From: Ehretia macrophylla
Taxonomy: Eukaryota; Streptophyta; Magnoliopsida; Boraginales; Ehretiaceae
Assembly: GCA_037974665.1 (NCBI GenBank)
Contig: CM075775.1
Span: 39,086,152-39,150,151 of the forward strand
Length of the DNA: 64,000 nt
Reading direction: 5' to 3'
The position numbers and the translations under genes are program-made. The notes beneath the pieces were generated by a model that worked only from the letters and a program-made list of their open reading frames with translations, was not told the origin of the DNA and did not search any database. Shown one piece after another: positions 1 to 64,000 of the stretch. Numbering within the stretch: position 1 is the stretch's first letter; each line of letters starts with the position of its first letter.

Positions 1-2129
1 CGGAGCGATGGAGACCTGGTCCCAAGCCCAACGGCCTCGGTTTGCGAGCCTAGCCTCTACGTGAAGCGTAGTTATCTTGCCCAAGGTGACATGAGATTTG
101 GTAATAGAAATGTGAGGGATTAGGTTGTCGTCCTTTTCGCGGCTCACGACGTATAATCCAGGACGAAAAATCAGCGTAAAATAAGAAAAGTGACCCGAAA
201 CTAAAGAAAACGTTCAATTTTGGGCTCCGAAACAAATGCAGCCAAGTAGGCTTGCTGCCCCCGTCGTAGAGCTCTCGGAGAGATTTCCAACGGTAAGCTG
301 TGCGCTGCGTAATTCCTTACGGATTAGAAGGTATGGGCCCCGGAGCGATGGAGACCTGGTCCCAAGCCCCACGGCCTCAGTTTGCGAGCCTAGCCTCTAC
401 GTGAAGCGTAGTTATCTTGCCCAAGGTGACGTGGGATTTGATAATAGAAATGTGAGGGATTAGGTTGTCGTCCTTTTCGCAACTCACGACGTACGATCCG
501 GGACGGAAAAACAGTGCAAAAGAAGAAAAGTGTCCCAAAACTAATGAAAACGTTAGATTTTGGGCTCAGAAATAGGCGCAGCCGAGCAGGCTTGCTGCCC
601 CCATCGTAGAGCTCTCGAAGAAATTTCCAACGATATGCTGTGCGCCGCGTAATTCCTTGCGAATCAGAAGTTATGGGCAATGGAACGACGGAGACTTGGC
701 CCCAAGCCCCACGGCCTCAGTTTGCGGGCCTAGCCTCAACGTGGGGCGAAGTTGTCTTCCCCAAGGGGCCGTGGCATTCGGTAATAGAAATGTGATGGAT
801 TAGGTTGTCGTCCTTTTTGCGGCTCACGACGTACGATCCGGGATGAAAAAACAGAGCAAAAGAAGAAAAGTATCCCGAAACTAATGAAAACATTCAATTT
901 TGGGCTCTGAAAATAGGCGCAGCCGAGCGGGATTACTGCCTCCGTCGTAGAGCTCTCGAACAGCTTTCCAACGGTGTGCTGTGCGCCGCATAACTCTTTA
1001 CAGATCAAAAGTTATGGGTACCAGAGTGCCGGAGACCTGGTCCCAAGCCCCACGCCCTCGTTTTACGGGCTCAGCCTCTACGTGAAGCGAAGTTGTCTTG
1101 CTCAAGGTGTCGTGGCATTCGGTAATAGAAATGCGATGGATTAGGTTGTCGTCCTTTTCGCGGCTCACGACATACGATCCGGGACGAAAAAACAACGCAG
1201 AAGAAGAAAAGTGTCCCGAAACTGATGAAAGCATTCGATTCTGGGCTCCGAAATAGGCGTAGCCAAGCAGGCTTGCTGCCCCAGTCGTAGAGCTCTCGGA
1301 GAGATTTCCAACGGTATGCTGTGCACCGCGTAATTCCTTGCGGATCAGAAGTTATGGGCACCGGAGCGACGGATACCTGGTCCCAAGCCCCACGGCCTCA
1401 GTTTGCAGGCCAAGCCTCAACGTGAGGTGAAGTTGTCTTGCCCAATGTGCCGTGGCATTCGGTAACAGAAATGTGTTGGATTAGGTTGTCGTCCTTTTTG
1501 CGGCTCACGACGTACGATCCTGGACGAAAAAACAGCGCAAAAGAAGAAAAGTGTCCTGAAACTGATGAAAACATTCGATTTTGGACTCTGAAAATAGGTG
1601 CAGCCGAGCGGGATAGCTGCCCCCGTCGTAGAGCTCTCGGGGAGCTTTCCAACGGTATGTTGTGTGCCGCATAACTCCATACGGATCAAAAGTTATGGGC
1701 ACCGGAGCGGTGGAGACGTGGTCCTAAGCCCCACGCCCTCGGTTTGTGGGCCCATCCTCTACGTGAAACGAAGTTGCCTTGCCCAAGGTGCCGTGGCATT
1801 CGGTAATAGAAATGTGTTGGATTAGGTTGTCGTCCTTTTCGCGGCTCACGACATACGATCCGGGATGAAAAAATAGCGCAAAAGAAGAAAAGTGTCCCGA
1901 AACTGATGAAAACGTTCAATTTTGGGCTCCGAAACAGGCGCAGCCGAGCAGGCGAGCAGGCTTGCTACCCCCGTCGTAGAGCTCTCAGAGAGATTTCCAA
2001 CGGTATGCTGTGCGCCGCGTAATTCCTTACGGATCAGAAGTTATGGGCACCGGAGCGACGGAGACCTGGTCCCAAGCTCCACGCCTTCAGTTTGCGGTCC
2101 CAGCCTCTACGTTAGGCGAAGTTGTCTTG
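1..2129. repeat. 340-bp satellite array, block 1
   Basis: Head-to-tail copies of a unit of about 341 bp, about six in all. The box GGATTAGGTTGTCGTCC or a close variant recurs near 117, 459, 799, 1138, 1478 and 1817. Each unit also holds CTCACGACGTACGATCC, the dyad AGCTCTCGGAGAGCT and a TTACGGATCAGAAGTTATGG-like box. Two units (near 923 and 1605, 682 bp apart) share GAGCGGGAT in place of the usual GAGCAGGCT, which indicates a local two-unit pattern. The array stops at GTCTTG (2124-2129), where retrotransposon gag begins. No gene is present; the open frames on both strands follow the repeat period. Confidence 0.95.
2124..2129. repeat. Target-site-duplication-like GTCTTG, left copy
   Basis: GTCTTG ends the satellite on the left and is repeated at 6560-6565 straight after the LTR end. 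In an uninterrupted satellite unit this 6-mer occurs once at this position (GAAGTTGTCTTGCCCAAGG), so one copy is extra. The left edge of the element is inside gag, not an LTR end, so this is not a normal duplication. Confidence 0.7.
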
Positions 2130-2728
2130 GCCTCAGGGGTACTGACCATGTATTGAGCATAGCGGGACAGTCGGTCAAAACGAGCCTCGTACTGGGCCAC
2201 CGTCATGTTACCTTGGTTCAAGTGCATGAATTCCTCAAACCGCCTTTGCCTGGAAACTGCAGGCGCATATTTCTCCTTGAATGCCTTAACGAAATTACCC
2301 CACAAGCGAGGTGTATGATCTGTTTCCCAAAGTGCCTCCATAGTGTGCCACCAATGCTCAGCATCCCCGTGCAACAGAAACACAGCGAACTCCACCTTTT
2401 CTTCATCAGTATAGTCAAGTGGCCTAAAAATCCTCTCGATCTCAGACAGCCAAGCCTCTGCCTTTTCATCATCAGCTTCCCCTTGGAATTTGGACGGGCG
2501 AAAGTCAAGAAACTCCCGTATTCTGCTATGTCTCCCATGGTTACCATCATTCCTGTTGTTATTGTTGTTTGCTTCACGTGCATCTTGACGTTCCATCACT
2601 CGCGACACGCGATCCATGGCATTCCCTATCATGTTAAACATAGCCATGCCGGGATTAGTTTGATAAGCATCTCCGGTCTCTTGGGGCTCACCGCTCCTAT
2701 TAGTAGTGCAGGTACTAGGGCCGGCCAT
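2130..2728 (-). pseudogene. gag: Ty3/gypsy gag, N-terminal fragment
   Basis: This is the N-terminal part of a gag polyprotein, the particle-forming protein of an LTR retrotransposon. The start is ATG at 2728 (protein begins MAGPST), the same start as the copies at 53996 (+) and 62742 (-). The protein has a low-complexity Asn run near residues 55-59, then the conserved retrotransposon gag core with FLDFRPSKF, EAWLSEIERIF, FAVFLLHGDAEHWW and FVKAFKEKY. It is open without stop or frameshift up to the junction at 2130; both other gag copies are broken. The frame then runs 14 residues into satellite and stops at 2087, giving a chimeric open frame of 213 residues. Zinc knuckles and everything downstream are absent. 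Similarity to the other two copies makes the identification secure; function as a protein is unlikely. Confidence 0.88.
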
Positions 2729-3005
2729 CTATAGGCACAGATTACGATGCACAATTTGTTGGAATACGACAAGACAATAATTTAATGTATCAGGTATGCT
2801 ACATATAATTTTATATAGATACACAATTCCAGAAACAGTTAAGACATGTTAATCACATAAGCACATAGAAACAGAGAAGACACACTTGATATTGTCACAC
2901 AATAACACATAAACAAGTCATCCTAATAACCTTAGGGCTTCTACCCATGGTCCGAGAGTTAAACCCGGCTTAAGCAATCTAAGCTTTGATACCATTAAGA
3001 TAAGG
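2729..3005 (-). other. Retrotransposon leader between LTR and gag
   Basis: This is the untranslated leader between the 5' LTR end (3006) and the gag start (2728). It contains the primer-binding site next to the LTR and then about 250 bp of A/T-rich sequence. It is closely similar to the leaders at 53717-53995 and 62743-63015. I see no open frame or other element in it. Confidence 0.8.
2983..2994 (-). other. Primer-binding site, initiator tRNA-Met
   Basis: The minus strand reads TGGTATCAAAGC, one mismatch from TGGTATCAGAGC, the sequence complementary to the 3' end of plant initiator tRNA-Met. It lies 11 nt from the LTR end, where reverse transcription would be primed. The equivalent site in the other two elements is TGGTATTAGAGC. 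Confidence 0.85.
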
Positions 3006-6000
3006 TGTCACGCCCCAACCCGACCTATAAAGGTTAGACTAGGGTGTGATCTAAACATTCAAGTCATATCACGTACTTAATCGTTCATGAAAGTTTTAAC
3101 ACTTAACATTTTAGCCTAAACTCCACAAATTCTCCGAAAATCCGGCAGCGTAACAGCTGTAATTGGACTCTTTAGTTTGACCTAATTCTCTAAACGCCTC
3201 AAAATTTCCAATCTCAATTTCATTTCCAACTAAGATTACTATTTATCACCAATCGAAACGCCTACTAGTTATTTCGAAGTCTCGTTTGATTAATAACCTA
3301 GCATGATACTATGTCTCGTTTGTTTGTTAATCCTTGTTACAAAAGTACCTGTTGATCTTAGCTTAACAATGAGTACCTGCTTAAGATTGCATAGATTCAT
3401 TTTACTTAATCCTTACCTGATACTTCATAATCCTATGATAGATACTTGTCAATAGCGATAGCAAAAATGACCACAAGAGTGTCTAACTAGTTATGATCAG
3501 TACAAGCCAAAATTAGACCCCAAATTACAACGGGGGTCGTTTACAATACAATAACAAGCAACGTAAGAAATGAAATAGTCTTCAAGCAACATATCGTTCA
3601 CAAAATGGCCATAGTCAAGTAAGGCACGTAGGACAAGCAATCATTCCAAGGAATCATCATTAGGCACGTTGTCCTCGGGTACCTGTTCCTGGTCTTCTTC
3701 ACCTGAGATGATAAAAGAGGTGAGTCCTTATGAACTCAATGAGGGGGAACGAGAAATAAGTTTTGAAACTCATTTTCCGGTTCAACTTATGAAAACCTTT
3801 TTGCAAGCATCACATATATCACAAGTAAGTTCATAATGTAATATAAAAGTAAAAGAACACAGTTACCCCTCTTTCCTCCCCGAGGTCCTCTAGGAACCAA
3901 GCGAGAGTACTTATACACATAGTGAAAAGGATACGGTGAGCTTTTGCTCTCATTTCATTTCCAGTATCAGTTGTTGCGGCCGACTTCAAATCATCCCCTT
4001 ATCACGCCAAATGGGTGTACTCTGGATGTACCCCGAAATCGTACGACCCAACTCTCCGAGGAAGTCTAGCCCCCAAGCGAGAGAGGGAATTGGACAATGG
4101 TAGTCACGGTTGCACCGGCAAGCCCGATGCCGCCCGGTGTGCGTGAACGCTACCATGCCAGAATGAAAGGTTGCAACCTTGTATGCAATGCACATTTATG
4201 ACATTTAATATATCACATTTGGAGGACAACAAAGTAGGTCGCCTCCGAGCAGTCATAAGATTGCACATTGACAAGTAAACACGCGAGGCACTATATGACA
4301 GGTGATTTCACTTATAAGCACATGGAGTTATATGAATATTAAACGGGCAGCCATGTAACACATGTAAATCAAGTCATATAACTCATTTCGAAGTTCACGT
4401 AATCAAATAATAAGATTATTCAACATGCAACGACATTTATGTGGGACCGGGTGCAAGAAAGGCCTACTTGTCAACATGTAATCATCAAAATCACATTTAG
4501 GGCTACAAGGGAAACTACGGGCAGCCTACTAATCACATAATTAAACACAATATCCATAGGATCAACACTTAGCGAGTTTTTTCCTAGTCATTAGGGTTCC
4601 AATTCATGCTTACCCGTGCGATTAAGCCCTAGTTGTCACGTAATTAAACTCAAGCCATGCATTGATTAATTCAAACACTTTCAAGCATCCAAAAAAGTCT
4701 ACACAACATCCAAATGCCACAATCCCAAGCATTTAATATAACAAGAGAAGCTACAATAATTTTTCTAAGCATATCACTAGATGAAAACCTCACTGCAATG
4801 GTCTGTTTTCTCACAATCATTGAGACAAGCAAACAATCTCCAATTCAAGTGAACAAAATGTCAAATTAAATCTTAAGGAGTGAAATAAATTCAGAAACAA
4901 ACCTCGCATCATTTGGAGTTCGGGTTCAAGAGTTATAGCCAAAACCGTGAGACTACGCAAAACTGTCCAGATTTTCACACATTTCAATACTTGTCGTTTT
5001 TTAGGGCCTTAGGGTCAGATTTAGCCTTAGTCCATTTCTGACAAAATGTCCAGAACTGAAAAATCTAGTAGCACACCAAATTTCATGCATTTTGGATATC
5101 ATTTACTAAGTCAAAACCGGTTCGTTCTACAAGGACAGTGAATCTGCCAAAACCTACTTCATTTTCCCAGATTTGGACACATTTTGGTATTTTTACATTT
5201 AGGGGATTTTAGAGTCAAAATTAGCTTTGGCCTATTTCTACAAAAAATTCTCAGAACTGGAAAAACTAGTAACCTACCAATTTTCACACATTCTCAACAT
5301 CATTTACCTGGTCAAAATCACTTCGTTCCAACAGAACAGAAAGTTGCCAAATACGCGATTTCACCTATCTCCACATTCTAGCCAAATATCTTGCCATGCA
5401 TGCTTACAAAAGTTCATGTACACACATATATCACAAGTACAGAGGTAAAAATAGACATTCAAAGGCATGCATGTGGTTTTTAAAGGCTTTTCAAGAAATT
5501 TTAGCCCTCACCTTAGCAAGACAATAAAGAAGATGCACAACTCTTGATGAAGCACAATGTCGACTCTTCTCCTTGCTTAGCTGAGAGACAACTTGAGATT
5601 TCTCCAATTTCCTAGCTAAGTTACCATGTTCTTAGTAGGTGCATGTGGTTAGAACAAGAAGAAAAAGAAATGGAAGCTAACAACTTACCTAAGCCGAAAT
5701 GAATGTGCTATGAGCTTGCATGTGCATTTCTTTGATCCTAGCTTTGCTTGGTTGAGCTCCTAAGTAGCTTGGAGGTCTTGAAGAGCCTTAGGAAGAAGAA
5801 CTTAGCTATGGAGTCTATAATTTCAGCTAGGGCTAAGAGAGAGAGAGAAGGAATGAGAGAGTCAGAGAAAATGTGAGAAAGAAAGAAAGAATGAAAGGAA
5901 AATGAAAAGCATTGAAGAATATGATGCTTGTGTCGACCTAGGGCCTTGCAAAATTCAGAATTGTGTCTTCAAGGAGCATAATTTGAATCATCCTAGCATG

Positions 6001-6559
6001 GGCAAGGGAATGGGTCGAAATTTGGTGCATTGGGGAGGGTTTTTTTGAGCCATTTTTTTATTGCTTTGTGTCATAGTTGTCATAGAATGTCTAGGTTTAG
6101 ATTTGAAATTGAAATGCATGCACAAAGGCTCCATGTGGTCGGCCAAGCATGTGTTCAAATCTGAATTTTTGTCTTGTTGAACATTATTTAATTGAGTGCT
6201 TGGAATATGCAAAAGAATAAAGAATAAGAATGTCTAGCTTTTGGTGCAATTTCGTCTTCTAGTGCATTGACTTAGCATTTTAATATTAGTTAGTGGAGTT
6301 TGTAGGATTAATTAATGATCTAGTGCTTCGTGTGAGGGCACGCTTTCATAGGTTTTAGGCACGCACTACGAGGTAAGGTACGAACTACGAGATGAATGCA
6401 CATTTTCCAAGTAAATGCACGCAACCCTAATGAATGCACGTAATTCAATACAAGGCACACAAAACAAAACACAATTCTTAAACCTAGGTCAAGACACGCA
6501 AATCTAGGTTAGGCCACACGAAATGAGGTATCGCACGCAAATTGAGGTCGGGCCTCACA
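3006..6559 (-). repeat. Complete 5' LTR of truncated element (3.55 kb)
   Basis: On the minus strand the LTR starts TGTGAGGCCCGACC at 6559 and ends GGGGCGTGACA at 3006, so it has the usual TG...CA ends. The length of 3554 bp is long for Ty3/gypsy but expected in the Tekay/Del lineage. Landmarks shared with the other LTRs are an ACGTG-rich U3 start (about 6340-6559), a purine-rich tract of GAGA and GAAA runs (about 5829-5905), a hairpin at 4221-4246 and the palindrome AAGGTTGCAACCTT at 4167-4180. The small open frames inside are not conserved in frame between LTR copies, so I do not call them genes. Confidence 0.92.
4167..4180. promoter_or_regulatory. Conserved 14-bp LTR palindrome
   Basis: AAGGTTGCAACCTT is a perfect palindrome kept in all five full-length LTRs of the window, at 4167-4180, 12333-12346, 21037-21050, 52541-52554 and 55758-55771. 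It lies in a comparatively GC-rich block of an otherwise A/T-rich LTR, next to the conserved hairpin at 4221-4246. A role as a protein-binding site is inference. Confidence 0.6.
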
Positions 6560-6942
6560 GTCTTGACCAATGTGACGTGGGATTCGGTAATAGAAATGTG
6601 ATGGATTAGGTTGTCGTCCTTTTTGCGACTCACGACGTTCGATCCGGGACGGAAAAAAAGCGCAAAAGAAGAAAGGTGTTCTGAAATTGATGAAAACATT
6701 TGATTTTGGGTCGCGAAATAGGCACAACCGAGCAGGCTGGCTGCCCCCGTCGTAGAGCTCTCGGAGAGATTTCTAACGGTATGTTGTGTGACGCGTAATT
6801 CCTCACGAATCAGAAGTTATGGGCAACGAAGCGACGGAGACCTGGTCCCAAGCCCCACGCCCTCGGTTTGCGAGCCCAGCCTCTACGTTAGGCGAAGTTG
6901 TCTTGTCCGAGGTACCGTGTGATTCAGTAATAGAAATGCGAT

Positions 6943-7124
6943 GAATTAGATTGTCGTCCTTTTCGCGGCTCACGATGTACTATCCGGGACGAAAAAATAG
7001 CGCAAAAGAAGATAAGTGTCCTAAAACTGATAAACCCCACGCCCTCGGTTTGCGGGCCCAGCCTCTACGTGAGGAAAAGTTGCCTTGCCCTAGGTGCCGT
7101 GGAATTCGGTAATAGAAATGTGAT
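6943..7124. repeat. Short satellite unit (182 bp), copy 1
   Basis: This unit lacks about 158 bp, the stretch from just after the ACTGATGAA box to just before CCCCACGCCCTCGG. The junction is near 7034/7035. Copies at 9164-9344 and 15961-16142 have the same junction and also share GAAGATAA in place of GAAGAAAA just upstream, so all three descend from one deletion event. Confidence 0.85.
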
Positions 7125-9163
7125 GGATTAGGTTGTCGTCTTTTTCACGGCTCACGACATACGATCCGGGACGGAAAAATAGCAGAAGAAGAAAAGTATC
7201 CCGAAACTGATGAAAACGTTCTATGTATGGCTCCGAAAATAGGCGTAGCCAAGCAGGCTTGCTGCCCCCGTCGTAGATCTCTCGGAGAGCTTTCCAACGG
7301 TATGCTGTACGCTGCGTAATTCTTTACGGATCAGAAGTTATGGGTACCGGAGCGACGGAGACCTGGTCCCAAGCCCCACGGCCTCGGTTTGTGGGCCCAG
7401 CCTCTACGTGAAGCGAAGTTGTCTTGCCCAAGCTGCCGTGGGATTCAGTAATAGAAATGTGATGGATTAGGTTGTTGTCCTTTTTGCGACTCACGACGTA
7501 CGATCCGGGAAGGAAAAACAGCGCAGAAGAAGAAAAGTATCCCAAAATTGATGAAAACGTTCAATTTTGGTCTCCGAAAATAGGTGCAACTGACCAGGAT
7601 TGCTGCCCTCATTGTAGAGCTCTCGGAGAGATTTCCAACGGTATCCTGTGCGCCGTGTAACTCCTTACGGATCAAAAGTTATGGCAACCGGAGCGACAGA
7701 GACCTGGTCCCGAGACCCACGCCTTGAGTTTGTGGGCCCAGCCTCTACGTGAAGTGAAGTTATCTTGCCCAAGTTGCCATAGGATTCAGTAATAGAAATG
7801 TGATGGATTAGGTTGTTGTCCTTTTAGCGACTCACGACGTACGATCCGGGACGGAAAAACAACGCAGAAGAAGAAAAGTATCCCAAAATTGAGGAAAACG
7901 TTTAATTTTTGGCTTTGAAAATAGACACAGCCTAGTAGGCTTGTTACCCCCATCGCAGAGCTCTCGGAGAGCTTTCCAACGGTATGCTGTGCGCCGCGTA
8001 ACTCCTTACGGATCAAAAGTTATAGGCACCGGAGCGACGGAGACCTGGTCCAAAGCCCTACGCCCTCGGTTTGCATACCCAGCCTCTACGTGAGGCGAAG
8101 TTGTCTTGCCCATGGTGCCGTGGCATTCGGTAATAGAAATGTGATGGATTAGGTTGTCATTATTGCAGCTCACGACGAACGAACAAGGACGGAAAAACAG
8201 CACAGAAGAAAAAAGCTTCCCAAAACTAACGAAAAGGTTTGATTTTGGACTCCAAAAATAGGCATAGCTGTGCAGGCTTGCTGCCCTGGTCGTAGAATTC
8301 TTGGAGAGCTTTCCCACGGTATGCTGTGCGCTGCGTAACTCCTTACAGATCAAAAGTTATGGGCACCGGAGTGACAGAGACGTGGTCCCAAGCCCCACGG
8401 CCTCGGTTTGCGGGCCCAGCCTCTACGTGAACCGAAAATGTCTTTACCAAGGTAACATGGGATTCGGTAATAGAAATGTGATGGATTAGGTTGTCGTCCT
8501 TTTCGCAGCTCACGACGTACGATCCGCGACAGAAAAATAGCGCAGAATAAGAAAAGTGTCCCAAAACTGATGAAAATGTTCTATTTTTGGCTCTGAAAAT
8601 AGGCGCAACCTAGCAGGCTTGTTACCCCCATCGTAGAGTTCTCGGAGAGCTTTCCAACGGTATGCTGTGCGTCGCGTAACTCCTTACGGATCAAAAGTTA
8701 TAGGCAACGGGGCGACGGAGACCTGGTCCCAAGCCCCACGCCCTCGGTTTGCATGCCCAGCCTCTACGTGAGGCGAAGTTGTCTTGCCCAACGTACAGTG
8801 GCATTCAGTAATAGAAATGTGATGGATTAGGTTGTCGTCCTTTTCGCGGCTCATGACGTACGATCCGGGATAAAAAAATAGCGTAAAAGAAGAAAAATGT
8901 CCCAAAACTGATGAAAACGTTCGATTTTGGGCCCCGAAACAGGTGCAGCCGACCAGGCTTGCTGCCCCCGTCGTAGATCTCTCGGAGAGATTTCCAACAG
9001 TATGCTGTGCACCGCGTAATTCCTCACGGATCAGAAGTTATGGGCACCGAAACAACGGAGACCTGGTCCCAAACCCCACGCCCTCGGTTTACAGGCCCAG
9101 CCTCTACGTTAGGCGAAGTTGTCTTGCCCAAGGTGCCATGGGATTCAGTAATAGAAATGCAAT

Positions 9164-9344
9164 GGATTAGGTTGTCGTCCTTTTCGCGGCTCACGACTTA
9201 CGATCCGGGACGAAAAAATAGCGGAAAAGAAGATAAGTGTCGCGAAACTGATGAACCCCACACCTTCGGTTTGCGATCCTAGCCTCTACGTGAGGCAAAG
9301 TTGTCTTGCCCAAGGTGCCGTCGGATTCGGTAATAGAAATGTGA
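9164..9344. repeat. Short satellite unit (181 bp), copy 2
   Basis: The same 158-bp deletion as the unit at 6943-7124, with the junction near 9255/9256 and the same upstream GAAGATAAGT variant. It is followed by a unit containing TTTATGGCTC, as is the copy at 15961-16142. Confidence 0.85.
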
Positions 9345-11174
9345 TGGATTAGGTTGTCGTCCTTTTCGCGGCTCACGACGCACGATCCTGGAAGGAAAAA
9401 TAGCACAGAAGAAGAAAAGTATCTAGAAATTGATGAAAACGTTTGATTTATGGCTCTGAAAACAGATGCAGCCAAGAAATCTTGTTGCCCCCGTCGTAGA
9501 GCTGTCGGAGAGCTTTCCAACGGTATATTGTGCCCCGCGTAACTCCTTACGGATCAAAAGTTATGTGCACTGGAGCGACGGAGATCTGGTCCCAAGCCCC
9601 ACGCCCTCAGTTTGCGGGTCCAGCCTCTACGTGAAGCGAAGTTGTATTGCCCAAGGTAACGTGGGATTCTGTAATAGAAATGCGAGGGATTAGGTTGTCG
9701 TCCTTTTTGCGGCTCACGACGTGTGATTCGGGACGGCAAAACTGCGCAAAAGAAGAAAAGTATCCCAAAACTGATGAAAACGTTCGATTTTGGGCTCCGA
9801 AACAGGCGCCGCCGAGCAAGCTTTCTGCCCCCGTCGTAGAGCTCTCGAAGAGATTTCCAACGGTATGCTGTGCGCCGCATAATTCCTTACGGATCAGAAG
9901 TTATGGGCATCGGAGCGACGAAGACCTGGTCCCAAGCCCCACGGCCTCGGTTTGCGGGCCCAGCCTCTATGTGAAGCGAAGTTGTCTTGCCCAAGGTGAC
10001 ATGGGATTCGGTAATAGAAATGTGAGGGATTAGGTTGTCGTCCTTTTCGCGGCTCACGACATACGATCCGGGACGGAAAAATAGCGCAAAAGAAGAAAAG
10101 TGTCTCGAAACTGATGAAAACATTCAATTTTGGGCTCCAAAACAGGCGCAGCCGAGCAGGCTTGCTGCCCCCGTCGTAGAGCTCTCAGAGAGATTTCTAA
10201 CGGTATGTTGTGCGCCGCGTAATTCCTTGCGGATCAGAAGTTATGGGCACCAGAGTGACGGAGACCTGGTCCCAAGACCCACGGCCTCAGTTTGCGGGCC
10301 CAGCCTCAACGTGAGACGAAGTTGTCTTGCCCAAGGTGCCACTGCATTCGGTAATAGAAATGTGATGGATTAGGTTGTCGTCCTTTTTGCGACTCACGCC
10401 GTACGATCCAGGACGAAAAAATAGCGCAAAAGAAGAAAAGTGTCCCGAAACTGATGAAAACGTTCAGTTTTAGGGTCCGAAAATAGGCGCAGCTGAGCGG
10501 GATTTTTTCCCCTGTCGTAGAGCTCTCGGAGAGCTTTCCAACGGTATATTGTGCACCGCGTAACTCCTTACGAATCAAAAGTTATGGGCACTGGAGCGAC
10601 GGAGACGTGGTCCCAAGCCCCACGACCTCGGTTTTCGAGCCCAACCTCTACGTGAAGCGAAGTTGTCTTGTCCAAGGTGCCATGGCATTCGGTAATAGAA
10701 ATGTGATGGATTAGGTTGTCATCCTTTTCGTAGCTCACGACATACGATCCAGGATGAAAAAACTGCGTAGCAGAAGAAAAGTGTCCTGAAACTGATGAAA
10801 ACATTCAATTTTTGGCTCTGAAAATAGGCGCAGCCTAGCACCCTTTCTACCCCCATCGTAGAGCTCTCAGAGAGCTTTCCAACGGTATGGTGTGCACCAC
10901 GTATCTCCTTACGAATCAAAAGTTATGGACACCGGAGCGACGGAGACCTGGTCCTAAGCCCCACGCCCCCGATTTGCATGCCCAGCCTCTACGTGAGGCG
11001 AAGTTGTCTTGCCCAAGGTGCCGTGGCATTCGGTAATAGAAATGTGATGGATTAGGTTGTCGTCCTTTTCGCGGCTCACGACGTATGATCAAGGATGGAA
11101 AAACAGTGCAGAAGAAAAAAATGTCCTGAAACTAATGAAAACGTTCGATTTTGGTCTCCGAAAACAGGCACAAC

Positions 11175-14100
11175 TGTCACGCCCCAACCCGACCTATAGA
11201 GGTTAGACTAGGGTGTGATCTAAACATTCAAGTCATTCACGTACTTAATCGTTCATGAAGGTTTAATACTTAACGTTTAGCCTAAACTCCACAAATTCTC
11301 CGAAAAACCGGCAGCATAACGGCTGTAATTGGGCTCTTTAGTTTGACCTAATTCTCTAAACGCCTCGAAATTTTCAATCTCAAATTCATTTCCAACTAAG
11401 ATTATTATTTATCACTAGTCGAAATGCCTACCAGTTATCTCAAAGACTAGTTTGATTAACAACCTAGCATGATACTATGTCTCGTTTGTTTATTAATCCT
11501 TGTTACAAAAGTACCTGTTGATCTTAGCCTACCAATGAGTACCTGCTTAAGATTGGATAGATTCATTTTACTTAATCCTTTACCTGATACTTCGTAAGCC
11601 TGTGATAGATACTAGCCAGTAGCGATAGCAAAAACAACCACAAGAGTGTCTAACTAGTTATGATCAGTACAAGCCAAAATTTGACCCCAAATTACAATGG
11701 GGGTCATTTACAATACAACAACAAGCAACATAAGAAATAGTCTTCAAGCAACATATCGTTCACAAAATGTCCATAGTCAAGTAAGGCACGTAGGGCAAGC
11801 AATCATTCCAAGAAATCATCGTTAGGCACATTGTCCTCGGGTACCTGTTCCTAGTCTTCTTCACCTGAGATGATAAAAGAGGGTGAGTCCTTATGAACTC
11901 AGGGAGGGGGAACGAGAAATAAGTTTTGAAACTCTTTTTCCGGTTCAACTTATGAAAACCCTTTTTTGCAAGCATGACATATATCACAAGTAAATTCATA
12001 ATGTAATATCAGAGTAAAAGAACACAATTACCCGTCTTTCCTCCCCGAGGTCCTCTAGGAACCAAGTGAGAGTACTTATACATATAGTGAAAAGGATACG
12101 GTGAGCTTTTGCTCTCAGTTCATTTCCAGTATTAGTTGTTGCGGCCGACTTCAATTCATCCACTTATCACGCCAAATGGGTGTACTCCGGATGTACCCCG
12201 AAATCCTACGACCTAACTCTCCGAGGAAGTCTAGCCCCCAAGCGAGAGAGGGAATTGGACAATGGTAGTCACGGTTGCACCAGCAAGCCCGATGCCGCCC
12301 GGTGTGCGTGAAACGCTACCACGCCAGAATGGAAGGTTGCAACCTTGTATGCAATGCACATTTATGACATTTAATATATCACATTAGGAGGACAACAAAG
12401 TGGGTTGCCTCCGAGCAGTCATAAGATTGCACATTGACAAGTAAACACGAGAGGCACGATATGACAGGTAATTTCACTTGTAAAGCACATGGAGTTATAT
12501 GAATATTAAACGGGCAGCCATGTAACGCATGTAAATCAAGTCATATGATTCATTTCAAAGTTCACGTAATCAAATAATAAGGTCATACAACATGCAACGA
12601 CGTTTACGTGGGACTGGGTGCAAGAAAGGCCTACTTGTCAACATGTAATCATCGGAACCACATTTAGGGCTATAAAGGCAACTACGGGCAGCCTACTAAT
12701 CACATAATTAAACACGATATCCATAGGATCAACACTTAGCGAGTTTTCCTAGTCATTAGGGTTTCAATTCATGCTCACCCGTGCGATTAAGCCCTAAGTT
12801 GTCACGTAATTAAACTCAAGCCATGCATTGATTAATTCAAACACCCTCAAGCATTCAAAACAGTCCACACAACATCCAAGTGCCACAATCCCAAGCATTT
12901 AATACAACAAGAGAAGTTACAATAATTTTTCTAAGCATATCACTAGATGAAAACCTCACTGCAATGGACTGTTTTCTCACAATCATTGAGACAAGCAAAC
13001 AATCTCCAATTCTAGTGAACAAAATGTCAGATTAAATCTTAAGGAGTGAACTAAATTCAGAAATAAACCTCACATCATTTGGAGTTCGGATTCAAGAGTT
13101 ATAGCCAAAACCGTGGGACTACGCAAAACTGTCCAGATTTGCACACATTTCAATACTTGTTGTTTTTGAGGACTTTAGGGTCAGATTTAGCCTTAGTCTA
13201 TTTCTGACAAAAATGTCCAGAACTGAAATATCTAGCAGCATACCAAATTTCATGCATTTTCGACATCATTTACTAAGTGAAAACGGGTTCGTTCTACAAG
13301 GACAGTGAATCTGCCAAAACCTGCTTTATTTTCCAGTTTTTTCCAGATTTGGACACCTTTCGATGTTTTGCCATTTCGGAGATCTTAGAGTCAAAATTCT
13401 CTTTGGCTTATTTCTACAAAAAAATGCTCAGAACTGGCAAAACTAGTCACCTACCAATTTTCACGCATTTTCAACATCATTTACCTGGTCAAAATCACTT
13501 CGCACCAACAAGTCAGAAGACTGTCCTTTACGCGATTTCACCTATCTTCACATTCTAGCCAAATATCTTGCCATGCATGTTTACAAAAGCTCATGTACAC
13601 ACATATATCACAAGTACAGAGGTAAAAATAGACATTTAAAGGCATGCATGTGGTTTTTGAAAGCTTTTCAAAGGAGTTTTAGCCCTCACCTTAGCAAGAC
13701 AACAATGAAGATGCACAAAACTCTTGATGAAGCACAAGGTAGTCTTTTCTCCTTGCTTAGCCAAGAGACAACTTGAAATTCTCTAATTCCTAGCTTAGTA
13801 ACCATGTTCTTAGTATGCACAAGTGGCTAGAACAAAAAGAAAACGAAATAGGAGCTACCAAACATACCTAGGCCGAAATGAAGGTCCTATGAGCTTGCAT
13901 GTGTGTCTTTTGCATTCTAGCTTGCTTGGTTGAGTTCCTTAGTAGCTTGAAGGTCTTGATGAATTTTAGGATGATGAACCTACGCTATGGAGTGTAGAAT
14001 TGCAGCTAAGGCCGAGAGACAGAGAGAAGAAATGAGAGAAAAATGAAAGCTTTGGGGATTTTGATGCATGTGTCGGCTATGGGCTTTGAAATTTCAGAAT

Positions 14101-14719
14101 TTGTGTCTTCAAGAGCATAATTTGAAATGTCTAGCATGGGCAATTTGAATGTGTCGAGAATGGGGTGCATTGGGTAGGGTTTTAAGCCATTTTTTTATGC
14201 TTTGTTTCATTACTAGTCTAAGTATGAATTTTGAAATTGCAAAGCTTGCTCAAATGTAAGAGGTGGTCGGCCAAGGCTTGCAAAATTCTGAAATTTTTTG
14301 TCTTGTTTGAGCATTATTTAATTGAGTGCTTGGAATATGCAAAAGAATAAAGAATAAAGAATAAGAATGTCTAGCTTTTTGTGAGATTTCGTCTTCTAGT
14401 GAGTTGAATTAGCAATTTAATATTTGTTAGTGGAGTTTGTAGGATTAATTAATGATCTAGTGCTTCGTGTAAGATGCTTTCTTGATAAGCGTGCATGCAC
14501 GCTTTCCTAGGTTTAGGGCACGCACTACGAGGTAATGCACGATCTATGAGATGAATACACATTTCTCAAGTAAATGCACACAACTCTAAATGTATGCACG
14601 TAATTCAATGCAAGGCACACAAAACGAAACACAACTCTTAAACCTAGGTCAAGGCACGTAAATCTAGGTTAGGGCACACGAAATGAGGTATCGCACGTAA
14701 ATCGAGGCCGAGCCTCATA
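11175..14719 (-). mobile_element. Solo LTR, minus strand (3.55 kb)
   Basis: A lone LTR of the same family with satellite on both sides and no internal sequence. It starts TGTCACGCCCC on the plus strand, which is the LTR 3' end, and finishes GAGCCTCATA where the others have GGGCCTCACA. The flanks are ACAAC on the left and GCAGC on the right; both align to the same five bases of the satellite unit, so they read as a 5-bp target-site duplication altered by two G-to-A changes on the left. Solo LTRs arise by recombination between the two LTRs of a full element. It has the palindrome at 12333-12346 and the GA-rich tract near 14005-14045. Confidence 0.9.
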
Positions 14720-17700
14720 GCAGCTAAGTAGGCCTGCTGCCCCTGTCGTAGAGCTCTAGGAGGACTTTCCAACGGTATGCTGTGCGCCGCATAACTCTTT
14801 ACGGATCAAAAGTTATGGGCACCGGAGCGACGGAGACCTGGTCCCAAGCGCCACGGCCTCGGTTTGCGGGCCTAGCCTCTACGTGAAGCGAAGTTGTCTT
14901 GCCCAAGGTGACGTGGGATTCAGTAATAGAAATGTGATGGATTAGGTTGTCGTCCTTTTCGCGGCTCACGACGTACGATCCAGGACGGAAAAACAGCGCC
15001 GAAGAAGAAAAGTGTCCCAAAACTGATAAAAATGTTTGATTTAGGGTTCCAAAAATAGGTGCAGCCTAGCAAGCTTGCCTCCCCCGTGGTAGAGCTCTCA
15101 GAGAGCTTTCCAATGGTATGCTGTGCGCCGCGTAACTCCTTACGGATCAAAAGTTATAGGCACCGGAGCGACGGAGACCTAGTCCTAAGCCCCACGCCCT
15201 CGGTTTGCGGGCCCAGCCTCTACGTTAGGCGAAGTTGTCTTGCCCAAGGTGCCATGGGATTCGGTAATAGAAATGTAATGGATTAGGTTGTTGTCCTTTT
15301 CGCGGCTCACGACGTATGATCTGGGATAGAAAAACAGCGCATAAGAAGAAAAGTGTCCCAAAAATAATGAAAATGTTCAATTTTTGGCTCCTAAAATAGG
15401 CGTAGCCTAGCAGGCTTGTTACCCCCATCGTAGAGCTCTCGGAGAGCTTTCCAACGGCATGCTGTGCGCCGCGTAACTCCTTTCGGATCAAAAGTTATGG
15501 GCACCGTAGCGACGGAGACCTTGTCCCAAGCCCCACGCCATCGGTTTGCATGCCCAGCCTCTACGTGAGGTGAAGTTGTCTTGCCCAAGGTGTTGTGGCA
15601 TTCGGTAATAGAAATGTGATGGATTAGATTGCCGTCCTTTTCACTGCTCACGACGTACGATCAGGGACGAAAAAATAGCGCAGAAGAAAAAAGTGTCCCG
15701 AAACTAATGAAAACGTTCAATTTTGGGCTCCAAAAATAGGCGCAGTTAAGCAGGCTTCCTAACCCGATTCTAGAGCTCTCGGAGAGCTTTCCAACGGTAT
15801 GTTGTGTGCCGTGTAACTCCTTACGGATCAAAAGTTATGGGTACCGGAGCCACGGAGACCTGGTCTCAAGCCCCACGGCCTCGGTTTGCGGGCCCAGCCT
15901 CTACGTGAAGTGAAGTTCTCTTGCCCAAGGTGCCGTGGGATTCGGTAATAGAAATGAGATGGATTAGGTTATCGTCCTTTTCGCGGTTCATGACTTACGA
16001 TCCAGGACGGAAAAACAGCGCAAAAGAAGATAAATATCGCGAAATTGATGAACCCTATGCCCTCGTTTTGCGAGCGCAGCCTCTACGTGAGGCAAAGTTG
16101 TCTTGCCCAAGGTGTCGTGGCATTCAGTAATATAAATGTGATTGATTAGGTTGTCGTCATTTTTGGGGCTCACGACGTACGATCTGGGACAGAAAAATAG
16201 CACAGAAGAAGAAAAGTATCCAGAAATTGATAAAAACGTTTGATTTATGGCTCCGAAAATAGGCGCAGCAGAGCAGGCTTGCTGCCCCCGTCGTAGAGCT
16301 ATCGGAGAGCTTTCCAACGGTATGCTGTGCGTCGCGTAATTCCTTACGGATCAAAAGTTATGGGCACCGGAGCAACGGAGATCTGGTCCCAAGCCCCACG
16401 CCCTCGGTTTGCGGGTCCAGCCTCTACGTGAAGAGAAGTTGTATAGCCCAAGGTGATGTGGGATTCGGTAATAGAAATGTGAGGGATTAGGTTGTCGTCC
16501 TTTTCGCGGCTCACGACGTACGATTTGGGACGGAAAAATAGCGCCAAAGAAGAAAAGTATCCCGAAACTGATGAAAATGTTCGATTTTGGGCTTCGAAAC
16601 GGGCGCAGCCGAGCAGGGTTGCTGCCCCCGTCGTAGAGCTCTCGGAGAGATTTCAAACGGTATGCTGTGCACCGCATAATTCCTTACGGATCAGAAGTTA
16701 TGGGCACCGGAGCGACGGAGACCTGGTCCCAAGCCCCACGTCCTCGGTTTGCGGGCCCAGCATCTACGTGAAGTGAAGTTGTCTTGCCCAAGGTGATGCG
16801 GGATTCGGTGATAGAAATGTGATGGATTAGGTTGTTGTCCTTTTCGCGGCTCACGACGTACGATCCAGGACAGAAAAATAACGCATAAGAAGAAAAGTGT
16901 CCCAAAAATGATGAAAACATTCGATTTTTGGCTCCGAAAATAGGCACAGCCTAGCAGGCTTGTTACCCCCATCGTAGAGCTCTCGGAGATCTTTCCAACG
17001 GTATACTGTGCACCGCGTAACTTCTTTCGGATCAAAAGTTATGGGCACCGGAGCGACGGAGACCTGGTCCCAAGCCCCACGCCCTCGGTTTGCATGCGCA
17101 GCCTCTACATGAGGCGAAGTTGTCTTGCCCAAGGTGTTGTGGCATTCAGTTATAGAAATGTGATAGATTAGGTTGTTGTCCTTTTCGCGGCTCACGACGT
17201 ACGATCAGGGACGGAAAAACAGCGCAGAAGAAAAAAGTGTCCCAAAACTAATGAAAACGTTCGATTTTGGGCTCCAAAAATAGGCACAGTTGAGCAGGCT
17301 TCCTGCCCCAATTGTAGAGCTCTCGGAGAGCTTTCCAACGGTATGTTGTGCGCCGCGTAACTCCTTACGGATCAAAAGTTATGGGCACCGGAGCCACGGA
17401 GACCTGGTCCCAAGCCCCACGGCCTCGGTTTGCGAGCCCAGCCTCTACGTGAAGCGAAGTTCTCTTGCCCAAGGTGAAGTGGGATTCGGTAATAGAAATG
17501 TGATGGATTAGGTTGTCGTCCCTTTCGCGGCTCACGACATACGATCCGAGACGGAAAAAAAAGCTCCGAAAAAGAAAAGTGTTCCGAAACTAATGAAATC
17601 GTTCGATTTAAGGTTTCAAAAACAAGCGCAGCCAAGCAGGCTTGTTGTCCTCGTCATAGAGCTCTCGGAGAGCTCTCGAATGGTATGTTGTGCGTCGCGT

Positions 17701-18385
17701 AACTCCTTACGGATCAAAAGTTATGGGCACCGGAGCGACGGAGACCTGGTCCCAAGCCCTACACCCTCGATTTGCGGGCCCAGCCTCTACGTCAAGCGAA
17801 GTTGTCTTGCCCAAGGTGACGTGGGATTCGGTAATAGAAATGTGAGGGATAAGGTTGTTGTCCTTTACGCCGCTCACGACGTACGATCCGAGACGAAAAA
17901 ACACCGCAAAAGAAGAAAAGTGTCCCAAAACTGATGAAAATATTTGATTTTGGGCTATGAAATAGGCACAGCCGAGTAGGCATGCTGCCCCCATCGTAGA
18001 ACTCTCGGAGAGCTTTCGAACGGTATGCTGCGCGCCGCAGAACTCCTTACGGATCAAAAGTTATGGGCACCGGAGCGACGGAGACCTGGTCCCAAGCCCC
18101 ACGCCCTCGGTTTGCGGGCCTAGCCTCTACATGAGGCGAAGTTGTCTTGCCCAAGGTGCCGTGGCATTCGGTAATAGAAATGTGATGGATTAGGTTGTCT
18201 TCCTTTTCGCGGCTCACGACGTACGATTCAGGACGAAAAAACAGTGCAAAAGAAGAAAAGTGTCCCAAAACTGATGAAAACGTTCAATTTTTGGCTCCGA
18301 AAATAGGCGCAGCCTTGCAAGCGTGCTGCCCACGTCGTTGAGCTCTCGTAGAGCTTTCCAACGGTATGCTGTGTGCTGTGTAACT
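14720..18385. repeat. 340-bp satellite array, block 3
   Basis: About ten full units and one short unit (15961-16142), in the same orientation and phase as block 2 once the solo LTR is removed. Units with GATCAGGGAC followed by ACTAATG occur near 15660 and 17210, separated by four full units plus the short one. Ends at TAACT, the target of the next solo LTR. Confidence 0.95.
15961..16142. repeat. Short satellite unit (182 bp), copy 3
   Basis: The third copy of the 158-bp-deleted unit, with its junction near 16052/16053. Leaving out the solo LTR, it lies about 3.25 kb from copy 2, which equals nine full units plus one short unit. Confidence 0.85.
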
Positions 18386-18860
18386 TGTGAGGCCCGACTC
18401 CGAATAACGTGTGTTACCTCGATTTACGTGTCATAGACCAAGAATTATATGACTAACCTTGGATTACGTGGCCTGTCTTGGTTTTTGTGCATGCTTCATC
18501 ATTCGTGCCTTGACCTAGAATGGTGTGCCCTAATCCCCGACTAACGTGCGATACCTAGATATACGTACCCTGACCTCGATGTACGTGCATTACCTCATTT
18601 TGTATGCCCTAACCTTGAACTGCGTACCTTAACCTAGATATAGAGTTGTGCCTTGATTTGCGTGCATTGTATTGAATTACGTGCCTTGCATTGGTTTACG
18701 TGCATTCACCTAGGATTGTGTGCATTACTCTTGAAGTATGTGACTTAGTCTTGAAGTTTATGTCTTACCTCGTAGTTCGTGTCTGCCTCATGATTAGTGT
18801 CCCGAATTAATTTCTGTGCGTGTCTCGTAGTGCGTGTCATAGACATAGGAAAGCGTGCTT
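18386..18860 (+). repeat. Degenerate ACGTG-containing tandem motif in LTR start
   Basis: The first part of this LTR is a run of loosely repeated 20-25 bp phrases of the form ACGTGC-CTTACCTCGATTT, with ACGTG cores near 18440, 18470, 18545, 18590, 18680 and 18700 among others. The other LTRs have fewer copies (for example 50127-50340 on the plus strand and 6340-6559 or 57990-58190 on the minus strand). ACGTG is the core recognised by plant bZIP and bHLH factors; a promoter role is inference. Confidence 0.5.
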
Positions 18861-21800
18861 GCACGCTAATCGATAAAGAATCCTACACAAAGCACTAAAC
18901 TATAAAATAATCCTACAAACTCCACTAACTAATATTAAAATGCTAATTCAACCCACTAGAAGACGAAATTGCACAAAAAGCTAAACATTCTTATTCTTTA
19001 TTCTTTATTTTTTTTGCATATTCCAAGCACATGCAATAAAATAAGCTCAACCAAGACAAAAATTCAGAATTTTCCACTTTCTTGGCCGACCACATGGAGC
19101 ATTTGACAATGCTTTGCAATTTCAAAATTAAACTTAGACAACCTATGACACAAAGCATAAAAAAATGACTCAAAACCCTACCCAATGCACCAAAATCTCG
19201 ACACACTCAATTGCCCATGCTAAGGTAATTCAAATTATGCTCTTGAAGACACAAATTCTGAAATTTGCAAGCCTATAGCCGACACATGCATCAAAACTCT
19301 TCAAAGCTTTCATTTCTTTCTTACATTCTCTCTTTCTCTCATTCACTCTCTCATTTCTTCTCTCTCTCTCTCTCGGCCTTGGCTGCAATCTCACTCTCCA
19401 TGGCTTAAGCTCATCATCCTAAGATTCATCAAGACCTTCAAGCCACTAAGGAACTCGACCAAGCAAGCTAGAATGCAAAAAGACATACATGCAAGCTCAT
19501 AGAGCCTTCATTTCGGCATAGGTATGTTTGATAGCTTCTATTTCATTTTCTTTTGTTCTAACCACATGCACATACTAAGGATGTGGTAACTTAGCTAGGA
19601 ATTAAGAATCTCAAGTCATCTCTCGACCAAGCAAGGAGAAAAGTCGATCTTGTGCATCATCAAGAGCTTTGTGCATCTTCATTGTTGTCTTGCTAAGGTG
19701 AGGGCTAAAACTCTTTTGAAAAGCTTTCAAAAACCACATGCATGCCTTTAAATGTCTATTTTTACCTCTGTACTTGTGATTTATATGTGTACATGAGCTT
19801 TTGTAAACATGCATGGCAAGATATTTGGCTAGAATGTGAAGATAGGTGAAATCACGTAAATGGTAGTCTTCTGACTTGTTGGAGCGAAGTGAATTTGACC
19901 AGGTAAATGAGGTTGAAAATTTGTGAAAATTGGTAGGTGACTAGTTTTGCCGGTTTTGAGCATTTTTCATAGAAATAGGCCAAAGCTAATTTTGACTCTA
20001 AGGTCCCTAAAATGGCAAAACATCGAAAGGTGTCCAAATCTGGAGAATCTGGGAAAATGAAGCAGGTTTTGGCAGATTCACTGTCCTTGTAGAACGAACC
20101 AGTTTTGACTTAGTAAATGATATCCAAAATGCATGAAATTTGGTATGCTGCTATATTTTTCAGTTCTGAACATTTGTGTCAGAAATAGACTAAGGCTAAA
20201 TCTGACCCTAATTTCCCCAAAAATGACAAGTATTGAAATGTGTGCAAATCTGGACAGTTTTGCGTAGTCTCACGGTTTTGGCAATAACTATTGAATCCGA
20301 ACTCCAAATGATGCGAGGTTTGTTTCTGGATTTAGTTCACTCCTTAAGATTTAATTTGACATTTTGTTCACTGGAATTGGAGATTTTTTGCTTGTCTCAA
20401 TGATTGTGAGAATACAGACCATTGCAGTGAGGTTTTCATCTAGTGACATGCTTTGAAAATTATTGTGACTTCTCTTGTTGTATTAAATGCTTGGGATTGT
20501 GCACTTGGATGTTGTGTGGACTTTTTTGAATGCTTGAGGGTGTTTTAATTAATCGATGCATGGTTTGAGTTTAATTACATGACAACTTGGGGCTTAATCG
20601 CACGGGTGAGCATGAATTGAAACCCTAGTGACTAGGAAAACTCGCTAAGTATCGATCCTATGGTTATCGTGTCTATTTGTGTGATTAATGGGCTGCCCGT
20701 AGTTGTCTTTATAGCCCTAAATGTGATTCCGACAATTACATGTTGATAAGTAGACCTTTCTTGCACCCGGTCCCACGTAGATGTCGTTGCATGTTGTATA
20801 ACCTTGTTATTTGATTGCGTGAACCCCAAAATGAGTTATATGACTTGATTCACATGTGTTACATGGCTGTCCGTTTAATATTCATATAACTCCATGCGTT
20901 TTACAAGTGAAATTACATGTCAAACTTGCTTCGTGTATTTACTTGTCAACGTGCGATCTTGTAATTGCTCGGAGGCAACCTACTTTGTTGTCCTCCTAAT
21001 GTGATATGTTAAATGTTATAAATGTGCATTGCATACAAGGTTGCAACCTTTCGTTGCGGCATGGTAGCGTTTCACGCACGCCGGGTGGCATCGGGCTTGC
21101 CGGTGCTTCCGTGACTACCATGGTCCAATTCCCTCTCTCGCTTGGCATTCCATCCTCGGAGAGTTGGGTCGTAGATTTTTGGGGTACATCCGGAGTACAC
21201 CCAAATGGGAGCGATAAGTGGATTATTGAAGTCGGCCGCAACAATCGTATCGAAATCGATATTGAGAGCAAATGTTCACCGTATCCTTGAAATGATTAGT
21301 AATTGTATCTGTTGCTCAATTTGATTATTATACCTTGCGTACCTTATAGCTTGTAATACGTGACATGTTTTCAAAAGGGGTTTTTCATAAGTTAACCGAA
21401 AAAAGAGTTTCAAAACGTATTTCTCGTTCCCCCTCGCTGAGTTCATAAGGACTCGCCCTCTTTTATCATCTCAGGTGAAGAAGACTAGGAACAGGTACCC
21501 GAGGATAACTTGCCTATTGATGACTCTTTGGAGTGATTGTATGCCCTATGTGCCTTACGTGATTGTGGCTGTTTTGGTGAACGACATGTTGTTTTGAAGA
21601 TTATCTCTTATGTTGTTTATCGTTGCTATTGTAAATGACCCCCATTGTAATTTGGGGTCTAATTTTGATTTGTACTGATATTAACTAGACAGACACCCTA
21701 TTTGCTCATTTTGCTACTTTGATTGGTAACTACTGCAGGCTTATGAAGTACTAGATAAGAGTTAAGTAAAATAAATCTATCTAATCTTAAGTAGGTACTC

Positions 21801-22162
21801 ATTGGTAAGCTAAGATCAACAAGTACTTTTGTAACAGGGATTGACAAACAAACGAGACATAGTTACTATGCTAGGTTGTTAATCGAACGAGACTTTGAAA
21901 TAACTAGTAGGCATTTTAATTGGTGATAAATAGTAATCTTAGTTGAAATCGAATTCGAGATTGAAAGTTCTGAGGCGTTTAGGAAATTAAGTCAAACTAA
22001 GGAGCCAATTACAGCCATTATGCTGCCGGTTTTTTGGAGAATTTTGGAGTTCTAGGCTAACGTTAAGCGTTAAACCTTAATGAATGATTAAGTACGTGAA
22101 ATGATATGAATGTTTAGATCACACTCTAGTCTAACCTCTATAGGTCGGGTTGGTGCGTGACA
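18386..22162 (+). mobile_element. Solo LTR, plus strand (3.78 kb)
   Basis: A lone LTR in the opposite orientation, from TGTGAGGCCCGAC at 18386 to GGTGCGTGACA ending at 22162. It is flanked by a perfect 5-bp target-site duplication, TAACT (18381-18385 and 22163-22167), and the satellite unit continues in phase across it. At 3777 bp it is about 190-230 bp longer than the other full LTRs; the extra length lies in the ACGTG-rich start. It has the palindrome at 21037-21050 and a pyrimidine-rich tract near 19318-19376. Confidence 0.95.
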
Positions 22163-25100
22163 TAACTCCGTACGGATCAAAAGTTATGGGCACCAGAGCG
22201 ACGGAGACCTGGTCCCAAGCCCCACGCCCTCGGTTTGTATGCCCAGCCTCTACGTGAGGCGAAGTTGTCTTGCCCAAGGTGTTGTGGCATTCGGTAATAG
22301 AAATGTGATGGATTAGGTTGTCGTCCTTTTCGTGGCTCACGACGTACGATCAGGGACGAAAAAATAGCGCAGAAGAAAAAAAGTGTCCCGAAACTAATGA
22401 AAAAGCTCGATTTTGGATTTCAAAAATAAGTGCAGCTAAGCAGGCTTGCTGCCCCCGTCGTAGAGCTCTCGGAGAGCTTTCCAACGGTATGCTTTGCGCC
22501 GCGTAATTCCGTACGGATCAAAAGTTATGGGCACCGGAACAGCGAGACCTAGTCCTAAGCCCAACGCCCTCGGTTTGCGGGCCCAGCCTCTACGTGAGGT
22601 GAAATTGTCTTGCCCAAGGTGCCGTGGGATTTGGTAATAGAAATGTGATGGATTTGGTTGTCGTCCTTTTCGCGGCTCATGATGTACGATCCGTGATGTA
22701 AAAACAGCGCAGAAGAAGAAAAGTATCCCAAAACTGATGAAAACAAGTGCAAATGAGCAGGCTTGCTGCTTCCATCGTAGAGCTCTCGGAGAGATTTCCA
22801 ATAGTATGCTGTGCGCCGCGTAACACCTTACGGATCAAAAGTTATAGACAACGGAGCGACGGAGACCTGGTCCCAAGCCCCACGGTCTCGGTTTGCGGGC
22901 CCAACCTCTACGTGAGGCAAAGTTTTCTTGCCCAAGGTACCATGGCATTTGGTAATAGAAATGTGATGGATTAGGTAGTCGTCCTTTTCGCGGCTCACGA
23001 CGTACGATCCAGGATGAAAAAATAGCACAAGAGAAGAAAAGTGTCCCAAAACTGATGAAAATGTTCAATTTTGGGCTCCGATAATAGGTACAGTCGAGCA
23101 GGCTTGCTGCCCCTGTCGTAGAGCTCTCGGAGAGCTTTCTAACGGTATGCTGTGCACCGCGTAATTCCTTACGGATCAAAAGTTATGGGCACCGGAGCGA
23201 AGGAAACCTGGTCCCAAGCCCCTCACCCTCAGTTTACGGGCCCAACCTCTGCGTGAGGCGAAGTTGTATTGCCCAAGGTGCCATGGGATTCGGTAATAGA
23301 AATGTGATGGATTAGGTTGCCGTCATTTTCGAGGCTCACGACGTACGATCCGGGACGAAAAACAGCGCAAAAGAATAAAAGTGTCCTAAAACTGATGAAA
23401 ACATTCAATTTAGTGCTCTGAAAATAGGCGCAGTCAAGCAGGCTTACTGCCCCCGACGTAGAGCTCTCGGAGAACTTTTCAACGGTATGCTGTGCGCCGC
23501 GTAACTCCTTATGGATCAAAAGTTATGGGCACCGGAGCGACGGAGACCTGGTCCCAAACCCCACGGCCTCGGTTTGCGGGCCCAGCCTCTCCGTGAATTG
23601 AAGTTGTCTTTCCCAAGGTCACGTGGGATTCGATAATAGAAATGTGAGGGATTAGGTTGTTGTCCTTTTTGCGGCTCACGACGTACGATTCGGGATGAAA
23701 AAACATCGCAAAAGAAGAAAAGTGTCCTAAAACTGTTGAAAATGTTTGATTTTAGGCTCCGAAACAGGCACAGCCGAGCAGGCATGCTTCCACCGTCGTA
23801 GAGCTCTCGGAGAGCTTTCCAACGGTATATTGTGCACTGCGGAACTCCTTACGGATCAAATGTTATGGGCACCGGAGCGACGGAGACCTGGTCCCAAGCC
23901 TCACGCCCTCAGTTTGCAGGCCCAGCCTCTACGTCAGGTGAAGTTGTCTTGCCTAAGGTACCGTGGGATTTGGTAATAGAAAAGTGATGGATTAGGTTGT
24001 CGTCCTTTTCGCGGCTCACGACATACGATCCGGGACAGAAAAATACCGCAGAAGAAGAAAAGTATCCCCAAATTGATGAAAACGTTCGATTTTGGGCTCC
24101 AAAAAGGGGTGCATCCAAGCAGGCTTGTTGCCCACATCGTAGAGCTCTTGGAGAGCTTTCCAACGGTATGCTGTGCGCCGCGTAACTCCTTGCGGATCAA
24201 AAGTTATGGGCACCGGGGCGACAGAGACCAGGTCCCAAGCCCAACGCCCTCGGTTTGTGGGCCCAGCCTCTACGTGAGGCGAAGTTGTCTTGCCCAAGGT
24301 ACCGTGGGATTCGGTAATAGAAAAGTGATGGATTAGGTTGTCGTCCTTTTCGCGGCTCACGACATACGATCCGCGATGGAAAAACACCAGAGAAGAAGAA
24401 AAGTGTCCCGAAATTGATGAAAACGATGATTTTGGGCTCCAAAAATAGGCGCATCTGAGCAGGCTTGTTGCCTTCATCGTAGTGCTCCCGGAGAGCTTTC
24501 CAACGGTAAGCTGTGCGCCGCGTAACTCCTTACGGATCAAAAGTTATGGGCATCGGGGCGATGGAGACCTGGTCCCAAGCCCCACGCCCACGGTTTGCGG
24601 GCCCAGCCTCTACGTGAGGCGAAGTTGTCTTGCCAAAGGTGTCGTGGGATTCGGTAATAGAAATGTGATGGATTAGGTTGTCGTCCTTTTTGCAACTCAA
24701 GACGTACGCTCCGAGAGGGAAAAACAGCACAGAAGTAGAAAAGTGTCCCAAAATGGATGAAAACATTCGATTTTGGGTTCGAAAACAGGCGCAAATGAGC
24801 AGGCATGCTGCTCCCATCGTAGAGCTCTTGGAGAACTTACCAACGGTATGCTGTGCGCCGCGTAACTCATTACCGGTCAAAAGTTATGGGCAACGGAGCG
24901 ACGGAGACCTGGTCCCAAGCCCCATGGCCTCAATTTGTGGGCCCAGTCTCTACATGAGGCGAAGTTCTCTTGCCAAGGTACCGTCGCAATCGGTAATAGA
25001 AATGTGATTGATTAGGTAGTCGTCCTTTTCGCGACTCTCGACGTACGATCCGGGATGAAAAAATAGCAAAAGAGAAGAATATTATCCCAAAACTGATGAA

Positions 25101-25665
25101 AACATTGAATTTTGGGCTCCAAAAATAGGCGATGCCAAGCAGGATTGCTGCTTCCGTCGTAGAGCTCTTGGAGAGCTTTCCAACGGCATACTGTGCGCCT
25201 CGTAATTCCTTACGGATCAAAAGTTATGGGCACTGGAGCGACGGAGACCTGGTCCTAAACCCCTTGCCCTCGGTTTGCGGGCCCAGCCTATATGTGAGGC
25301 GAAGTTGTCTTGCCCAAGGTGCCATGGGATTCGGTAATAGAAATGTGATGGATTAGGTAGTCGTCCTTTTCACGGTTCACAACGTACGATCTGAGACGAA
25401 AAAACACTGCAAAAGAAGAAAAGTATACCGAAACTGATGAAAACGTTTGATTTTAGACTCTGAAATAGGTTCAGCCATGTAGGCTTGCTGCCCTCGTTGT
25501 AGAGCTCTTGGAGAGCTTTCCAACGGTATGCTGTGCGCCGCGTAACTCCTTACGGATCAAAAGTTATGGGCACCGGAGCGACGGAGGCCTGGCCCCAAGC
25601 CCCACGGCCTCGGTTTGCAGGCCCAGCCTCCACATGAGGCGAAGTTGTCTTGCCCAAGGTGCCGT

Positions 25666-28600
25666 GGCAATCGGTAATAGAAATGTGATGGATTAAGTTG
25701 TCGTCCTATTCGCTGCTCACGACGTACGATTCGGGATGAAAAAACAATGCAAAAAAAAGAAAAGTGTCACAAAACTAATAAAAACGTTCAAACATTTGCT
25801 CTGAAAATAGGCACAGCTGAGCAGGCTAGCTACCCTCGTCGTAGAGCTCTCGGAGAGCTTTCCATCGGTATGTTTTGCGCCGCATAATTCCTTACGGATC
25901 AAAAGTTATGTGCACCGGAGCGACGGAGACCTGGTCCTAAGCCCCACACCCCCGGTTTACGGGCCCAGCCTCTACATGAGGTGAAGTTGTCTTGCCCAAG
26001 GTGCCGTGGGATTTGGTAATAGAAATGTTATGGATTAGGTTGTCGTCATTTTCGCGGCTCATGACATACGATCCGGGACGGAAAAACAGTGCAAAAGAAG
26101 AAAAGTGTCCCAAAACTGATGAAAACGTTCGATTTTAGGCTCTGAAATAGGCGCAGCTGAGCAGGTTTACTACCCCTGTCATAGAGCTCTCAGAGGAACT
26201 TTCCAACGGTATGCTTTGCACTGCGTAATTCCTTAAGGATCAAAAGTTAAGGGCACCAGGGCGACGGAGACCTGGTCCCAAACCCAACGCGCTCGGTTTG
26301 CGGGCCCAGCCTCTACGTGAGGCGAAGTTGTCTTGCCTATGGTGCCGTAGGATTCAGTAATAGAAATGTGATGGATTAGGTTGTCGTCCTTTTTGCGGCT
26401 CACGAAGTACGATCTGGGATGAAAAAACAGCGCAGAAGAAGAAAAGTATACCGAAACTAATGAAAACATTCAATTTTGGGCTCTGAAAATTGGCGAGCTC
26501 TCGGAGCCCCCATCGTAGAGCTCTCGGAGAGCTTTTTAATGGTATGCTGTGCGCCGCGTAACACCTTACAGATCAAAAGTTGTTGGCAACGGAGCGACGA
26601 AGATTTAGTCCCAAGTCCTACGGTCTCGGTTTACGGGCCCAGCCTCTACGTGATGCAAAGTTGTCTTGCCCAAGGTGCCGTGGCATTCAAAAATAGAAAT
26701 GTGATGAATTAGGTAGTCATTCTTTTCGCAGCTCACAACGTACGATTCGGGACGAAAAAACAACACAAGAGAAAAAAAAGTGTCCCAAAACTGATGAAAA
26801 CGTTCAATTTTGGGCTCAGAAAAAAGGCGCAGCCCAGCAGGCTTGCTGCCCCTATCGTAGAGCTCTCGGAGAACTGTCCTACGGAATGCTGTGCGCCGTG
26901 TAATTCCTTACGGATCAAAAGTTATGGCACCGGAGCGACGGAGACCTGGTCCCACACCCCAAGCCCTAGGTTTGCAGGCCTAGTCTCTACGTGAGGTGAA
27001 GTTGCCTTGCCCAAGGTGCCAAGTGATTCGATAATAGAAATGTGATGGATTAGGTTCTCGTCTTTTTCGTGGCTCACGACGTACGATCCAGGACGAAAAA
27101 ATAGCGAAAACGAAGAAAAGTGTACCAAAACTGATGAAAACATTCGATTTTTGACTTCGAAATAGGTGCTGCTAAGCAGGCTTGTTGCCCCCGTTGTAGA
27201 GCTCTCGGAGAGCTTTCCAACGGTATGCCGTGCACCGCGTAAGTCCTTACGGATCAAAAGTTATTTGCACCTGAGCGACAGAGGCTTGGTCCCTAGCCCT
27301 ATGGCCTCGGTTTACGGGCCCAGCCTTCACGTGAGGCGAAGTTGTCTTGCCCAAGGTGCCACGGTATTCGGTAATAGAAATGTGATGGATTAGGTTGTCG
27401 TCCTATTCGCGGCTCACGACGTACGATCCGTGACGAAAAAACAGCGTAGAAGAAGAAAAGTGTAACAAAATTGAAGAAAACATTCGATTTTGGGCTCCGA
27501 AAATAGGCGCAGATGAGCAGGCTTGCTGCCCCCATCGTAGAGCTCTCCGAGAGCTTTCCAACGGTATGCTGTGCGCCGCGTAACTCCTTGCGGATAAAAA
27601 GTTTTGGGCAACGGAGCGACGGAGACCTGGTCCGTAGCCCCACGGCCTCGATTTGTGGGCCCAGCCTCTACGTGAGGCGAAGTTGTCTTGCCTATGGTGC
27701 CGTGGCATTCTGTAATAGAAATGTGATGGATTAGGCAGTCGTCTTTTTTGCGGCTCACGATGTACGATCCGGGACGAAAAAATAGCACAAGAGAAGAAAA
27801 GTATCCCAAAACTGATTAAAACTTTCGATTTTGGACTCCAAAAATAGGTGCAGCCGAGCAGGATTGATGCCCTAGTCGTAGAGGTCTTGAAGAGCTTTCC
27901 AACGGTATGTTGTGCACCGTGTAATTCCTTACGGATCAAAAGTTATAGGCACCGAAGCGACAGAGACCTGGTCCCAAGCGCCTCACCCTCGGTTTGCGGG
28001 CCCAGCCTCTACAAGAGGCGAAGTTGTCTTACCTAAGGTGCCATGGGATTCGGTAATAGAAATGTGATGGATTAGGTTGTCGTCCTTTTCGCGGCTCACG
28101 AAGTACGATCCAGGACGGAAAAACAGCGCAAAAGAAGAAAAGTGTACCGAAACTGATGAAAATGTTCGATTTTGGACTCCTAAATAGGTGCAGCCGAGCA
28201 GGATTCCTGCCCCCGTCGTAGAGCTCTCGAAGGGCTTTCCAACGGTATGCTGTGCGCCACGTAACTCCTTACGGATCAAAAGTTATGGGCACCGGAGCGA
28301 CGGAGACCTGGTCCCAAGGGCCACGCCCTAGGTTTTGGGGCCCAGCCTCTACGTGAGGCGAAGTTGTCTTGCCTAAGGTGCCGCGGCATTCTGTAATAGA
28401 AATGTGATGGATTAGGTTGTCATCCTTTTCGCGGTTCCCGACGTACGATCTCGGACGAAAAAACAGAGCAGAAGAAGAAAAATGTCCTAAAACTGATAAA
28501 AACATTCAACTTTAGGGTCCGAAAATAGGCGCAGCCAAGCAGGTTTACTGCCCCAGTCGTAGAGCTCTCGGAGAGCTTTCCAACGGTATGCTGTGCGCCA

Positions 28601-31449
28601 CGTAACTCCTTACGGATCAATAGTTATGAGCACCAGAGCGACAGAGACCTTGTCCCAAGCCCCACGGCCTCGGTTTGCAGGCCCAGCCTCTATGTGAGGC
28701 GAGGTTGTCTTGCCCAAGGTGCCATGGGATTCGGTAATAGAAATGTGATGGATTAGGTTGTTGTCCTTTTTTAGGCTCACGACATACGATCTGGGACGTA
28801 AAGCAGCGCAGAAGAAGAAAAGTGTCCTGAAACTGATGAAAACGTTCAATTTTAGGGTCTAAAATCTAGTGCAACCAAGCAAGCTTGCTGCCACCGTCTT
28901 AGAGCTATCGGAGAGCTTTCCAACGGTATGGTGTGTGCCGCGTAACTCCTTACGGATCAAATGTTATAGGCACCAGAGCGACGGAGACCTGGTCCCAAGC
29001 CCTACGCCCTCGGTTTGCGGTCTCAGCCTTTATGTCAGGCGAAGTTGTCTTGCCCAAGGTGCCATGGGATTCGGTAATAGAAATGGGATGGATTAGGTTG
29101 TCGTCCTTTTCGCGGCACACGACGTACGATCCGGGACGGAAAAACAGCGCAAAAGAAGAAAAGTGTCCCGAAATTGATGAAAATGTTCGATTTTGGGGTC
29201 CAAAATCAAGCGCAGCTAAGCAAGCTTGCTGCCCCCGTCATAGAGCATCGGAGAGCTTTCCAACGGTATGGGGTGCACCACGTAACTCCTTACGGATCAA
29301 ACGTTATGGGCACCAGAGCGACGGAGACCTGATCCCAAGCCCCACGCCCTCGGTTTTGGGGCCTACCCTCTACGAGAGGCGAAGTTGTCTTGCACAAGGT
29401 GCCACGGCATTCGGTAATAGAAAAGTGATGGATTAGGTTGTCGTCCTTTTCGCGGCTCACGACGTACGATCCGGGATGAAAAAACAGTGCAGTAGAAGAA
29501 AAGTGTCTCGAAACAGATAAAAACCTTTACATTTTAGGCTCCAAAAATAGACACAGCAAAGCAGGCTTGCTGCCCCCGTAGTAGAGCTCCCGAAAAGCTT
29601 TCCAACGGTATGCTATGTTCTGCGTAACTCCTTGCGGATCAAAAGTTATGGGCACCATAGCGAAGGAGACTAGCTCCGAAGCCCCACAGCATCGGTTTGC
29701 GAGCCCAGCCTCTACGTGAAGCGAATTTGTCTTGCCCAAGGTGGCTTGGGATCCAGTAATAGAAATGTGATGGATTAGGTGGTCGTCCTTTTCGCGGCTC
29801 ACGACGTATGATCGGGGATAGAAAAATAGCGCAAAAAAAGAATAGTGTCCCGAAATTGATGAAAATGATCGATTTTAGGCTCCGAAACAAGCGCAGTCGA
29901 GCAGGCTTAGTACCCCCGCCGAAGAGTTCTCGGAGAGCTTTCCAACGGTATGTTGTCCCCATATAATTCCTTACAGACCAAAAGTTATGGGCACCGGAGC
30001 GACGGAGACCTGGTCCCAAGTCCCACGCCCTCGGTTTGCGGGCCCAACCTCTACGTGAGGTGAAGTTGTCTTGCCTAAGGTGCCGTGGGAGTCGGTAATA
30101 AAAATGTGATGAATTAAGTTGTCGTCCTTTTCACGATTCACGACGTACGATCCGGGATGGAAAAACAACGCAGAAAAAGAAAAGTTTCCCGAAACTGATG
30201 AAAACATTCGATTTTGGACTCCGAAAAGAGGCGCAGCCATGTAGGCTTGCTACCCCCGTCGTAGAGCTCTTGGAGAGCTTTCCAACGGTATGCTGTGCGC
30301 CGCGTAATTCCTTACGGATCAAAAGTTATGGGCACCAGTGCAACAGAGACTTGGTCCCAAGCCCCACGGCCTCGGTTTGCAGGCCCATCCTCTACGTGAG
30401 GCGAAGTTGTCTTGCAGAAGGTGCCATGGCATTCAGTAATAGAAATGTGATAGATTAGGTAGTCTTCCTTTTCGTGACTCACGACGTACGATGCAGGATA
30501 AAAAATTGCTCAAAAGAAGAAAAGCGTCCCAAAACGGATGAAATTGTTTGTTTTTGGGCTTCGAAAATAGGCGCAGCCGAGCAGTCTTGCTGCCCCCGTC
30601 GTAGAGCTCTCGGAGAGCTTTCCAACGGTATCATTTGCGCCGCGTAGTTCCTTACGGGTCAAAAGTTATGGGCACCGGAGCGATAGAGACTTGGTCCCAA
30701 CCCCACGCCCCCGGTTTGCTGGCCCAGCCTCTATGTGAGGCGAAGTTGTCTTGCCCAAGGTGCTGTGGGATTCGGTAATAAAAATGTGATGGATTTGGTT
30801 GTCGTCCTTTTCGCAGCTCACGACGTACGATCCGGGACGGAAAAACAGCGCAGAAGAAGAAAAGTGTCCCAAAACTGATGAAAATGTTCGATTTTGGGCT
30901 TCAAAAACATGTGTAGCCGAGCAGGCTTGCTATGCCTGTCATAGAGCTCTTGGAGAGCTTTCCAACGGTATGTTGTACGCCGCGTAACTCCTTACGAATC
31001 AAAAGTTATGGGCACCAGAGCGACAGAGACCTGGTCCCAAGCCCCACGGCCTCGGTTTGCAGGCCCAGCCTCTACGTGAGGCGAGGTTGTCTTGCCCAAG
31101 GTGTCATGGCATTTGGTAATAGAAATGTGATGGATTAGGTAGTTGTCCTTTTCGCGGCTCACGACATACGATCCGAGATGAAAAAATAGCGCAGCAGAAG
31201 AAAAGTATCTCAAAACTGATGAAAACCTTTTCATTTTGGGCTCTGAAAATAGATGCAGCCAAGCAAGCTTGCTGCCCCCACTGTAGAGCTCTAGGAGAGC
31301 TTTCCAATGGTATGCTGTGTTCCACGTAACTCCTTGCGGATCAAAAGTTATAGGCTCCGGAGCAAAGGAAACCAGGTCCCAAGCCCCACGACCTCGGTTT
31401 GCGGGCCCAGCTTTCACGTGAGGCAAAGTTGTCTTGCCCAAGGTGCCAT
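25666..31449. repeat. Higher-order satellite repeat, copy A (17 units, 5.78 kb)
   Basis: A segment of 17 units that recurs from 31450. Shared diagnostic variants in order, with offsets near 5782 bp, are GGCAATCGG (25666 and 31450), CCTATTCGCTGCTC, ACACCCCCGG, ATGTTATGG, GAGGAACTTTCC with CCTTAAGGATC, the rearranged unit at 26495 and 32277, AAAAGTTGTTGGCAACGG, AAGTGATTCGATAATAG, and GGATAAAAAG with GTCCGTAGCCCC. From about 28.4 kb onward the offset becomes about 6462 bp, because the second copy holds two additional units. Confidence 0.85.
26495..26506. repeat. Displaced dyad box in rearranged unit, copy 1
   Basis: GAGCTCTCGGAG, which normally occurs once per unit, is copied some 20 bp early here and replaces the GCAGCCGAGCAGGCTTGC segment; the normal dyad follows at its usual place. 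The same rearrangement is at 32277-32288, exactly 5782 bp away. Confidence 0.85.
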
Positions 31450-34400
31450 GGCAATCGGTAATAGAAATGTGATGGATTAAGTTGTCATCCTATTCGCTGC
31501 TCACGACGTACAATCCGGGGTGAAAAAATAATACAAAAGAAGAAAAGTGTAACAAAACTGATAAAAATGTTCGAATATTTTCTCTGAAAATAGGCGCAGG
31601 CAAGCAGGCTTGCTACCCTCGTCGTAGAGCTCTCGGAGAGCTTTCTATCGGTATGCTTTGCGCCGCGTAATTCCTTACGGATCAAAATTTATGGGCACCG
31701 GAGCGACGGAGACCTGGTCCCAAGCCCTACACCCCCGGTTTGCGGGCCCAGCCTCTACATGAGGTGAATTTGTCTTGCCCAAGGTGCTTGGGATTCAGTA
31801 ATAGAAATGTTATGGATTAGGTTGTCGTCATTTTCGCGGCTCACGACGTACGATCAGGGATGAAAAAACAGTGCAAAAGAAGAAAAGTGTCCCAAAACTG
31901 ATGAAAATATTCGATTTTAGGCTCTGAAATAGGTGCAACCGAGCAGGATTGCTGCCCCAGTCATAGAGCTTTCGGAGGAACTTTCCAACGGTATGCTTTG
32001 CGCCGCATAATTCCTTAAGGATCAAAAGTTAAAGGCACCAGAGCGACAGAGACCTGGTCCCAAACCCAACACCCTCGGTTAGCGGGCCCAGCCTCTACGT
32101 GTGGTGAAGTTGTCTTGCCCATGGTGCCGTAGGATTCGGTAATAGAAATGTGATGGATTAGGTTGTCGTCCTTTTCGCAGCTCACGACGTACGACCCGGG
32201 ATAGAAAAACAGCGCAAAAGAAAAAAAGTATACCGAAACTGATGAAAACATTCAATTTTGGGCTCTGAAAATCGGCGAGCTCTCGGAGCCCCCATCATAG
32301 AGCTCTCGGAGAGCTTTCCAACGTATGCTGTGCGCCGCGTAACTCTTTACGGATCAAAAGTTGTTGGCAACGGAGCGACGGAGATGTGGTCCCAAGCCCT
32401 ACGGCCTCGGTTTGTGGGCCCAGCCTCTACGTGAGGCAAAGATGTCTTGCCCAAGGTGCAGTGGCATTCAGAAATAAAAATGTGATGGATTAGGTAGTCA
32501 TCCTTTTTGCGGCTCACAACGTACGATTCGGGACGAAAAAATAGCATAAGAGAAAAAAGTGTCCTAAAACTAATGAAAACGTTCAATTTTGGGCTCCAAA
32601 AAAAGGCGCAGCAGAGCAGGCTTGCTGCCCCTGTCGTAGAGCTCTCGGAGAACTTTCCTACGGTATGATGTGTGCTGCGTAATTCCTTACGGATCAAAAG
32701 TTATGGGCACCGGAGCGACAGAGACCTGGTCCCAAGCCCCAAGCCCTCGGTTTGCAGGCCTAGCCTCTACGTGAGGCGAAGTTGTCTTGCCCAAGGTGCC
32801 AAGTGATTCGATAATAGAAATGTGATGGATTAGGTTCTCGTCCTTTTCGCGACTCACGACGTACGATCCGGGATGAAAAAACAGTGCAAAAGAAGAAAGG
32901 TGTCCCAAAACCGATGAAAACGTTAGATTTATTGCTCTGAAAATAGGCGTAGCCGAGCAGGATTGCTGCCCCCATCGTAGAGCTCTCAAAGAGCTTTCCA
33001 ATGGTATGCTTTGCGCTGCGTAATTCCTTGCGGATCAAAAGTTATAGGCACCGGAGCAACGGAGACCTGGTCCCAAGCCTTACACCCTCGGTTTGCGGGC
33101 CTAGCCTCTATGTGAGGTGAAGTTTTCTTGCCCAATGTGTCATGGGATTCGGAAATAGAAATGTGATGGATTAGGTTGTTGTCCTTTTCGCGGCTCACGA
33201 CGTACGATCCGTGACGGAAAAACAGCGCAGAAGAAGAAAAGTGTCCCAAAACTGAAGAAAACATTCGATTTTGGGCTCCAAAAACAAACGCAGATGAGCA
33301 GGCTTGCTACCCCTGTCGTAGAGCTCTCGGAGAACTTTCCAACAGTATGTTGTGCGCTGCGTAACTCCTTACGGATAAAAAGTTATGGGCAATGGAGCGA
33401 CGGAGACCTGGTCCGTAGCCCCACGGCCTCAATTTGCGGGCCCAACCTCCACGTGAGGCGAAGTTGTCTTGCCCAAGGTGCCGTGGCATTCGGTAATAGA
33501 AATGTGATGGATTAGGCAATCGTCCTTTTCGCGGCTCGTGATGTATGATCCGTGACGAAAAAATAGCACAAGAGAAGAAAAGTGTCCCAAAACTGATTAA
33601 AATGTTCTATTTTGGACTCCTAAAATAGGCACAGCCGAGCAGGATTCCTGCCCCAATCGTAGAGCTCTTGGAGTGCTTTCCAACGGTATGTAATGCGCCG
33701 CGTAGCTCTCTGCGGATCAAAAGTTATGGGCACCGGAGCGACAGAGGCTTGGTCCCAAGCCCCACGGCCTCGGTTTACGGGCCCAGCCTCCACGTGAGGC
33801 GAAGTTATCTTGCCTAAGGTGCCGTATGATTCGGTAATAAAAATGTGATGGATTAGGTTGTCGTCCTTTTCGCGGCTCACGACGTACGATCGAGGACGGA
33901 AAAACAGTGCAGAAGAAGAAAAGTGGCCCGAAACTGATGAAAACGTTCAATTTTTGGCTCCAAAAATATGCGTAGCCAAGCAGGCTTGCTGTCCCCATCG
34001 TAGAGCTCTTGGAGGACTTTTTAATGGTATGCTTTGCACCGCGTAACTCCTTACGGATCAAAAGTTATGGGCACCGGAGCGACGGAAACCTGGTCCCAAG
34101 CCCCACGCCATAGGTTTTGGGGCACAGCATCTACGTGAGGCGAAGTTGTCTTGCCCAAGGTACCACGGCATTCGGTAATAGAAATGTGATGGATTAGGCT
34201 GTCGTCCTTTTCGCAGCTCACGACGTACGATCCGGGACGAGAAAACAACGCAGTAGAAGAAAAGTATCCCGAAACTGATGAAAAACTTTACATTTTGGGC
34301 TCCGAAAAAAGGCGTAGCCAAGAAGGCTTGTTGCCCCCATCATAGAGCTCTCGGAGAGCTTTCCAACGTATGTTGTGCGCCGCGTAACTCCTTGCGGATC

Positions 34401-37400
34401 AAAAGTTATAGACACAGGAGCTAAGGAAATTTAGTCCCAAGCCCCAAGGCATCGGTTTGCAGACCCAGCCTCTACGCGAAGCGAAGTTTTCTTGCCCAAG
34501 GTGACTTGGGATCCGGTAATAGAAATGTGATGGATTAGGTTGTCATCCTTTTCTCGGCTCACGACGTACGATCTGGTATGGAAAAATAGCGCAAAAGAAG
34601 AATAGTGTCCCAAAACTGATGAAAACGTTCGATTTTTGGTTCAAAAAAAAGTGCAGTCGAGCAGGCTTGCTTCCCCCGTCGTAGAGCTCTCGAAGAGCTT
34701 TCCAACGGTATGTTGTGCACCGCATAATTCCTTACGGATCAAAAGTTATGGGCACTAGAGCAACGGAGGCCTGGTATCAACCCCTACGCCCTCGGTTTAC
34801 CGGCCCAGCCTCTACGTGAGGCGAAGTTGTCTTGCCCAAGGTACTGTGGGATTCGGTAATAGATATGTGATGGATTAGGTTGTCGTCCTTTTATCGGTTC
34901 CCGACGTACGATCTCGGACGGAAAAACATAGCTGAAGAAGAAAATTGTCCTAAAACTGATAAAAACATTCAACTTTGGGCTCCGAAAATAGGCGCAGCCA
35001 AGCAGGCTTGTTGCCCCTATCGTAGAACTCTAGGAGAGCTTTCCAACGGTATGCTGTGCGCCGCGTAACTCCTTATGGATCAAAAGTTATAAGCACCAAA
35101 GCGACGGAGACCTGGTCCCAAGTCCCACGGCCTCGATTTTCGGGCCCAGCCTCTATGTGAGGCGAGGTTGTCTTGCCCAAGGTGCCATGGGATTCGGTAA
35201 TAGAAATGTGATGGATTAGGTTGTCGTCCTTTTTGCAGCTCACGATGTACGATCCGGAACGTAAAAACAGCGCAGAAGAAGAAAAGTGTCATGAAATTGA
35301 TGAAAACGTTCGATTTTGGGGTCTAAAATCAAGCGCAGCCCAGCAAGCTTGCTGCCCCCGTCGTAGAGCTATTGGAGAGCTTTCCAATGGTATGGTGCGC
35401 GCCGCGTAACTCCTTACGGATCAAATGTTATAGGCATTAGAGCGGCGGAGACTTGGTCCCAAGCCCCACGCCCTCGGTTTGCGGTCTCAGCCGTTATGTG
35501 AGGCGAAGTTGTCTTGCCCAAGGTGCCATAGGATTCAGTAATAGAAACGTTATGGATTAGGTTGTTGTCCTTTTCGCGGCTCACGACGTACGATCCGGGA
35601 TGAAAAAACAGCACAGAAGAAGAAAAATGTCCCCAAACTGATGAAAACATTCGATTTTGGGGTCCGAAATCAAGCGCAGCTAAGCAAGCTTGCTACCTCC
35701 GTCATAGAGCTCTCAGAGAGCTTTCCAATGGTATGGTGTGCACCGCGTAACTCCTTACGGATCAAATGTTATGGGCACCAGAGCGATGGAGACCCTGTCC
35801 TAAGGCCCACGCCCTCGGTTTTGGGGCCTACCCTCTATGAGAGGCGAAGTTCTCTTGCACAAGGTGCCATGGCATTTGGTAATAGAAAAGTGATGGATTA
35901 GGTTGTCGTGCTTTTCGCGGCTCACGACATACGATCCGGGATGAAAAAACAGCTCAGTGGAAGAAAAGTGTCTCGAAACTGATAAAAAACTTTACATTTT
36001 AGGCTCCAAAAATAGGCGCAGCCAAGCAGGCTTGCTGCCCTCGTCGTAGAGCTCTCGGAGAGCTTTTCAACGGTATGCTGTATTCCGCGTAACTCCTTGC
36101 GAATCAAAAGTTATAGGCACCGGAGCGAAGGAGACCGGCTCCTAAACCCGACGGCCTCGGTTTGCGAGCCTAGCCTCTACGTGAAGCAAATTTGTCTTGC
36201 CCAAGGTGGCTTGGGATCCAGTAATAGAAATGTGATGGATTAGGTTGTCATCCTTTTCGTGGCTCACGACGTACGATCTAGGACGAAAAAATAGCGCAAA
36301 AGAAGAATAGTATTCCAAAACTGATAAAAACGATCGATTTTGGGCTCCGAAACAAGCGCAGTCGAGCATGCTTGCTACCCCCGTCGTAGAGCTCTCGGAG
36401 AGCTTTCCAACGGTATGTTGTCCCCGCGTAATTCCTTACGGATCAAAAGTTATGGGCACCGGAGTGACGGAGACCTGGTCCCATGCCCCACGCCCTCGGT
36501 TTGCGGGCCCAGCCTCTACGTGAGGTAAAGTTGTCTTGCCCAAGGTGCCATGGTATTCGGTAATAGAAATGTGATGGATTAGGTTGTCGTCCTTTTCACA
36601 ATTCACGACGTACTATCCGGGATGGAAAAACAAAGCAGAAAAAGAAAAGTTTCCCGAAACTAATGAAAACTTTCGATTTTGGACTCCGAAAATAGGCGCA
36701 ACCAAGCAGGCTTGCTGCCCCCGTCTTAGAGCTCTCGAAGAGCTTTCCAACGGTATGCTGTGCGCCACGTAACTCCTTACGGATTGAAAGTTATGGGCAC
36801 CAATACAACGGAGACTTGGTCCCAAGCCCCACGGCCTCGGTTTGCGGGCCCAGCCTCTACGTGTGGCAAAGTTCTCTTGCCGAAGGTGCAGTGGCATTCG
36901 GTAATAGAAATGTGATAGATTGGTAGTCTTCCTTTTCGCGGCTCACGATGTACGATCCAGGATGAAAAATTGGCAAAAGAAGAAAAATGTCCCGAGACGG
37001 ATGAAAATGTTTGATTTTGGGCTCCGAAAATAGGCGCAGCAGAGCAGTCTTATTGCCCCTATCGTAGAGGTCTCGGACAGCTTTCCAACGGTATCCTTTG
37101 CGCCGCGTAGTTCATTACGGGTCAAACGTTATGGGCACCGGAGCGATAGAGACCTGGTCCCAAGCCTCACGCCCTCGGTTTGCGGGCCCAGCCTCTATGT
37201 GAGGCGAAGTTGTCTAACCCAAGGTGTCGTGGGATTCGGTAATAGAAATGAGATGGATTAGGTAGTCATCCTTTTCGCGGCTCACGACGTACGATCCGGG
37301 ATGAAAAAACAGCGAAGAAGAAGAAAAGTGTCCTGAAATAGATGAAAACGTTCGATTTTGGGCTCCGAAAACAGGCGTAGCCGAGCAAGCTTGCTACACC

Positions 37401-37900
37401 TGTCATAGTGCTCTCGGAGAGCTTTCCAACGGTATGTTGTGATCTGTGTAACTCTTTACGGATCAAAAGTTATGGGCACCAGAGTGATAGAGACCTAGTC
37501 CCAAGCCCCACGGCCTCGGTTTGCAGGCCCAGCCTCTACGTGAGGCGAGGTTGTCTTGCCTAAGGTGCTATGACATTTGGTAATAGAAATGTGATGGATT
37601 AGGTAGTCATCCTTTTCGCGGCTCACGACGTACGATCCGGGATGAAAAAACAACGCAGTAAAAGAAAAGTGTCTCAAAACTGATGAAAACCTTTTCATTT
37701 TGGGCTTCGAAAATAGGCGTAGCCCAGGAAGCTTGCTGCCCCCATCGTAGAGCTCTCGGAGAGCTTTCCAATGGTATGCTGTGTTCCGCGTAACTCCTTG
37801 CGGATCAAAAGTTATAGGCACCGGAGCAAAGGAGACCAGGTCCCAAGCCCCACGGCCTCAGTTTGCGGGCCCAGCCTCTACGTGAAGAGAAGTTTTCTTG
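31450..37900. repeat. Higher-order satellite repeat, copy B (19 units, 6.46 kb)
   Basis: The second copy of the segment at 25666-31449. Markers up to about 34.12 kb lie 5782 bp from their partners in copy A. Markers from CGGTTCCCGACG (28434 and 34895) to GCTGTGTTCC with CCAGGTCCC (about 31.32 and 37.78 kb) lie 6462-6470 bp away. The added 680 bp is at about 34.15-34.83 kb and contains an ACTTTACATTTTGGG unit and a GGATCC unit of the five-unit repeat type. Confidence 0.85.
32277..32288. repeat. Displaced dyad box in rearranged unit, copy 2
   Basis: An identical rearrangement to the one at 26495-26506. Because such an event is unlikely to happen twice, the pair is a strong marker that the surrounding segment was duplicated. 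Confidence 0.85.
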
Positions 37901-37920
37901 CCCAAGGTGACTTGGGATCC
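34509..37920. repeat. Five-unit higher-order repeat (1.7 kb) marked by GGATCC
   Basis: CTTGGGATCC replaces the usual GTGGGATTC in units at 34509-34514, 36214-36219 and 37915-37920, with spacings of 1705 and 1701 bp, or five units each. The accompanying TTTACATTTT or TTTTCATTTT variant is near 34270, 35985 and 37690 with the same spacing. Further GGATCC units are at 29749, 41314 and 48847. The next marker, CCCGAGACGGATG, lies about 977 bp after the TTTACATTTT-type marker in the copies near 36.0, 37.7 and 48.6 kb. Confidence 0.85.
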
Positions 37921-39504
37921 GTTAATAGAAATGTGATGGATCAGGTTGTCGTCCTTTTCGCGGCTCACGACGTACGATCTAGGACGAAAAATAGCGCAAA
38001 AGAAGAATAATATCCCGAAACTGATGAAAACGATCGATTTTGGGCTCCTAAACAAGCGTAATCGAGCAAGCTTGCTACCCCTGTCGTAGAGCTCTTGGAG
38101 AGCTTTCCAACGGTATGTTGCCCCGCGTAATTCCTTGCGAATCAAAAGTTAAGGGCACCAGAGCGACGGAGACCCGGTCCCAAGCCCCACGCCCTCGGTT
38201 TGTGGGCCCAGCCTCTACGTGAGGTGAAGTTCTCTTGCCCAAGGTGCCATGGGATTCAGTAATAAAAATGTGATGGATTAGCTTGTCGTCCTTTTTGTGG
38301 TTCACGACGTACGATCCAGGACGAAAAAATAGCGCACAAAAAGAAAAGTATCCCAAAACTGATGAAAATGTTAGGTTTTGGAATTCGAAAACAGGTATAG
38401 CCAAGCAGGCTTGCTACTCTCGTCGTAGAGCTCTCGGAGAGCTTTCCAACGGTTTCTTGTGCGCCGCGTAATTCCTTACGGATCAAAAGTTATGGGCACC
38501 AGAGCGACGGGGACCTGGTCCCAAGCCCCACGGCCCCAGTTTGCGGGCCCAGCCTCTATATGAGGCGAAGTTGTCTTTCCCAAGGTGCAGTTGCATTCAG
38601 TAATAGAAGCATGAAGGATTAGGTAGTCGTCCTTTTCGTAGCTCACGACGTACGGTCCAGGACGAAAAAATTGTGCAAAAGAAGAAAAGTGTCCCGAGAC
38701 GGATGAAAATGTTTGATTTTGGACTCTGAAAATAGGCACAACCGAGCAGGCTTGCTGCCGCCGACAGAGACCTCTCTGAGAGCTTTCCAACGGTATGCTT
38801 TGCGCCGTTTAGTTCCTTACGGATCAAAAGTTATGGGTACCGGAGTGACAGAGACTTGGCCCCAAGCCCCACACCCTCGGTTTGCGGGCCCAGCCTCTAT
38901 GTGAGGTGAAGTTGTCTTGCCCAAGTTGCTGTGGGATTCGGTAATAGAAATATGATGGATTAGGTTGTCGTCCTTTTTGCTGCTCACGACGTACCGTCCG
39001 GGACGGAAAAACAGCGTAGAAGAAGAAAAGTGTCCCAAAACTGATGAAAATGTTCGATTTTGGGCTCCGAAAATAGGCGCAGATGAGCAGGCTTGCTGCC
39101 CTAGTCATAGAGCTCTCGGAGAGCTTTCTAACGGAATGCTGTGCACTGCGTAACTTCTTACCGATCAAATGTTATGGGCACCAGAGCGACGAAGACCTGG
39201 TCACAAGCCCTACAGCTTTAGTTTGCGGGCCCAGCCTCTACATGAGGCGAAGTTGTTCCCAAGGTGCCGTGGCATTTGGTAATAGAAATGTGATGGATTA
39301 GGTAATTGTCCTTTTCGCGGCTCCCGACGTACGATCAGGGATGAAAAAACAGCACAAAAGAAGAAAAGTGTCCTGAAACTGATGAAAACGTTCGATTTTG
39401 GGCTCCAAAAATAGGCGCAGCAAAGCTATCTTGCTGCCCTCGACGTAGAGCTCTCGGAGAGCTTTCTAACGGTATGGTGTGTGCCGCGTAACTCTTTATG
39501 GATC

Positions 39505-40880
39505 AAAAGTACTGGGCACCGGAGCGACGGAGACCTGGTCCCAAGCCCCACGCCCTCGGTCTGTAGGCCCACCCACTACGTGAGGCGAAGTTGTCTTGCC
39601 CAAGATGCCACGGCATTCGGTAATAAAAATGTGATTGATTAGGTTGTCGTCCTTTTCGCGGCTCACGACGTACGATACGAGACGAAAAACAGTGTAAAAG
39701 AAGAAAAGTGTACCGAAACTGATAAAAAGGTTCAATTTTGGACTCCAAAATTGGCGCAGCCGAGCAGGCTTGCTGCCCCCATCGTACAGCTCTAGGAAAG
39801 CTTTCCAACGGTATGCTGTGCGCCGTGTAATTCCTTACGGATCAAAAGTTATGGGCACCGGAGCGACGGAGACTTGGTCCCAAGCCCCAACCCTCGGTTT
39901 GCGGGCCCAGCCTCTACGTGAGGCAAAGTTGTCTTGCCTAAGGTGGCACGGGATTTGGTAATAGAAATGTGATGGATTAGGTTGACGTCCTTTTCATGGC
40001 TCACGACATACGATCCGGTACGAAAAAATATTGCAGAAGAAGAAAAATGTCCCGAAATTGATGAAAATGTTCAATTTTGGGCTCCAAAAATAGGCGTAGC
40101 CGTGCTGGCTTGCTGCCCCCATCATAGAGCTCTCAGAGAGCTTTCCAACGGTATGGTGTGCACCGCGTAACTCCTTACAGATCAAAAGTACTGGGCACCA
40201 GAGCGACAGAGACCTGGTCCCAAGCCCCACGCCCTCGGTTTGTGGGACCAACCTCTACGTGAGGCGAAGTTGTCTTGCCCAAGGTGTCGCGGCATTCGGT
40301 AATAGAAATGTGATGGATTAGGTTGTCGTCCTTTTTACGGCTCACGACATACGATCCGGGATGAAAAAATAGTGCAAAAGAAGAAAAGTGTACCGAAACT
40401 GATGAAAACGTTCGATTTTGGTCTCCAAAATATGCACAGCCGAGCAGGCTTGCTGTCCCCGTCGTAGAGCTCTAGGAAAGCTTTCCAACAGTATGCTTTG
40501 CATCGTGTAATTCCTTACGGATCAAAAGTTATGGGCACCGGAGCGACAGAGACTTGGTCCCAAGCCCCAAGCCCTAGGTTTGCGGGCCCAACCTCTACGT
40601 GAGGCGAAGTTGTCTTGCCCAAGGTGGCGTGGGATTCAGTAATAGAAATGTGATGGATTAGGTTGTCGTCCTTTTTGTGGCTCACGACGTACGATCCAGT
40701 ACGAAAAAATAGTGCAGAGGATGAAAAGTGTCCCGAAATTGATGAAAACGTTTGATTTTGGGCTCCAAAAATAGGCGTCGCCGTGCTAGCTTGCAACCCC
40801 TATCGTAGAGCTCTCGGAGAGCTTTCCAACAGTATGGTGTGCGCCACGTAACTCCTTACTGATTAAAAGTACTAGGCACC
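39505..40880. repeat. Two-unit higher-order repeat (680 bp)
   Basis: AAAAGTACTGGGCACC, replacing AAAAGTTATGGGCACC, occurs at 39505, 40184 and (as AAAAGTACTAGGCACC) 40865, with spacings of 679 and 681 bp. The alternate units share GCTCTAGGAAAGCTTTCC near 39790 and 40470. This is a young-looking local dimer amplification. Confidence 0.8.
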
Positions 40881-41399
40881 GGAGCCACGGAGACCTGGTC
40901 TTGAGCCCCACACCCTCGGTTTATGGGCCCACCCTCTATGTGAGGCGAAGTTGTCTTGCCCAAGGTGCCACGGAATTTGGTAATAGAAATGTGATGGATT
41001 AGGTTGTCATCCTTTACGCGGCACACAATGTACGATCTGGGATGGAAAAATAGCGTAAAAGAAGAAAAGTGTCCCGAAACTGATGAAAACGTTCAATTTT
41101 GTGCTACGAAGATAGGCACAGCAAAGTCGGCTTGCTGCCTCTATCGTAGAACTCTCGGAGAGCTTTCCAACGGTATGCTGTGCACCGCGTAACTCCTTAC
41201 GGATCAAAAGTTTTTGGCACCGGAGCGATGGAAACCTGGCCCCAAGCCCCACGCCCTCCGTTTGCGGGCCCACCCTCTACGTGAGGCAAAGTTGTCCTAC
41301 CCAAGGTAACTTGGGATCCGGTAATAGAAATGTGATAGATTAGATTGTAGCCCTTTTCACAGCTCACAACATACGATCCGGTACGGAAAAACAGATCAA

Positions 41400-43440
41400 A
41401 AGAAGATAAGTATCCAAAAAGTAATGAAAACGTTCAATTTATGGCTCTGAAAATAGGCGCAGCCAAGCAGGGTTGCTACCCCCATCGTAGAGCTATCGGA
41501 GAGCTTTCCAACGGAATGCTGTGCGCCGCGTAGCTCTTTACGGATCAAAAATTATAGGCACCGGAGCGACGGAGATCTGGTCCCAAGCCCCACGCCCTCG
41601 GTTTGCGGGCCCAGCCTCTACGTGAACCAAAGTTGTCTTGCCCAAGGTGACGTGCGATTGGGAAATAGAAATTTGAGGGATTAGGTTGTCATCCTTTTAA
41701 CGGCTCACGACGTACAATCCGGGTCGAAAAAACTGCGCAAAAGAAGAAAAGTATCCCGAAATCGCTAAAATTTTTTTATTTTGGGCTCCGAAATAGGCGC
41801 AGCTGAGCAGGCTTGCTGCCCCTATCGTAGAGCTCTCGGAGAGATTTCTAACGGTGTGCTGTGCGCCGCATAATTCCTTACGAATCAGAAGTTATGGGCA
41901 CTAGAGTGACGGAGACCTAGTCCTAAGCCCCACGGCCTCGGTTTACAGGCCCAGCCTATACGTGAAGTGAAGTTGTCTTGCCCAAGGTGACGTGGGATTC
42001 GGTAATAAAAATGTGAGGGATTAGGTTGTCGTCCTTTTCGCGGCTCACGACGTACGATCCGGAACGAAAAAACAGCGCAAAAGAAAAAAAGTGTCCCGAA
42101 ACTGATGAAAACATTCGATTTTGGGCTTCAAAATAGGTGCAGTCGAGCAGGCTTACTGGCCCCGTCGTAGAGCTCTCTGAGAGATTTCCAACAGTATACT
42201 GTGCGCCGCGTAATTCCTTGCGGATCAAAAGTTATGGGCACCGGAGTGATGGAGACCTGGTCCCAAGCCCCACGACCTCGGTTTGCAAGCCCAGTCTCAA
42301 CGTGAGGCGAAGTTGTCTTGCCCAAGGTGCCATGGCATTCGGTAATAGAAATGTGATGGATTAGGTTGTCGTCCTTTTTGCGGCTCACGACGTACGATCC
42401 GAGATGAAAAATAGCGAAAAAGAAGAAAAGTGTCCCGAAACTAATGAAAACGTTCGATTTTGGGCTCCAAAAATAGGCGCAGCCGAGCGGGATTGTTGCC
42501 CCTGTCGTCCATGGGCAATAGAGCGACGGAGACCTGGTCCTAAGCCCCACGCCCTCGGTTTGCGAGCCCAGCCTCTACGTGAAGTGAAGTTGTCTTGCCC
42601 AATGTGTCGTGGCTTTCGGTAATAGAAATGTGATGGATTAGGTTGTCATCCTTTTCGTGGCTCACGACATACGATCCGGGATGAAAAAATTGCGTAGAAG
42701 AAGAAAAGTGTCCCGAAACTGATGAAAAAATTCGATTTTGGGCTCCGAAATAGGCAGAGCCGAGCAGGCTTGCTACCGCCGTTGTAGAGCTCTCAAAGAG
42801 ATTTCCAATGGTATGCTGAGCGCCGTGTAATTCCTTATGGATCAGAAGTTGTAGGTACCGGAGTGACGGAGACCTGGTCCCAAGCCCCACGCTCTCGGTT
42901 TGCGGGCTCAGCCTCTATGTTAGGCGAAGTTGTCTTCTCAAGGTGTCGTGGAATCCGGTAATAGAAATGTGATGGATTAGGTTGTTGTCCTTTTCGAGGC
43001 TCACGACGTACGATCCGGGATGGAAAAACAGTGCAGAAGAAGAAAAGTGTCCCAAAGTTGATGAAAACGTTCAATTTTTGGCTCCAAAAATCGGCGCATC
43101 CCAGTAGGCTTGTTACCGTCATCGTAGAGCTCTCAGAGAGCTTTCCAACGGTATGCGTGCGCCGCGTAACTCCTTACGGATCAAAAGATATGGGCACCGG
43201 AGCGACGGAGACCTGGTACCAGGCCCCACGCCTTTGGTTTGCATGCCCAGCCTCTACGTGAGGTGAAGTTGTCTTGCCCAGGGTGTCATGGCATTCGGTA
43301 ATAGAAATGTGACGGATTAGGTTATCATCCTTTTCGCGGCTCACGACGTACGATCAAGGACGGAAAAACAGAGCATAAGAAAAAAGTATCCTAAAACTAA
43401 TGAAAATGTTCGATTTTGGGCTCCGAAAATACACACAGCT
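41400..43440. repeat. Satellite segment matching block 2 (9.4-11.17 kb)
   Basis: Six or so units here share variants in order with block 2: TTTATGGCTCTGAAAA (41440 and 9450), GAGATCTGGTCCCAAG (41570 and 9580), a GAGGGATTAGG unit, CTCAACGTGAG (42298 and 10308), GAGCGGGATT (42485 and 10496), and GATCAAGGA with ACTAATG (43351 and 11090). It is embedded in unit types otherwise typical of the 25-50 kb region. The unit near 42508 lacks 63 bp, including the dyad. Confidence 0.7.
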
Positions 43441-45669
43441 GAGCAAGATTGCTGCCATCGTCGTAGAGCTCTCGGAGAGCTTTCCAATGGTATGCTGTGC
43501 GCCGCGTAACTCTTTACGGATCAAAAGTTATGGCCACCGGAGCGACGGAGACCTGGTCCCAAGCCCCACGGCCTTGGTTTGCGGGCCTAGCCTTTACGTG
43601 AAGTGAAGTTGTCTTGCCCAAGGTGTTGTGGCATTCGGTAATAGAAAAGTGATGCATTAGGTTGTTGTCCTTTTCGCGGCTCACGACGTACGATCCGGGA
43701 TGAAAAAACTACGTAAAAGAAGAAAAGTGTCCCAAAACTGATGAAAATGTATGATTTTGGGCTCCGAAACAGGCGCAGCCAAGTAGGCATGTTGCCCCCA
43801 TCGTAGAACTCTCAGAGAGCTTTCCAACGGTATGTTGTGTGCTGTGGAACTCCTTACGGATCAAAAGTTATGGGCACCGAAGCGACGGAGACCTGGTCCC
43901 AAGCCCCAGGCCCTCGGTTTGCGGGGCCCAGCCTCTACGTGACGTGAAGTTTTCTTGCCTAAGGTGCCGTGGCATTCGGTAATAGAAATGTGATGGATTA
44001 GGTTGTCGTCCTTTTCGCAGCTCACGACGTACGATCTGGGACGAAAAAACAGTGCAAAAGAAGAAAAGTGTCCCAAAATTGATGAAAATGTTAAATTTTT
44101 TGCTCCAAAAATAGGCGCAGCCGAGCAGGGGTGCTACCCACGTCGTAGAGCCCTCGAAGAGCTTTCCAATGGTACGTTGTGCGCCGCGTAACTCTTTACG
44201 GATCTAAAGTTATGGGCACCGGAGAAACGAAGACCTGGTCCCAAGCCCTACACCCTCGGTTTGCATGCCCTGCCTCTACGTTAGGCGGAGTTGTCTTGCC
44301 CAAGGTTTCGTGGAATTCGGTAATAAAAATGTGATGGATTAGGTAGTCGTCCTTTTCGCAGCTCACGATGTACGAACCGGGACGAAAAAACAACACGAGA
44401 GAAGAAACGTTTCCCAAAACTGATGAAAATGTTCAATTTTTGGCTCCAAAAAAAGGCCCAGCCGAGCAGGCTTGCTGCCCCATTGTAGAGCTCTCGGAGA
44501 GCTTTCCAACGGTATGCTGTGCGCCGCGCAATTCCTTACAGATCAAAAGTTATGGGCGCCGGAGCAACGGAGACCTTGTCCCAAGCCCGTCGCCCTAGGT
44601 TTACGTGCCCAGCCTCTACGTGGGGCGAAGTTGTCTTGCCCAAGGTGCCGTGGCATTCAGTAATAGAAATGTGATGGATTAGGTTGCCATCCTATTCGCG
44701 GCTCACGACGTACGATCCGGGACAGAAAAACAGCACAAAAGAAGAAAAGTGTCCTGAAACTGATGTAAACATTCAATTTAGGACTCCAAAAACAGGCGCA
44801 GTCAAGCAAGCTTGCTGCCCGCGTCATAGAGCTCTTGGAGAACTTTCCAACGGTATGCTGTGTGCCGCGTAACTAATTACGGATCAAAAGTTATGGGCAC
44901 AAGAGCGACGGAGACCTGGTCCCAAGCCCCACGACCTCAGTTTCCAGGCCCAGTCTCTCCGTGAAGAGAAGTTGTCTTGCCCAAGGTGACATGGGATTCG
45001 GTAATAGAAATGTGAGGGATCAGGTTGTCGTCTTTTTCGCGGCTCACGACATACGATCCGGGACAGAAAAACACTGCAGAAGAAGAAAAGTGTGTCGAAA
45101 TTGATGAAAACGTTCGATTTTGGGCTCCAAAAATAGGCGTATCCGAGCAGGCTTGTTGCCCCCGTCGTAGAGCTCTGGGAGAGCTTTCCAACAGTATGTT
45201 GTGCACTGCGTAACTCCTTATAGATCAAAAGTTATGGGCATTGGGGCGACGGAGACCAGGTCCCAAGCCCAACACCCTCGGTTTGCGGGCCCAGCCTCTA
45301 TGTGAGGTGAATTTGTCTTGCCCAAGGCGTCATGGGATTCAGTAATAGAAATGTCATGGATTAGGTTGTCGTCCTTTTCACAGCTCAAGACGTACGATCC
45401 GGGATAAAAAAACAGCGCAGAAGAAGAAATGTGTCCCAAAACTGATGAAAACATTCGATTTTGGGTTTCAAAAATAGGCGCAGATAAGCAGGCTTGCTAC
45501 CTCGTCATAGAGCTCTCGGAGAGCTTTCTAACGGTATGTTGTGCGCCGCGTAACTCCTTACGGATCAAAAGTTATGGGCACCGGAGCGACAGAGGCTTGG
45601 TCCTAAGCCTCACGGCCTCGGTTTGCGGGCTCAGCCTCCACGTGAGGCGAAGTTTTCTTGCCCAAGGTG

Positions 45670-48600
45670 CCATGGCATTCGTTAATAAAAATGTGATAGA
45701 TTAATTTGTCGTCCTATTCGCGGCTCACGACGTACGATCCGTGATGAAAAAATAATGCAAAAGAAGAAAAGTGTTTGGAAACTGATGAGAACGTTCGAAT
45801 TTTTGCATCAAAAGTAGGCACAGCCTAACAGGCTTGCTGCCCTCGTCGTAGAGCTCTCAGAGAGCTTTCCAACGGTATGCTTTGCGCCGCGTAATTCCTT
45901 ACGGATCAAAAGTTATGGGCATCGGAGCGACAGAGACCTGGTCCCAAGCCCAACGCCCTCGGTTTGCGGGCCCAGCCTCTACGTGAGGTGAAGTTGTCTT
46001 GCCCAAGGTGTCGTAGGATTCGGTAATAGAAATGTGATGGATTAGGTTGTTGTCCTTTTCGCGGCTCACGACGTACGATCCGGGACAGAAAAACAGCAAA
46101 GAAGAAGAAAAGTATCCTGAAACTGATGAAAACATTCGATTTTGGGCTCCGAAAATAGGGGCAGTCGAGCAGGCTTGCTGCTACCATTGTATAGCTCTCG
46201 GAGAACTTTCCAACGGTATGGTGTGCGTCGCGTAATTCCTTACAGATCAAAAGTTATGGGCACCGGTACAACGGAGACCTGGTCTCAAGCCCCAAGCCCC
46301 AAGCCCTCGGTTTGCGGGCCCAGCCTCTACATGAGGTGAAGTTGTCTTGCCCAAGGTGCCATGGGATTCGATAATAGAAATGTGATGGATTAGGTTCCCG
46401 TCCTTTTCGCGGCTCACAACTTACAATCCGGGACGGAAAAATAGCACAAAACAAGAAAAGTGTACTGAAACTAATGAAAATGTTCAATTTTGGACTCCGA
46501 AATAGGCGCAACCGAGCAGGCTTGCTGCCCCCGTCGTAGAGCTCTCGGAGAGCTTTTCAACGGTATGCTGTGCACCGCGTAACTCTTTACGGATCAAAAG
46601 TTATGGGTACCGTAGCGACGGAGGCCAGGTCCCAAGCCCCAACGGCCTCAGTTTGCGGGTCCAGCCTCCACGTAAGCCGAAGTTGTCTTGCCCAAGGTGC
46701 CATGGCATTTGGTAATAGAAATGTGATGGATTAGGTTGTCGTCCTATTCGCGGCTCACGACGTATGATCCGGGATGAAAAAATAATGCAAAAGAAGAAAA
46801 GTGTCCCAAAACTGATGAAAACGTTAGAGTTATTGCTCCAAAAATAGGCGCAACCTAGCAGGCTTGCTACCCCCGACGTAGAGCTCTCAGAGAGCTTTCC
46901 AACGGTATACTTTGCGCCGCGTAATTCCTTCCAGATCAAAAGTTATAGGCATCAGAGCGATAGAGACTTGGTCCTACGCCCTCGGTTTGCTGGCCCAGTC
47001 TCTACGTGAGGCGAAGTTGTCTTGCCCAAGGTGCCATGGGATTCGGTAATAGAAATGTGATGGATTAGGTTGTTGTCCTTTTCGAGGCTCACGACGACTG
47101 ATCCAGGATTGAAAAACAGCGCAAAAGAAGAAAAGTATCCCGAAACTGATGAAAATGTTCGATTTTGGGCTCCGAAATAGGCGCAGCCGAGCAGGCTTGC
47201 TGCCCCCATCGTAGAGCTCTCGGAGGGCTTTCTAACGGTATGCTTTGCACTACGTAATTCTTTACGGATCAAAAGTTATGGGCACCGGAGCGATGGAGAC
47301 CTGGTCCCAAGCCCAACGCCCTCGGTTTGCAGGCCCAGCCTCTACGTGAGGCGAAGTTGTCTTGCCCAAGGTGTCGTGGGATTCGGTAATAGAAATGTGA
47401 TAGATTAGGTTGTCGTCCTTTTCGCGGCTCACTTTGTACGATTCGGGATGAAAAAATAGCACATAAGAAGAAAAGTGTCCCAAAACTGATGAAAACATTC
47501 AATTTTCAGTTCTAAAAATAGGCGCAGATGAGTAGGCTTGTTGCCCCCGTCGTAGAGCTCTCGGCGAGCTTTCCAACGGTATGCTTTGTGCCGCGTAACT
47601 CCTTACGGATAAAAAGTTATGGGCAACGGAGCGACGGAGATGTGGTCCCTAGCCCCACGCCTCGGTTTGCGGTCCCAGCCTCTACATGAGGCGAAGTTGT
47701 CTTGCCCAAGGTACCGTGGCATTCGGTAATAGAAATGTGATGGATTAGGTAGTCGTCCTTTTCGCGGCTCACGATGTACGATCTGGGACGAAAAAATAGC
47801 ACAAGAGAAGAAAAGCGTCCTAAAACTGTTGAAAACGTTCGATTTTGGGCTCTGAAATTAGGCACAGCCGAGAAGGATGCCGTCCTTTTTGCGACTCACG
47901 ACGTACGATCCATGACGAAAAAATAGATCAAAAGAAGAAAAGTGTTCCAAAACTGATGAAAACGTTCGATTTTGGACTCCTACATAGACGCAGCCGAGCA
48001 AGCTTCCTGCTCCCGTCATAGAGCTCTTGGAGAGCTTTCCAACGGTATGCGGTGCGCCGCGTAACTCCTTACGGATCAAAAGTTATGGGCACCGGTGCGA
48101 CGGAGGCCTATTCCCAAGCCCCACGGCCTCGGTTTGCCGGCCCAGCCTCCACGTGAGATGAAGTTGTCCTGCCCAAGGTGCCGTATGATTCGGTAATAGA
48201 AATGTGATGGATTAGGTTGTCGTCCTTTTCGCAGCTCATGACGTACGATCCGGGACGGAAAAATAGTGCAAAAGAAGAAAAGTGTCATGATACTGATGAA
48301 CACGTTGCGTAGCCAAGCAGGCTTGCTGCCCCCATCGTAGAGTTCTCGGAGGGCTTTCCAACGATATGTTGTGCGCCGCGTAACTCCTTACGGATCAAAA
48401 GTTATGGGCATTGGAGCGACGGAGACCTAGTCCCAAGCCCCACACCCTCAGTTTTGGGGCCCAGCCTCTATGTGAGGAAAAGTTGTCTTGCCCAAGGTGC
48501 CACGGCATTCGGTAATAGAAATGTGATGGATTAGGTTGTTGTCCTTTTCGCGGCTCACGACGTATGATCCGGGATGAAAAAACAGCGCAGTAGAAGAAAA

Positions 48601-50126
48601 GTGTCCTGAAACTGATTAAAACCTTTACATTTTAGGCTCCAAAAACAGGCGTAGCCAAGCAGGCTTGTTGCCCCCGTTGTAGAGCTCTCGGAGAGCTTTC
48701 CAACGGTATGATGTGCGCCGCATAACTCCTTGCGGATCAAAAGTTATAGGCACCGGAGCGAATAAGACCTGGTCCCAAGCCCCACGGCATCGGTTTGCGG
48801 GCCCAGCCTCTACGTGAAGCGATGTTGTCTTGCCCAAGGTGACTTGGGATCCGGTAATAGAAATGTGATGGATTAGGTTGTCGTCCTTTTCGCGGTTCAC
48901 GACGTACGATCTAGGATGGAAAAACAACGCAAAAGAAGAATAGAGTCCCGAAATTGATGAAAACGTTCGATTTTGTACTCCGAAACAAGTGCAGTCAAGC
49001 AGGCTTGCTGTCCCCGTCGTAGAGCTCTCGGAGAGCTTTCCAACGTATGTTGTGCACCGCGTAATTCCTTACGGATCAAAAGTTATGGACACCAGGGCGA
49101 CGGAGACCTGGTCCCAATCCCCACGCCCTCGGTTTGCCGGCCCAGCCTCTACGTGAGGCGAAGTTGTCTTGCCCAAGGTGTCGTGCGATTTGGTAATAGA
49201 AATGTGATGGATTAGGTTGTCGTCCTTTTCGCGGTTCACGACGTACGATCCGAGATAGAAAAACAGAGCAGAAGAAGAAAAGTGTCCCGAAACTGATGAA
49301 AACGTTCGACTTTGGGCTCTAAAAACAGGCATAGCCAAGTAGACATGCTGCCCCCGTCGTAGAGCTCTCGGAGAGCTTTCCAACGGTATGCTGCGCACCG
49401 CATAACTCCTTACGGATCAAAAGTTATGGGCACCAGATCGACGGAGACCTGGTCCCAAGCCCTACGGCCTCAGTTTGCGGGCCCAGCATCTATGTGAGGC
49501 GAGGTTGTTTTGCCCAAGGTGCCATGGCATTTGGTAATAGAAATATGATGGATTAGGTAGTCGTCCTTTTCGCGGCTCACGACATACGATCCGGGACGAA
49601 AAAACTGCGCAAAAGAAAAAAAGTGTCCCGAGACTGATGAAAACGTTCAATTTTGGGCTCCGAAAATAGGCGCAGCCGAGCAGGCTTGCTGCCCCCATCG
49701 TAGAGCTCTCGGAGAGCTTTCCAACGGTATGCTTTGCGCCATGTAGTTCCTTACGGATCAAAAGTTATGGGCACTGGAGCGACGGAGACCTGGTCCCAAG
49801 CCCCACGCCCTCAGTTTGCGGGCCGAGCCTCTATGTGAGACAAAGTTGTCTTGCCCAAGGTGCCATGGGATTCGGTAATAGAAATGTGATGGATTAGGTT
49901 GTCGTCATTTTCGCGGCTCACGACGTACGATCCGGGACGGAAAAATAGCACAGAAGAAAAAAAGTGTCCCGAAACTGATGAAAACGTTCAATTTTGGGCT
50001 CCAAAATCAAGCATATCCAAGCAAGCTTGCTACCTCCTTCGTAAAGCTCTTGGAGAGCTTTCCAACGGTATGGTGTGCGCCACGTAACTCCTTACGGATC
50101 AAAAGTTATGGGCACCAGATCAACGG
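45670..50126. repeat. Higher-order satellite repeat, copy C (partial, rearranged)
   Basis: A third, less regular copy. Its markers run in the order of copies A and B: GATTAATTTGTCGTCCTATTC near 45690, GGGATTCGATAATAG with GGTTCCCGTCC near 46365-46400, GGATAAAAAG with GTCCCTAGCCCC near 47605, GTTTTGGGGCCC near 48450, CTTTACATTTTAGG near 48615, GGATCC at 48847, CCCGAGACTGATG near 49630 and AAAATCAAGC near 50003. Spacings differ from copies A and B by whole units and by local deletions (about 213 bp near 47878). It is cut off on the right by the retroelement at 50127. Confidence 0.7.
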
Positions 50127-50813
50127 TGTGAGGCCCGACCTCGATTTGCGTACGATACCTCGTTTTGTGTGCCCTAACCTAGATTTGCGTGCCTTGACCT
50201 AGGTTTAATAATTGTGTTTCATTTTCTGTGTCTTGCATTGAATTACATGCATTCATTTGGGATTGCGTGCATTTACTTGGGAAACGTGCATTCGTCTCGT
50301 AGTCTGTGCCTTACCTCGTAGTACGTGCCCTAAACCTAGGAAATCATGCCCTCACGCTAATCAAGAAAGCATCTTACACGAAGCACTAGATCATTAATTA
50401 ATCCTACAAATTCCACTAACTAATATTAAATTGCTAATTCAACCCACTAGAAGACAAAATCTCATAAAAAGCAAGACATTCTTTATTCTTTATTCTTTAT
50501 TCTTTGCATATCCCAAAAACACAATTAAAATATTGCTCAACCAAGACAAAAAATTCAGATTCTTGCAATGCCTTGGCCGACCACCTTGTGTGCATTTGTG
50601 CTTGCTTGCATAATTCAAAATTAAATCTAAACATTCTATGACACAAAGCAATAAAAAAATTAGCTCAAAACCCTCCTCAAAGCTCCAAATCTCGACACAA
50701 GCTCCTTGCCCATGCTAGACACTTCAAATGATGCTTCTTGAAGAGACAAAATCTGAATTTGCAAGGCTCTAGGCCGACATATGCATCAATCTCTTCAAGG
50801 CTTTTCATTTTTC

Positions 50814-50878
50814 TTTCATTCTTCTTCCTTTCTCTCATTTCTTCTCTCTCCCTTTCATTCTTCTCTCTCTCTCTCGGC
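50814..50878 (+). promoter_or_regulatory. CT-rich tract in LTR
   Basis: Pyrimidine-rich sequence with CTCTCTCTCTCTCGGCC at its end. The same tract is found in the other LTRs, as CT near 19318-19376 and as GA on the plus strand near 5829-5905, 14005-14045 and 57434-57500. Pyrimidine patches occur near plant core promoters, so this could lie close to the LTR start site; that is inference. Confidence 0.4.
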
Positions 50879-52474
50879 CTTGGCTGAGTTTCTACACTCC
50901 ATAGCTTAACTTCATCACTCAATGGTTCATTAAGACATGCAAGAAGCTTAGGATCTAGACCAAGCAAAACTAGGAGCAAAGAAGCACACATGCAAGCCTT
51001 TAGCACATCCATTTCGGTTTAGGTGAGTTTGTTAGCTTCCATTTCTTTTCTTCTTGTTCTAACCACATGCACCTACTAAGAACATGGTAACTTAGCTAGG
51101 AAATTATAGAAAATCAAGTGGTCTCTCGGCTAAGCAAGGAAAAGAGTCAATCTTGTGCATCCTCAAGAGTTCTTGCGTCTTCTTTGTTGTCTTGCTAAGG
51201 TGAGGGCTAAAACTTCTTGAAAATCTTTCAAAAAACCACATGCATGTCCTTAAATGTCTATCTTTACTTCTGTACTTGTGATTTATGTGTGTTCATGAGC
51301 TTTTGTAAACATGCATGGCAAGATATTTGGCTAGAATGTAATGATAGATGAAATCGGGTATGTGACAGCCTTCTGCCTTGTTGGTACGAGGTGATTTTGA
51401 CCAGGTAAATGATTTTAAAAATGTGTAAAAATTGGTAGGTAACTATTTTTTCCAGTTTTGAGCATTTTTTGCAGAAATATGCCAAAGCTAATTGTGACTC
51501 TAAAGTCCTCAAAATGGAAAATTATCAAAATGTGTCCAAATCTGGAAAGTCTGGAAAAATGAATCAGGTTTTGGCAGATTCACTGACCTTGTAGAACAAA
51601 CCAGTTTTGACTTAGTATAGGCTATCCAAAATGCATGAAATTTGGTGTGCAGCTATATTTTTTAGTTCGGGATATTTTTGTCAGAAATGGACTAAGGTTA
51701 AATCTGACCCTAAGGCCCTCAAACACGACAAGTATTGAAATGTGTGCAAATCTGGACAGTTTTGTGTAGTCTCACTGTTTTGGCTATAACTCTTGAACCC
51801 GAACTCCAAATGATGCGAGGTTTGTTTCTGAATTTAGTCCACTCCTTAAGCTTAATTTGACATCTTGTTCACTGGAATTGGAGTTTGTTTGCTTGTCTTA
51901 ATGATTGTGAGAAAACAGCTCATTGCAGTGAGGGTTTCACCTAGTGATATGCTTAGAAAAATTAATGTAGCTTCCCTTGTTGTATTAAATGCTTGGGATT
52001 GTGGCATTTGGATGTTGTGTGGACTGTTTTGAATGCTTGAGGGTGTTTGAATTAATCAATGAATGGCTTGAGCTTAATTGCGAGATGACTTGGGGCTTAA
52101 TCGCACGGGTAAGCACGAATTAAAACTCTAGTGACTAGGTAAATTCGCTAAGTGTTGATCCTACGAATATCATGTTTGATTATGTAATTAGTAGGCTGCC
52201 CGTAGTTTCCCTCATAGCCCTAAACATGATTTCGATGATTACATGTTGACAAGTAGGCCTTTCTTGCACCTGGTCCCACGTAGATGTCGTTGCATGTTGA
52301 ATAATCCTATTATTTGATTACGTGAACTTCGAAATGAGTTATATGACTTGATTTACATGCGTTACATGGCTTCCCGTTTAATATTCATATAACTCCATGT
52401 GCTTTTCAAGTGAAATTGCCTGTCATATCGTGCCTCGCTTGTTTACTTGTCAATGTGCAATCTTATGACTGTTC

Positions 52475-52500
52475 GGAGGCAACCTACTTTGTTGTCCTCC
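52475..52500 (+). promoter_or_regulatory. Conserved imperfect hairpin in LTR
   Basis: GGAGG-C-AAC and GTTG-T-CCTCC can pair around a short loop. The partner in the truncated element's LTR is at 4221-4246 on the opposite strand. It is adjacent to the conserved 14-bp palindrome. Its function is unknown. Confidence 0.45.
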
Positions 52501-53716
52501 AAATGTGATATATTAAATGTCATAAATGTACATTGCATACAAGGTTGCAACCTTTCATTCTGGCGTGGTAGCGTTCACGCACACCGGGCAGCATCGGGCT
52601 TGCCGGTGCAACTGTGACTACCATTGTCCAATTCCCTCTCTCGCTTGGGGGCTAGACTTCCTCGGAGAGTTGGGTCGTAGGATTTTGGGGTACATCCGGA
52701 GTACATCCATTTGGCGTGATAAGGGGATGAATTGAAGCCGGCCACAACAACTGATATTGGAATTGAACTGAGAGCAAAAGCTCACCGTATCCTTTTCACT
52801 ATGTGTATAAGTACTTTCACTTGGTTCCTAGAGGACCTCGGGGAGGAAAGACGGGTAATTGTGTTCCTTTACTTTTACATTACGTTATGTACTTACTTGT
52901 GATATATTCATGCTTGCAAAAAGGATTTTTCATAAGTTGAACCAGAAAATGAGTTTCAAAACTTATTTCTTATTCCCCCTCACTGAGTTCATAAGGACTC
53001 ACCCTCTTTTGTCATCTTAGGTGAAGAAGACCAAGAACAGGTACCCGAGGACGACGTGCCTAATGATAACTCCTTGGAATGATTGCTTGTCCTACGTGCC
53101 TTACTTGACTATGGCCATTTTTGTGAACGATATGTTGTTTGAAGACTGTTTCCTTTTATGTTTCTTGTTGTTGTAATGTAAAAGACCCCCATTGTAATTT
53201 GGGGTCTAATTTTGGCTTGTACTGATAATAACTAGATAGACACTACTATGGTCATTTTTGCCATCGTTATTGGCTAGTATCTATCATAGGATTATGAAGT
53301 ATCAGGTATGGACTAAGTAAAATGAACCTATCCAATCTTAAGCAGGTACTCATTGTTAAGCTAAGATCAACAGGTACTTTTGTAACGAGGACAAACAAAC
53401 AAACGAGACATAGTATCATGCTAGGTTGTTAATCAAACGAGACTTCAAGATAACTGGTAGACATTTCAATTGATGGTAAATAGTAATCTTAGTTGGAAAT
53501 GAAATTGAGATTGGAAAATTTGAGGCGTTTAGAGAATTAGGTCAAACTAAAGAGCCCAATTACAGTCGTTATGCTGCCGGTTTTCCAGAGAATTTGTGGA
53601 GTTTAGGCTAAAACGTTAAGTGTTAAAACCCTCTTGAATGATTAAGAACGTCATATGACTTGAATGTTTAGATCACACCCTAGTCTAAACTTCACAGGTC
53701 AGGTTGGGGCGTGACA

Positions 53717-53995
53717 CCTTATAGAAAGAATGGTATTAGAGCTTAGTTTGCTTAAGCCGGGTTTAACTCTCGGACCATAGGTAGAAGCCCTAAGATTATT
53801 AGGATGATTTGTCTATATGTTAGTGTGTGATAATGTTAATTGTGCCTTCTATGTTCTATGTGCTTATGTGATTAACTTGTCTTAACTGTTTCTAGAACTA
53901 TGTGTTTATGTAAAATTATATGTTGCATATCTTATGCATTAAATTATTGTCATGTTGTATTCCAATAAATTGTGCATCGTAATCTATGCCTATAG
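53717..53995 (+). other. Retrotransposon leader between LTR and gag
   Basis: An untranslated leader of about 280 bp with the primer-binding site near its start and A/T-rich sequence after it. Similar to 2729-3005 and 62743-63015. No other feature is seen. Confidence 0.8.
53731..53742 (+). other. Primer-binding site, initiator tRNA-Met
   Basis: TGGTATTAGAGC, one mismatch from the complement of the plant initiator tRNA-Met 3' end, 14 nt downstream of the LTR end. Confidence 0.85.
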
Positions 53996-54625
53996 ATGGC
54001 TGACCCTAGTACCCGCACTACTAATAGGAGCGATGAGCCCCAAGAGACCGGAGATGCCTATCAAACTAATCCCGGCATGGCTATGTTTAACATGATGGCG
54101 AATGCCATGGATCGCATGTCGCAAGTGATGGAACGTCAAGATGTACGTGAAGCAAACAACAACAACAACAACAGGAATGATGGTAACCATGGGAGACATA
54201 GCAGAATAAGGGAGTTCCTTGACTTTCGCCCGTCCAAATTTCACGGGGAAGCTGATGATGAAAAAACAGAGGCTTGGCTGTCTGAGATCGAGAGGATTTT
54301 TAAGCCACTTGATTATATTGATGAAGAAAAGGTGGAGTTTGCTGTGTTTCTGTTGCATGGGGATGCTGAGTATTGGTGGCACACTGTGGAGGCACTATGG
54401 GAAACTGATCATACCCCTCCTTGTGGGGTAATTTCGTTAAGGCATTCAAGGAGAAATATGTACCTGCAGTTTCCAGGCAAAGGCGGATTGAGGAATTCAT
54501 GCACTTGAACTAGGGTAACATGACGGCGGCCTAGTACAAGGCTCGTTTTGACCGACTGTCCCACTATGCTCAATACATGGTCAGTACTCCTGAGGCGAAG
54601 ATGTGGAAATTTACAACTGGATTGA
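53996..54625 (+). pseudogene. gag: Ty3/gypsy gag, N-terminal part, broken
   Basis: Starts at the ATG at 53996 (protein begins MADPST), matching the other two gag copies. The gag core is present, with FLDFRPSKF, EAWLSEIERIF and FAVFLLHGDAEYWW. A one-base deletion near 54420 shifts the frame just after WETDHTP. In the restored reading direction two TAG codons follow, at 54511-54513 and 54532-54534, where the copy at 2728 has CAG. The gene ends at 54625, where the nested element begins. It cannot make a normal gag. Confidence 0.88.
54621..54625. repeat. Probable target-site duplication ATTGA, left copy
   Basis: The five bases before the LTR end at 54626 come from the plus-strand gag (compare the uninterrupted gag of the minus element around 62105-62125). 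LTR retrotransposon integration gives a 5-bp duplication, so ATTGA should recur just after the younger element's 5' LTR, beyond the window. Confidence 0.6.
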
Positions 54626-57600
54626 TGTCACGCCCCGACTAGGCCTATAAAGGTTAGACTAGGGTGTGATCTAAACATTCAAGTCATGTCTCATACTTAG
54701 TTGTTCATGAAAGTTTAACGCTTAACGTTTAGCCTAGACTCTACAATTTTTTTGGAAAACCTATAGCATAACGGCTGTAATTGGGCTCTTTAGTTTGACC
54801 TAGTTCTCTAAACGCCTCAAATTTCATTTCCAACTAAGATTACTATTTACCATCAATTGAGACGCCTACTAGTTATCTCGATGTCTCGTTTGATTAATAA
54901 CCTAGCATGATACTATGTCTCGTTTGTTTGTTAATCCTCGTTACAAAAGTACATGTTGATCTTAGCTTAACAATGGGTACCTGCTTAAGATTGGATAGGT
55001 TCATTTTACTTAGTCCTTACCTGATACTTTATAATCCTATGATAGATACTAACCAGTAACGATAGCAAAATGACCATAGTAGTGTCTATCTAGTTATTAT
55101 CAGTACAAACCAAAATTCTTACAACGGGGGTCTTTTACATTACATTAAAAAGCAACATAAAAGAAATAGTCTTCAAACAACATATTGTTCACAAAATAGC
55201 CATAGTCACGTAAGGCACGTAGGGCAAGCATTCATTCCAAGGAGTCATCGTTAGGCACGTTGTCCTCGGGTACCTATTCTTGGTCTTCTTCACCTGAGAT
55301 GATAAAAGAGGGTGAGTTCTTATGAACTTAGCGAGAGGGAACGAGAAATAGGTTTTGAAACACATTTTCCGGTTCAACTTATGAAAACCCTTTTTGCAAG
55401 CATAAATATATCACAAGTAAGTACATAACATGATATAAAAGTAAAGGAACACAATTACCCGTCTTTCCTTCCCGAGGTCCTCTAGGAACCAAGCGAGAGT
55501 ACTTATACACATAGTGAAAAGGATACGGTGAGCTTTTGCTCTCAGTTCATGTCAGTATCAGTTGTTGCGACCGACTTCAAATCATCCCCTTATCACGCCA
55601 AATGGGTGTACTCCGGATGTACCCCGAAATCCTACGACCCAACTCTCCGAGGAAGTCTAGCCCCCAAGCGAGAGAGGGAATTGGACAATGGTAGTCACGG
55701 TTGCACCGGCAAGCCCGATGCCGCCCGGTGTGTGTGAACGCTACCACACCAGAATAAAAGGTTGCAACCTTGTATGCAATGCACATTTATGACATGTAAT
55801 ATATCACATTAGGAGGACAACAAAGTAGGTTGTCTCCGAGCAGTCATAAGATTGCACATTGGCAAGTAGACAAGCGAGTCACGATATGACACGCAATTTC
55901 ACTTAAAAGCACATGGAATTATATGAATATTAAACGGGCAGCCATGTAACGCATGTAAGTCAAGTCATGTAACTCATTTCAAAGTTCATGTAATCAAATA
56001 ATAAGATTATTCAACATTCAACGACATCTACGTGGGACCGGGTGCAAGAAAGGCCTACTTGTCAACATGTAATCATCAGAATCACATTTACGGCTCCAAG
56101 GGCAACTCCGGGCAGCCTACTAAACATATAATTAAATATGATATTCATAGGATCAACACTTTGTGAATTTACCTATTCACTAGGGTTTCAATTCGTGCTT
56201 ACCCGTGCGATTAAGCCCCAAGTCATCTCAAAATCAAACTCAAGCCACGCGTTGATTAGTTCATACACCCTCAAGTATTCAAAACAGTCCACACAACATC
56301 TCAATGCCACAATCCCAAGCATTTAATACAACGAGAGAAGCTACAATAATTTTTCTAAGTATATCACTAAGTGAAACCCTCACTGCAATGGACTATTTTC
56401 TCACAATAATTAAGACAAGCAAACAATATCCAACTCCAGTGAATAAGATGTCAAATTAAAGCTTAAGAAGTTAACTAAATTCAGAAACAAACCTCGCATC
56501 ATTTGGAGTTCGGGTTCAATAGTTATAGCCAAAACAGTTGGACTGCACAAAACTGTCCAGATTTGCACACATTTCAATACTTGTCATTTTTAGGACTTAG
56601 GGTCAGATTTAGCCTTAGTCCATTTCTGACAAAAATGTCCAGAACTGAAAAATATAGAAGCACACAAAATCTCATGCATTTTGGATGTCATTTACTTAAT
56701 CGAAACGGGTTCGTTCTATAAGATCAGTGAATCTGCCAAAACCTACTTCATTTTTCCAGACTTTCCAGATTTGGACACATTTAAATAATTTGCCATTTTG
56801 AGGACATTAGAGTCAAAATTAGCTTTGTCCTATTTCTGTGAAAAATGTTTAGAACTGGCAAAAATAGTTACCTACCAATTTTCACGCATTTTCAAGATCA
56901 TTTACCTAGCCAAAATCACATCGCACCAACAAGGCAGAAAACTGTCTCATACACGATTTCATCCAACATCACATTTTAGCCAAATATCTTGCCATGCATG
57001 TTTATAAAAGCTCATGAACACACATATATCTCAAGTACAGAAGTAAAGATAGACATTTAAGGGCATGCATGTGGGTTTTTGAAAGATTTTCAAGAAGTTT
57101 TATCCCTCACCTTAGCAAAACAACAAGAAGATGCACAAGACTCTTGGCGAAGCACAAAGTTGACATTTTTCCTTGCTTAGCCGAGACACCACTTGATTTT
57201 TCTCAAATTTCCTAGCTTAGTAACCAAGTTCTTAGTAGGTGCATGTGGTTAGAACAAGAAGAAAAGAAATGGAAGCTAGCAAACTCGCCTAAGCCGAAAT
57301 GGAGATTCAAAGAGCTTGCATATGTGTTTCTTGCAACCTAGCTTGCTTAGTCAAGCTCCCTAGCTTCTTGCATGCCTTGATAAACCATGGAGTGATGAAG
57401 ATAAGCTAAGGAGTGTAGAAACTCAGCCAAGGCTGAGAGAGAGAGAGAAGGATGAGAGGGAGAGAGAAGAATGATAGGAAATGAGAGAAATGAAAGAAAA
57501 ATAAAAGCTTTTGCAAGGTTTGAAGCATGTGTCGGCCTTGAGCTTTGCAATTTCAGATTTTTGTGTCTTCAAGGAGTATAATTTGAAGTGTTTAGCATGG

Positions 57601-58190
57601 GCAAGGAGCTTATGTCGAGATTGGTGGAGCTTGGTAGAGTTTTTGGGCTATTTTTTTATTGCTTTGTGTCATTAGTTGTCATAGAATTGTCTAGGTTCAA
57701 TTTGAATTATGCAAAGCAAGCACAAAGCACACAAGGTGGTCGGCCAAGGCATGAAAAATGCTGAATCTTTGTCATCTTTTGAGCATTACTTAATTTTGTG
57801 TTTGGAAAGTGCAAAAGAATAAGGAATAAAGAATAAGAATGTCTAGCTTTTGGTGCAATTTCGTCTTCTAGTGGGTTGAATTAGTAATTTAATATTAGTT
57901 AGTGGGATTTGTAAGATTAATTAATGACCTAGTACTTCGTGTAAGATGCTTTCTTGATTAGCTTGAGGGTACGTTTTCCTAGGTCTAAGGCACGCATTAC
58001 GAGGTAGGGTACGAACTACGAGACGAATGCATGTTTCCCAAGTAAATGCACGCAACCCTAAATGAATGCACGTAATTCAATGCATGGCACACAAAACAAA
58101 CACAATTCTTAAACCTAGGTGAAGGCACGCAAATCTAGGTTAGGGCACACAAAATGAGGTATCGCACACAAATCGAGGTCGGGCCTCACA
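54626..58190 (-). repeat. 3' LTR of nested element (3.57 kb)
   Basis: The plus strand reads TGTCACGCCCC at 54626 to GGTCGGGCCTCACA at 58190, which is the LTR read backwards. It has the palindrome at 55758-55771 and a GA-rich tract near 57434-57500. It lacks about 12 bp near 55116 that the other LTRs, including its own 5' LTR, retain. Confidence 0.93.
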
Positions 58191-58203
58191 TCCTCCCCTC
58201 CTT
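58191..58203 (-). other. Polypurine tract
   Basis: The minus strand reads AAGGAGGGGAGGA directly before the 3' LTR start TGTGAGG. This is the expected primer for plus-strand DNA synthesis. It is preceded by CGGGACGAAATTCTTTT, a sequence type common upstream of the 3' LTR in plant Ty3/gypsy elements. Confidence 0.88.
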
Positions 58204-58230
58204 AAAAGAATTTCGTCCCGAAATTCAATA

Positions 58231-58809
58231 TTACCTTTGGAATAAAGCTGGATACTGTTGCTTCATTTGGTCTCGCCTTTCCCACGTTGCTTCTTCAACT
58301 CCATGATGATCCCACAACACTTTCACCATCGGTATAGATTTGTTGTGCAACTCTCGATCTTGCTGGTCTAGGATCCAAATGGGCTTCTCTTCATAAGATA
58401 AGTTCTCCCGAAGCTGCAACGGCTCTGGCTCCAAGATGTGATTTGGGTCAGGGTGATACTTCCGCAGTATCGAAACATGAAAGACGTCGTGAATATTGCA
58501 GAGGTTTTGGGGTAGTGCCAGGTGGTACGCCAACTTGCCAACTTTCTCAATTATCTCAAATGGTCCTACAAATCTCGGGCTCAACTTTCCACCCTTGTCG
58601 TGTTTAATCAGTTCCCTCCGGGGTGATATCTTCAAGAACACCTTGTCGCCAACCTCAAACTCTAGGCTTCGTCTTCGTCGGTCTGCATAACTTTTCTGTC
58701 TGCTTTGGGCAGTAAGCATCCGTTTCCGGATGAGGTGAATATTATCCACAGACGTCACAAGTTCAGGTAAAAGGGTCGGGTCAAAAGTCTTCGTTTCACC
58801 TACCTCATC
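58231..58809 (-). pseudogene. pol: pol: integrase C-terminus with chromodomain
   Basis: The last part of the polyprotein is open from the ATG at 58758 to TAA at 58233-58231 (175 residues). A GPF-type motif, PRFVGPFEIIEKVG, lies near residues 61-74, and FHVSILRKY near 93-101. The C-terminus, from about residue 118, ends with VLWDHHGVEEATWE and an MKQQYPALF tail and is a chromodomain of the Tekay/Del type. Such domains are known to steer chromovirus integration towards marked chromatin, and here the family lies within satellite. It shares a frame with the upstream integrase core and is separated from it by a TAG at 58812-58810, where a Trp codon is expected. Confidence 0.88.
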
Positions 58810-59636
58810 CTAGTAAATTAGGGATCGACACTTACGTCCATACAACGCCTCAAATGGGGCCATCCCGATAGTGGCCTGATAACTATTATTATAAGCGAAC
58901 TCCGCTAGAGACAGGTATTTCTTCCAACCTTTCCCGAAGTCTAAAACACACGCCCTCAGCATATCCTCCAGAATCTGAATAGTTCTCTCCGATTGTCCAT
59001 CAGTCTGAGGGTGATAAGCCGTGCTGAAACTCAACTTCGTTCCCAAAGCTTCTTGCAATCTCTTCCAAAATCGGGAAGTAAAATGAGGATCCCTATCCGA
59101 TACAATACTCACAGGCATCCCGTGCAATCTTACAATCTCTGCCACATACATATCTCCCAATTTCTCAGGACTATCCTCCTTGTTCATCGGTAAGAAGTGC
59201 GCTGACTTAGTTAATTATCCACTATGACCCAAACGGCGTCATGACCCTTTTGTGACCTGGGCAGGTCCATAATAAAGTCCATAGTTATATGTTCCCATTT
59301 CTATTGAGGAATCTCCAACGGATGTAGTAAACCTGCTGGTCGTTGATGTTCCACTTTGACTCTCTGGAAAGTCAAACATCGTCCCACAAACTCCGCAATC
59401 TCTCTCTTCATGTTATTCCACTAGTAGTATTGCTTCAAATCCCGGTACATCTTTGTTCCGCCGGGATGGATAGTGTATCTTGAATTATGGGCTTCTTCAA
59501 GAATCTTCTTTTTCAACTCTGGCTCATTAGGAATACAAATCCGATTCCTAAACCTCCAAATACAATCATCATGAAACTTAAAATCTGTGTTGCTTTCTTT
59601 AATCTTTTGAAACCGTTGGTCCTTCTGTTGAGCCTC
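58810..59636 (-). pseudogene. pol: pol: integrase zinc-binding and catalytic core, broken
   Basis: Integrase inserts the cDNA into the chromosome. The zinc-binding region has His at 59489-59487 and 59468-59466 and the first Cys in RCLT, but the second Cys is replaced by Phe. In-frame TAG codons are at 59423-59421, where Trp is expected, and 59303-59301. A one-base loss near 59207 then shifts the frame. The catalytic residues are an Asp at 59279-59277 (TMDFIMDLP), the first Asp of SDRDPHF and the Glu of QTDGQSER, with 35 residues between the last two, as in active integrases. The open part from 59187 to 58813 ends at the TAG at 58812-58810. The motifs are unmistakable but the gene cannot be expressed as one protein. 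Confidence 0.9.
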
Positions 59637-59940
59637 TCATAATTCAGACAACAAGGTCGATTGAACTTGTGCAGTGGCAAAAAGTAACCCTTTCCGAGTC
59701 AATTGTGGTTTCGACAAAAATGCTTCCTCCAATAACTCCTGCACCTCGACTTCCAGTTTTGCCATGCTCGCTGTCCTACTTAAGGTATCTGCAACTACAT
59801 TTGCTTTACCGACCACATAATTGATTGTGCAGTTATAATCAACCAAAAGCTCCGTCCACCGCCTTTGCCTCATATTCAACTCTTTTTGTGAACAAGTATT
59901 TCAAGCTCTTGTGATCAGTAAACACCTCAAACTTGTTACC
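59637..59940 (-). pseudogene. pol: pol: RNase H C-terminal part, frameshifted
   Basis: After the TAG at 59943-59941 the reading continues with EVFTDHKSLKYLFT (RNase H, the Asp of TDHKS at 59916-59914). A two-base loss near 59885 then shifts the frame. The new frame, open from 59879, has MRQRRWTELLVDY and VVADTLSR, the end of RNase H and the linker to integrase. It stops at a TGA (59639-59637), where an Arg codon (CGA) is likely to have been lost. Confidence 0.85.
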
Positions 59941-61722
59941 CTATAGATAGTGCCTCCATTTCTTGAGAGCAAACACAATAGCCGCTAACTCCAAATCATG
60001 CGTCGGGTTGTTCAATTCATACGGCTTCGGTTTCCTAGAAGCATACACAATCAATCTACCATTTTGCATCAGCACACAACCCAATCCTTCTTTCGAAGCA
60101 TCGCTATAGATTACAAAACCTAGACTCCCTTCAGGCAATGCAAGAACAGGTGCTGTAGTCAATCTTTTCTTCAACTCATGGAAGCTGCTCTCACACTTAT
60201 CATCCCACACAAACTTTGTATTATTTTGAGTGAGCTTTGTAAGCGGTCCTGTGATCTTTGAGAAATTCTTCATGAACCTCCGATAATAGCCGGCTAGACC
60301 AAGAAAACTCCAAACCTCCATAACATTTTCTGGCTTCTTCCAAGACATCACCGCTTCTATCTTTGTTGGGTCCATTGCTATTCCCTCTTGGGATATGATA
60401 TGCCCCAAAAATGCAATCTGCTGCAACCAAAACTCGCACTTGCTAAACTTTGCATACAATTGATGCTCTCGAAGTTTCTGCAGTACCAACCGCAGATGTT
60501 GTTCTTGCTCAGCCTCGAATTTCGAGTATACCAAAATATCATCAATGAAGATCACCACAAATTGGTCCAAGTAGGGTTGAAACACCCTGTGCATCAAGTC
60601 CATAAAAGCTGCAGGGGCATTAGTTAGTCCAAATGGCATCACCACATATTCATAATGCTTACATCTTGTCCTGAAAGCCGTTTTAGGCACATCCTCCTTT
60701 TTGATCCGCAACTGATAGTACCCTTGCCTCAAGTCGAGTTTCGAATACACTTTGGCTCCTTGAAGTTGATCAAACAACTCGTCGATTAGTGGAAGTGGGT
60801 ATTTATTCTTGACAGTCACTTGGTTCAATCCTCGGTAATCGAGGCATAGTCTCAGCGTTCCGTCTTTCTTCTTTACAAATAGGACTGGTGCACCCCACGG
60901 AGAAGAACTTGGTTGAACAAACCCCTTCTTCAACAATCCTTGCAATTGGTCCTTCAATTCTTGTAGCTCGGCCGGTGCCATACGATAGGGGGCTTTAGAT
61001 ATCAGCTGGGTACTAGGCAGTAACTCTATAATGAACTCGATCTCCCGATTTGGGGGTAAACCGGGCAATTCTTCTAGAAACACATCCGCATAGTCTTTGA
61101 TCACTGGCATCTCCTCCAACTTAGCTTTGTCCGACGACTTGTTGATGAGGTAAGCTAAGTATCCACTACACCCTTTTCTCAAGGACTTCACTGCTTTCGT
61201 AGATGAAATGATGGAACTCCCGGTGAAATCTCTTCGACCCATGACTTCCAATATTGGTTGACCAGGTACCTGGATTGTTATAATCTTCGTCCGACAATCT
61301 AGTTGGGCATGATGCTTTGCCAACCAGTCCATCCCTAAAATGACTTCATAGTGTCGAAAAGGTAATACGATAAGATTGGCTGAGAATTCCCTATCCTTAA
61401 TTTGGATTTTACATGTTTTACAAGCTGAGCTAGTAACAAGTTTAGAACCCATCAAAGTACCAACTTCTACTTTGTAAGGCAAACATACAACTCGTAGTTT
61501 CACACGTTTCACACATAAGGGAGTAATACATGAATGAGTAGCACCTGGATCAATTAGCACCCTAACATGTTGATTTAGTATGAAGAATGTACCTTCAACA
61601 ACAGCGGTCTCCTCTGGAAGCTCCTCGCACTCAATAGCATAAGCTCGAGCCTGAACTCTAGGAACTGGAGTCTTGCCTCTACCAACTGGTTTAACCTGAT
61701 TTTGTCCTGCTTGCCATTTAGG
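59941..61722 (-). pseudogene. pol: pol: protease, reverse transcriptase and RNase H (open part)
   Basis: The longest open stretch of the window, part of a 606-residue frame from 61761 to 59941. Protease: Asp of IDPGATHS (residue 71, codon 61551-61549) and ILGMDW (residues 141-146). Reverse transcriptase: PYRMAPAEL (258-266), [16 protein letters not shown] (287-301), [10 protein letters not shown] (341-350, catalytic Asp 343) and the FIDD active site (Asp 407 and 408, codons 60543-60538), followed by [13 protein letters not shown]. RNase H begins with YSDAS (Asp 554) and DLELAAI (Glu 591). It terminates at TAG 59943-59941, after WRHYL, before the next RNase H Asp. [11 protein letters not shown] has Trp where relatives usually have Arg. 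The catalytic residues visible here are intact, so decay is mainly by stops outside this stretch. Confidence 0.92.
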
Positions 61723-62742
61723 GCAATTCTTAATCTGATGCTGATCACTGCCACACCACATACATCGTCCCGACTTCTTCTAGCACTGGGCCTCGGTATG
61801 CCCCTTCTTGTCACAGTAAGAACAATTGACAGACTGAGTAGCAGGTGAACTACCTGTGGACCCGCGGGTACAAGAGGCTGATGGCGCTTTAGTCGGCCCA
61901 CGGTTATTCACTGGTCTGTTCTGGCTCTGGCCCTGACTACGACTTTGGCTCTGGAATTTCCTCTGTTGACCTGAAGGCTAGTATGGTTACATGTTCGGCT
62001 GACTCGAACCGGCTCTATCAAGTTTTCTCTTCTCAACTCGGGAAGCAGCAGCAAGGAGGGCAGAATAGGTATCGAAGTCATGCGAAGCCAACTGGTCCTA
62101 AATCTCTGGCCTCAATACAGTCGTGAGTTTCCACATCTTCACCTCCGGAGTACTGACCATGTATTGAGCATAGCGGGACAGTCGATCAAAATTAGCCTCG
62201 TACTGGGCCATCGTCATGTTACCCTGGTTCAAGTGCATGAATTCCTCAATCCGCCTCTACCTGAAAACTGCAGGTTCATATTTTTCCTTGAAGGCCTTAA
62301 CGAAATTACCCCACAAGCGAGGGCTATGATCAGTTTCCCACAGTGCTTCTACAGTGTGCCACCAATGCTCAGAATCCCCGTGCAATAGAAACACAGCAAA
62401 CTCCACATTTTCTTCATCAGTATAACCAAGTGGCCTGAAAATCCTCCCGATCTCAAACAACCAAGCCTCTGCTTTCTCATCATCAACTTCCCCGTGGAAT
62501 TTGGACGGGCGAAAGTCAAAGAACTCCCTCATTCTGCTATGTCTCCCATGGTTACCATCATTCCTATTGTTGTTGTTGTTGTTGGCTTCACGTGCATCTT
62601 GACGCTCCATTACTCGTGACACGCGATCCATGGCGTTCGCCATCATGTTAAACAAAGCTATGTCGGGATTAGTTTGATAAGCATCTCCGGTCTCTGGGGG
62701 GTCACTGCTCCTATTAGTAGTATGGGTACTAGGGCCAGCCAT
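61723..62742 (-). pseudogene. gag: Ty3/gypsy gag with two zinc knuckles, five stops
   Basis: Starts at ATG 62742 (protein begins MAGPST). The first 161 residues are open and contain the same gag core as the copies at 2728 and 53996. In-frame stops follow: TAG 62259-62257 (CAG in the copy at 2728), TAG 62100-62098, TAA 61989-61987, TAG 61980-61978 and TAG 61782-61780. Two CCHC zinc knuckles, with spacing C-x2-C-x4-H-x4-C, lie at 61824-61783 and 61764-61723 and would bind RNA during packaging; a stop lies between them. The gag frame is the same as the protease-reverse transcriptase frame, so the ancestor probably made one continuous gag-pol protein. Confidence 0.9.
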
Positions 62743-63015
62743 CTATAGGCACAGATTACGATGCACAATTTATTGAAATACGACAAACAAGAATTTAATG
62801 CATAAGATATGCAACATAATATAGATATACAATTCTAGAAACAATTAAGGCATGTTAATCACTTAAGCACATAGAACATAGAAGGCACAATTAACATTAT
62901 CACACAATAACATATGGACAAGTCATCCTAATTATCTTAAGGCTCTACCCATGGTCCAACAGCTAAACCCGACTTAAGCAATCTAAGCTCTAATACCATT
63001 TCTTTCTATATAAGG
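62743..63015 (-). other. Retrotransposon leader between LTR and gag
   Basis: About 270 bp between gag and the 5' LTR, similar to the leaders of the other two elements. The stretch next to the LTR, TATAGAAAGAATGG on the minus strand, matches the plus-strand element and not the truncated one. No other feature is seen. Confidence 0.8.
62987..62998 (-). other. Primer-binding site, initiator tRNA-Met
   Basis: The minus strand reads TGGTATTAGAGC, identical to the site in the plus-strand element at 53731-53742 and different at two positions from the truncated element's TGGTATCAAAGC. Confidence 0.85.
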
Positions 63016-64000
63016 TGTCACACCCGACCTGGCCTATAAAGGTTAGACTAGGGTGTGATCTGAACATTCAAGTCATGTCTCGTACTTAGTTGTTTATGAA
63101 AGTGTAACGCTTAACGTTTAGCCTAGACTCCATAATTTTTCTAGAAAACCGATAGCATAACGGCAGTAATTGGGCTCTTTAGTTTGACCTAGGTTTCTAA
63201 ACGCCTCAAATTTGATTTCCAACTAAGATTACTATTTACCATCAATTGAAATGCCTACTAGTTATCTCGATGTCTCGTTTGATTAATAACCTAGCATGAT
63301 ACTATGTCTCGTTTGTTTGTTAATCCTCGTTACAAAAGTACTTGTTGATCTTAGCTTAACAATGGGTACCTGCTTAAGATTGGATAGGTTCATTTTACTT
63401 AGTCCTTACCTGATACTTCATAATCCTATGATAGATACTAACCAGTAACGATAGCAAAACGACCATAGTAGTGTCTATCTAGTTATTATCAGTACAAACC
63501 AAAATTAGACCCCAAATTACAACGGGGGTCTTTTACATTACATCAACAAGCAACATAAAAGAAATAGTCTTCAAACAACATATTGTTCACAAAATAGCCA
63601 TAGTCACGTAAGGCACGTAGGGCAAGCATTCATTCCAAGGAGTCATCGTTAGGCACGTCGTCCTCGGGTACCTGTTCTTGGTCTTCTTCACCTGAGATGA
63701 TAAAAGAGGGTGAGTCCTTATGAACTCAGCGAGGGGGAACGAGAAATAGGTTTTGAAACTCATTTTCCGGTTCAACTTATGAAAACCCTTTTTGCAAGCA
63801 TGAATATATCACAAGTAAGTACATAACATAATATAAAAGTAAAGGAACACAATTACCCGTCTTTCCTCCCCGAGGTCCTCTAGGAACCAAGCGAGAGTAC
63901 TTATACACATAGTAAAAAGGATACGGTGAGCTTTTGCTCTCAGTTCATATCAGTATTAGTTGTTGCGGTCGACTTCAAATCATCCCTTTATCACGCCAAA
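63016..64000 (-). repeat. 5' LTR of nested element, partial (runs off window)
   Basis: The plus strand starts TGTCACACCCGACC at 63016. Only the last 985 bp of the LTR (in element sense) are inside the window. It matches the 3' LTR at 54626 onward with roughly 5% differences over the first 380 bp, and it retains the AGACCCCAAATT segment that the 3' LTR has lost. Confidence 0.92.

Follow-up and report, generated by a model that had tools for sequence, protein, structure and literature searches.

Is the ordered recurrence of satellite units at this locus a higher-order repeat (HOR) of the human alpha-satellite kind, or a local event within one array? The window, i.e. the whole 64,000-nucleotide stretch of Ehretia macrophylla DNA analysed here (C12:39086152-39150151, on a contig of 69.8 Mb), contains four arrays of a 341-bp satellite, at 1-2129, 6560-11169, 14727-18385, and 22163-50126, which are kept apart by LTRs and pieces of one Ty3/gypsy family. 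The last of these arrays (plus strand, 84 units of about 341 bp) had been predicted to hold a multi-kilobase repeat of 17 to 19 units. We confirm that it contains a real two-copy block repeat, which we class as a decayed local block duplication, a kind of structure that is already known.

We added 100 kb to each side of the window, giving 264 kb, and compared these with a genome of 1,579,978,469 bases in 20 contigs. The satellite accounts for 155 kb of the 264 kb, with the long head-to-tail arrays typical of satellite DNA found across the region, and a genome search gave matches on at least 15 of the 20 contigs, an exact 30-base pattern being present in 39,194 places. An amount of 227 Mb derived from this 30-mer count was withdrawn because some of the listed places sit in a 5S rRNA gene array, which has its own 30-mer rate. 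The orientation is the same throughout the 264 kb except in two arrays (6.0 and 0.8 kb), and the mean identity of the arrays to the satellite consensus is 88-93%. After 12 of 488 pieces were dropped (<100 bp), the 476 units compared show a mean unit-to-unit identity of 0.830, with a standard deviation of 0.021 (111,683 pairs). Our literature searches found no report of this satellite, which is not proof that it is unpublished. Three units in different arrays of the window, at 7034, 9255, and 16052, are cut to about 182 bp, and their deletion edges are nearly alike (consensus positions of about 305 to about 122).

Extent and identity of the block

Base-level alignment and the identity edges place copy 1 at 25645..31418 (plus strand, 17 satellite units) and copy 2, which abuts it, at 31428..37882 (plus strand, 19 units). 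The offset between the copies is 5781-5784 up to about 28431 and 6463-6465 from about 28531 to about 31418, in agreement with the offsets of about 5782 and then 6462 given by the original prediction. In the first register, 2487 of 2782 aligned bases are identical (89.4%), and in the second 2699 of 2984 (90.5%). The edges are directly visible in bins of 170 columns: identity rises from 84.7% at 25475 to 91.1% at 25645 on the left, and falls from 90.6% at 31248 to 76.8% at 31418 on the right, with 83.4% at the same offsets just before the block and 81.9% just after it. By these edges, the predicted span of 25666-37900 was correct to within tens of bases. In control alignments shifted by one unit, the aligner returned to the original register by opening about 690 gap columns, which made them useless as controls.

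In the unit-by-unit comparison, identity is raised at 17 units apart for the units starting at 25477-27856, and at 19 units apart for those starting at 28196-30919. Units 27174 and 27856 are raised only slightly (0.856 and 0.859, z 1.7 each), and two half-unit stretches, at 27173 (80.6%) and 27853 (83.5%), are near background. Partner units average 0.894 identity, compared to 0.830 for unit pairs generally; there are 18 such pairs from the 17 units of copy 1, unit 28196 being paired both ways. The best run of eight units scores 15.7, against a maximum of 8.8 among 2000 shuffles of the unit order, and the best run of four units scores 13.8, against a shuffle maximum of 10.3. None of the 2000 shuffles reaches the observed run. 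The recurrence of 17 to 19 units in the same order is therefore borne out by two abutting copies, and the outcome on which the claim was to be dropped, units 17 apart being no likelier to resemble each other than random pairs, was not seen in this comparison.

The change of offset from 5782 to 6463 corresponds to a stretch of about two units in copy 2 that is absent from copy 1 (34214..34894, plus strand), with edges that are uncertain. The copies do differ by the two units that the original prediction described as added, but this word covers either a gain in copy 2 or a loss from copy 1. Units 33978 and 34320 are no nearer to their neighbours than to other units; their identities to units 48315 and 48657, 43 units further on, are 0.886 and 0.902, respectively, and unit 34320 reaches 0.922 with a unit at 128007.

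The two copies also share markers that we observe directly. Among the 84 units of the array, 15 variants each occur in a pair of partner units and nowhere else, compared to 0.49 on average and at most 3 for 37 control offsets. The prediction of at least ten private variants thus holds within the array but not beyond it: no shared variant remains strictly private once the other 474 units of the 264 kb are included. At this larger scale, 54 shared variants occur in at most nine other units, with control values of 2.6 on average and 6 at most for 28 offsets, and of 2.4 on average and 11 at most for 300 random draws of 18 pairs.

The most specific of these markers is a rearranged junction at the start of one unit, found in copy 1 at 26492..26514 and in copy 2 at 32274..32296 (both plus strand), where the unit start is replaced by an apparent short copy of a neighbouring motif. 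A search of the 1.58-Gb genome with this 23-base pattern, allowing up to two mismatches, gave three places. The only exact matches are those at 26492 and 32274, both on C12, and the third, on C13, has two mismatches. What had been called an identical rearranged unit is therefore identical over the 23 bases of the junction, but the two units as a whole are 90.9% identical. The exact junction is the strongest sign of a common origin of both copies, and the search with it is likewise the strongest sign against a third intact copy of the block in the genome. The whole 5784-base block gave long matches of 80-85% on other contigs among the best 20 of 60,890 candidates; this search is uninformative on further copies because the window itself is missing among those 20, and the junction search was used instead.

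Two rival explanations can be weighed against these data. Likeness by chance among many units has a practically negligible probability, given the shuffles, the shared private variants, and the shared junction. A false duplication made by the assembler would also place two similar blocks side by side, but copy 2 departs from copy 1 at about 10% of sites across 5.8 kb and is two units longer. Such differences are, in our judgement rather than by a test, above what haplotypes or read errors would be expected to produce, and we regard an artefact of this kind as extremely improbable.

Origin of the block and the question of higher-order repeats

The join unit between the two copies (31261..31601, plus strand) starts like unit 37725, and its remainder is like unit 25477. 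We observe in it a single switch, between 31377 and 31422, which fits 51 of 67 informative sites. A switch of this type would be the trace expected from an out-of-register homologous exchange within a monomer. As a sign of exchange it is not unique, an equally clean switch between the same parents being found in 2 of 473 other units. Unit 28196, at or near the change from 17 to 19 units, does not stand out (29 of 473).

We consider it very probable that the block is a single old tandem duplication by unequal exchange, one of many such events. A stretch of 17 or 19 units would have been duplicated once in tandem through out-of-register homologous copying, with a break inside a monomer at about 31377-31422. 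Possible routes are unequal crossing-over, between sister chromatids or homologues, and break-induced replication rejoined out of register, which are indistinguishable here; unequal exchange or break-induced replication has been proposed as the source of human HORs (PMC8997354). The copies would afterwards have diverged by about 10%, two units would have been gained in copy 2 or lost from copy 1, and some patches may have been overwritten later. Indeed, a simple duplication is not sufficient to account for the two half-unit stretches at background identity, which point to later conversion or replacement. We infer homologous exchange as the source of the block, as well as the order of these later changes. 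Assuming that base changes accumulate at the same pace in both, the duplication of the block, at 10% divergence, would predate the insertion of the retroelement at 54626, which has 95.2% identity between its two LTRs. No function is indicated for the block itself, which records array turnover. It is a well-bounded example of this turnover, in which blocks of various sizes are duplicated and slowly decay, and retroelements break up the array.

Two other sources of an ordered block have to be compared with a tandem duplication by unequal exchange. A circular satellite molecule carrying the block might have been re-inserted beside its source, which would also be expected to give an in-phase join, and extrachromosomal circles of plant satellites are reported (PMC2543021); but insertion exactly beside the source is required, nothing in this array calls for a circle, and we hold this route to be very unlikely. 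The block could also be a true HOR of the human alpha type, or what is left of a formerly longer array of the block. Several units do recur in the same order, and 57 kb downstream there are HORs with three copies at 95-96%. Nevertheless, there are only two copies, the register is lost on both sides, each pair of partner units shows 25-49 variants when gaps are counted, and no further exact match to the marker junction was found in the genome, all of which make this reading unlikely, although less so than a circle.

The comparison with published definitions leads in the same direction. Several distinct monomers recurring in the same order, as expected of any HOR, are found in the block. Near-identical copies are not found by our own variant count, as opposed to the HOR program TRASH itself, which by default requires at least 3 pairs in a run and a variant score no higher than 5 (PMC10199239). 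By a rule of thumb modelled on TRASH, one run in the 264 kb passes, made of four units of a nine-unit repeat. Human HOR copies are usually nearly identical, with monomers 50-70% alike (PMC8997354). Our block shares with human alpha-satellite HORs a multi-monomer unit, but where these have many near-identical tandem copies in one register, it has two copies at 90%, and its monomers are 83% alike on average. With the absence of a lasting register and with periods that vary locally, the predicted human-alpha-satellite-like organisation is not supported, and the locus serves as a warning that two ordered copies are not a human-style HOR.

The additional claim that such organisation is less often documented in plants is weak, as far as the extracts of the literature cited here go. 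HORs are described for Arabidopsis and poplar (PMC12046899) and for Brachypodium (PMC10910784), and a paper on hop calls them common in most plants, hop itself being without them (PMC12371157), as is pepper (PMC11106260), in the passages concerned. The block resembles the HORs of Arabidopsis CEN178, poplar Palv156, and Brachypodium CentBd/CentBs, which in these same excerpts are ordered multi-monomer blocks of many lengths in the arrays of one satellite (PMC12046899, PMC10199239, PMC10910784). It differs from them in being one pair of copies at 10% divergence. In poplar, HORs occur also in arrays without a CENH3 peak, in the part of that study used here (PMC12046899), and the present block is similar in being HOR-like outside a proven centromere; the satellite is a different one, and here only the sequence was read.

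The block is not the only ordered repeat of the region. A scan of the 264 kb gave 27 same-order runs of at least three units; in 200 trials with shuffled order the average was 0.5, and no trial gave more than 3. Only this count is clearly in excess, since shuffled orders already give 9.4 runs of any length on average at the same score (maximum 11), and the 27 runs partly overlap, so that they represent fewer than 27 events. Their offsets are 2 to 10, 14, 15, 17, 18, 19, 28, 39, 43, and 45 units. A nine-unit repeat in three copies, at window +95106 to +104610, reaches 0.953 at offset 9 and 0.963 at offset 18, and is adjoined by a three-unit repeat in three copies at +104628 to +108035 (0.957); these two are HORs younger than the 17/19 block. 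Several units of the nine-unit repeat are identical between copies. Also in window coordinates, there are a five-unit run on the opposite strand at -81090 (0.946), six-unit runs at -96545 (0.951) and 138054 (0.893), a four-unit run at -1457 (0.923), and an eight-unit run at -97226 (0.895). By our reading of the scan, the 17/19 block has the longest period among abutting runs in the 264 kb, and it is among the older ones.

At greater distance, 13 units at 36024-40441 recur in order at window +88446 to +92717 (0.876). Of the 38 kb between these copies, 27.4 kb are assigned to a nested retroelement, which leaves 10.5 kb, and the 13-unit duplication is probably older than the nested insertions it spans. 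Nine satellite loci from elsewhere in the genome were compared in addition. One on C9 (L029) has a 13-unit repeat with eight pairs at 0.914-0.965, five (L006, L007, L008, L030, and L031) have one to four pairs each at 0.91 or above, L032 reaches 0.918 at most over offsets 1-12, and no pairs at 0.91 or above were found in L004 and L005.

A satellite monomer in the 5S rRNA gene spacer

The 100 places listed among the 39,194 with the 30-mer all fall close to the beginning of C1; the spacing is a multiple of about 677 for many of them and of about 341 for others. In this part of C1 (L033, C1:1217001-1225000), we find 12 5S rRNA genes with a satellite monomer in the intervening spacer. The same 677-bp design is found in six 5S genes at C12:69130001-69134000 (L034), 0.7 Mb from the end of C12, and in four at 30.04 Mb of C4 (L035, C4:30038001-30041000). 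At these three places, on three contigs, the spacer of the 677-bp 5S repeat carries a complete, circularly permuted satellite monomer, opened at satellite positions 215/219 in L033 and at 217/219 in L034 and L035. In total, there are 22 5S genes and 20 complete monomers, other monomers being cut by the ends of the stretches. The 11 spacer monomers of L033 give a majority sequence with 92.6% identity to the satellite consensus across 336 columns. The three places were chosen for holding the 30-mer or a 5S match, and other 5S places may differ. A search for the 5S family scored 47 of 274,483 first-look candidates, which are not a gene count, and all 47 were over the cut-off; they are on at least 11 contigs, several near contig ends.

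In a tree without outgroup that also holds 415 satellite units, all 20 spacer monomers group in a single clade (support 0.998), which suggests one event. We tentatively propose, with somewhat less than even confidence, that the satellite and the spacer of an amplified 5S rRNA gene repeat have one sequence in common, a whole monomer being part of the 677-bp 5S unit of three or more contigs, and that the dispersed satellite, with its local block duplications, budded from the spacer. The reverse direction, a single entry of one satellite monomer into the 5S unit followed by its spread together with that unit, has about the same likelihood. Plant satellites often derive from parts such as 5S rDNA according to PMC4273535, which cites work on a frog. 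In the 264 kb, the hits of a blastn search for a 5S remnant were no better than chance (best E 0.73, over 19 bases), and Rfam at gathering scores gave no match in the window. This satellite was not found in the literature searched, which included PMC4273535 and PMC8312256. A monomer common to the satellite and the 5S spacer would make it possible to ask about their order of origin, and whether the dispersed satellite is supplied by 5S arrays.

Retroelements around the array

Upstream, the array that holds the block is bordered by a solitary Ty3/gypsy LTR inserted in satellite (18386..22162, plus strand), identified by its match to other LTRs and flanked by TAACT on both sides. Downstream, it is ended by nested Ty3/gypsy elements (50127..64000), a nest that continues past the window to 77531. 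One plus-strand element of this nest is split at 54625/71097 by a minus-strand insert, which has three LTRs in a row, at 54626-58190, 63016-66591, and 67534-71096. One Ty3/gypsy copy has four open stretches with matches to reverse transcriptase, protease, RNase H, gag, and a Tf2-type SH3 domain; its match to an integrase core is under the curated cut-off. The idea that the satellite was derived from the Ty3/gypsy LTR was not adopted, a comparison of the two giving an 11-base match only.

A further element, at 2130-6559, consists of an LTR and about 0.88 kb of adjoining internal sequence, the second LTR being absent. It has GTCTTG on both sides, and the satellite is in phase across it. Its inner end falls no more than 41 bases from the corresponding points, 54625 and 66616.
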